A DNA stretch of 37,922 nucleotides from positions 1 through 37,922 of the forward strand of contig JAJYPK010000015.1 in assembly GCA_021795465.1 (NCBI GenBank), read 5' to 3'. This document shows positions 1 to 37,922 of the stretch, one piece after another (the stretch's first letter is position 1; every line of letters starts with the position of its first letter). Both the position numbers and the translations under genes were made by a program. Source of the DNA: Bacillota bacterium (GTDB lineage: Bacteria; Bacillota; Sulfobacillia; Sulfobacillales; Sulfobacillaceae). Under the pieces are notes generated by a model. The model made no database searches, was not told where the DNA came from, and saw nothing but the letters and a program-made list of their open reading frames with translations.

Positions 1-690
1 GGTTGATGGATAATCCGGCTGATGATCGACCGGTCTGGTCATGGCGGGCTCTCCAGGATTTTGATGATGACGGGCCCATGTGGGTGTTTCAAGTATCTCA
101 GGTCGTTGAAAAAAAAGCTCGCGACAATTTTTTGACGAGTAAAGGGAGGCGAGCACCGAAGGTAACGGGTGGCGATACACGTAAGGATAATCGGATTCTC
201 CCGCATCTACATGGATCGGGTACGCCAAGTGTTCCTGGTAGAGATTAAATTCCGATTGGATCCCTGGTCGATTGCCGCGTGGATCCAATCGTACCCAGCC
301 AAATTCGGGGAAATATGCGGCATTGAGTCCATGCAGCGCAAATCCAGATTCAACGGTGCCGCGACGCATCACCCGTTGGTAACAAAACCCAGTGGGGATA
401 CCCAAACCTCGAAACAACGCCGCCAACAAGTGGGATTTGGCAAAACAAATACCGGTCCCCGCCGACACCACATCTGGCGCGGTGATCGTAACGATTAGGT
501 CGTCAGCATCAAAGGAGTGCCGAACCTGGTCACGGGTGTATTCAAAAGCGATGGCGGCCTGATTTTCCAGCGTGTTTGCCAGGTCTTGAATCTTGGCAAC
601 ACGAGCTGCGATGGTTGGATGATAAAAATCTACGATCTCGGTGGCCTCAAGGAAATCATCGACATGATCCGTTTCGGTGATTAAGTGCAT
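1..690 (-). CDS. Transglutaminase-like (papain-fold) protein, 3' end beyond the window
   Basis: An open frame of 230 codons starts at ATG 690 and is still open at position 1, so the C-terminus is missing. The Cys-His-Asp triad of the transglutaminase-like superfamily is visible: Cys82 in SAGTGICFAKSHLLAALFRG, His120 in GFALHGLNAAYF and Asp136 in GWVRLDPRGN. Bacterial members of this fold are peptidases, amidases or transamidases; the substrate cannot be told from sequence. There is no signal peptide, so it is probably cytoplasmic. The start is set by AAGGAG nine bases upstream. It is transcribed away from the cobalamin/mevalonate operon. Its promoter region holds a CRP/FNR-like palindrome at 770-785 with a -10-like TACCAT at 743-748. 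The family call is firm; the function is open. Confidence 0.85.
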   Translation of the reverse strand, partial: MHLITETDHVDDFLEATEIVDFYHPTIAARVAKIQDLANTLENQAAIAFEYTRDQVRHSFDADDLIVTITAPDVVSAGTGICFAKSHLLAALFRGLGIPTGFCYQRVMRRGTVESGFALHGLNAAYFPEFGWVRLDPRGNRPGIQSEFNLYQEHLAYPIHVDAGESDYPYVYRHPLPSVLASLYSSKNCRELFFQRPEILETPTWARHHQNPGEPAMTRPVDHQPDYPST

Positions 691-742
691 CGTCACACGC
701 TCCTTAAATTCGAATTCGAGCTCAAACCTTTCATCATCTCCT

Positions 743-785
743 ATGGTAGATCTCGGTCTGGATCGTACCCGTGATTATTATCACG
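743..785 (-). promoter_or_regulatory. FNR/CRP-like operator and -10 for the transglutaminase gene
   Basis: Positions 770-785 read CGTGA-TTATTA-TCACG, a perfect inverted repeat with six-base arms. On the minus strand TACCAT (743-748) sits with its centre 32 bases from the operator centre. This is the class II activator arrangement, operator near -41. The leader to ATG 690 would be about 45 bases. Regulator identity is inference. Confidence 0.5.
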
Positions 786-1109
786 AAATCCTGTGGTTAG
801 GTGTGTTGCGGGTGACGGGTTTTGTCGGCTACGACCGGGATGGGACCGCACTTTTCCTGTTTGTGTGGTCCACGATGATCGACAGATGGTCATCCCGCGG
901 TATCGATATCGTGATCCCAACCTGGGGACTTCAGATCGGTTAGGATGTGCTGCCACACTCCACCCAGTATTGCAAGGAAAAGGAAAGTCCGCGAAGCCAA
1001 TCATCCCATGATCGTATTTGCATGACTGAATAGGCACCGTGTGTGAAATGAACTTGCCCGAATTGGTCATGATGAGCGTGACCGGCTAGTTGGCAGTGGC
1101 GGGTCGCTT

Positions 1110-1151
1110 TGTGACATTGGTCACGGCCTTTCCCGGGGGGCATGGCATGAT
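1110..1151 (+). promoter_or_regulatory. FNR/CRP-like operator and -10 for the pduO-mevalonate operon
   Basis: TGTGA-CATTGG-TCACG at 1110-1125 closely matches the TGTGA-N6-TCACA consensus of CRP and of Bacillus Fnr. CATGAT at 1146-1151 is centred 31 bases downstream, so the site would lie near -41 of a start at about 1158. The predicted leader of some 41 bases ends at the pduO ribosome binding site. No good -35 is seen, as expected for an activated promoter. Confidence 0.55.
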
Positions 1152-1198
1152 GTATCGTGACGCGTTACTCAATTTAATGCAAAAGGAGAATGGGTGAC

Positions 1199-1768
1199 AT
1201 GCCAATTTATACGCGACGTGGCGATCTGGGAAAGACCCAGGTCATTGGCAGCACTCGTCGACTGAAAGATGACGCGCGGGTTGGGGCCTATGGTAGCGTC
1301 GATGAAGCGGGGGCCGTGATTGGGTCGGTCATTGCATTTGTGGCGTCGGACACCGCGGTGTCCGACGTCGCCGAGGTACTGATTGCTGTTCAGCAGATGT
1401 TGTGGGACGTGGGAGCGGATTTGGCGCGAGTGGATGATAAGAAGCACTCCTATCGGACCCCGGATACTGCCGCCACTCAATTAGAACCTATCATTGATCG
1501 GTACCAGGGTGAACTCCCACCCCTCACTCAATTTATCTTGCGGGGGGGTGCCCCGAGTGGAGCACTCCTTCACTTGGCGTGTACCGTGGTGCGCCGCGCT
1601 GAGCGCGACGTTGTCCACCTGCAACGCCTGGAGACGATTCATCCCCCTGTGCTCACATACCTCAATCGTCTTTCAGACTTACTCTTTGTACTGGCGCGAG
1701 TGCTGAACGCGCGGGCCGGGGTTCCGGAAGTGATTTATGAACATAGCGCCCATGTATTTCGGTCTTAG
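1199..1768 (+). CDS. pduO: PduO-type ATP:cob(I)alamin adenosyltransferase
   Basis: The 189-residue protein matches the PduO/MMAB family, which transfers the adenosyl group of ATP to cob(I)alamin to make coenzyme B12. The N-terminal ATP-binding motif YTRRGDLGKTQVIG and the following GSVDEAGAVIGS helix are present. The C-terminal helix carries RRAERDVVHL and the typical LNRLSDLLFVLAR segment. Length is normal for the family, and the protein is cytoplasmic. The ATG at 1199 is chosen because AAGGAG lies ten bases upstream; an in-frame ATG at 1190 is only one base from that motif. It is the first gene of a run that continues into the mevalonate genes 48 bases later, so it probably shares their promoter. 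No cobalamin-dependent enzyme is encoded nearby. Confidence 0.9.
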   Translation: MPIYTRRGDLGKTQVIGSTRRLKDDARVGAYGSVDEAGAVIGSVIAFVASDTAVSDVAEVLIAVQQMLWDVGADLARVDDKKHSYRTPDTAATQLEPIIDRYQGELPPLTQFILRGGAPSGALLHLACTVVRRAERDVVHLQRLETIHPPVLTYLNRLSDLLFVLARVLNARAGVPEVIYEHSAHVFRS

Positions 1769-1816
1769 ACCGTATGGGGTCATCGAATATTATGGTCTCG
1801 GAGGAGGTAAGTTGGG

Positions 1817-3031
1817 ATGACATCACGTCTACCGAACTTTCACATGCTGTCAACCACAGAACGTCTCTGCCTGGTCAGTGAGATGTGCGAGCTATCACCT
1901 GAGGACCTTAACGTGTTTGACCTAGGTGGGATACAAACCCAGTTGGACCACCTCATCGAGAACGCGCTTGGCGTGTTCGCATTGCCTTTTGGGGTAGCGA
2001 CCAATTTTCTCGTCAATAGCGTCGATTACTTGGTGCCGATGGTCGTGGAAGAACCATCCATCGTTGCATCGGCGAGTTATGCCGCCAAACTGGTTCGACA
2101 AGCGGGTGGCTTTCACGCCGAGGCTTCCGCACGCCGCATGATTGGGCAAGTGCAAGTGGTAGGTTGTGAGGACGCCAACACCAGTCGAGAACGACTATTG
2201 GCGCGCTCACAGGATCTGTTGGATTTGGCGAATGATGTGCGCCCCGGCATGAAAATTCGCGGCGGAGGAGCCTTATCCCTGGAGGTTCGGGTGATAGATC
2301 AGGCACCAAACGGAGTGAGATCCCACATGGTCATTGTCCAAGTCCGTGTCGATACGCAAGACGCCATGGGGGCTAATATTATCGACGCCATGATGGAGGG
2401 GATTGCGCCCGCGATAGAAAGTATTGCCGGGGGGACCGCGTATTTACGCATTTTGTCTAATTACACGGACGAATGTTTGGCGCGTGCCGATTGCACGGTT
2501 CCCGCGGCCATGCTTGCCACGCGCGAATTGTCGGGTGAAGCAGTGAGGGATCGTATCATCGCGGCTTATGAATTTGCCGAGGCCGATGTCTATCGCGCGG
2601 TGACTCATAACAAAGGCATCATGAATGGGGTTGATGCCGTAGTTGTAGCCACCGGCAACGATTGGCGGGCAATCGAAGCAGCAGCCCATGCGTTTGCCGC
2701 GCGAGGAGGGCAATATCGGTCCATGACGCGATGGGCAATCAATTCTCGAGGGGACTTGGTCGGATCACTAGAATTACCTATGCCCATTGCGACGGTTGGT
2801 GGGTTTACAGCGCTCAATCCCATGTCGCGCCTCGCTCTGAAGATCTTACGGGTATCTCGGGCAACCGATTTGGCAAAAGTGATAATGGCCGTGGGGTTAG
2901 CCCAAAACCTCGCTGCTTTGCGAGCCCTGGTCACAGAAGGTATTCAAAAAGGCCACATGGCGTTGCATGCGAGGGCGCGCTTAGGCGTGGCCGCCGGCGG
3001 CCCTGCACCGTGGATAGAGATCGAGCGGTAG
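1817..3031 (+). CDS. mvaA: Hydroxymethylglutaryl-CoA reductase, class II
   Basis: A 404-residue enzyme that reduces HMG-CoA to mevalonate, the committed step of the mevalonate pathway. Class II signatures are clear: ENALGVFALPFGVATNFLVN near residue 49, MVVEEPSIVA with the catalytic Glu at 78/79, DAMGANIID at 182-190, NKGIMNG with the catalytic Lys266, and GHMALHARA with the catalytic His near 380. These line up closely with the Pseudomonas mevalonii enzyme. It is soluble with no membrane anchor, as in bacteria. The ATG at 1817 follows GGAGGAGG at about nine bases. Cofactor preference (NADH or NADPH) cannot be decided by eye. It sits 48 bases after pduO and 2 bases before mevalonate kinase. 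Confidence 0.96.
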   Translation: MTSRLPNFHMLSTTERLCLVSEMCELSPEDLNVFDLGGIQTQLDHLIENALGVFALPFGVATNFLVNSVDYLVPMVVEEPSIVASASYAAKLVRQAGGFHAEASARRMIGQVQVVGCEDANTSRERLLARSQDLLDLANDVRPGMKIRGGGALSLEVRVIDQAPNGVRSHMVIVQVRVDTQDAMGANIIDAMMEGIAPAIESIAGGTAYLRILSNYTDECLARADCTVPAAMLATRELSGEAVRDRIIAAYEFAEADVYRAVTHNKGIMNGVDAVVVATGNDWRAIEAAAHAFAARGGQYRSMTRWAINSRGDLVGSLELPMPIATVGGFTALNPMSRLALKILRVSRATDLAKVIMAVGLAQNLAALRALVTEGIQKGHMALHARARLGVAAGGPAPWIEIER

Positions 3032-3033
3032 GG

Positions 3034-3978
3034 ATGCATCGATCCGAATGGCAGGGGCAAGGCTCGGCTCATGGCAAAGTCATTCTCCTCGGTGAACATG
3101 CGGTTGTCTATGGCCACCCTGCCATCGCGTTGCCATTCTCATCCGTGGCGGTGGATGTCCAGGTTATACCAGTGACCGGACTCGACGCATTAGACTGCGC
3201 TTACTATAGGGGACCCCTAGCCGCGGCGCCGAAAACTTTGCTCGGTTTACGCGTCATGATACCCGCGATTCGTGACCGACTGGGGGCGTCGGACGATCCC
3301 GTCCGGATTGTTATCACTTCCACGATTCCTGCCGGGTTCGGTCTTGGTTCTAGTGCCGCCGTGGCCGTTGGAACGATTCGTGCGCTTTATGACCGGTATC
3401 GGGTGCCCCTCTCTCGAGAGGAACTCTGGGACCTGGCTCATCTGGCTGAGACGGTGGTGCACGGGACACCGAGTGGCATCGACGTGAGAGCGGCAAGTAC
3501 GGATAGCCCCTTATGGTTTACCCGTGGCGAGGGTTTGACAACGCTATTGTTGCCTCGACGTCTCTTTTTGGTGGTGGCCACTTCGAATTCACCAGGTCAT
3601 ACGGGCATTATGGTCCGGCGTGTACAGGCCAGCCGACCCAGGACGAACGGGCCGATAGAACGACTTGGCGCATTGACGCACACTGCCCGAGACTGTCTGG
3701 CCTCCGGGGACTATAAGTTATTGGGCACGCTACTAACTGAAGGTCACCAAGAATTAAGGGCATTGAATGTGACCACGCCGGATGTGGACCGCCTCGTGGA
3801 AGCAGCCTTGCTCGGCCAGGCGCTCGGGGCCAAACTTACCGGCAGTGGCGGTGGCGGTACGATTATTGCGTTGGCGCCGGATGCTACGGGCCAACGGAAT
3901 CTCGCCAGGACGCTACAGCGAGCCGGAGCGAAGAATGTCTGGGCACTGACCACACTGGAAAGGGACGTGACTCCATGA
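3034..3978 (+). CDS. mvk: Mevalonate kinase
   Basis: A 314-residue GHMP kinase that phosphorylates mevalonate at C5 with ATP. Motif 1 is SAHGKVILLGEHAVVYGHPA (residues 11-30). The ATP-binding motif 2 is PAGFGLGSSAAVAVG (about 99-113). HGTPSGID contains the likely catalytic Asp150, and motif 3 is KLTGSGGGGTIIAL. Gene order and the AHGKVILLGEHAV signature favour mevalonate kinase over the phosphomevalonate kinase found later in the operon. The ATG at 3034 lies two bases after the reductase stop; its Shine-Dalgarno is weak, and an in-frame GTG at 3010 would overlap the reductase gene. The last bases overlap the next gene in an ATGA. Confidence 0.94.
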   Translation: MHRSEWQGQGSAHGKVILLGEHAVVYGHPAIALPFSSVAVDVQVIPVTGLDALDCAYYRGPLAAAPKTLLGLRVMIPAIRDRLGASDDPVRIVITSTIPAGFGLGSSAAVAVGTIRALYDRYRVPLSREELWDLAHLAETVVHGTPSGIDVRAASTDSPLWFTRGEGLTTLLLPRRLFLVVATSNSPGHTGIMVRRVQASRPRTNGPIERLGALTHTARDCLASGDYKLLGTLLTEGHQELRALNVTTPDVDRLVEAALLGQALGAKLTGSGGGGTIIALAPDATGQRNLARTLQRAGAKNVWALTTLERDVTP

Positions 3979-5006
3979 CGGACACCATGAAGAGAAAGGA
4001 CGAGCATCTAGACATTGCCTTGAACCAATCGATTACTATGGGTCGCTCGGGAGGCTTCGATGAGGTCGAATTTCGGCATCGAGCCCTGCCCGAAGTCGAT
4101 TACGACCGAATTTCCCTACGGACGACTTTTTTGGGGCGCGAATTGGCGGCACCATTTATCATTTCCAGCATGACTGGGGGCACGGAGCGAGGCAAAGACA
4201 TTAATCGGCATTTAGCCGAAGCAGCCCGAGAAATGGGGTTAATCATGGGAGTTGGAAGCCAACGCGTGATGCTGGAAGATCCTTCTACCCGATCAACTTT
4301 TCGTGTAGTCCGTGACGTGGCTCCAGACCTCTATGTGTTGGGAAACTTAGGGGCGGTGCAACTGAATTACGGGCTGAGCCTCCAAGATGCACTAGATGCG
4401 GCGGACGTGATTCGCGCTGACGGCCTATTTTTGCACATGAATCCATTACAAGAGGTTATTCAATCCGGCGGCAATACAGACTTTTCCGGGCTCTTGGATC
4501 GGATTGGTGACTTGGCTACCCACTTACCGATCCCGTTATTGGCCAAAGAGGTGGGGTGCGGAATCGACCCCGAGGTCGCCACTCGATTGGTCGAACGGGG
4601 AATTTCGGCCTTGGATATCAGCGGTGCCGGAGGCACCTCGTGGGCCGCGATAGAAGGGTTTCGTACAACGGATCCGGCGAGAAAGACGATTGCCCAACTT
4701 TTTGCAAACTGGGGTATCCCCACGGCCCAAAGTCTTAGACTATGTCGCTCGCGGTTACCGACATTCCCGTTGATTGCCTCAGGAGGCATTCGTCATGGAT
4801 TAGATGCGGCTAAAGCTCTGGCGTTGGGCGCCAATCTGGTGGGATTGGCCCGTCCCTTATTGGAGCCGGCGACAACGAGTACCAAGGCGGTCATCCATAT
4901 CGTGCAACAATGGATGCTCGAGCTACGCGTTGCCATGTTTCTGGTGGGCGCACCAAGCATAGAGAGTTTAAGGGTCCAACCGTTATACGACAGAGGATTC
5001 CTGTGA
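3975..5006 (+). CDS. fni: Type 2 isopentenyl-diphosphate isomerase (FMN-dependent)
   Basis: A 343-residue protein that interconverts IPP and DMAPP using reduced FMN. It has the type 2 pattern: RKDEHLDIAL at residues 7-16, ISSMTGGT near 63-70, MGVGSQR near 91-97, LHMNPLQEVIQSGGNTDF, the flavin-phosphate segment DISGAGGTSWAAIE, and IASGGIRHG-DAAKALALGA. The barrel matches the family length. The start ATG 3975 overlaps the mevalonate kinase stop (ATGA), with AAAGGG upstream. The stop overlaps the next gene's GTG start. The gene lies inside the mevalonate operon, so C5 unit production and isomerisation are co-expressed. Unrelated type 1 isomerase is not present here. Confidence 0.95.
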   Translation: MTDTMKRKDEHLDIALNQSITMGRSGGFDEVEFRHRALPEVDYDRISLRTTFLGRELAAPFIISSMTGGTERGKDINRHLAEAAREMGLIMGVGSQRVMLEDPSTRSTFRVVRDVAPDLYVLGNLGAVQLNYGLSLQDALDAADVIRADGLFLHMNPLQEVIQSGGNTDFSGLLDRIGDLATHLPIPLLAKEVGCGIDPEVATRLVERGISALDISGAGGTSWAAIEGFRTTDPARKTIAQLFANWGIPTAQSLRLCRSRLPTFPLIASGGIRHGLDAAKALALGANLVGLARPLLEPATTSTKAVIHIVQQWMLELRVAMFLVGAPSIESLRVQPLYDRGFL

Positions 5007-5995
5007 GAACGGTTGTCGCGCGGGCGCACGCTAATATCGCTATGGTCAAATACTGGGGGAAGCGGGATGAGACGCTTAATTTGCCGATGACCGGGAGTAT
5101 TTCCATGACGGTGGACAAACTTTTTGTGACGACCTCCGTGACAGGGGACACCCGTTTGGGGAGTGACCAGGTATTCATTGACGGAGTGCCGGCGTCAGCG
5201 GTCGACCAGATCCGAGTCAGCCAATTTCTGGACGTGATTCGAGGTTCCGTGGGGCAGAAAATGTACGCCTTGGTGCGATCCGAGAATCGGGTGCCGCCAG
5301 GGGCAGGACTGGCGTCCTCGTCAGCCGCTTATGCCGCCCTTGCGATGGCGGCGACGCGAGCTTTCGGAGGAATGCCAGACGTTTGGACATTATCACGCAT
5401 TGCGCGTCGTGGATCCGGGTCTGCAGCACGGTCGATTTTCGGGGGATGGGTGCAATGGCATCGCGGAACGCAAGCGGACGGAAGCGATTCGCTGGCCGAA
5501 CCGATTCTGGGACATCGGCTTCACGATATGGTATTGCAAGCGGTGGTGGTAAACGCCGGTGCCAAAACAATTTCCAGCTGCGAAGGAATGCGCCGAACCG
5601 TAGAGACGTCTCCCTTTTATGAGGCTTGGTTAGAAGCCGTGGAGAACGACCTCGTTCGCATGAGACAAGCGCTTGATAGAGGAGATTTCGCGGGGGTGGG
5701 CCAGATTGCCGAAGCCAACGCCTGGAAGATGCATGCCACGACGATGGGGGCAGACCCGCCCTTTATCTATTGGGAAGGATTTACCTTCGACGTCATCCGG
5801 CGCGTACAGAGCCTTCGAAGAGTGGGTGTTCAAGCCTATTTTACGATTGACGCCGGACCGCATGTTGTGGTGCTGTGTCAACGGGCTGATGTAGGGGTCA
5901 TCCGTGAAGCCATGTTGGCCGTCCCTGGAGTTAAGCAAGTATGGGATTTGAGCCCTGGACCAGGGGCCCAAATAATCGACGAATGCGACGGATGA
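5003..5995 (+). CDS. mvaD: Diphosphomevalonate decarboxylase
   Basis: A 330-residue GHMP-family enzyme that uses ATP to decarboxylate mevalonate diphosphate to IPP. ARAHANIAMVKYWGKRDE (residues 6-23) is the diagnostic N-terminal motif with the substrate-binding Tyr and Lys. Other motifs are GAGLASSSAAYAALAMA (about 100-116), RRGSGSAARSIFGGW (136-149) and the catalytic Asp283 in TIDAGPHVV. I place the start at GTG 5003 because it overlaps the isomerase stop (GTGA) and has AGAGGA five bases upstream. A longer frame starts at 4910 but lies within the previous gene and adds no family residues. The end overlaps the phosphomevalonate kinase ATG. Confidence 0.95.
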   Translation: MRTVVARAHANIAMVKYWGKRDETLNLPMTGSISMTVDKLFVTTSVTGDTRLGSDQVFIDGVPASAVDQIRVSQFLDVIRGSVGQKMYALVRSENRVPPGAGLASSSAAYAALAMAATRAFGGMPDVWTLSRIARRGSGSAARSIFGGWVQWHRGTQADGSDSLAEPILGHRLHDMVLQAVVVNAGAKTISSCEGMRRTVETSPFYEAWLEAVENDLVRMRQALDRGDFAGVGQIAEANAWKMHATTMGADPPFIYWEGFTFDVIRRVQSLRRVGVQAYFTIDAGPHVVVLCQRADVGVIREAMLAVPGVKQVWDLSPGPGAQIIDECDG

Positions 5996-7077
5996 CGACG
6001 GCACGAGCCCCAGGGAAGCTCATGTTGATGGGTGAGTATGCGGTCACTCAGAAGGGCCATCCGAGTGTGGTACTAGCCATCGACCGTGACCTAACGTGTT
6101 CTTTGGCTCCGTCATCAGATTTCTCCCTAAACTTCGTGGGGACGAACATTCCACGAATTACGGCGACCGATTGGAGCACCCTTCGGCGACACATGGCAGA
6201 AACACCGAACCTTGCATTAGTCCATCAGGCATTTTCATGGGTGGATCGATATTTATCTGAAGAAGGCACAGCTATCCCACCGTTTCGGTTGGTGGTGATC
6301 AGTACACTACAATCTCCGCATGGGGTCAAATATGGCTTTGGATCGAGTGCGGCGTTAACGGTTGCCATGGTCGCAGGGTTGTATGCGTTCGCTAGCCACA
6401 AACCCTTGGCACGGGAGGCTATCTTCAAACTGGCTTCACTCGCTCATGTGGGAGTTCAAGCGTTGAGTTCCTGTGCGGATGTAGCGGCCGCCACGTATGG
6501 AGGGCGTCTCCTATATCGCCGGTACGATCCCGGATGGCTCGAAGGACAACTGCACTCGAAGGCCAGTGCGCATCTTCTGATAGAAAAGCCCTGGCCTGAC
6601 CTCCAAATTGTGCCGATGTCACTGAATCCTCTCTTGAGTTTTCGTGTTGGTTGGACAGCGATTCCCGCATCGACACCCAGTTTAATGCGTCGTATGATCG
6701 AATTTCAGCAACGAGAACCGGATCGCTTTAGAGAATTTTTATGGGCGAGTGATGAGGCTGTGGGGCAGTTTGTCCAGGCAGTGGATCAGAATCTTTCAGA
6801 GGATTTTTGTCACGCTGTCTCAAGCAATCGTGAGGCACTGCGACGTCTCTCAGTGATGGCGGCTATCCCTATTGAGACGCCCTTAATCTCCGAGGCTTTA
6901 GGTGTGGTGACGCAAGTGGGCGGTTGTGGGAAAACGTCTGGTGCGGGAGGTGGAGATGCGTTAATAGCATGGCTTAAGAATGATCAGGTCGATGATCTGG
7001 TGCAGCAAAAATGGGCGCAGAGGGGTGTGAGGATGATGTCCATAAGGCCGGTGGCCGAAGGGGTCACCTGCCGGTGA
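5992..7077 (+). CDS. mvaK2: Phosphomevalonate kinase
   Basis: A 361-residue GHMP kinase that converts phosphomevalonate to mevalonate diphosphate. Motif 1 is ARAPGKLMLMGEYAVTQKGH (4-23), motif 2 is GVKYGFGSSAALTVAM (111-126), and the C-terminal motif is GGCGKTSGAGGGDALIAW. The GEYAV and KYGFGSSAA forms are those of the bacterial ERG8-type phosphomevalonate kinases. ATG 5992 is preferred because it makes an ATGA overlap with the decarboxylase stop, like the neighbouring junctions; ATG 5983 is a near alternative. It is the last gene of the operon. No strong intrinsic terminator follows; only weak short inverted repeats are seen around 7095-7125. Confidence 0.93.
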   Translation: MTTARAPGKLMLMGEYAVTQKGHPSVVLAIDRDLTCSLAPSSDFSLNFVGTNIPRITATDWSTLRRHMAETPNLALVHQAFSWVDRYLSEEGTAIPPFRLVVISTLQSPHGVKYGFGSSAALTVAMVAGLYAFASHKPLAREAIFKLASLAHVGVQALSSCADVAAATYGGRLLYRRYDPGWLEGQLHSKASAHLLIEKPWPDLQIVPMSLNPLLSFRVGWTAIPASTPSLMRRMIEFQQREPDRFREFLWASDEAVGQFVQAVDQNLSEDFCHAVSSNREALRRLSVMAAIPIETPLISEALGVVTQVGGCGKTSGAGGGDALIAWLKNDQVDDLVQQKWAQRGVRMMSIRPVAEGVTCR

Positions 7078-7162
7078 CCATGAACCCGAAACAACTTTTG
7101 AAAGGTTGACCGATCTAGCGGTTGGGTGGTGATCGAACAAAGGACCCTGAGAGTAATCTTTT

Positions 7163-7205
7163 GGTGATCAATATCACGGTAGACCCGGACCATCCAGATT
7201 AACAT
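7163..7205 (+). promoter_or_regulatory. FNR/CRP-like operator and -10 for the TDT-family gene
   Basis: GGTGA-TCAATA-TCACG at 7163-7178 has a perfect GTGAT/ATCAC core. TAACAT at 7200-7205 is centred 32 bases downstream, the same geometry as at the other sites in the window. Predicted transcription start is near 7212, giving a leader of about 67 bases to ATG 7279. Confidence 0.5.
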
Positions 7206-7278
7206 GATTCATCAATCGGTACACCGTGCCATCTTAGGATGAGCAAGATGAGTCTCTGACCAAGGGGTGGTTAAATCA

Positions 7279-8331
7279 ATGCCCGAAGAGGCCGAGCAAT
7301 CATTTTATCCGGGATATTTTGCCGCCGTCATGGCGACCGGTATCGTATCGACGGTACTCTATCTCTATCATCACCTTTGGCTCTCGAATGGGCTTTTATG
7401 GTTCTCTAGTGGATTCTACGTAGTCCTTTGGGTTGTTTATTTAACCAGGGCTATAAGCCAACCTCAAGCCATGTGGCGAGACATGACCAATTCCGCGACA
7501 ACTTTTGGCTTCCTAACTATTGTGGCGGGGTCAAATGTCTTGGCGGTTCGTTTTCTCTTGGCGGGCTGGGTCGATTTATCGATCATCTTAGGGAGTATCG
7601 CCATCGTGATCTGGGCCGTCTTATTTTATACGGTAATGACGGCTCTCATTACCGGGCCAGCGGTAAAACTCTCAGACGTCAATGGTGGTTGGCTCATTGC
7701 TATTGTCGCAGAACAATCCATTGCTACCTATTTGGCGGCTCTCATCGATGTTATCCCGCACCAGGCTACCGTGTTGTTTCTGATCGCCAGTGCGTTTTGG
7801 GCCATGGGACTCATGTTTTATGTCATCTTTATTGGTCTTGTGATGGAACGACTACTATTTCGACAGGTGACCCATAACGATTTGCAACCACCATACTGGA
7901 TTAATATGGGCGCAACAGCCATTACGGTCCTGGCCAGTTCTCGCCTGTTGGCGGTTCACACGCATGTCATGATTCTTATCACCTTGCGCCCTTTTCTTGA
8001 GGGTGTCACCCTGATGTTGTGGGCATGGGGAAGCTGGTGGATTCCCTTGTTAGTCATCTTAGGCATTTGGAAATATTGGAAAGGATCCGAAGCCGTGCGA
8101 TATCATCCTGCGCAATGGAGCATTGTATTCCCGCTCGGGATGTATGCGACGGCGACGACCACGATGGCCCATATCCAAGGATTCACACCGTTGCATCGAA
8201 TCGGTGCCGGGTTTGTCTGGATTGCATTTGGGTCATGGATTTTAGTGGCGTCTTTGGGACTGCACCAAGCGATATTCGACCATAGTGGATTTCACTGGCA
8301 TTACCATCCACGGGATTCGAACCGACGATAG
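7279..8331 (+). CDS. TDT/SLAC1-family membrane transporter (TehA-like)
   Basis: A 350-residue integral membrane protein with about ten hydrophobic segments and a short charged tail. The N-terminal FYPGYFAAVMATGIVSTVLY, followed by regular helix pairs, matches the tellurite-resistance/dicarboxylate transporter (TDT) family, which also includes SLAC1 anion channels and the sulfite exporter Ssu1. Transport of small anions is known for the family; the substrate here is not evident. ATG 7279 is preferred over GTG 7267 because AAGGGGTGG lies eight bases upstream of the ATG. It is monocistronic, with its own FNR/CRP-like promoter. The C-terminus is rich in His and Arg. Confidence 0.82.
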   Translation: MPEEAEQSFYPGYFAAVMATGIVSTVLYLYHHLWLSNGLLWFSSGFYVVLWVVYLTRAISQPQAMWRDMTNSATTFGFLTIVAGSNVLAVRFLLAGWVDLSIILGSIAIVIWAVLFYTVMTALITGPAVKLSDVNGGWLIAIVAEQSIATYLAALIDVIPHQATVLFLIASAFWAMGLMFYVIFIGLVMERLLFRQVTHNDLQPPYWINMGATAITVLASSRLLAVHTHVMILITLRPFLEGVTLMLWAWGSWWIPLLVILGIWKYWKGSEAVRYHPAQWSIVFPLGMYATATTTMAHIQGFTPLHRIGAGFVWIAFGSWILVASLGLHQAIFDHSGFHWHYHPRDSNRR

Positions 8332-8669
8332 CAACGACCAGACACCTGTAAGGCGCCCGATGGTGGCCGGGCCCGAATCGGTGACACGGGGTTTCTCGGT
8401 GCACGGGGACCTGATCGTCTGAACTATGTCAGCAACCTCGGGCGAGTCGGGGCTATGGGGGACATGAATATGGTGAGTAGACAAGACCCAGGTGCTAGGA
8501 TTGCCACAAATGCGATCCCTCAATCCGTATCCGTGCGGCCCACGGACATTATCTGGTAAGCCGTGAACTCTCACACCAGGCCTGCGGCGACCCTTGCTTG
8601 AGTAATATGGTAGGTTCCGACCGTAAGGGGGAAAAAGGAACGAGAAATGTTGCGCCTCCATCACCGATT
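8332..8669. other. Convergent intergenic gap
   Basis: The gap lies between the ends of the TDT gene and the leftward nuoF-like gene. A short hairpin GCCCG/CGGGC at 8355-8372 could end transcription, but no T-tract follows. A leftward frame runs through the gap into the TDT gene, but it has no ribosome binding site and no recognisable protein. I see nothing else. Confidence 0.5.
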
Positions 8670-9938
8670 TTAGCGGGAGATATAAGGGTCCATGGGGCAG
8701 CGATGTTCCTCAATATGCTGAATAAATTCTGAGCGGAAGTGTTTCATCGCGCTCAGCATAAACGGCAGGGAGGCATCACCCAATGGACACAAGCAGTTTC
8801 CGTTCACATTGTCAGCGATGTCGGGGAGACGTTCCAAATCCGCAGGGGTTCCCGCGCCGTTCTCAATCTTCTCAAGAATGGCGGTCATCCAGTACGTACC
8901 CTCCCGGCACGGTGTGCACTTGCCGCATGACTCTGCACGATAGAACTTGAGGAGGCGAGCCGCTGCCCACACCATACAGACCGTGTCATCTAGCACCATC
9001 ACGCCACCCGAACCCAGCATTGACCCGGCTTGGATCAACGATTCATAGGCCAGTGGCACCGAAAAACTGTCTGGAACCAGCAATGGAACCGAACTTCCAC
9101 CGGGGATTACGGCCTTGAAGGTGTGACCGGGGAGAGGGCCGCCAGCCAATTCGTAGAGAAGAGTTGAGAGGGGGGCCCCTAGCGGTAATTCATAGTTTCC
9201 GGGGCGTACCACACGACCACTCACGGAGAAAATTTTTATACCGAACGAATCCGGTGTGCCATATTGACGATACCAGTTGGCGCCTCGACTCATGATTTGG
9301 GGGAGATTGGCCACCGTTTCTGCGTTGTTCACCACCGTAGGGGCTCCATAGAGGCCAACTTGGGCAGGAAACGGAGGTTTAATCCGCGGGTGACCCCGCT
9401 TGCCTTCTAAGGATTCCAGTAACGCGGTTTCTTCTCCACAGATGTATGCGCCAGCGCTACGAAAAACCCGAAGCGTTACCGAGAATGAGGAATCGAAAAT
9501 ATGGGGCCCGATATAACCCGCATCGGCCGCTTGGTCGCGTGCGCGCTGGAGCGATTCGTATCCGGCCAGCAATTCTCCGCGTACAAAAATGTACGCTTCT
9601 TGGGCATTCAGCGCATAGGCAGCAATCAGGGCTCCCTCAATGACTTGATGGGGGTTATGCTCAATCAGTTCACGATCCTTAAACGTACCGGGTTCCGCCT
9701 CGTCGGCATTGACAACCATATAGCGGGTCTCGACCGATTGGTCGAGAAAGCTCCACTTCCGTCCGGTTGCAAATCCTGCGCCTCCTCGCCCCCTTAGTCC
9801 GGAGCGCGCGACTTCATCTCGCACCCACTGGGACTCGCGCGACACGGCGCGACGAAGTCCCTCGTATCCTCCATGGGCACAATAGACACTTAACTTTTCC
9901 AGGTTCGCGATATCTCGATGTCTCAACAAAAACTGCAA
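8670..9938 (-). CDS. nuoF: NuoF-like NADH-binding FMN/4Fe-4S flavoprotein, encoded alone
   Basis: A 422-residue homologue of the 51-kDa subunit of complex I and of the diaphorase subunits of soluble hydrogenases and formate dehydrogenases. The NAD/FMN region LRGRGGAGFATGRKW (48-62) and MVVNADEAEPGTFKDRE (74-90) are intact. So is GAYICGEETALLESLEGKRG. The 4Fe-4S ligands are intact: SCGKCTPCREGTYWM plus NGNCLCPLGD. It should pass electrons from NADH through FMN to an Fe-S partner. The start is TTG 9936-9938 with GAGGAGG seven bases upstream. No nuoE, nuoG or hydrogenase gene adjoins it, so its partner is unknown. The upstream leader is unusually long if the operator at 10372-10387 drives it. 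Confidence 0.92.
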   Translation of the reverse strand: MQFLLRHRDIANLEKLSVYCAHGGYEGLRRAVSRESQWVRDEVARSGLRGRGGAGFATGRKWSFLDQSVETRYMVVNADEAEPGTFKDRELIEHNPHQVIEGALIAAYALNAQEAYIFVRGELLAGYESLQRARDQAADAGYIGPHIFDSSFSVTLRVFRSAGAYICGEETALLESLEGKRGHPRIKPPFPAQVGLYGAPTVVNNAETVANLPQIMSRGANWYRQYGTPDSFGIKIFSVSGRVVRPGNYELPLGAPLSTLLYELAGGPLPGHTFKAVIPGGSSVPLLVPDSFSVPLAYESLIQAGSMLGSGGVMVLDDTVCMVWAAARLLKFYRAESCGKCTPCREGTYWMTAILEKIENGAGTPADLERLPDIADNVNGNCLCPLGDASLPFMLSAMKHFRSEFIQHIEEHRCPMDPYISR

Positions 9939-10814
9939 TCGCCATCCTCCTCAGATGTGCTTTATCACTCGATGAATAACGCCTGTCGTCCTCTACTTAC
10001 AACCGCAATGCGGCATAGCAGGGAAGAACCATGCGTAACCGGGATGTGAATGGGGTCGAAGTAGGGGCACTCTTTGTGGATCGCTTGTATTGTCGAGCCG
10101 TCGATGATTCACCGTGCAAGCGGGGCATCCCCACATAGACGACCGCCGTCTTCGGATCCTCGGGATTTTGCAACGAGTGCTGCTTGGACAAGGATATAAA
10201 GCGGCGGGTTTGACCGTGCCACCAATGCAACACCACGTCACCGACGAGACCATCAACCTCTAACCGTTATCCTAATATTTTTCGATGATGCCTTCCGAAA
10301 ATTCACCTTCTCTTCTGTACTCCTGCACTCCCCTGGCTTCTTTAAGCATGCCTCTGATACGGACCGATGAGTGTGATTGTGGTCACACAAAGCCATGTCT
10401 CTCGGACCAGAGAAACACGAACTCTTCTTGTCCTGTGAGATGCCCGCGAACCGAACCTTGGATGTGGCGACCCTTGATGGGCGGAAGTGTGCGCAGCGAC
10501 GCTGCCAAAGGGTGTGCTCTCTGTATGGCGTAGAAACCGAAAGCGCGGCTGAGCTATCTCATGCCACCGCTCCTAGGCGTGGCACGCATATGATTTTTGG
10601 CCCAAGCCACAACACGGATACGGTGTCGTTCTGCGGGGTTATTGTCGGCGCCTTAATGATGATGTTCGTGCTTGCCCATGGGAAGCCATTTTGGCTGGAA
10701 AGCATCCGAGAGTAAAAAAACTCCGGTCCACGATTCGTAATGGATGAAAACAGCCATCTACGCAAGAGGAAGGGTCCCATCCAAGCTCGACGGGTCTGCG
10801 TTGTGGGTTTTGGG
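9939..10814. other. Long gap without a confident gene
   Basis: Nothing here is a secure gene. Leftward, a frame at 9997-10236 (starting VVLHWWHGQTRRF) and a 25-residue frame at 10272-10349 (MLKEARGVQEYRREGEFSEG and on) look somewhat protein-like, but they are short and unrecognised. Rightward, a frame from ATG 10395 to 10715 ends with a hydrophobic stretch (VIVGALMMMFVLAHG); it has no clear ribosome binding site. They may be gene remnants. The clearest element is the perfect TGTGA-N6-TCACA site at 10372-10387. Confidence 0.45.
10345..10387 (-). promoter_or_regulatory. Consensus FNR/CRP-like operator upstream of the nuoF-like gene
   Basis: TGTGA-TTGTGG-TCACA at 10372-10387 is a perfect consensus match, and the symmetry extends one more base each side. 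On the minus strand CATGCT (10345-10350) lies at the common distance of 32 bases; on the plus strand no -10-like hexamer is found at that distance. If this is the nuoF promoter, the leader is about 400 bases. Confidence 0.45.
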
Positions 10815-11252
10815 TCAAGGCGCTAACAATTGATGCATTTCGCCCAGCACCACTTCTAGATTCACATCGCTTAGGGACTCGATTGGCGAAATGATGAACC
10901 GATTTTCTTTATCGACGTGACTCTCAAACAAATGAGAGATCTGAGCGCATGCCATTAGCGCCGCGTCGCGCGTATCCGGTCGTTCCAGTTCGGTGGTCAG
11001 CGTGTGCAACGCGACGTGGTCGTACAACATCAACTCGATGAGTTGATAGTTAATTCGTCTCGCTACCGGATACACGGTTGTTTCTTCAGCAAGCGCCTGG
11101 CGACCGATTTCGGTGGTAATCCACGGGGTAACGATATCGCGGGTGAATTTCCAGTTTGACGCCATCACCATTTGTTGGGTCAACTGGTGCAACGTATCGA
11201 CCATTTCCGCATGGTGATGACGCATGGCCTGTGCGATGTCATGATTGGACAT
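10815..11252 (-). CDS. Hemerythrin-like (HHE cation-binding) protein
   Basis: A 145-residue, mostly helical protein with the spaced His/Glu pattern of hemerythrin HHE domains: RHHHAEMVDTL near the N-terminus, AEETTVYP in helix 2, YDHVALHTLTTELE in helix 3 and ESHVDKENRFI in helix 4. These residues would bind a diiron centre that senses or stores oxygen or NO, or takes part in metal handling or repair. There is no signal peptide or membrane segment. The ATG at 11252 has GGGAGGT eight bases upstream. The promoter holds an FNR/CRP-like site at 11319-11334. The family call is good; the specific role (oxygen or NO sensing, Fe-S repair) is inference. Confidence 0.82.
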   Translation of the reverse strand: MSNHDIAQAMRHHHAEMVDTLHQLTQQMVMASNWKFTRDIVTPWITTEIGRQALAEETTVYPVARRINYQLIELMLYDHVALHTLTTELERPDTRDAALMACAQISHLFESHVDKENRFIISPIESLSDVNLEVVLGEMHQLLAP

Positions 11253-11291
11253 CCCTCTATACCTCCCACGTGAACCCTAACACTTGAACGT

Positions 11292-11334
11292 AGAATAGCT
11301 TCTAAAGGTCTTGGGGTTTGTGACCGGGATCACG
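11292..11334 (-). promoter_or_regulatory. FNR/CRP-like operator and -10 for the hemerythrin gene
   Basis: TGTGA-CCGGGA-TCACG at 11319-11334. On the minus strand TATTCT (11292-11297) is centred 32 bases from the operator centre, giving a start near 11285 and a leader of about 33 bases to ATG 11252. This is one of the two best examples of the shared geometry. Confidence 0.58.
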
Positions 11335-11386
11335 TTTGATCGATAAGACATGGTATGAACGCATCGGCGAAATTTCCGTAGGCCAC

Positions 11387-12091
11387 TTACTTTTGCAGAA
11401 GGCTTTGATTAAACAAGACACGGATCGTCTCACGGATTGGTTCCATGTTGGTTAGCACCAGTTCGACGGAGGCTCCGGATCCTACACTGATCAACGCCTC
11501 TTCATTATCGCGAATGAGCACCAACCACCCGCGCGGTGCATACGATCCGAGAAGAGGTACGTGCGTGCGTGGTGGACACACACCACACCCGGGCGGTGGA
11601 CACTGATCAAAGCAGATGAATTGTTCACTAATCTTGCGGTCGCGGGCCTCTTTAAGGAGGGGAGCGAATGGTGGAACTGTGTTGGCCGACGCACCCACGG
11701 CGATGTGGTTTTGACTTGCCCTAATGAGGGCGCTCCCGTGTGTCCATAAGGCATCCTGTCCTCGGCCAGTAAAAAAGGTGGAGGCCATTTTTTTGACGGG
11801 GAGAGAGGCGTCGATTTGAGCCATTTTGTTCTGAAGCGTGTTGATTTGCGCGTGTGACACCGTGGTGAACGGAACGGCGCGATAGCGTGGCCCGGTGTCG
11901 CCCGGTTCTTCTAGCAATGCTCCCCGCCGAATCAGTCGCTCGATTACCGGATAGACATTGGCGCGTGCGATCCGCGCCACTTTTGCCGTCTGATAACCTG
12001 TTAAGGCACCCTCAGCCTCGGTCAAGGACACATACACCCGAGCCTCTAATGCCGACCATCCTACCTCTTGGAGCATTTGTACCGGATCCAT
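11387..12091 (-). CDS. TrmB-family transcriptional regulator with a four-cysteine cluster
   Basis: A 234-residue protein. The N-terminal winged helix (LQEVGWSALEARVYVSLTEA, then TAKVARIARANVYPVIERLI as the recognition region) is typical of TrmB-like regulators. The rest resembles a ligand-sensing domain. At residues 160-172 it carries CFDQCPPPGCGVC, spacing C-x3-C-x4-C-x2-C, which could bind a metal or Fe-S centre or act as a thiol switch. That reading is inference. ATG 12091 is chosen over the longer frame from 12181 because GAGGTGG lies about five bases upstream and the winged helix begins just after. It is divergent from the DUF2892-like gene, and a 24-base palindrome lies between them. 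Confidence 0.75.
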   Translation of the reverse strand: MDPVQMLQEVGWSALEARVYVSLTEAEGALTGYQTAKVARIARANVYPVIERLIRRGALLEEPGDTGPRYRAVPFTTVSHAQINTLQNKMAQIDASLPVKKMASTFFTGRGQDALWTHGSALIRASQNHIAVGASANTVPPFAPLLKEARDRKISEQFICFDQCPPPGCGVCPPRTHVPLLGSYAPRGWLVLIRDNEEALISVGSGASVELVLTNMEPIRETIRVLFNQSLLQK

Positions 12092-12236
12092 GAATGCCAC
12101 CTCAGTTGCGTCTTGTTGTGAGTGCTCTCTAAAATTTTTCTCTGAGCTCCACCGTACACCACTACAGCCGTGTTTGACCACGGGTGGGAAGGCTCACGAC
12201 TTCGAGGAGAACTCGTTAAATCTCCCATCAGATCTC

Positions 12237-12294
12237 TTGTATTTTTCTCAAAGAGAAGTATATCATAAAGTAGTAGTAATTTAAATGACTACTA
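12237..12294 (+). promoter_or_regulatory. Promoter with 7+10+7 palindrome between trmB-like and DUF2892-like genes
   Basis: TAGTAGT (12271-12277) and ACTACTA (12288-12294) form perfect seven-base arms around an AT-rich ten-base spacer. A plus-strand promoter TTGTAT (12237-12242), 18-base spacer, TATCAT (12261-12266) would start transcription in the left arm. A bound protein would therefore block the small membrane-protein gene. The TrmB-like regulator next door is the obvious candidate, by position only. Confidence 0.5.
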
Positions 12295-12310
12295 TTGACG
12301 GGGGTGTGTG

Positions 12311-12529
12311 ATGAACAAAAACGAAAACGGTACGGATCGTGTGATTCGGGTGGTACTCGGTCTGATTCTAGGGGTTTTGGCGTATGAGCGTGTGGGCGGA
12401 GCGATAGGGACATGGGGGTTTGGGATCTTTGGGGTGCTAGCGCTCGTAACTGGTATTACGGGGTTTTGTGGAGTCTATCGCCTGCTGGGGATTCGTACGT
12501 GTCCCCTACCTCCATCCAAATCTCGATGA
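12311..12529 (+). CDS. Small DUF2892-like (YgaP-type) membrane protein
   Basis: A 72-residue protein of two hydrophobic helices, RVIRVVLGLILGVLAYERVG and FGIFGVLALVTGITGFCGVY, followed by RLLGIRTCP. The short charged N-terminus (NKNENGTDR), the turn and the FCGVYRLLGIRTC ending fit the DUF2892 inner-membrane family, sometimes fused to rhodanese domains. One Cys lies in helix 2 and one near the C-terminus. Function is unknown; family members often sit with sulfur-handling genes. ATG 12311 is used, with GTG 12308 directly before it as an alternative; the Shine-Dalgarno is a weak GGGGG. A TrmB-like gene faces it. Confidence 0.7.
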   Translation: MNKNENGTDRVIRVVLGLILGVLAYERVGGAIGTWGFGIFGVLALVTGITGFCGVYRLLGIRTCPLPPSKSR

Positions 12530-12670
12530 TGAGCCTACGCTGACCAAAATCTTGGGTCTTTTTGAGCGTCACAACATAATTGAATCGCGGTAAACATTCA
12601 CCCCTCGGATTGGTCCGGGGGGTGGTTTTCGGTAGATGCTCTAAATTCCGTATACACACGCCGCCCGGAT

Positions 12671-14638
12671 TTACGTCGTTGTTGGTTCCAACAGCGCGGA
12701 TAAGTCTTGCACTGGGAGCTCACCGGACTCTTCTGCTACGCCATCTGTTAACATCATTAAACAGTAAGGACAACCGGTGACGAGTTGATCCGCCCCAACG
12801 TCTAAGGCTTCGCGTGAACGGTTACGGTTAATGCGGGTGCCAGAGCGTTCTTCCATCCACATGCGTCCTCCGCCTGCTCCACAACAAAATCCGTTTTCGT
12901 GGTGACGCGGCATTTCCTTGAGGATCATGCCGGTTCCGGTGATGATATCGCGCGGAGCCTCGTAAATGCCGTTATGGCGACCGAGATAGCACGGATCATG
13001 GTACGTAGCGGATCCCGGCTGATGCGATGTTTTCCCCTGCAACTTGCCCTTCGTCAAGAGTTTTTGCAAGAACTGACTGTGATGGTAGACTTCGAAATGT
13101 CCTCCCAATTGAGGATACTCGTTGACAAAGGTATTAAAGCCATGGGGGCAACTGGTGACGATGGTCGTGATTCCCGCGGCGTTGAGCGCATCAATATTGT
13201 GGGTGGCCATATTTTGAAAGAGGTATTCCTGACCCATGCGGCGCGCCGGGTCGCCCGTGCAACGCTCCTGACTGCCCATGACCCCAATGTCGACTCCAGC
13301 GTCCCGTATCAGTTGGACGGTCCGTATGGCCGCCTGGCGGGCTCGAGGATCAATACTTGCCGCACAACCGACCCAATACAGTACGGCGGATACCTCACCG
13401 CGGGAGACATCTTTTACGCCCGCCTCTTCGGCAAATGTATGGCGTCCTTCGTCGTTCAGTCCCCATGGATTACCGGATCCTCCCTCCATGGCCCGCACAG
13501 CTCGCGTGACCTCTTCGGGCATGGAGCTCTGGGTTAATACGAGGTCTTGGCGTAACGGAATAATTTTGGTTAAGTGGTTGTTGTCTACCGGACAGACCTG
13601 TACGCAAGCACCGCAAGTCGTGCAGTCCCAAATGGCGTCGGTATGAATCACGGGCCCCGCTAGGGTTGTTTTTGCAAGAGGGGGGATGTCTGGTGATGCG
13701 TCATTGCTGGCCCTTTGGCGAGTCACCTGGTCTAAATGATGGCGCAAGTCGATCATCAGTTGCATCGGGGAGAGCGATTTTCCGGTTTGATGGGCAGGGC
13801 ATACGTCATCACAACGCCCACATTGCACACAAGAATATGGGTCAAGCATATCTTTCCAGGTCATGTCGCGGACGGTGCTGAGGCCGTAATGATCGGCGTC
13901 TTCGGTCGTAAAATCAATCGGGGCGACAATACCGCTTGGTTCAGACGCTTTGAGCCAGACGTTGAAGGGTGCAACGATGAGATGAAAGTGTTTAGAGTAG
14001 GGAAGATAGACCAGAAAGCCTAGTTCCGCGACGAGTTTGATGCCGCCCAACCACAGTCCCACCTCGGAAGAATGGACAAAAGAACCCATGACATGGTACT
14101 CAATCCAAGTGCCGATGGGAGCATAGCCGCCAATGCGGTGATTCCCTAAGTTCCACGCTTCACGAAAGAGGTCCGTGAGCACGATGAGGACGATGAGACC
14201 TAAAATGATGCCGGCATCCCAATTACGGCGCAATCGTTGGGTTTTTAATAGATACCGTTTAATAAAGGCCATCAAGGCCGCAAACACTACCAGTGGCACG
14301 GCGAGATCGTTTAGCGGGGTGAGCCACACACCAAGCCACTGAGGTTGGGGCGCGTGACTAAACCATAGACCTTGCCATAAAAACCAGAATGTGTTGATGG
14401 TGAGCGCGAGGAATCCCCAAAAAATGACAAAGTGCGCTGCGCCTGAATATCGATCCCGGAATAGTTTTCTATGCAATCCGACTTCGGTGATTATGCCAAG
14501 CAGCGATTGCCGCGGCGTGCTGGTTCCTGTATAGGGTCTGGCCAGAGATAACACGTATCCTTTTTCAAGGATTAAGAGACCAAACCACAGGACCGCCAGT
14601 AACGTCGTCAGGAGAAAAAAGAGATGGAATGTGTTCAC
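12671..14638 (-). CDS. Membrane-bound HdrD-like Fe-S oxidoreductase (NarI-like fused to two 4Fe-4S and CCG domains)
   Basis: A 655-residue fusion. The first 240 residues form about six membrane helices of the NarI/HdrE cytochrome type (EVGLHRKLFRDRYSGAAHFV, EYHVMGSFVHSSEVGLWLGG). Then come two 4Fe-4S motifs, CVQCGRCDDVCP and CTTCGACVQVCP. Two CCG cysteine-rich domains follow: YWVGCAASIDPRA...CTGDPARRMG...TSCPHGFNTF and YHDPCYLGRHNGIY...NGFCCGAGGGRMW. Such proteins pass electrons between a soluble donor (often an electron-transfer flavoprotein, or a thiol/disulfide) and the quinone pool. No etfAB gene is nearby, so the donor is unknown. The start is GTG 14636-14638, overlapping the stop of the small frame before it (GTGA). 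Two FNR/CRP-like sites lie upstream. Confidence 0.88.
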   Translation of the reverse strand: MNTFHLFFLLTTLLAVLWFGLLILEKGYVLSLARPYTGTSTPRQSLLGIITEVGLHRKLFRDRYSGAAHFVIFWGFLALTINTFWFLWQGLWFSHAPQPQWLGVWLTPLNDLAVPLVVFAALMAFIKRYLLKTQRLRRNWDAGIILGLIVLIVLTDLFREAWNLGNHRIGGYAPIGTWIEYHVMGSFVHSSEVGLWLGGIKLVAELGFLVYLPYSKHFHLIVAPFNVWLKASEPSGIVAPIDFTTEDADHYGLSTVRDMTWKDMLDPYSCVQCGRCDDVCPAHQTGKSLSPMQLMIDLRHHLDQVTRQRASNDASPDIPPLAKTTLAGPVIHTDAIWDCTTCGACVQVCPVDNNHLTKIIPLRQDLVLTQSSMPEEVTRAVRAMEGGSGNPWGLNDEGRHTFAEEAGVKDVSRGEVSAVLYWVGCAASIDPRARQAAIRTVQLIRDAGVDIGVMGSQERCTGDPARRMGQEYLFQNMATHNIDALNAAGITTIVTSCPHGFNTFVNEYPQLGGHFEVYHHSQFLQKLLTKGKLQGKTSHQPGSATYHDPCYLGRHNGIYEAPRDIITGTGMILKEMPRHHENGFCCGAGGGRMWMEERSGTRINRNRSREALDVGADQLVTGCPYCLMMLTDGVAEESGELPVQDLSALLEPTTT

Positions 14639-14874
14639 CGCATTAGCCCCCCGGGTGAAATAAACGTATCAATCTTCTTCATCACTTCAGAAAGATGATC
14701 TTCGTGGCTCTGACGCTTAAGGCGAAATAAGGGCGCCAGGTTACCGATTCGACTGCGAAGGTTGCACGCTTCTTTAGCATAAGAGGGATTTTGTGCAGAT
14801 TTGTGACAGAGGTCACCGAGCTGACTTTTGATGCCTCCCTTATTAATTTGAGGTTGCGGTTTGGTTTGGGGCAT
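14635..14874 (-). CDS. Possible small protein translationally coupled to the HdrD-like gene
   Basis: A 79-residue frame ends in a GTGA overlap with the HdrD-like gene, which favours real coupling. Its second half (KEACNLRSRIGNLAPLFRLK, then EDHLSEVMKKIDTFISPGG) is helix-like and could be coding. Against it, ATG 14874 has no Shine-Dalgarno at a usable distance. One FNR/CRP-like site lies immediately upstream of the ATG and another lies inside the frame. If the promoter at 14776-14817 is real, only the C-terminal part could be translated from that transcript. I do not recognise a family. It may be a leader peptide or a remnant. Confidence 0.3.
   Translation of the reverse strand: MPQTKPQPQINKGGIKSQLGDLCHKSAQNPSYAKEACNLRSRIGNLAPLFRLKRQSHEDHLSEVMKKIDTFISPGGLMR
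14776..14817 (-). promoter_or_regulatory. FNR/CRP-like operator and -10 for the HdrD-like gene
   Basis: Plus-strand TGTGA-CAGAGG-TCACC at 14802-14817 (perfect GTGAC/GTCAC core). On the minus strand TATGCT (14776-14781) is centred 31 bases away, giving a start near 14769. The geometry matches the other sites of this class. Confidence 0.52.
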
Positions 14875-14876
14875 AG

Positions 14877-14892
14877 GGTGATTAGTGTCACA
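14877..14892 (-). promoter_or_regulatory. Second FNR/CRP-like site upstream of the HdrD-like gene
   Basis: Plus-strand GGTGA-TTAGTG-TCACA; on the minus strand TGTGA-CACTAA-TCACC. It lies 75 bases upstream of the first site, about -115 relative to the predicted start. A tandem upstream site of this kind could be auxiliary. Confidence 0.42.
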
Positions 14893-15122
14893 AACTCCTT
14901 ACGACCCCAATGCCCATAATAGGATACCTGAGGTTGGGTCAAAGGCTATGGATGAATGAGAAAGGGTCCCTAACACATGGTCGGTAGGATGGATGAATAG
15001 CTAAACATAAGGGAGCTAAGACATGAATCTATCTTCATCAAAATACAGCGCGGCGGATACCTCAGCCTTCAGGCCGGGGAGGAGCCGCGTGAGAGAAGCC
15101 CCGCCTTTTCAAGGTTGGCATC

Positions 15123-15154
15123 TCACTAACTATGAGATATGATAGGGTTAGTGA
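15123..15154 (+). repeat. Perfect inverted repeat in the tnpB leader
   Basis: TCACTAAC (15123-15130) and GTTAGTGA (15147-15154) are perfect eight-base arms separated by 16 bases, ending about 20 bases before the tnpB start. It could be a leader hairpin, an operator or an ssDNA subterminal hairpin of the element. Sequence alone does not decide. Confidence 0.5.
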
Positions 15155-15173
15155 ATAATTGGAGGCGTGTGCG

Positions 15174-16304
15174 ATGGAACTCACCCTGACCGCCAAAGTA
15201 CAATTGTATCCCACGCCGGAGCAGGCGACGTTGCTGCAGCAGACCCTCGAGGCCTATCGCCAGGGTTGCAATTGGGTGTCTGACCGTGTCTTCACTACGC
15301 ATGGCCTCCAACAAGCCGCCCTCCATACCAACACTTATCGCCCCCTGCGAACCCAGTTTGGCTTACGCTCGCAGATGGCGCAATCCGTCATCAAGACGGT
15401 GATTGCCCGCTATAAGAGTGTGTTGGCCCACGGGCATCCGTGGACGCGGGTGCAGTTTACGAAACCCGCCTTGGATCTCGTCTGGAATCGCGACTATTCG
15501 CTGAAAGCCGACGGGTTCTCCCTCAATACGCTCGCAGGCCGGGTGTCGGTGCCCTTCGCCCGGCAGGGGATGGAACGCTATTTCGATGGCAACTGGCAGT
15601 TTGGCACGGCCCATCTCGTGTATCGGCATGGTCGGTGGTTCCTCCATGCGCCGATGACGCAAGAGGTGAGCGACACCGCCCTTGCGGACCTGCATCAAGT
15701 GGTCGGCTTAGACTTCGGGATCAACTTTTTGATCACGGCCTACGATTCGCAGGGACAGACCACCTTTGTTTCCGGCCGCAGGGTGAAATCGCGGCGGGCA
15801 CATTTCAAACTCTTGCGGCGCGATTTGCAACGGCGGCAGACCCCCTCTGCCCGGCGGCGTCTGAAACGCCTAGGACAACGAGAAAACCGTTGGATGACCG
15901 ATGTAAATCATCAGGTCAGTAAGGCACTCGTTGTCCGTTATGGTGCTCAGACGCTGTTTGTGGTGGAGGATCTGACCGGCATCCGCACGGCGACCGAGCG
16001 GGTTCGGCGCCGTGATCGCTATACCCAGGTGTCATGGGCGTTTTACCAACTCCGTCAGATGATCGAATACAAAGCCGCCCTGCACCAAGGACGCACGGTG
16101 GCGGTGGATCCCCGCTATACCTCGCAAACCTGCCCGAAATGTGGCCACGTTGCTCGGGGAAACCGCGATAAGCACATGCACCACTTTCAATGTCAACAAT
16201 GCCAGTACCAGTCGAACGATGATCGGATTGGCGCGATGAACCTGCACCGTCTGGGAATCGAGTACCGGGTGACAGGTGCGACCACGGCAGGCCCGTGGTC
16301 GTGA
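15174..16304 (+). CDS. tnpB: TnpB RNA-guided nuclease (OrfB)
   Basis: A 376-residue TnpB. The RuvC-like catalytic residues are all present: Asp180 in GLDFGINFL, Glu265 in VVEDLTGI and Asp349/350 in NDDRIGAMNL. The zinc ribbon is complete (Cys320, Cys323, Cys340, Cys343; CPKCG and CQQCQ). The N-terminal AKVQLYPTPEQATLLQQTLE is the usual OrfB start. Studied TnpB proteins cut DNA with an omega-RNA made from the element's right end, which favours retention of the element. The start is ATG 15174 with GGAGG eight bases upstream; a longer TTG start at 15159 is less likely. The gene looks intact and probably functional. Confidence 0.92.
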   Translation: MELTLTAKVQLYPTPEQATLLQQTLEAYRQGCNWVSDRVFTTHGLQQAALHTNTYRPLRTQFGLRSQMAQSVIKTVIARYKSVLAHGHPWTRVQFTKPALDLVWNRDYSLKADGFSLNTLAGRVSVPFARQGMERYFDGNWQFGTAHLVYRHGRWFLHAPMTQEVSDTALADLHQVVGLDFGINFLITAYDSQGQTTFVSGRRVKSRRAHFKLLRRDLQRRQTPSARRRLKRLGQRENRWMTDVNHQVSKALVVRYGAQTLFVVEDLTGIRTATERVRRRDRYTQVSWAFYQLRQMIEYKAALHQGRTVAVDPRYTSQTCPKCGHVARGNRDKHMHHFQCQQCQYQSNDDRIGAMNLHRLGIEYRVTGATTAGPWS

Positions 16305-16420
16305 GGGCGTCGTCAACCGTCCTATGATGCGACCCCAATTGAAGGAAGGAGACGGCTTCGGCCATCGTTGGCACTTCCGGGGAGTCGCAAGCTCCGGCCT
16401 TTAGGCCGGGGTAGTTGACC
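16305..16420 (+). ncRNA. Putative omega-RNA 3' scaffold at the element right end
   Basis: In characterised TnpB systems the guide RNA scaffold covers the end of tnpB and the right-end untranslated region, ending at the element boundary. Here that region includes the hairpin at 16394-16409 and the terminal GGTAGTTGACC. The guide would be copied from the flank beginning at 16421, i.e. the interrupted methyltransferase gene. No promoter was identified; this is an assignment by analogy. Confidence 0.45.
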
Positions 16421-17090
16421 GAAGAGTCTAGACCGATGGGATGATTGGCAAAGCCTGGAGCGGGTCTATCGTGCGTTTCCAGCAACACGGGTCCAACGCG
16501 ATCGATGGCGGCGAGCCGCGGCTACCATCGATGACCGTTTGCGTTTGGTTGGTCATGAAGGGCTTCCCGCTTTGGTGCCAGGATTGGTTCATGCCCGCGT
16601 CGCGACGGCTTTGGTCGCCGCTGGATATCGCAAAAAGCATTAACTAGCCGCCGCGTCGTTCTTATGTTTGGGGTGTCACGCGGGTTTAGAGCTACGGATT
16701 TTACAGGACTTTGGTGCGCATGATGTTCACGGCATAGAAATTCGCAACCACGTGGTGAAAGCAGCGATTCACGCACAATTAATTCCTGCCATCGCCGTGA
16801 CCGTCGCGGATTTTTGGTCGTATTTATCGGGCCCACCAGTGGCCTTCTACACGGATATATTCGCTCTGGCACCAGAGGCTTTGTCTTTGCAACATCTATG
16901 GAATGCGGTTCGTCCTCATTTGGTGGAAAGCGGGCATCTGGTGGTGGTGGCACAGCCGCAGGATGTGGGGGATGCCCCACCAGAAGCACTTCAAGCTATG
17001 GCTCTCGAAGGCACGATGCATTGGTACGTGATGACGGATAAATAACCGGTCGGTCTTAGCCCCCTAATAACGTAACACCTCACGCAGATT

Positions 17091-17120
17091 TTGCCTGTCC
17101 GTTCTAATCCGAGCAGGCAA
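17091..17120 (+). terminator. Hairpin downstream of the methyltransferase pseudogene
   Basis: TTGCCTG (17091-17097) pairs with CAGGCAA (17114-17120) around a 16-base loop, followed after a few bases by CTTTTG. It is a modest terminator candidate separating the pseudogene from the gatCAB promoter. Confidence 0.35.
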
Positions 17121-17137
17121 GCCTCGCTTTTGTCGAC

Positions 17138-17166
17138 TTCGAGTTGATCTCAACTCGTGCTATAAT
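17138..17166 (+). promoter_or_regulatory. gatCAB promoter with embedded palindrome
   Basis: A consensus -10, TATAAT (17161-17166), is preceded at 17 bases by a weak -35, TTCGAG (17138-17143). Between them lies CGAGTTGA-TC-TCAACTCG (17140-17157), a palindrome with perfect eight-base arms. It occupies the spacer, so a bound repressor would block RNA polymerase. Translation starts at 17192. Confidence 0.55.
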
Positions 17167-17191
17167 TTTAGGATTATTGGAGGGGAATTTA

Positions 17192-17491
17192 ATGTTGCTG
17201 TCAAAAGAAGATGTACTACATGTCGCCAATCTTGCACGCCTTTCGGTGGAGCCGTCTGAACTCCAAGAGATTCAAGATACCCTAAGTCGCGTTCTGGAGT
17301 ACATAGACCTATTGAACGAATTAGATACGGAACAGGTGGTTCCGACCAGCCAGGTGGTTGAACAACACACCGTATGGCGGTCGGATCAGGTCGAAAAATC
17401 TTTGCCGATCGCCTTGGCTATCCAAAATGGACCGCAAGTGGTGACCGGTATGTTTGTGGTGCCGAAGATCCTCGACGGAGGTGGCCAATAA
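17192..17491 (+). CDS. gatC: Asp/Glu-tRNA amidotransferase subunit C
   Basis: A 99-residue GatC, the small subunit that wraps around and stabilises GatA in the GatCAB complex converting misacylated Glu-tRNA(Gln) and Asp-tRNA(Asn). It has the typical start LSKEDVLHVANLARLSVEPSEL and the central LNELDTEQVVPTSQV. The C-terminus NGPQVVTGMFVVPKILDGG matches the conserved FxVPxIL tail. ATG 17192 follows GGAGGGG; a longer frame upstream adds nothing. The stop overlaps the gatA start by one base (TAATG). Confidence 0.93.
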   Translation: MLLSKEDVLHVANLARLSVEPSELQEIQDTLSRVLEYIDLLNELDTEQVVPTSQVVEQHTVWRSDQVEKSLPIALAIQNGPQVVTGMFVVPKILDGGGQ

Positions 17492-18957
17492 TGGCGAGTT
17501 TGACCTGGGATGCGGTGGAAATGGTGCGCCGTGTCCAATCGGGCGAGGTGTCGGCGCTGGAATTAGTCGACGCCGCCTTAGAGCGAATTGCCGATGTGGA
17601 CGCCAACATCGGCGCATTTCTGTATGTAGACGATAACGGAGCGCGAGATGCCGCTTCCCGTATAGATTCGGACCTTACGCGCGAACAAAAAGAGCGCCTA
17701 CCTTTAGCGGGGATTCCGGTGGCAATTAAGGACAATCTGGTTACTCGCGAGATGCCGACTACGGCAGGATCCAAGATCTTGGAGGGCTTTCGTTCGCCCT
17801 ATAATGCCACGGTGGTGGAGCGTTTGCTTGCGGCCGGAGCAATCCCCGTCGGTAAGGTAAATCTCGATGAATTTGCGATGGGATCGTCGACGGAACATTC
17901 CGCATACCAGGTAACCCGAAACCCATGGGATCCGACGCGGGTACCGGGGGGGTCGTCGGGGGGGTCGGCGGCCGCGGTAGCGGCAGGAATGGTTCCTCTC
18001 GCGTTAGGATCGGATACCGGGGGATCCATACGAACCCCCGCCAGCTATTGTGGCGTCGTTGGCATGAAACCCACGTACGGTCGAGTCTCCAGATATGGGC
18101 TTATTGCCTTCGCGTCGAGTTTGGACCAGGTGGGGCCATTCGCTCGTACCGTGCGCGATGCGGTCTTGCTTTTGCACGTCATCACGGGTAAAGATCCCCA
18201 TGACGCGACGTCGGTGGATGTGATGCCCACGCAGGCGACCGTAGCCGCAGTCGAGCCATCTCGGATGCGGATTGGGCTTCCCGAGGAATACTTTGGCGAC
18301 GGCATCGATCCTAAGGTCCGCACCAGAGTGGATGGGGCGTTAGAAACACTCCGAGGTCTTGGGGCTACCCTGGTCCCTATCTCGTTACCCCACACCCGCT
18401 ATGCTATCGCGACCTATTACCTGATTGCCAATGCAGAGGCCTCATCGAACCTATCCCGCTACGATGGTGTGCGTTACGGGTTTCGCGAAGCCGCCCCCGA
18501 TTTAATCCAAATGTACGCTAACACGCGCTCCCTAGGCTTTGGTCGTGAGGTCCGACGGCGCATTCTTTTGGGGACTCACGCCCTTTCGGCTGGTTATTAT
18601 GACGCCTATTACCTGAAAGCCCAAAAGGTCCGCACGTTAATCCGCCGCGACTTTGAACAAGCGTTTAGTCAGGTTGATCTTATCGTCACCCCGACCGTGC
18701 CGGACTTGCCGTTCAAATTTGGCGAACGCGAAGTCGACCCCTTACAAATGTACCTGACAGATATCTTTACCGTGACCACTAACCTAGCTGGACTGCCGGG
18801 CTTGTCTCAACCCATTGGATTGACCGACGGACTCCCGGTGGGACTACAGTGGATCGCACCGGCCCTTCAAGAAGAACGCATTTTAGGCATGGCCCAAGCT
18901 CTTGAATCCGTATTACCCGTGCCGTCGTGGCCGATGCAAGGAGGTTCGTCTCAATGA
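17491..18957 (+). CDS. gatA: Asp/Glu-tRNA amidotransferase subunit A
   Basis: A 488-residue amidase-signature enzyme that releases ammonia from glutamine for the amidotransferase. The Ser-cis-Ser-Lys triad is visible: Lys80 in PVAIKDNL, Ser155 in [12 protein letters not shown] and Ser179 in [14 protein letters not shown]. The substrate region [19 protein letters not shown] and the [20 protein letters not shown] segment are as in bacterial GatA. ATG 17491 sits directly after gatC with GGAGG upstream. It overlaps gatB by four bases (ATGA). Length and motifs are normal. Confidence 0.96.
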
Positions 18958-20414
18958 GTGAAAGTTATGAAGTGGTTATCGGCCTCGAAGTCCATGTCGA
19001 ATTAAAGACCGCCAGTAAACTCTTTTGTGGATGTACCAATCTATTTGGACAAGAACCCAATACCCATACTTGCCCCGTCTGCCTCGGTATGCCCGGTGCT
19101 TTGCCGGTGCTTAATCAACAAGCGGTGGCGCTCGCTACACGCGCTGCATTAGCCCTTTCATGCGACGTGCACCCATTTTCAAAGTTTGACCGCAAGCAAT
19201 ATTTTTACCCGGATTTGCCTAAGGCCTACCAGATTTCCCAGTACGATCAGCCTTTGGCTACCGAGGGACATGTCACGATTCGCGGTGAATTCGGGATGCG
19301 TTCGATTGGCATCGAACGGATTCACTTGGAGGAAGACGCTGGGAAATTGAACCATATTGGCCAACGTCTTGGGGATGCGACAGGATCTTTGGTCGACTTG
19401 AATCGCGCGGGTGTGCCGTTAATCGAGATTGTGTCGAGACCCGATATGCACTCACCCGAGGAAGCACGCCTATATCTGACGGAACTCCGTACTGTCCTGA
19501 GCTACCTGGATATTTCAGATTTGCGGATGGAAGAGGGATCTATGCGTTGCGATGCGAATATTTCCTTGCGTCCGTCTTCTTATACCGGATCGTTAGTGGA
19601 TTTGCCACGTGTTGAAATTAAAAATGTCAACTCATTTCGAAATGTGCAGCGTGGTATCGAACATGAAATCGTTCGCCAAAAAGCACTCTTAGAACAGGGA
19701 ATCCGCGTCGTTAAAGAAACCCGCGGTTTCGACGATGCGGCCGGTACCACCTATAGTCAAAGGAGTAAGGAGGCCGCCAACGATTACCGATACTTTCCCG
19801 AGCCCGACCTTCCCCCGCTCATCCTCGACACAGAGTGGTTGGAGGCACAAAAGCGGGAGATGCCGGACCTCCCGGAAGCATTGCGGCATAGCCTGACCAC
19901 AGAAGGGCTTGTCTCGCGGGATGTGGAGGTACTGGTTCAAGATCGCGCCCTTTATGGATTCTGGCGCGAGGTGGTGGCGATCTTTCCAGACGTGAAGCTC
20001 GTAACCAATTGGCTCTTATCGGATTACTCGCGTCACATGAATGCCCAAGGTCTTTCTTTTGACACGCCTGGCGTGTCGGCCGAGCACCTGGCCCAACTCC
20101 TGGGGCTCATTCAGGATGGCACGCTATCTGGAAAGATGGCCAAAGAGGTATTGGAGGCCATGTTTACCACGAAGGAGTCGCCCGAAGCGGTGGTCCAACG
20201 TCTTGGCTTAAGCCAAATTACCGACCAAGAGGCGATTCGTGTGATCGTAGCGGAAGTCATCACGGCCAATCCGGGTGTGGTGGCCGATTTCCAGGGAGGT
20301 AAGGACAAGGCTTTGGCCTTTTTGGTAGGCCAGGTTATGAAAGCAACTAAGGGTCAGGCCAAGCCGAATTTAGTGAATTCACTGTTGCGTGAGGCGATTG
20401 CCAGCCATGTTTAA
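18954..20414 (+). CDS. gatB: Asp/Glu-tRNA amidotransferase subunit B
   Basis: A 486-residue GatB, the subunit that binds misacylated tRNA and phosphorylates the acyl group before amidation. It contains YEVVIGLEVHVELKTASKLF, the zinc ligands CGC and CPVC (residues about 25-44), KFDRKQYFYPDLPKAYQISQ and LEEDAGKL. The ENV-type RSKEAANDYRYFPEPDLPP segment is also present. The C-terminal YqeY-like helical tail (VVADFQGGKDKALAFLVGQV) is complete. ATG 18954 has AAGGAGG nine bases upstream. The end overlaps the next gene by eight bases. Confidence 0.96.
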   Translation: MSESYEVVIGLEVHVELKTASKLFCGCTNLFGQEPNTHTCPVCLGMPGALPVLNQQAVALATRAALALSCDVHPFSKFDRKQYFYPDLPKAYQISQYDQPLATEGHVTIRGEFGMRSIGIERIHLEEDAGKLNHIGQRLGDATGSLVDLNRAGVPLIEIVSRPDMHSPEEARLYLTELRTVLSYLDISDLRMEEGSMRCDANISLRPSSYTGSLVDLPRVEIKNVNSFRNVQRGIEHEIVRQKALLEQGIRVVKETRGFDDAAGTTYSQRSKEAANDYRYFPEPDLPPLILDTEWLEAQKREMPDLPEALRHSLTTEGLVSRDVEVLVQDRALYGFWREVVAIFPDVKLVTNWLLSDYSRHMNAQGLSFDTPGVSAEHLAQLLGLIQDGTLSGKMAKEVLEAMFTTKESPEAVVQRLGLSQITDQEAIRVIVAEVITANPGVVADFQGGKDKALAFLVGQVMKATKGQAKPNLVNSLLREAIASHV

Positions 20415-21330
20415 GCTCCCGCGATTCCTTCAAAGAGGCGCACACATTCGGGTCGTGGCGACAGCAGGCCGGGTAGATGCGGTGCGCCTGGCCGAAGGGA
20501 TCCGAACCATTCGTGCGCGGGGATTCCATGTGACGGTAGGCGAACACGTGATGGACCAATGGGGCTACCTAGCGGGTCGCGACGAGGATCGTGCCCGAGA
20601 CTTCATAGAGGCCTTGTGTGACGAACGTGTAGACGCCGTGTTTTTAGCTCGTGGTGGGTGGGGGTCTTCTCGGTTGCTACCTCACCTTGACCGGGTGGAT
20701 TTTTCGCACCAGGTGCCAAAGATCCTCATGGGCTATAGCGATATCACAGCTCTACACTTATATTTCCAGCGTTTCTACCATTGGGTGACGTTTCATGGGC
20801 CGGTCGTGGAAATGGATTGGTCGCGAGAAAATGGTGATGATGCGTTTAATATGCTTGCCGGCGAGAAGGGGATGCTTGGGGATGGGCCTTTAGAGCCTCT
20901 TACCCAGGAAACCCCAGATTCACTGGAAGCAATCCCCTGGACCGGGGGAAATTTGTCGTTGGTGGTGGAAAGTCTTGGCACACCTTATGCGGTGGATGCC
21001 CGGGACAAGATCCTATATCTCGAAGAGGTGAGCGAACCGATTTATCGTATTGACCGCATGATGACCCATCTATGGCTTTCCGGAGAATTGTTAGAAGCGC
21101 GCGGCGTGGTGTTTGGGGAGGCTACGCGGTGTGAGGCGCCCCTTAATGTGCCGGATTACACGGCCTTGCACGTGGTTACGGACATCTGCCAACGGGCTGG
21201 GGTAGCCTTATGGTGGGGTCTTCCCGCCGGACACGGACCACGCAAGGTGACACTACCGCTTGGCATACCTTTGGCGATGAGAGACCATCGGGTCGTCATG
21301 GTTGAACCCGCCGTCACCGTCGATGCCTAA
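20407..21330 (+). CDS. S66-family LD-carboxypeptidase / MccF-like serine peptidase
   Basis: A 307-residue homologue of LD-carboxypeptidase A and the microcin-C immunity peptidase MccF. The nucleophile is Ser111 in LMGYSDITALHLYF, preceded by FLARGGWGSSRLL. The Glu-His partners are expected in YLEEVSEPIYRIDRM and GHGPRKVTLPLG, both present. No signal peptide is visible, as usual for cytoplasmic members that trim recycled murein tetrapeptides or inactivate peptide-nucleotide toxins. The ATG overlaps the gatB stop by eight bases, so translation is probably coupled to gatB; the Shine-Dalgarno is weak. Murein recycling is the default reading; MccF-type detoxification is possible. Confidence 0.88.
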   Translation: MFKLPRFLQRGAHIRVVATAGRVDAVRLAEGIRTIRARGFHVTVGEHVMDQWGYLAGRDEDRARDFIEALCDERVDAVFLARGGWGSSRLLPHLDRVDFSHQVPKILMGYSDITALHLYFQRFYHWVTFHGPVVEMDWSRENGDDAFNMLAGEKGMLGDGPLEPLTQETPDSLEAIPWTGGNLSLVVESLGTPYAVDARDKILYLEEVSEPIYRIDRMMTHLWLSGELLEARGVVFGEATRCEAPLNVPDYTALHVVTDICQRAGVALWWGLPAGHGPRKVTLPLGIPLAMRDHRVVMVEPAVTVDA

Positions 21331-22675
21331 ACTTGGGGAGCGTGTGACGCTCCTTATTAAGCGCATGGGCCAAGCCGGTGAAGGTATCGCCGAAGATGTC
21401 TCAGGGCGGGTCGTATTTGTTTCCGGAGCTCTACCGGGAGAACGCGTCGAGGCGGAGATTACAGAGGTCCGCACCAATTTCTCACGGGCACGGACCGAGC
21501 GCATCGTCGACGTTTCAAGTACCCGCACCGCCCCGCCTTGCCCCATTTATGCGGCGTGCGGGGGCTGCGTCTTTCAACACTGGGAGTACGCAGCGGAGTT
21601 GAAGCATAAAGAAGATCGTGTGAGGCAAGCGCTAATCCGGATTGGACATGTGGTAGAGCCTCCGCTACGCTCGATAGAGGGGGCGCACGAGGCGTATGGG
21701 TATCGCAATAAGGGGCAATTCCCCTGGGGTGGTATTGCTGGCGACGCCTATCTCGGTCTTTTTGCCCGTACCAGTCATCAGGTTGTGGCTACCAAACACT
21801 GTGACATTCAAGATGAAATCGTGAACCAAGTGCTTCAAGCGATGCCCGGGATTGTGAACCAACTTGGGATCCCCCCCTATGCAGAGAACACCCGCCAGGG
21901 AGTGTTGCGCCATCTCCTGATTCGCTCCACTAAGAATCGAGAGGCCCTCGTGCTGTTCATTGTGCACCACTGGGATGACCGTCTAAAAGAGACCGCAACG
22001 CGCATCATAGATAAAGTTCCGTGCGTGGTGGGGGTAGGGGCAAATGTAAACTCGGACCGTACTAATCGGGTTTTGGGTCCGCACACCCGCTTAATCCGGG
22101 GAACAGGTTCGGTTGTGGAGACGATTTTGGGAAAACGCTTCAAGTTGTCGTTTGAGTCATTTTTTCAGGTTAATTCACTACAGGTGGCACGACTCTATGG
22201 GTTAGCGCTAGACGCTCTAGAAGAACCTTTGGAGACGGTGTGGGACCTTTATGCCGGCGTCGGTACGTTAGCCATCCTGGCTTCGGATCAGGCTAAGACA
22301 GTACGGGCGTTAGAACTGAGCCCGGAAGCAGCTGAAGATGCCGGGGCTAATATCGCATTGAATCACGCACAAAACGTGACGATGACGGTCGGACGTGCAG
22401 AACGCCTGATTTGGGATTGGGTGAATAAGGCCGCCAAACCGCCTTCCGCGGTCATTATGGATCCACCCCGAGCCGGGCTCGATGCGTTGGTAGTCGAATC
22501 CTTGTTGGCGCTGGGGTCTCCTCAACTGATTTACGTCAGTTGTAATCCTGAGACGCTCGCCCGGGATGTTGCCTTATTGTCGGCGGCGTATGACTTATCC
22601 GCGGCGACTCCTGTCGACATGTTCCCCCGTACCGACCATGTTGAGACGGTGGCGGTCTTCACGCGAAGGCTCTAG
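21323..22675 (+). CDS. rlmD: 23S rRNA (uracil-C5)-methyltransferase, RumA/RlmD type
   Basis: A 450-residue SAM-dependent enzyme methylating a uracil of 23S rRNA. It has an N-terminal TRAM domain (GERVTLLIKRMGQAGEGIAE to about residue 65). A 4Fe-4S site is formed by Cys73, Cys79, Cys82 and Cys160 (CPIYAACGGC and TKHC). SFESFFQVN precedes the SAM fold (VWDLYAGVGTLAILAS), which is followed by MDPPRAGLD and the catalytic Cys in YVSCNPETLARD. Firmicute members may act as RlmCD on two uracils; target choice is not readable here. ATG 21323 overlaps the S66 gene by eight bases; TTG 21302 is an alternative start. Confidence 0.94.
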   Translation: MPKLGERVTLLIKRMGQAGEGIAEDVSGRVVFVSGALPGERVEAEITEVRTNFSRARTERIVDVSSTRTAPPCPIYAACGGCVFQHWEYAAELKHKEDRVRQALIRIGHVVEPPLRSIEGAHEAYGYRNKGQFPWGGIAGDAYLGLFARTSHQVVATKHCDIQDEIVNQVLQAMPGIVNQLGIPPYAENTRQGVLRHLLIRSTKNREALVLFIVHHWDDRLKETATRIIDKVPCVVGVGANVNSDRTNRVLGPHTRLIRGTGSVVETILGKRFKLSFESFFQVNSLQVARLYGLALDALEEPLETVWDLYAGVGTLAILASDQAKTVRALELSPEAAEDAGANIALNHAQNVTMTVGRAERLIWDWVNKAAKPPSAVIMDPPRAGLDALVVESLLALGSPQLIYVSCNPETLARDVALLSAAYDLSAATPVDMFPRTDHVETVAVFTRRL

Positions 22676-22694
22676 TCAAGTGCAATGTACCTCG

Positions 22695-22832
22695 ATGGAC
22701 CTTCTGGAGTGTGATGCACCGGAATGTAATGAGTTGTTGAAAGTACGCGGCCTGTATGAGGCGCCACGTCTATGTACTGTGGAGCATGAAGGCTACAATC
22801 ATGTTAGAGACAATCTAGAACATGCGGTGTAA
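22695..22832 (+). CDS. Possible 45-residue zinc-finger-like mini-protein
   Basis: A short frame from ATG 22695 encodes CDAPECNELLKVRGLYEAPR, followed by LCTVEHEG. The Cys and His spacing (C-x4-C-x15-C-x3-H) and the central RGLY resemble small treble-clef fingers of the CxxxxC...RGLC..H kind. It lies 20 bases after the rRNA methyltransferase and 24 bases before the P-loop gene, on the same strand. No Shine-Dalgarno is seen, so this is a tentative call. Confidence 0.33.
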   Translation: MDLLECDAPECNELLKVRGLYEAPRLCTVEHEGYNHVRDNLEHAV

Positions 22833-22855
22833 GTTGTCTATAACGAGGGAGGCGG

Positions 22856-23380
22856 GTGTCCCTGAAGAGAGTTATAGTGATTGGGTCGACAGGATCCGGC
22901 AAGTCTGCTCTGGCCAGAACTCTCGGAAAAATTCTCCGAATTCCTGTGTACCATTTGGATATGCTCTATTGGAGGTCCGGATGGACACGGCCGCCCGTCG
23001 TGGAGTGGGAGGAGATCCAACGAGATCTCATTGATCGAGAAAAATGGGTCATCGATGGTATGTATACTCAATCACTAGACATGAGGCTGATAGCGTGTGA
23101 CACAATCATTTTCTTGGATTTTCCTCGATGGATCACCACGTACCGGATCATTAGGAGATGGCTTCAGTATTCCGGCAAAAACCGCCCCGACGTTACAGCA
23201 GGATGTCGGGAGAAACTGAAGTGGGACTTGATTAAATTGGCATGGAATTTTCCGAAAAACAAGCGCCCCACCCTGTTAGATAAGATTGGGATGTTTCCAG
23301 AGAAAAAATTAATCACGTTGACTTCTTCCAGCGAAGTTCAGACCGTTCTGATGGAGTTATCCCAGTCTGAACATCGTTGA
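22856..23380 (+). CDS. P-loop nucleotide kinase-like protein (FlaR / topology-modulation type)
   Basis: A 174-residue cytoplasmic protein. The Walker A motif is GSTGSGKSALARTLGK (residues 10-25), followed by IPVYHLDMLYWRSGW and WVIDGMYTQSLDMRLIACDT, then IIFLDFPRWITTYRIIRRWL. This order is characteristic of the adenylate-kinase-like proteins often called topology modulation protein FlaR. The natural substrate of these small kinases is mostly unknown. The start is GTG 22856 behind GAGGGAGG; the spacing is short, but no better in-frame start retains the P-loop. It is the last intact gene before a stretch of transposon debris. Confidence 0.75.
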   Translation: MSLKRVIVIGSTGSGKSALARTLGKILRIPVYHLDMLYWRSGWTRPPVVEWEEIQRDLIDREKWVIDGMYTQSLDMRLIACDTIIFLDFPRWITTYRIIRRWLQYSGKNRPDVTAGCREKLKWDLIKLAWNFPKNKRPTLLDKIGMFPEKKLITLTSSSEVQTVLMELSQSEHR

Positions 23381-23399
23381 GTAAGGGATCCAGTAGGAC

Positions 23400-23576
23400 C
23401 ATCTTCCTGGGCAATCCCGTATCGGTAATAGCTCGGGATAGCTTAAGATCTCTCAGCATGCCCGCCCGATTCAAATCCTCAAGAGCAATCAGATCAAAAT
23501 GGTCGAACAGATCAGTGGTGAGTTGGCGCAAGGCGCCGTTTCGGATGTTCGCGATCCGGCGTTGGGATTTCTGCAT
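23400..23576 (-). pseudogene. TnpB/OrfB remnant
   Basis: Leftward frame with RRIANIRNGALRQLTTDLFD then LIALEDLNRAGMLRDLKLSR and AITDTG. This is the central TnpB segment carrying the second RuvC acidic residue (Glu in LEDLN). Both flanks are lost: there is no N-terminal helix, zinc ribbon or third Asp. It is unrelated in detail to the intact tnpB at 15174, so it comes from another element. Confidence 0.7.
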
Positions 23577-23625
23577 TAGTCATTCGAATCGGATCGGAAC
23601 GTTCCGTACACACGCGTATGGCTAG

Positions 23626-23995
23626 TTAAGAGATGGCCGTCGGACGCCCTTGGGGGCCACGGAATGAGCCCCAATGCGCACCGTGATGGTTTGTTGAGCC
23701 CAGTCGGGCGGCGAGGACTACAAATGGGGCCATCATGACAAAAAGAGCCCTTACCGATCGGTACGGCCCTGGGTATAGCGATACGGGGGACTGGTCGCAC
23801 CGTCGTCTCGCTACGGCGGATACGGGTTGAATCGGCACAATCCTTCGATACCTGCTTCGCGACAATCGGCGAGATACGATAGTGCGATGCTCTCTGTGAT
23901 CGCCAGCGACCGTGTCACCTTCCTAGCGCGAGAGCCCGTACCGGTGAGATGCACCGCTTCCATCTTCCGTGGCTCCCGCGAATGCGAAAAACGGT
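23626..23995 (-). pseudogene. IS630-family transposase remnant (copy 1)
   Basis: Leftward pieces in several frames: RKMEAVHLTG at the HTH start, YLADCREAGIEGLCRFN, RRSETTVR, and LFVMMAPFVVLAARLG in place of the FVDAAHFVL strand, where the catalytic Asp is lost. It closely matches the copy at 34.5 kb on the opposite strand, but about 105 bases present there between 34673 and 34782 are missing here. The gene is dead. Confidence 0.68.
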
Positions 23996-24284
23996 TCCAT
24001 ATGCGAAGAAAGTCACTATGCGAAGCGAAAGCCGGGAAATGGCGTTGTCATTGGATCCAGCCCCAGTTTTCTTTGCATAATGTGTCTGCCTTCCGGAAGT
24101 GAAAAATGAGTGAAAGACACCCACATAGGTCCTGTTTGGGCGAACCGGACGGTCTCTTCAAGGTTTTAGGCGACAAAGGCTGACCGACTTCCACAGATTA
24201 ATATGCTAAGTAAACTAAGCGCCAGCGCCCGCAAACTGGCGGTGGCGACCGTTTGCTGGCATAGTCTTCTACTTTGCATATGGC

Positions 24285-24540
24285 GGCCCCCTCAGGTCGA
24301 TGCTCAGCAACGTCTATCTACACTATGCGCTGGATTTGTGGTTCGAGAAGGCCTGCGGCCCTTCTGTCGGGGGGAAGCGCAACTCATCCGCTTTGCGGAT
24401 GAGTTTGTGGTATTGTTCCACGAAGAGGAGGCCCGACGTTTCGCGACGGCATTGCCCGTGCGGTTGGACTCGCGTCGGAGAAAACCCGTCTAATGTCCTT
24501 CGGACGGCGCGCCACGAAGGTACACTTGTGCCGTGCTGAA
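24285..24540 (+). pseudogene. Group II intron-type reverse transcriptase remnant
   Basis: Three frames carry consecutive pieces of a maturase reverse transcriptase: MLSNVYLHYALDLWFEKACG, then GEAQLIRFADEFVVLFHEEE with ARRFATALPVRL, then SEKTRLMSFGRRATK. The catalytic YADD/FADD box reads FADE. Only the palm region survives, with at least two frameshifts and no maturase or HNH domain. Confidence 0.72.
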
Positions 24541-24690
24541 CTGGGTGTTCCACACCGGAATGATCGTCTCCGAATCCCACCCATGAAACCAACAGGCAAC
24601 TCACCCCGACCTGCGAGCGTCGATTCGTCTAAAACTCCTTACATCTCGCTTGTTAGAAGCCCACTGTACGTACGGCTAGAGGTTTTCTGG

Positions 24691-26118
24691 TTAGGACGGC
24701 GAAGGGGATTTTTTTAACATATGCGGTCGCAATACCATCCACGCTATCCATGCCATCATAATTCCGCCAAATCCTACCGCGGCTCCATAGAGTTCACCCT
24801 TGGCTAGGGGAGACACTAGGAGTGCAGCGACCACAAGCGCCATCACAAATATCGAGGTGTAGGGAAATCCCCAGAGCTTATAGGACAGTTTATCGGGATG
24901 GTGCTTCTCCAGATACGGTCGGTAATAGAGATGCGTCAAGAGCACCATGAGCCAGATGAACATGGCTTGAAACCCTGTGGCAGTCACCAGATATGCATAG
25001 GCTTTGGCGGGGAGGAAGTACGCTAAGACGATGGTCAGTGCCAAGAGTCCGGAACTCATCCAGATGGCGTTGGCAGGGAGACCTTTTTTGTTGAGCTTAC
25101 CCAAAGATCTTGGAGCTTGGCCGGCATGGGCTAACCCATAAAGAACCCGTACATTTGAATAGAGGGCGGCATTCATGGTGGAGAGCACGGCGAACAGGAG
25201 AACCAAGTTCATCAAAAACCCTGCATAGGGAATGTGGGTGGCCCGCAACGCCAAGATGAAGGGGCTTACATGGGAAGACATGCGGGTTGCGGGGACCAAC
25301 CCAATGATCAGGAAAATGGCTCCGAGGTACATGACTGTGACCAATCCCACCGTATTGCGGATGGCAGGTGGGATGGTCGACTTGGGGCTCTTGGCCTCGG
25401 CGGCTGCTAACCCAATGACGCCGGTACCGGCGTAACTAAAGAGGATTAATAACATCGCGGGGAGGGCTCCATACCACCCATGAGGAATAAGACCGCCATG
25501 CGCTGTATAGTTGTATAACGGACTCCGGGGTGCCGTTGAACCTGGAATGACGTGCCATAACGATAGCGCTGCGGCGCCGATAAATGCCAGCACGGCGATG
25601 GTTTTAACTCCTGCCATCACCCCTTCTACAGTGCCAAAACCTCGAACACTAATGAAATTAATCGCGACAATGAGGACAGAATAAGCCAAGGACCAGATCC
25701 AGAGGGATATCCCAGGAAACCAGAGTCGTGTGAACAGTGCCGCCGCGGTGACTTCACTCGACATCGTCAGGACACTGGAAAACCAAAAGATCCAACCGGA
25801 GACGAACGTCCACCCAGGCCCCAAAACCTTCTCCATGTATACTAAAAACGACCCGGGAGCAGGTGTGGCAATAGACATCTCGGCTAAGGCTGTAATTTCT
25901 AAATACATTGCTAGAGCTCCCACCGCAAAGAGGCCTAGCGCCATCGGGCCGGCATGACCGATGGCCAGGCCACTAGCCATAAAGAGACCTGATCCCATGA
26001 TGCCTCCTAGGGTCAGAAGCGTCAGCGTACCTGAAGTCAAGTCCCGTTGAAAAGACCGATGTTTGACGGCGTTGTGCTTGCGATGCTTGCTGTGGGCTGA
26101 TGGCGTCTTAATCCCCAA
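24691..26118 (-). CDS. APC-family amino acid permease
   Basis: A 475-residue membrane protein with about twelve hydrophobic segments. Helix 1 has LTLLTLGGIMGSGLFMASGL, the Gly-rich unwound segment typical of APC transporters. Helix 6 has FSYAGTGVIGLAAAEAKSPK, matching the G-x-E-x(3)-P-x(2)-[ST]-P-like consensus of amino acid permeases (YAT/AAT groups). The N-terminus is basic (KHRKHNAVKHRS). The start is TTG 26116-26118 with AAGGAG nine bases upstream. Likely import of an amino acid by H+ symport; the substrate cannot be assigned. It is divergent from the thioesterase gene. Confidence 0.9.
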   Translation of the reverse strand: MGIKTPSAHSKHRKHNAVKHRSFQRDLTSGTLTLLTLGGIMGSGLFMASGLAIGHAGPMALGLFAVGALAMYLEITALAEMSIATPAPGSFLVYMEKVLGPGWTFVSGWIFWFSSVLTMSSEVTAAALFTRLWFPGISLWIWSLAYSVLIVAINFISVRGFGTVEGVMAGVKTIAVLAFIGAAALSLWHVIPGSTAPRSPLYNYTAHGGLIPHGWYGALPAMLLILFSYAGTGVIGLAAAEAKSPKSTIPPAIRNTVGLVTVMYLGAIFLIIGLVPATRMSSHVSPFILALRATHIPYAGFLMNLVLLFAVLSTMNAALYSNVRVLYGLAHAGQAPRSLGKLNKKGLPANAIWMSSGLLALTIVLAYFLPAKAYAYLVTATGFQAMFIWLMVLLTHLYYRPYLEKHHPDKLSYKLWGFPYTSIFVMALVVAALLVSPLAKGELYGAAVGFGGIMMAWIAWMVLRPHMLKKSPSPS

Positions 26119-26220
26119 AATGATTCGCTCCTTTTAGTCGTGACTGGTAGACTAGACGTGGACAGGCGTCATGGGTAGCATGCGGCGAGAACATAGTGCT
26201 TATACAGGAGGGAACATACG

Positions 26221-26703
26221 GTGTCAGAGATTCAAGGCAAGACGGTCGCCAATTCTCGTACAGAAATGACGGAACTCGTATTACCTGGGGACTCCAACGT
26301 GTTGGGGAATATTTTGGGAGGCCGGATCATGCATTGGATTGATCTGGCGGCAGCCATGGCGGCCGCGCGTCACGCAGGGCATGTAGCTGTTACCGCGTCG
26401 ATGGACAGCGTCGAATTTCTACATCCCGTAAAGGTGGGTCAAGTGGTAATCTTGGTCGCTCAAGTGAATTGGGCGGGTCGCACCTCTATGGAGATTGGGG
26501 TGGAGGTGTTTCGAGAAGACATGGCAGGGGATGTGAAGAAAACGAGTACCGCCTTTCTCACTTTTGTTGCCCTCGATGATACAGGTAAGCCGGTCGAGGT
26601 GCCTCCGTTAATCCTCAGTACTCCAGAGGAAGAAGAAAGGTTTCACGCCGCCGAATCGCGCCGAGCGGAGCGGCTCCGTCACCGCACACACACTAACAAC
26701 TAA
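26221..26703 (+). CDS. Hotdog-fold acyl-CoA thioesterase (YciA/BACH type)
   Basis: A 160-residue hotdog protein. The motif LVLPGDSNVLGNILGGRIMH, followed by WIDLAAAMAAARHAGHVAVT, includes the catalytic Asp/Asn region and the helix of the YciA/BACH acyl-CoA hydrolases. DSVEFLHPVKVGQVV and TSTAFLTFVALDDTGKPVEV follow as in the family. The C-terminal tail is Glu/Arg-rich. It would hydrolyse acyl-CoAs to free acid and CoA in the cytoplasm. The start is GTG 26221 with AGGAGGG eight bases upstream. It precedes the amidohydrolase by 16 bases, so the two are probably co-transcribed. Confidence 0.9.
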   Translation: MSEIQGKTVANSRTEMTELVLPGDSNVLGNILGGRIMHWIDLAAAMAAARHAGHVAVTASMDSVEFLHPVKVGQVVILVAQVNWAGRTSMEIGVEVFREDMAGDVKKTSTAFLTFVALDDTGKPVEVPPLILSTPEEEERFHAAESRRAERLRHRTHTNN

Positions 26704-26719
26704 CTGGGGGTATTTTTAC

Positions 26720-27883
26720 ATGATTGCAATTGTAGGGGGACGCGTAGAAACGGTCAGCCACGGTGCTTTGGATAAAGCCACGGTACTTATTAACGACGAG
26801 GGCACAATCATAGCTGTGGGGTCTGATGTCGCCATTCCACCCGAGGCAACCAGGGTCGATGCCCATGGCCAATATGTGTTTCCAGGTTTTATCGATTCCC
26901 ATACCCACCTTGGGGTCTTTAATGACGGCGAAGGTCGTGAAGGGGCCGATGGCAATGAGATGACTACCCCCGTTACTCCCGCAGTGCGTGCCATCGATGG
27001 TTTTTATCCGGAAGATGTGGCGCTCCATGATGCTATCCGTGGCGGCATCACGGCCGCCTGGGTAACACCGGGAAGCGGCAACGTGATAGGTGGGCAAGGG
27101 GCGACCTTAAGACTCTGGGGCAAAGATGTCGAGGACATGATTCTCTTGGCACCATCCGGAATGAAAAGCGCCATGGGTGAAAACCCCAAACGGGTGTACG
27201 GGACAGATAAGAAGGCTCCCATGACGCGGATGGGTGTGGCTCGGGTATTCCGCCAAGCTCTGGTGGACGCCGAGGACTACTTACATAAACGCGAGCAAGA
27301 TCCGGAAAAGACCGCACGCGATCTGGATAAGGAAGCCTTAGGATTGGTTCTGCGGCGGACGATACCCATACGGACGCACGCGCATCGCGCGGACGATATT
27401 TTGACCGCGATGCGGATTGCGCGGGAATTCGGACTCCGTCAGATTATCGAACATGGGACGGAAGCGTTTAAGGTGATTGATCAGTTACTAAAAGCCGATA
27501 CCCCGGTCTCAATGGGTCCGAGTCTCGTAGCACGGGTAAAAGTGGAGGTGCGGGAGCGGAGCTTTAAGACTCCAGGAATTTTGGCGAATCATGGAGTCAA
27601 GGTGTCGCTCATTACGGATCACCCAGTGGTTCCCGTGCAATATCTCGTGGCCAGCGGGGCCTTCGCTGTACGTGAAGGGATGGAGGAGACCGATGCGATT
27701 CGGGCTTTGACTCAAAACCCTGCCGCTATATGTGGTGTCGGCGACCGCTTGGGCTCCATTGAACCGGGGAAAGACGGCGACGTGGTGATTTGGTCGGGAC
27801 ATCCCTTCGAGTATCGGAGTTATGTGGATAAGACTATTGTCCAAGGACGGGTCGTCTATGACCGAGGACAGTTGACGGATTAA
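26720..27883 (+). CDS. Metal-dependent amidohydrolase (imidazolonepropionase-like)
   Basis: A 387-residue amidohydrolase-superfamily protein. It starts with the beta-sandwich (IVGGRVETVSHGALDKATVL), then FPGFIDSHTHLG with metal ligands His61 and His63. Further ligands are likely in IRTHAHRADD, IIEHGTEA and the Asp of LITDHPV. It ends with LTQNPAAICGVGDRLGSIEP and GKDGDVVIWSGHPFEY, the usual closing strand. It hydrolyses a C-N bond of an unknown substrate; related proteins are annotated as imidazolonepropionase-like or prolidase-like. ATG 26720 has GGGGGT eight bases upstream. A strong hairpin follows at 27950. Confidence 0.88.
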   Translation: MIAIVGGRVETVSHGALDKATVLINDEGTIIAVGSDVAIPPEATRVDAHGQYVFPGFIDSHTHLGVFNDGEGREGADGNEMTTPVTPAVRAIDGFYPEDVALHDAIRGGITAAWVTPGSGNVIGGQGATLRLWGKDVEDMILLAPSGMKSAMGENPKRVYGTDKKAPMTRMGVARVFRQALVDAEDYLHKREQDPEKTARDLDKEALGLVLRRTIPIRTHAHRADDILTAMRIAREFGLRQIIEHGTEAFKVIDQLLKADTPVSMGPSLVARVKVEVRERSFKTPGILANHGVKVSLITDHPVVPVQYLVASGAFAVREGMEETDAIRALTQNPAAICGVGDRLGSIEPGKDGDVVIWSGHPFEYRSYVDKTIVQGRVVYDRGQLTD

Positions 27884-27949
27884 CCCTATCGATGGCACCA
27901 TCCAGTAAAGCAGAGCCAGCCTTCGTGTGTCCAGAGCGCCACCATCGAG

Positions 27950-27975
27950 TCTTGCCTATCGGTAGATAGGCAAGA
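27950..27975. terminator. Perfect 11-bp stem hairpin
   Basis: TCTTGCCTATC (27950-27960) pairs perfectly with GATAGGCAAGA (27965-27975) across a GGTA loop. It lies 67 bases after the amidohydrolase stop and before the convergent MFS pseudogene. There is no T-tract on either side, so it may be a bidirectional or factor-assisted terminator, or mRNA 3'-end protection. Confidence 0.5.
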
Positions 27976-28067
27976 TCGTCCGTCATCTGAGTGACTCGGG
28001 GTGGACGCCCTGGGATCTTATGGGGGGCACCAACCGGCTAGGCTTCGTTCAAGGGCAACTCCACTAC

Positions 28068-28725
28068 CTACGGCCGACGCACCCGAGGTTCAGACGTTTC
28101 CCCGATGGCCGGATTTGTAGGCGTCTCGAAGTAGTCATGAGATTTCAAGGGTACCTCTTGTAAGAAGAATGTCCCAATAAAGGCGGCTGCCGCAAGCAAC
28201 AAGCCCGCGAAAAACATGTCGTGCATCCCATCGGTCAGAGCCGTGACTAATCCCGGTCCAGTCCAGACGCACGCGGTGATCGGCACGCACCGTGGGAAGG
28301 CTGATGAGGACCATTACTAAGGCGACGGCAGCAATCGGTAAATTAATGTCAAACACCCACCGCCAACCTAATGTGTCGGTAATCCATCCACCAAGGGTAA
28401 GCCCAATAATCGATGCTAACCCAAACACGCCACCAATGACTCCCATCCAGCGATCTCGCAAGGAGTGAAGATATCGCCGATGGTGGCTCGCGGCATGCTC
28501 AGCATCGCTCCAGCACCAAGGCCCTGGCCGGCACGGGCCAATACCAACTGCATCATGGTATACGCTTGTCCGGATACGGCAGACCCTACCATAAACAAAA
28601 TAAGGCCGAGAACATAGAATGGTTACCGACCAAAGGTATCCGACAGTTTCCCGTATATGGGTACGGTGACGGCGGACGCCATCATGTATGTGGTAAAGAC
28701 CCATGAATTGCTTTTTTTCGATGAT
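28068..28725 (-). pseudogene. Decayed DHA2-type MFS multidrug exporter
   Basis: Leftward pieces in order are [27 protein letters not shown], an in-frame stop where the next basic residue belongs, LVLARAGQGLGAGAMLSMPR ATIGDIF, a frameshift, then RWMGVIGGVFGLASIIGLTL and GWRWVFDINLPIAAVALVMV. A large deletion then joins to a C-terminal helix (FFAGLLLAAAAFIGTFFLQE VPLKS). The signatures are those of 14-TM EmrB/QacA-like exporters. Helix 1 and the central helices are missing. It is dead by stop, frameshift and deletion. Confidence 0.78.
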
Positions 28726-28995
28726 ACGGTTGGTGTTTTGAAGGAGATTTGGTTCCTTTGTCAATCATTGAGGCCTCCACAAGATACATTACTTCGTATT
28801 GGCAATTATTAGTATATCTAACTATCGTCTAATGGCAAATACTTCTCCGTGCAAAATATATTTGGGACGTCCCTAAACGCGACGCTGACTTTTGGGGGAC
28901 AAAGTCTTCAGTTCCGATAATCTGGGTCATGTCCGCCGTAGAAATCGAGAAAATCTAGACGATCAAAATCCACGAATGAAGGGGCAATCCCGATA

Positions 28996-29019
28996 GGTCC
29001 CTCATTTGAGGGCCCTTTT
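28996..29019 (+). terminator. Intrinsic terminator-like hairpin
   Basis: CCCTC-ATTT-GAGGG (28999-29012), extended by outer G-C pairs, is followed by CTTTTC. It would stop rightward transcription entering the conjugation-like operon. Confidence 0.45.
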
Positions 29020-29026
29020 CATTACG

Positions 29027-29056
29027 CTACAGTATCGCTGTAGTTTCCTTCTTTTT
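29027..29056 (+). terminator. Second hairpin with a T-rich tail
   Basis: CTACAG-TATCG-CTGTAG (29027-29043) is followed by TTTCCTTCTTTTT. The stem is short but perfect. With the hairpin at 28996 it insulates the downstream operon. Confidence 0.4.
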
Positions 29057-29083
29057 GCGAAACTGGGTAATTCTTGGCATAAA
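29055..29083 (+). promoter_or_regulatory. Candidate promoter of the conjugation-like operon
   Basis: TTGCGA (29055-29060), a 17-base spacer, then CATAAA (29078-29083). It is a moderate match only, and the predicted leader to ATG 29226 is about 135 bases. Confidence 0.3.
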
Positions 29084-29225
29084 AGTGCAGTTTTCGGAAC
29101 TTTCGAGACCAATTGCTGTCGAAATTATCGCGGTGTTTTGGATAGGAAAGCGGGATCGAATTGGCGTTACCATGCTGATACGGCAATTGCCTAAGGGCAA
29201 GTCCGCCGAATCGGAGGGGATCGCG

Positions 29226-29459
29226 ATGCCTTCAGCTCAATTACTCGTAGTTCTGACTCGCCTCACCAGCATCTTGGTCGATGTGGCAGGTGGAGTCTTC
29301 ACGCTGGTGATGGTGTACGGAGGAATCCGGCTTATGGTGGCCCACAGTCCGCGAGCGGTGCAGGGCTCAAAAGAATTAATGGGACGGGCCGCAGTGGGTC
29401 TCGCGCTCATACTCTTGGTCGATGTCATTCGACAGTTGTTGCAATATGTTGTCTCTTAA
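29226..29459 (+). CDS. VirB2/TrbC-like pilin-type membrane protein
   Basis: A 77-residue protein with two hydrophobic helices: LVDVAGGVFTLVMVYGGIRL at about residues 15-35 and GRAAVGLALILLVDVIRQLL at 51-70. A short basic loop separates them (SPRAVQGSKEL). Size and hairpin topology fit VirB2/TrbC-like or related two-helix subunits found at the start of Gram-positive conjugation operons. Sequence identity to a family cannot be tested here, so the call rests on topology and neighbours. ATG 29226 has GGAGGGG six bases upstream. The end overlaps the next gene. Confidence 0.6.
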   Translation: MPSAQLLVVLTRLTSILVDVAGGVFTLVMVYGGIRLMVAHSPRAVQGSKELMGRAAVGLALILLVDVIRQLLQYVVS

Positions 29460-30231
29460 CCCTTTAGTGTGGTCGTTGGATAAGGTCTCACAGTGGGTGG
29501 ATCAGGGGCTTGGCCAAATCTCGCGCCGTTTATTTCAGCAAATTGTATTCGTCCCCATTCCATGGGGCCGAGTGGCCACCCACTTATATCGTAGCAATCT
29601 CGGGTTAAGCATTGGAGCTCTGACATTGGTGTTCACCTGGACGGTGTTAAGAACGATGTGGCCAGCTGGCGGTATGTTGGGTCATCAACCTTACGCGACC
29701 TCCCTACAACGCACGGTGACGGCAGCCCTGATTGCTCTAGCTGGGGAACCTGTGGTTCACGGTCTATTGACGCTTAACGATGCGCTGGTGGCGTCCTTTC
29801 TGCGCTCCAACACGACCGCCACCGTAGTGGGTTCGACACGGATTGAACTGTCGGTAAATCCTTTACTGGCCTTGGTGTTGGGGGCCCTGGTCTTGGCCTT
29901 GCTAATCTATCTAGGGCTCTTTTACGCGTTGAGAACTGTAGAAATTTACGTCCTAACCGGTCTTATCCCCTGGTTTGCGGTGCTATGGAGCGGGGGTTCC
30001 GATGAGAGTTGGTTGACCAACATCAGCAAGGAATTGGCGGTCGCCATTTTTGTTCAAAGTGTACATGCCATGGTGTTTTGGCTCTTCTTGCATCTCGTTA
30101 CTCATACCACGACTGTGGCTGATGAATTTTTAGAAGCAGGTGTTTTATGGTATATGACCAAGGTTCCGGGTCAATTGCGTCGATTGTTAGGGGCCCAGAG
30201 TAACCCGACAAGGCTTTTGTCATGGATATAA
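29446..30231 (+). CDS. VirB6/TrbL-like polytopic membrane protein
   Basis: A 261-residue protein with about five or six hydrophobic segments, for example SIGALTLVFTWTVLRTM, LLALVLGALVLALLIYLGLF and AVAIFVQSVHAMVFWLFLHL. An amphipathic N-terminus (LDKVSQWVDQGLGQISRRLF) precedes them. This topology and the place after a VirB2-like and before a PrgI-like gene are those of VirB6/TrbL channel subunits of type IV secretion systems. ATG 29446 overlaps the previous gene by 14 bases and lacks a clear Shine-Dalgarno; ATG 29422 is an alternative. No catalytic motif is seen or expected. Confidence 0.6.
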   Translation: MLSLNPLVWSLDKVSQWVDQGLGQISRRLFQQIVFVPIPWGRVATHLYRSNLGLSIGALTLVFTWTVLRTMWPAGGMLGHQPYATSLQRTVTAALIALAGEPVVHGLLTLNDALVASFLRSNTTATVVGSTRIELSVNPLLALVLGALVLALLIYLGLFYALRTVEIYVLTGLIPWFAVLWSGGSDESWLTNISKELAVAIFVQSVHAMVFWLFLHLVTHTTTVADEFLEAGVLWYMTKVPGQLRRLLGAQSNPTRLLSWI

Positions 30232-30506
30232 CCCGGGTCGTGCCCGTCCCGTTATCTAAAGAACCCGCGGTGTTATGGGGCCTTGGTCTCAAAGATCTGA
30301 TCTGGCTCGCTTTGGGGGTAATCCTTGACTTACTGCTATGGCCTCACTCGGCAAAACAGATGGTGGATCATGTGGTGGCCATCATTGTGCTCAGTGGCGC
30401 GACGGTCGCATTGGCGGTCCTGCGCTACCAAGATCTCTCGATCCCTGCTTGGTGTCTCATCGCATCACGATTCCTGGCGTCACCCAAACGTTACATCCCG
30501 TACTAA
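30222..30506 (+). CDS. PrgI/VirB3-like membrane protein
   Basis: A 94-residue protein with two hydrophobic helices (LKDLIWLALGVILDLLLWPH and HVVAIIVLSGATVALAVLRY), followed by YQDLSIPAWCLIASRFLASPKRY. The N-terminal VPVPLSKEPAVLWGLGLKDL and the C-terminal tail with an aromatic/basic end are typical of PrgI-family proteins, the Gram-positive counterparts of VirB3. They lie next to VirB4 in conjugation operons, as here. It overlaps the VirB6-like gene by ten bases. Confidence 0.72.
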   Translation: MDITRVVPVPLSKEPAVLWGLGLKDLIWLALGVILDLLLWPHSAKQMVDHVVAIIVLSGATVALAVLRYQDLSIPAWCLIASRFLASPKRYIPY

Positions 30507-30546
30507 TCGCGATAAATTTATAAGATTTGGAGAGGAAGTATGTACG

Positions 30547-31137
30547 ATGGCTGTATCCATTAATCGACTGTTACCGATTCGTGCCATTGGCCCAGGACTC
30601 TGTCTCATCGACCAGGACCGCTTTTCCTCGATTGCCGAGGCGGTTCCGGTCAACTTCTCTTTACGGTCTGAGGGCGACCAACAACGCCTTATCCATGGCT
30701 ATACCAAATTCCTCAACGGACTAGAATTCCCTGTCGAGTTGTTGGTTCGCTCAGACATATTGCGACTTGATGACTATCTCGGGGACTTAAAGACCCGAGA
30801 AGATGAAATCGAACCCCATTTAAGACCATCGTTAGGGGACTACATCGACTTTATTAAAGAAACTGTATCGGTAAACCATTTGTTGCGTCGCCGTTTCTTT
30901 GTGGTGTTGTCCTGGCAAGGATTAGATTCTCGAAGACGCCCCAAGCAACGCGGTGAAGTGCTATGGGACGAGGCTACGGCCGCATTGGACAGGCGTCGTG
31001 ACATTGTGACACAGGGACTCCGCCCTCTTGGGATTCGCCTCAGGTCATTCACCACAGAAGAAACTTTTCGTTTCTTTTACGCGAGTTTGGGAGGTGGTCA
31101 ATCGCTGCCCAAGGGGGTTAATTGGGCGTGGGACTAA
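30547..31137 (+). CDS. Separate VirB4/TraC N-terminal domain protein
   Basis: A 196-residue soluble protein, LLPIRAIGPGLCLIDQDRFS then VPVNFSLRSEGDQQRLIHGY, with LNGLEFPVELLVRSDILRLD and VNHLLRRRFFVVLSW. This is the alpha/beta N-terminal part normally fused to VirB4/TraC ATPases. It has no Walker motifs. It directly precedes the ATPase gene and overlaps it, so the two products probably act together as one VirB4 unit. ATG 30547 follows GGAGAGGAAG. A longer frame upstream lies inside the PrgI-like gene and is ignored. Confidence 0.65.
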   Translation: MAVSINRLLPIRAIGPGLCLIDQDRFSSIAEAVPVNFSLRSEGDQQRLIHGYTKFLNGLEFPVELLVRSDILRLDDYLGDLKTREDEIEPHLRPSLGDYIDFIKETVSVNHLLRRRFFVVLSWQGLDSRRRPKQRGEVLWDEATAALDRRRDIVTQGLRPLGIRLRSFTTEETFRFFYASLGGGQSLPKGVNWAWD

Positions 31138-32807
31138 AGGGTAAGGCAAAGAGAAGGGACCATAGTTCGGTGCAGGCGATTTTTCCGAGCGATATTCAAC
31201 TCTATCCAGGCGAATGGGAGATGCAGGGTCGGTGGTATCGCAGTTTTGTGGTCACGGCCTATCCGCGCGAGGTGAAGCCGGGTTGGTTCGAGCCGCTACT
31301 CCGATTCCCACGCCCGATGACGTTATCGGTGTATTCGGCACCTATCCCGACCGATGTCGTTCTGGGTTCGATGCAACGGTCCCTATTGTGGAATCTCGGA
31401 ACCTTCGAGGCGAATCAGGCTAGTGGACGCCTGGTCGACCCCCTACATCGGACGGCGATCGAGGATACGGAGCGGATGCGACAAGGCATTGCGCGCGGGG
31501 AAACCCGTCTCATCGACACTGCCTTGACGCTAACTGTCTCCGCGGGTAGCAAGCCGGAACTCGACGAATCTTCCAACCTCCTGATGAGTTTGGCTTCAGG
31601 CATGTTATTAGTTATCCGACGTCTATCCTTTCAACCAGAGGTTGGCTTAAAGCGTATGTTACCGGTATTTGATGATCCAGCGCATCCTCGACCCATGGAT
31701 ACGGGAGCCTGGGCTACACTCTTTCCCTACGCCGCCCAGGAACTCATTCATCCGAAGGGCCAAGTGTTTGGCACGAATGGCACGAGCCATTCGCTGGTAA
31801 TTGTCGACCGGTTTGCGTTGCCTTCGCCTCACTCTATTACGGTGGCGTGGTCGGGAGCGGGAAAGAGCTTTCAGGCCAAGCTGGAGATATTGCGTACTCG
31901 ATATCGAGGGATTCCGGTCAAGGTCTTGGACCCCGAAGGAGAGTATCGCGTATTAGAGACCGTCGGGGCAAAAGTGTGGGCGGTAGGAGATCCTAACGGT
32001 CCCGGGTTCCCATGGGACCCGTTCACCATCGATGCCGAAGAGAGTCCCGAAGACATCGAACGTCAAACCGATTTCTTAGTGCAATTTATACGGCGTCTGG
32101 ATCCTGACCTGCCAGAACTCATAGCCGTCGTGGAGCAGGCACTGTGGCGCCTCGTAAAGCGTCAAGATTCCTCCACGTTGGTTTTCCGTAGGGATCCACG
32201 ACACCTCTGTGACGACAATTCACTGATTCGCGCGGTAACCGCGATAAACTCTCATTTTGGAGAACGGCTCGATTCCATCGTCCAACGCTGGCGCATCTTG
32301 GTTCCCGAAACCACCACCCCGGGAGAGGATTTCGAGGTGTACGACATGAGTCGATTAACTCAACGCATGAAGGCGGCTGCATACCTGGCATTGACCGAAC
32401 ATATCGCGCGAACTGTCGATAAGGCTCGGCGTCAACTGGTGGTCTTCGATGAAGCGTGGCAGCTCTTAACAGACGAAGGTACCGTCGGTTATTTAGAATC
32501 TTTATTTCGCCGAGCGCGGAAATGGGGAACGGCGTTGTCGCTGATTACCCAGGATATTGGCGACTTCACCCGGAGTCGCTCAGCGGAAGTGTGCTTACGT
32601 AATGCACCGTTGATTCTATTGTTACGTCAACATCCGGAGAGCCTTTTAGAGTTAACCACGTTACTGCGGCTGCATCAGGGCGAGGTGGATCTTCTCGCGG
32701 TAGCGCAGCGAGGAGAGGGGCTTTTAATCGTCGGTGATGATCACGTGCCCTTGCATGTCGAAGCGTCTCCCTTTGAGGCCAAAATCCTGGCTGGCCAAAG
32801 CCAATAA
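31128..32807 (+). CDS. virB4: VirB4/TraC-like type IV secretion ATPase
   Basis: A 559-residue ATPase. Walker A is ITVAWSGAGKSFQAK (about residue 240), followed by GIPVKVLDPEGEYRVLETVG, the VirB4 beta-strand after the P-loop. Walker B is QLVVFDEAWQLL, followed by LESLFRRARKWGTALSLITQ and a DIGDF motif. These are diagnostic of the VirB4/TraC/HerA group, which energises pilus assembly and substrate transfer. The first 230 residues are a partial N-terminal module; the rest of that module is the preceding gene. GTG 31128 and TTG 31122 are both possible starts behind AAGGGGG. No coupling protein (VirD4) is in the window. Confidence 0.88.
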   Translation: MGLKGKAKRRDHSSVQAIFPSDIQLYPGEWEMQGRWYRSFVVTAYPREVKPGWFEPLLRFPRPMTLSVYSAPIPTDVVLGSMQRSLLWNLGTFEANQASGRLVDPLHRTAIEDTERMRQGIARGETRLIDTALTLTVSAGSKPELDESSNLLMSLASGMLLVIRRLSFQPEVGLKRMLPVFDDPAHPRPMDTGAWATLFPYAAQELIHPKGQVFGTNGTSHSLVIVDRFALPSPHSITVAWSGAGKSFQAKLEILRTRYRGIPVKVLDPEGEYRVLETVGAKVWAVGDPNGPGFPWDPFTIDAEESPEDIERQTDFLVQFIRRLDPDLPELIAVVEQALWRLVKRQDSSTLVFRRDPRHLCDDNSLIRAVTAINSHFGERLDSIVQRWRILVPETTTPGEDFEVYDMSRLTQRMKAAAYLALTEHIARTVDKARRQLVVFDEAWQLLTDEGTVGYLESLFRRARKWGTALSLITQDIGDFTRSRSAEVCLRNAPLILLLRQHPESLLELTTLLRLHQGEVDLLAVAQRGEGLLIVGDDHVPLHVEASPFEAKILAGQSQ

Positions 32808-32831
32808 ATTTCTATGAGTGAGGTGATAGCA

Positions 32832-33386
32832 GTGGCGTTTTCATTCAGAGTACCGAGGTCGGGAGCGATAGCCATGCTGGTCACGGGTGTGGTCTACACC
32901 GTCCTCAGTCTTCCGCATCTTCTGTCGACGACAGTGACCGTGCCCGTGGCGAAGTCCTTTCTAGCCCGTGGTAGTAGGATCTCTGCATCGGACATCGGTT
33001 ACACCAAGATTGGAGCCGGTCATTTCAACCCGGTCGCCGGAATGGTTTTGAAAACCTCGATTGTTCCGGGTGAAATGCTTAGCGATAAGGTGGTGGGATC
33101 CAGAGCATCACAACCGTCGCCGGGAGGTGTTCTCGTAGCTATCGTGCCATCTGAGGCAGCTGACCTGGCTGTAGTGACGCCGGGTAGTGACATCCGTGTG
33201 GTGTTGATTCCACATCATGGTCGACTTTGGAGTTCTCCCACTGAACGGGTGGTCTCCTTGTCTGGAGGCGGCGGGGTGTTGGGGGGTGGGCCCTCGTCGA
33301 TTGTCATTCGATTGCCGTTCGCGCTCGCCGAACAATACTTTTCTTTAGTGGGCCAAGCCGGCGTATTTGTGGTCGGTGCGCCATGA
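32832..33386 (+). CDS. SAF-domain (CpaB/FlgA-like) membrane-anchored protein
   Basis: A 184-residue protein. One N-terminal membrane helix (GAIAMLVTGVVYTVLSLPHL) is followed by a SAF domain. This has TVPVAKSFLARGSRISASDI and IVPGEMLSDKVVGSR, then GVLVAIVPSEAADLAVVTPG with VRVVLIP-like strands. The domain occurs in CpaB of Tad pili and in FlgA chaperones, and also in Gram-positive mobile elements. A periplasmic or cell-wall side location is implied. GTG 32832 is chosen because GAGGTG lies six bases upstream; ATG 32814 gives six extra residues with no ribosome binding site. Confidence 0.68.
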   Translation: MAFSFRVPRSGAIAMLVTGVVYTVLSLPHLLSTTVTVPVAKSFLARGSRISASDIGYTKIGAGHFNPVAGMVLKTSIVPGEMLSDKVVGSRASQPSPGGVLVAIVPSEAADLAVVTPGSDIRVVLIPHHGRLWSSPTERVVSLSGGGGVLGGGPSSIVIRLPFALAEQYFSLVGQAGVFVVGAP

Positions 33387-34330
33387 TCCTAGCAGCGACG
33401 GGACACGAGGCTGTGGATCACTTTCTGGAGACGCAGAGTGAATCGGTAACACGTATGAGAGATTGGACTCAATTGCGAGGATGCCTGGCTGATGCGACGC
33501 ATTTGGTACTGAGCGAAAGGCTTAACGGGCTGCCTTCGTGGGATGAAGTGAACGAAGTCGTAGAGGCTCATACCACGTTGCATTGGCTGATTTGGCTCCC
33601 GGAACGTATGCGTAATACGGAGGAAGTGCTTGGCGGAGCGGAGTTGGTATTTGGAGATCTCGAGGCAGTAAGACTTACGACCTGGCTCGAAAAGGATTGG
33701 TCGCGAGAAAGTGTTCGTCTCGCGTTAACCAAGCGATGGATCGTCTGGAGGCCAGGCTTGGAATTTAATCAAAAAATCTTGTCCTGGATTGGGGACCAAG
33801 CGCAGCACCAATATGGGTCAGGGTGCTGGGTGGACCTGGATTGGCATAATGCACAGCTCACGGCGCGTTGGGATCCCGATGCGTGGAAACATACGAGCGT
33901 GGAGTATGCCAGGTTAAAGGCCAGAAAAGCTCGCCAGGGTTGCTTGGTAGTAGCACCGCCACCGTGGCACCTTTTCTATGAGACGCCAGAAGCAAATGAC
34001 ATTCAGGGATTGATGCGTCGCGATTATGCCTGGCAGGGACTGGATGTAGGGGCTGATCTACGGCCACCTTTTGTCATGCGCGCGATTGAGGCGGTATCCC
34101 AAGCCATCATTCTTATGGAAGAACCTTGGATCCGGGTGTTAGAAGAAGGATTGAAGATCCTGAAAACGGTCAACCCGGATTTGGATCTGGTGGGAATTGG
34201 GGAATCTGATGCAGTAGCACGAGTTATTAGCCAGGTTGGAACATGGATTCCATGGGAATCGGCCGGGAGTCCCTCGCACCGCCCCGGATTTTTTAAAAAG
34301 TGGCCGTCGATAAGACTGCATAAGTCTTAA
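33383..34330 (+). CDS. TadZ/CpaE-like protein lacking a visible Walker A motif
   Basis: A 315-residue protein. The first 110 residues (ILAATGHEAVDHFL, HLVLSERLNGLPSWDEVNE, LVFGDLEAVRLTTWL) look like the receiver-like N-terminal domain of TadZ/CpaE. In the second half, GCWVDLDWHNAQLTARWD resembles the VDLDxxxGxL strand of MinD/TadZ ATPases. GCLVVAPPPWHLFYETPEAN matches their lPaP segment. The expected KGGxGxT P-loop before that strand is absent; the sequence there is KILSWIGDQAQHQYG. It overlaps the SAF gene by four bases. The fold assignment is inference from motif order. Confidence 0.45.
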   Translation: MILAATGHEAVDHFLETQSESVTRMRDWTQLRGCLADATHLVLSERLNGLPSWDEVNEVVEAHTTLHWLIWLPERMRNTEEVLGGAELVFGDLEAVRLTTWLEKDWSRESVRLALTKRWIVWRPGLEFNQKILSWIGDQAQHQYGSGCWVDLDWHNAQLTARWDPDAWKHTSVEYARLKARKARQGCLVVAPPPWHLFYETPEANDIQGLMRRDYAWQGLDVGADLRPPFVMRAIEAVSQAIILMEEPWIRVLEEGLKILKTVNPDLDLVGIGESDAVARVISQVGTWIPWESAGSPSHRPGFFKKWPSIRLHKS

Positions 34331-34459
34331 GTATAGGCAACCCGAGAATCCTGTAATGAAGGGTCCGGGGACGACAGACGAAATAAATGGAGAACTCGCT
34401 AAAGGGTGGACTGTCGATCAGTGGGATAATGATCATATTCGTTCATACTCCCATTTGCG

Positions 34460-35358
34460 ATGAGGATAGGCAGATACCACGCGAGGAACGATTTTTCGCC
34501 CCCGCATCTGCGGGTGCAACGGAAGATGGAAGCGGTGTATCTCACCGGCATGAGGCTCCCCCGCCAAGAAATTGCACGGTTGCTGGCGGTCACGGAGGGC
34601 ACCGTATGATGTATCTAGCCGACTATCGCGAAGCCGGTATCGAAGGACTGTGCCGATTCAACTCGCATCCGTAGTCCAGGCCTTGGGGCCGCACACCATG
34701 ACCATTCGGGAAGCCTTTATCGCCGATCCGCCGCATACCGTGCAGGAAGCGGTCAACAAGATGGAAGAATTGACAGGCATCTGCCGTAGCGAGACGACGG
34801 TGCGCATGTGGCTAAAAAACGGGTTTCGGCATCGTGAAATCGGTCCCATCCCTGCAAAAGAGACCCCGTTGCAAAGAGTCTTCCTGGATGCCTAGCTGAC
34901 CCCCGTGGGGGCCCGTCATGTCTGTTTTGTCGTTGCGGCCACTTTGTTTTGGTCGCAAGGCTCGGCTACCTCTGGTGTTGTTGGCGCTAATGCTAAATGT
35001 CATCACTTCAACTAAGCCCCCAGGGGCTGGGATTCGCGTTTGGTGTACGGCGAAAACCCGCGACCTACACCAAAACGCGAATGGCCAGGGCAGAACCCCG
35101 AGTCTACAACCTTCACTCCCCAATCCGAACGTTACGATGACAGTACAATTAGTCAAACCCATGACAAAAGAAATTAGCCAAAACAGGTGTCTGCACCGCG
35201 TCCTCTTACCGACGTCCTCCGGACGTCAACGGTACAATGTCTTGGGAGCTCTTCACGCCATCACCCACGAAGTGGAGACCCTTACCAACACCACGTATTT
35301 CAACAGCGAGAGGGTCTTGACTTTCCTGCAACAGATGGTGAAACAATGTGCCGATTAG
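34460..35358 (+). pseudogene. IS630-family transposase, decayed (copy 2)
   Basis: From ATG 34460: LRVQRKMEAVYLTGMRLPRQ with EIARLLAVTEGTV (first HTH), a stop/frameshift, then YLADYREAGIEGLCRFN. A further shift leads to TIREAFIADPPHTVQEAVNK with MEELTGICRSETTVRMWLKN (second HTH) and IPAKETPLQRVFLDA. Next come a stop and a damaged HVCFVVAATLFW strand, where the first catalytic Asp should be. The last piece is SGRQRYNVLGALHAITHEVE with TYFNSERVLTFL. The order matches IS630 transposases. The DDE C-terminus is not found. At least three lesions are present. Confidence 0.78.
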
Positions 35359-35410
35359 GCGGAACGAAGACCAGGTCTCCCAATATGTCGAAGGGTATCG
35401 AACGATGAAC

Positions 35411-35810
35411 CTATAACCAACCTAGGCTATTTCGGAAAACAACGAAGGGAGCAATCGGACAGGATTACGGTCGCTGTCACTTGTTATGCTGAGGACCCAA
35501 GACCCAAAAGAAAACTCAGTGTTTAGGGGGTTCCGTTAGAGGATTTATACCCCAAAGAGGCAGTCCGTTATGGCAAAACCCTATGTATGGCACCTGAATG
35601 ATCCCTAGTTTATTCCATATCGTCAGCCGCCCAGGTCATTTTTGCACGATTTTAGAGAGGCCGAACGATGCCGGTAACGTGGCCGAGCGCTCTTCCGTTC
35701 CTCGTGACCGGAGGAGTGAGGATAGTCCCTCCGGCCAGGGACATTTCGGCAGGTTGACGCCTGCCGCCGTGGTATGCGCGACAATCCTCTTATCGGATAG
35801 GGTCGATAGG
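35411..35810. other. Gap with two strong hairpins
   Basis: No gene is recognised. Two adjacent perfect stems are present: CCGGAGG/CCTCCGG (35708-35734) and CGGCAGG-TTGACG-CCTGCCG (35747-35766). They lie just beyond the 3' end of the leftward transposase at 35811 and may belong to its element end. A leftward frame here largely shadows the transposase. Confidence 0.45.
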
Positions 35811-36678
35811 TTAAGCAGGGGGCGGGACAGTTCCGACTGGAGGGATATGTTGAGTGAAATGCGGTTGTCGTCGACATATCATACGCCATGAAAGTCCCCC
35901 GTGAGTTAAGGCCCAGAGACCCAAGCACCAGAGGGCATGGGTGCGAGTTTTTGCCGTATTGGCTCGCCATTGGCGGGCCAGACCGCGCACTTCCACATCC
36001 CATCCGGCGACGTTGAGCCAGTAATAGGCCCACGCAAAGACCAGCCACAGGCGGTCCCAGCGTTCGGCGGTCCCCAATTTCACACAATCGAGATGGAATC
36101 CTGCTCCTGGATCATTTTTTTGATAGGTAAACCGTTGCCCATATCCGGCCACGATGTCTCCCCAGGCCAGGTCGGTCAATCCGGCCGACACCATGAGAAA
36201 CCAGGGATCTGCGTGAGCGGGGTCCGCATAGACGACCAGACGCCCCTGATAGGGACCATCCGCAGCCTTTTTCCCATACCGGACGCTCCCATCTAAGTGG
36301 AGCGGCCGTGCCTTTCCCAGCCCACTTAGGAGGAGCCACCGACCCTGCCACTGCACGCCCCCATTGCCCTGGCTGCGAATAATCCAGTCCCAGCCGAGAC
36401 CGTCCAAAAAGCGAAAGAATCGGCCCGTGGCAAATCCACGGTCCGCGAGCAAAATGGGATGACACCCATGAGGTAACAGACGGGCGACGCGCGCACATAA
36501 CGTTTCTTCATAATCCTGCATGTGGTCTTTCAGATTGACTTTGACCACCGTCATCCAGGCAATCGGCATCGCGCGCCCATGGGCACGCACATTAATACTG
36601 AGGGTTTGAAAGCACCCATCTTTGGTTTTGGGACACGCGGCCAATGTTCGGCTGGATTTCGGACAATTGGCGGGTCAT
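35811..36678 (-). pseudogene. DDE transposase with internal deletion (IS4/IS701-like)
   Basis: The N-terminal start MTRQLSEIQPNIGRVSQN (ATG 36678) is out of frame with the rest. About 100 residues, including the first catalytic Asp region, are missing. The remaining 277 residues include HGRAMPIAWMTVV, ILLADRGFATGRFFRFLDGL (second Asp), DWIIRSQGN, and YQKNDPGAGFHLDCVKLGTA ERWDRLWLVFAWAYYWLNVA. The last block aligns in position with the Y-(2)-R-(3)-E-(6)-K signature, but the Glu is replaced. A non-functional copy is most likely. Confidence 0.65.
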
Positions 36679-36750
36679 GAGGGGATCAATGGCTTAATTG
36701 GGCTTGATGTTTTAGAAGCGGGACGATGTCCTCCGTAGCAGAGGGCGTTA

Positions 36751-37128
36751 TTATTTCGGAGAAAGTCGGTTGTACAGGTCCTGGGGCATCCATCGGTGGC
36801 CGAATCCCATAATGCGGATCGTGGCCCCGGTGTCTTGGTACACAATCCGCATATCCGTTTTATGGTGTTGGGTCCTTTGACTTTGAAAGTGGTACGACCA
36901 CCATCCCGCCTTGTTATTGACCAGGGGCTGCCCGATACGCCGCTCACGGACAATGAGATGGATCGCGTTGATCACATGGGTGAGGGCGATCGAAAACCGT
37001 TGCGGGTCGTCAAATACATAGGCGAGGAGAACGACGTCATCCACCAATCGGTCGGCGTCCATGACGATTCCCTCAATAGAGGACAACTGTTCAATCCCCA
37101 GCTGCAGCAGCGCATCATTGATCGCCAT
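36751..37128 (-). CDS. Putative toxin of a type II toxin-antitoxin pair
   Basis: A 125-residue protein. The C-terminal MRIVYQDTGATIRIMGFGHR WMPQDLYNRL resembles the closing strands of RelE/ParE-like toxins. The N-terminal 80 residues are helical and longer than in typical RelE, so another family is possible. The ATG at 37128 overlaps the upstream antitoxin-like gene by 14 bases, with GAGGG upstream. That is classical antitoxin-first coupling. If it is a toxin it would be an mRNA interferase or gyrase poison; which one cannot be told. Confidence 0.5.
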   Translation of the reverse strand: MAINDALLQLGIEQLSSIEGIVMDADRLVDDVVLLAYVFDDPQRFSIALTHVINAIHLIVRERRIGQPLVNNKAGWWSYHFQSQRTQHHKTDMRIVYQDTGATIRIMGFGHRWMPQDLYNRLSPK

Positions 37129-37486
37129 CCAGCAACCCTCGGATCAAGTCATGGCGGTCGCGGAGGCTTTCCTGGGCTTGTCGCTTGAGATCGTCACCCG
37201 TGGTCCAATTCATTCGCGCTTCGGGACGTTGGGCGAACATCGCATCGACTTGTAAGGTCTCCAGTTGTTGTTCGAGTACGGCAATGTACTGACGGATGGC
37301 ATCAAAGATTTCGGGTTTTAACATCACCGCAAAAGGTTGATTGCGGTCCAAAACCTCCACCATTTTGGAGACCGCGAAACGTTGGCGCCAATCGGTACTC
37401 CGCTGAAGATCGGTGATTCCGATGTGGCTTCCTAACTCGAACCCCCCGAGAAGTACGTCGACATCCTTCAAGAGGTCGGTTTGCAT
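37115..37486 (-). CDS. Putative Phd/YefM-like antitoxin
   Basis: A 123-residue protein. Its centre, FAVSKMVEVLDRNQPFAVML then KPEIFDAIRQYIAVLEQQLE, resembles the Phd/YefM motif in which a selector helix precedes a P-x-A/V-V strand and an E-x-Y/F helix. The N-terminal part would bind DNA. The C-terminus (RPEARMNWTTGDDLKRQAQE) would wrap the toxin. ATG 37486 has AAAGGAG nine bases upstream; a longer frame from 37510 is unlikely. A palindrome at 37530-37544 fits autoregulation. The element context fits a maintenance module. Confidence 0.52.
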   Translation of the reverse strand: MQTDLLKDVDVLLGGFELGSHIGITDLQRSTDWRQRFAVSKMVEVLDRNQPFAVMLKPEIFDAIRQYIAVLEQQLETLQVDAMFAQRPEARMNWTTGDDLKRQAQESLRDRHDLIRGLLDGDQ

Positions 37487-37529
37487 GAGAACACGCTCCT
37501 TTCGTTCCAATCTGACACCTCCACTTTAA

Positions 37530-37544
37530 CACATAGTGTATGTG
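37530..37544 (-). promoter_or_regulatory. Palindromic operator candidate of the toxin-antitoxin operon
   Basis: CACATA-GTG-TATGTG is a perfect 15-base palindrome (central T), 44 bases upstream of the antitoxin ATG. Toxin-antitoxin operons are usually repressed by their own products at such sites. Confidence 0.45.
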
Positions 37545-37845
37545 AGAACACAAATAAGTATGCACGGAACAACACGCTTTAATGCGCTGGTTGTTCCGTT
37601 GCGGGGTAGGGCCCTCTCAGCGATTGGGGCAAATACCAATGGACCGACAGTGCGAATTGGCGGAGTCAAATGGGGGGCATGGGGAGTTGTTGGAGGATCG
37701 TTCAAGGTCATCCCAACGGCGATTGAGATACCTATGCGTCACCACGAAGCCATGGAATGGGTGTTTTGGGAGCGACAGCGTAGATGCTCCCAAACCGCGG
37801 ACCGGTTGATGTACAAGGATTGTAGCGCATCCGAGCGACACCTTA
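37545..37845. other. Gap before the tRNA-like fragment
   Basis: A rightward frame from ATG 37560 stays open to the window edge (HGTTRFNALVVPLRGRALSA and onward, later PTAIEIPMRHHEAMEWVFWE). It has no ribosome binding site and reads through the tRNA-like sequence, so I do not call it a gene. It could be an element gene whose stop lies outside the window. Confidence 0.35.
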
Positions 37846-37907
37846 GACCCCGGACTGCGGGCCTTCTAATCCCGGCGTCGCAGGTTCGAATCCTGCCGGG
37901 GACACCA
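37846..37907 (+). tRNA. 3' portion of a tRNA-Arg(UCU)-like gene, possible att site
   Basis: From about 37858 the sequence folds as the 3' part of a tRNA. The anticodon loop is CTTCTAA (37863-37869, anticodon TCT), with a five-base stem that has one C-T mismatch. The variable loop is GCGTC, and the T arm is GCAGG-TTCGAAT-CCTGC (37880-37896). Acceptor strand CGGGGAC, A and CCA follow (to 37907). The 5' acceptor strand GTCCCCG and the D arm are missing; only GACCCCG at 37846-37852 partly fits. Integrating elements duplicate just this part of tRNA genes. Confidence 0.5.
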
Positions 37908-37922
37908 CATCCAAACCCTTTC

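Follow-up and report, generated by a model that had tools for sequence, protein, structure and literature searches.

The window, a 37,922-nt stretch of DNA from an acid-loving, Sulfobacillus-like bacterium (Sulfobacillaceae), carries seven palindromes that are very likely operators of the genome's sole CRP-type dimer, which would activate nitrate/N-oxide respiration from class II positions. The regulon is of a well-known general kind. In the open-access literature searched we found no description of such a regulon, and a Sulfobacillus paper (PMC4378227) mentions no regulator. Regulator, operator and targets together form a testable list for the nitrate respiration of acidophilic bioleaching bacteria.

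Seven intergenic palindromes in the window

A motif scan of the window returned exactly seven matches to GTGA-N6-TCAC (Table 1), for a chance expectation of 0.75 ± 0.91; none of 100 dinucleotide shuffles reached seven. The initial annotation had located all of them correctly, apart from one surplus base per side in its coordinates, and had rightly reported none from 15 kb onwards, as no match lies beyond 14,891. According to our gene calls, all seven are intergenic. They also share an inner pyrimidine/purine pair that had been overlooked, which gives GTGAY-N4-RTCAC. The number of copies, some of them in tandem, and a 14-mer that is identical at window position 771 and at position 1891 of contig L112 could suggest a dispersed repeat or short mobile element. 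This origin is scarcely credible: in the site alignment the copies had nothing in common beyond their two arms and the −10 hexamer, and we rejected it because flanks, like the inner bases, differ between them.

Table 1 Predicted CRP-type sites and neighbouring genes in the window. Site coordinates include one surplus base on either side of GTGA-N6-TCAC.
Feature	Position	Strand	−10 hexamer	Remarks
CRP-type site (predicted)	770..785	−	TACCAT, 748-743 (−)	centre 777.5; precedes transglutaminase-like gene
CRP-type site (predicted)	1110..1125	+	CATGAT, 1146-1151	centre 1117.5; precedes cobA/mevalonate operon
CRP-type site (predicted)	7163..7178	+	TAACAT, 7200-7205	precedes TDT/SLAC1 transporter
CRP-type site (predicted)	10372..10387	−	CATGCT, 10350-10345 (−)	435 bp ahead of NuoF
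CRP-type site (predicted)	11319..11334	−	TATTCT, 11297-11292 (−)	precedes hemerythrin
CRP-type site (predicted)	14802..14817	−	TATGCT, 14781-14776 (−)	promoter-proximal of tandem pair
CRP-type site (predicted)	14877..14892	−	no convincing own −10 (CAACCT)	promoter-distal of tandem pair, 75 bp further upstream
Transglutaminase-like gene	1-690	−		downstream of site 770..785
cobA/mevalonate operon, putative target	1199..7077	+		Pfam; gene order similar in G025 and G028
TDT/SLAC1-family transporter, putative target	7279..8331	+
NuoF-like NADH-binding subunit, probable target	8670..9938	−
Hemerythrin-like protein, putative target	10815..11252	−
TrmB-family HTH regulator gene	11387..12091	−		start uncertain; longer ORF ends at 12181
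HdrD/CCG-type iron-sulfur membrane oxidoreductase, putative target	12671..14638	−

By Pfam, the cobA/mevalonate operon begins with genes for a cobalamin adenosyltransferase, HMG-CoA reductase and a GHMP kinase, and ends with those for an FMN-dependent (type II) isomerase-like protein, diphosphomevalonate decarboxylase and a further GHMP kinase. NuoF, put forward with hesitation in the initial annotation, gains support as a target because the site recurs ahead of a Rieske-NuoF operon in two relatives (G025 and G028).

A fixed distance to the −10 hexamer

The six hexamers named in the initial annotation are all present, each centred 31 or 32 bp away from the middle of its palindrome. Their loose rule (A at position 2, T at position 6, either strand) is satisfied at 22% of random intergenic positions, and six of seven window sites with such a hexamer therefore correspond to p of about 6e-4. 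Sixty-five related sites from outside the window allowed an independent examination of the spacing. TA-N3-T on the gene strand occurred at centre +31/+32 in 31 of these 65 sites and at other offsets in a mean of 2.2 (maximum 4), so that the only peak is at +31/+32; the opposite strand showed no comparable peak. An operator centred near −41.5 places the centre of the −10 hexamer 32 bp away, which is the spacing found. The peak thus supports the class II activator geometry (about −41.5) proposed earlier, as far as sequence spacing can indicate it.

Genome-wide, GTGAY-N4-RTCAC occurs 40 times in 3.58 Mb and the reversed pattern nine times; seven of the 40 matches fall within the first 15 kb of the window, where 0.17 are expected. 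Seventeen of 40 are intergenic (non-coding DNA, 20%; p = 0.001) and 23 intragenic. The intergenic enrichment suggested as a check is hence present in the genome as a whole but weak outside the window (10 of 33 matches; p = 0.11), and the exact motif alone is therefore weakly specific. Combined with a −10 hexamer it is specific, with 14 of 17 intergenic sites carrying both versus five of 23 intragenic ones (p = 3e-4). Genomes that have the regulator and genomes that lack it had similar whole-genome motif totals, and we dropped these totals as a test for it; their similarity is probably driven by coding sequence.

The intragenic matches, the similar totals and the weak enrichment outside the window would all be expected if the matches had arisen by chance or through coding sequence and the spacing had been chosen post hoc. 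Such an explanation is highly improbable given the independent spacing peak and the conserved placement before orthologous genes described below. It is refuted for the core sites and may apply to single matches, for example that at L122:4035.

Conservation of the sites among Sulfobacillaceae

Upstream of hemerythrin, DUF2249 and cobA orthologues, the site is held at about −65 to −110 while the surrounding bases have changed. It is carried by all 12 hemerythrin orthologues having upstream DNA (identity 32-50%), precedes about 24 of 28 DUF2249 genes of other genomes, and is present without exception in the six closest cobA orthologues (−67 to −114), for a chance expectation of about 0.006 per 300 bp. 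Conservation is patchier at other loci. For TDT/SLAC1, one orthologue (L202) has the site at −99 and most others lack it. The tandem pair ahead of the HdrD-like gene is kept in L225 and L227. Of five close HdrD orthologues, three have no site immediately upstream; the nearest ones in G025 and G005 lie at a greater upstream distance, in G025 ahead of an added nirK-like operon. G005 carries the regulator, SLAC1, narGH and HdrD-like genes on one contig, with most units preceded by sites. The same switch with the same spacing recurs across related species, and the regulatory system is therefore real.

A single CRP-type regulator without cysteines

The initial annotation called for the Crp/Fnr-family gene to be found. 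The genome encodes a single CRP-family (cNMP-binding) protein of 224 aa, on a contig other than that of the window (L124:2062-2736, complement), with the domains PF00027 (cNMP-binding) and PF13545 (Crp HTH). Its own operon consists of a small gene, a DUF2249 gene and crp, with a site at its start, and a site plus −10 hexamer heads the crp operon in seven genomes. The apparent cotranscription with a CRP-type regulator helps to place the poorly understood DUF2249 family. NCBIfam gave no name above cut-offs for the regulator or for the NnrS-like, crp-2 and HdrD-like proteins.

The recognition helix reads RETVSR (within GTHRETVSRAL), and R178, E179 and R183 are invariant in an alignment of seven regulators. 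According to PMC1274295, half-site bases G3 and A6 are paired in this family with R180 and E181, respectively, in CRP numbering; the helix thus predicts GTGA half sites.

The sites could instead serve another regulator. The initial annotation saw no regulator gene in the window, but the minus strand does encode one of the TrmB HTH family, which adjoins the hemerythrin site; a Rex-type redox repressor would likewise use a GTGA/TCAC palindrome. Two nearly complete genomes (G010 and G018) also retain sites although no regulator orthologue was found: no CRP gene was detected in G010, and only a divergent one in G018. Missing contigs could account for this absence. Rex sites follow TTGTGAA-W4-TTCACAA (PMC2883068), with an inner A..T pair in contrast to the Y..R of all seven window sites. 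Moreover, centring at −41.5 speaks for activation and not repression, the CRP helix matches the half site, and crp itself belongs to the regulon. We consider control by either protein improbable, and the TrmB-type protein is probably not the regulator of the seven sites.

Anaerobic respiration genes among the targets, and the similar site used by Bacillus Fnr, would suit an iron-sulfur oxygen sensor of the FNR type known from E. coli and Bacillus. However, the genome's only CRP-type protein has no cysteine at all, most orthologues have none or one, and the cluster-binding cysteines of Fe-S FNR are absent from its sequence; it is therefore not an Fe-S FNR, and we rejected this very improbable alternative. 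The redox or oxygen signal of the initial annotation is corrected accordingly: an Fe-S oxygen sensor finds no support, and the target genes speak for nitrate/N-oxide respiration, not for redox control in general. H111 and several tryptophans are invariant in the regulator alignment, which is not diagnostic of haem binding or an NO response as in the haem-dependent NO sensor DNR.

Proposed regulon and mechanism

Elsewhere in the genome, sites lie ahead of narGHJI, all of its own DUF2249 loci and hemerythrins, and a relative has a nirK-like gene in its regulon. In the model that we favour, one CRP/FNR-superfamily dimer would bind GTGAY-N4-RTCAC centred near −41.5, replace the −35 element, touch RNA polymerase in the class II manner and turn on each transcription unit. 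Where sites are in tandem, a second dimer may sit some 33 to 84 bp upstream. The resulting programme of nitrate/N-oxide respiration would comprise narGHJI, DUF2249 proteins, hemerythrins, an NnrS-like membrane gene, the HdrD-like oxidoreductase, the Rieske/NuoF module, the TDT transporter and the cobA/mevalonate operon, as well as the nirK-like gene in the relative, and the regulator would activate its own operon. A link of nitrate respiration to the mevalonate/cobalamin operon would be unexpected; the six nearest relatives all retain the site before cobA. Low oxygen together with nitrate or NO is the probable signal; it would not pass through an Fe-S cluster, and is probably not sensed as cAMP. 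The regulator may act by abundance, like Thermus DnrT, or via haem or a protein partner.

More speculatively, and in our view rather unlikely, the regulator might define a distinct Sulfobacillaceae CRP-type clade, with DUF2249 in the same operon, that could operate with no Fe-S cluster, cAMP or other small ligand, is signalled by DUF2249 or hemerythrin, and ties the supply of isoprenoids (mevalonate) and adenosylcobalamin to nitrate respiration.

Comparison with known systems

E. coli CRP and Bacillus Fnr use operators of the TGTGA-N6-TCACA type in class II placement. The regulator shares the RETxxR-type helix of E. coli CRP, whereas the cAMP-pocket residues E72 and R82 are, judged by eye, both missing from its GDIVGIAGLWDQSGYPASA; from Bacillus Fnr it differs in lacking the Fe-S cysteines. 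DNR and NnrR of proteobacteria (PMC1274295) are activators of denitrification genes from the CRP/FNR family; their motifs, TTGATnnnnATCAA and ctTTGcgnnnncgCAAag, differ from the GTGAY half site here. Related regulons include COG4309, which we take to be the DUF2249 family. HcpR of Desulfovibrio (PMC1274295) is similar in its operator (wTGTGAnnnnnnTCACAw), in pairing arginine 180 with G3 and in an N-oxide-related regulon within the same family, but the regulon here consists of nar, DUF2249 and hemerythrin genes, and we noticed no hcp gene among the targets.

By analogy, the regulator most plausibly resembles DnrT of Thermus thermophilus, a CRP-like activator that governs nar together with drpAB, which are DUF2249 genes (dnrST/nar/drpAB; PMC6282519), and whose activity in vitro is independent of oxygen or nitrate (PMC6282519). 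Thermus has the GAF protein DnrS beside DnrT; we noticed no GAF-domain partner among the regulator neighbours scanned (L124 and G005 C89). Both are CRP-like, are located near nar and have nitrate respiration as their apparent role, and the target set agrees with the DnrT type because sites precede nar-cluster genes and all of the genome's own DUF2249 loci.

Seven palindromes as part of a probable CRP-type class II regulon

Promoter spacing, conservation before orthologues and a single CRP-type gene in the host genome support and extend the reading of the seven GTGA-N6-TCAC palindromes as a CRP-type class II regulon. As initially described, the window holds exactly seven, all within its first 15 kb; shuffled sequences give 0.75. 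All seven match the tighter form GTGAY-N4-RTCAC and are intergenic according to gene calls from our own simple caller. In the 3.58 Mb draft genome (252 contigs), the tight motif occurs 40 times, compared to 9 times for a reversed control motif. The intergenic enrichment suggested as a check was found for the full set (17 of 40 sites, with 20% of the fetched DNA being non-coding; p = 0.001) but not outside the window (10/33, p = 0.11); the tight motif alone is thus insufficient. Combined with the proposed −10 hexamer 31 or 32 bp from the palindrome centre, a rule that 22% of random intergenic positions satisfy, the motif was found at 14/17 intergenic versus 5/23 intragenic sites (p = 3e-4), and at 7/10 intergenic sites outside the window (p = 0.0015).

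The −41.5 class II geometry, proposed from seven sites, recurred in a larger set of 81 sites ahead of genes in the host genome and relatives (72 non-redundant, 65 outside the window). TA-N3-T starts at centre +28.5 to +30.5 in 31 of these 65 sites; other offsets gave a mean of 2.2 and a maximum of 4, and the opposite strand showed no such peak.

Features of the window
Feature	Position	Strand	Basis
Transglutaminase-like gene, served by site	1-690	minus	Pfam
Cobalamin adenosyltransferase, then mevalonate-pathway genes, served by site	1199-7077		Pfam
TDT/SLAC1 transporter, NuoF, hemerythrin and HdrD/CCG-type oxidoreductase, served by sites			Pfam
Interval without clear gene (435 bp)	9940-10372		
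TrmB-type regulator gene	11387-12091		
TnpB-type gene (IS605 OrfB / Cas12f-like), just past the HdrD tandem sites	15174-16304		
GatCAB amidotransferase genes (putative gatC by position), then LD-carboxypeptidase (S66) and RNA uracil methyltransferase gene	17192-22675		
TrbL-like and TraG/VirB4-like ATPase genes, truncated MFS gene, DDE transposase fragment (right end)	28135-37510		

The TrmB-type gene corrects the initial annotation, which saw no regulator gene in the window. The genes at the right end suggest a fragment of a conjugative or integrative element.

Conservation and extent of the proposed regulon

By cobalamin adenosyltransferase, the closest relatives are Sulfobacillus harzensis and Bacillota MAGs, names that suggest a placement in the Sulfobacillaceae. 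In other genomes, the hemerythrin orthologues (32-50% identical) for which upstream DNA was available all have an exact palindrome (12/12), with varying inner bases and mostly at −68 to −95. Palindromes lie at −67 to −114 in the six nearest cobA genes and were absent upstream of cobA orthologues in Alicyclobacillus or more distant relatives. Approximately 24 of 28 DUF2249 genes of other genomes have a site within 180 bp (chance expectation 0.006 for one site per 300 bp), and sites at SLAC1 show little conservation. In G025 and G028 (S. harzensis) the site upstream of NuoF is found again, with Rieske genes in between; relatives also carry a 134-aa gene there.

The tandem pair is retained upstream of two close HdrD orthologues, with a spacing of 83 or 84 bp versus 75 in the window. 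Palindromes 33 to 84 bp apart occur at many promoters (L112:2776-2828, L137:3531-3605, L197, L284), so tandem operators are common in this regulon. Near hemerythrin and DUF2249 sites, L297 (G018:C52) 4461-6776 carries cobA in several pieces, in differing places or frames, possibly a decayed gene.

Elsewhere in the host genome, contig C157 carries five tight sites and a narGHJI cluster (narG equivalog TIGR01580; NarI, Pfam), ahead of which lie genes for DUF2249, methyltransferase-like and hemerythrin-like proteins. C240 encodes DUF2249 and a membrane protein that we label NnrS-like, without library match, and C127 a hemerythrin. All DUF2249 loci of the host lie near or downstream of a site. In relatives, regulon genes group in common islands: a single G005 contig, most of whose units have a site in front, combines DUF2249, NnrS-like, crp, SLAC1, narGH and HdrD genes, and G025 has an additional operon with sulfocyanin and a nirK-like gene (TIGR02376, E 2e-47, under that model's cut-off).

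A cysteine-free CRP-type protein as the probable regulator

One host protein has a cNMP-binding domain and is also the sole strong Crp HTH match. Its gene (L124:2062-2736, complement) sits behind a DUF2249 gene, and is likely autoregulated, since a site with −10 opens the crp operon in seven genomes. A small 111-aa gene, whose product matched no Pfam or NCBIfam family, and DUF2249 (L124:2946-3545) are apparently cotranscribed with crp in several Sulfobacillaceae. Across the genomes compared, motif totals do not follow the regulator's presence; G010 and G018 keep sites, yielded no regulator orthologue, and G018 has a divergent CRP protein.

Under the inducing condition, a regulator dimer would bind around −41.5 and bring RNA polymerase to promoters that have a −10 and can do without a −35. 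The nature of the targets suggests anoxia with nitrate or NO as the signal. Of moderate interest are the regulon content, the DUF2249-linked regulator and the mevalonate/cobalamin operon as a member.

The regulator (224 aa) contains zero cysteines, which argues against an FNR-type cluster, and its pocket, changed by inspection, makes cAMP improbable as ligand. Its recognition helix, GTHRETVSRAL, and the GTGA half-site agree with the correlation of arginine 180 and glutamate 181 (CRP numbering) with operator G3 and A6 (PMC1274295).
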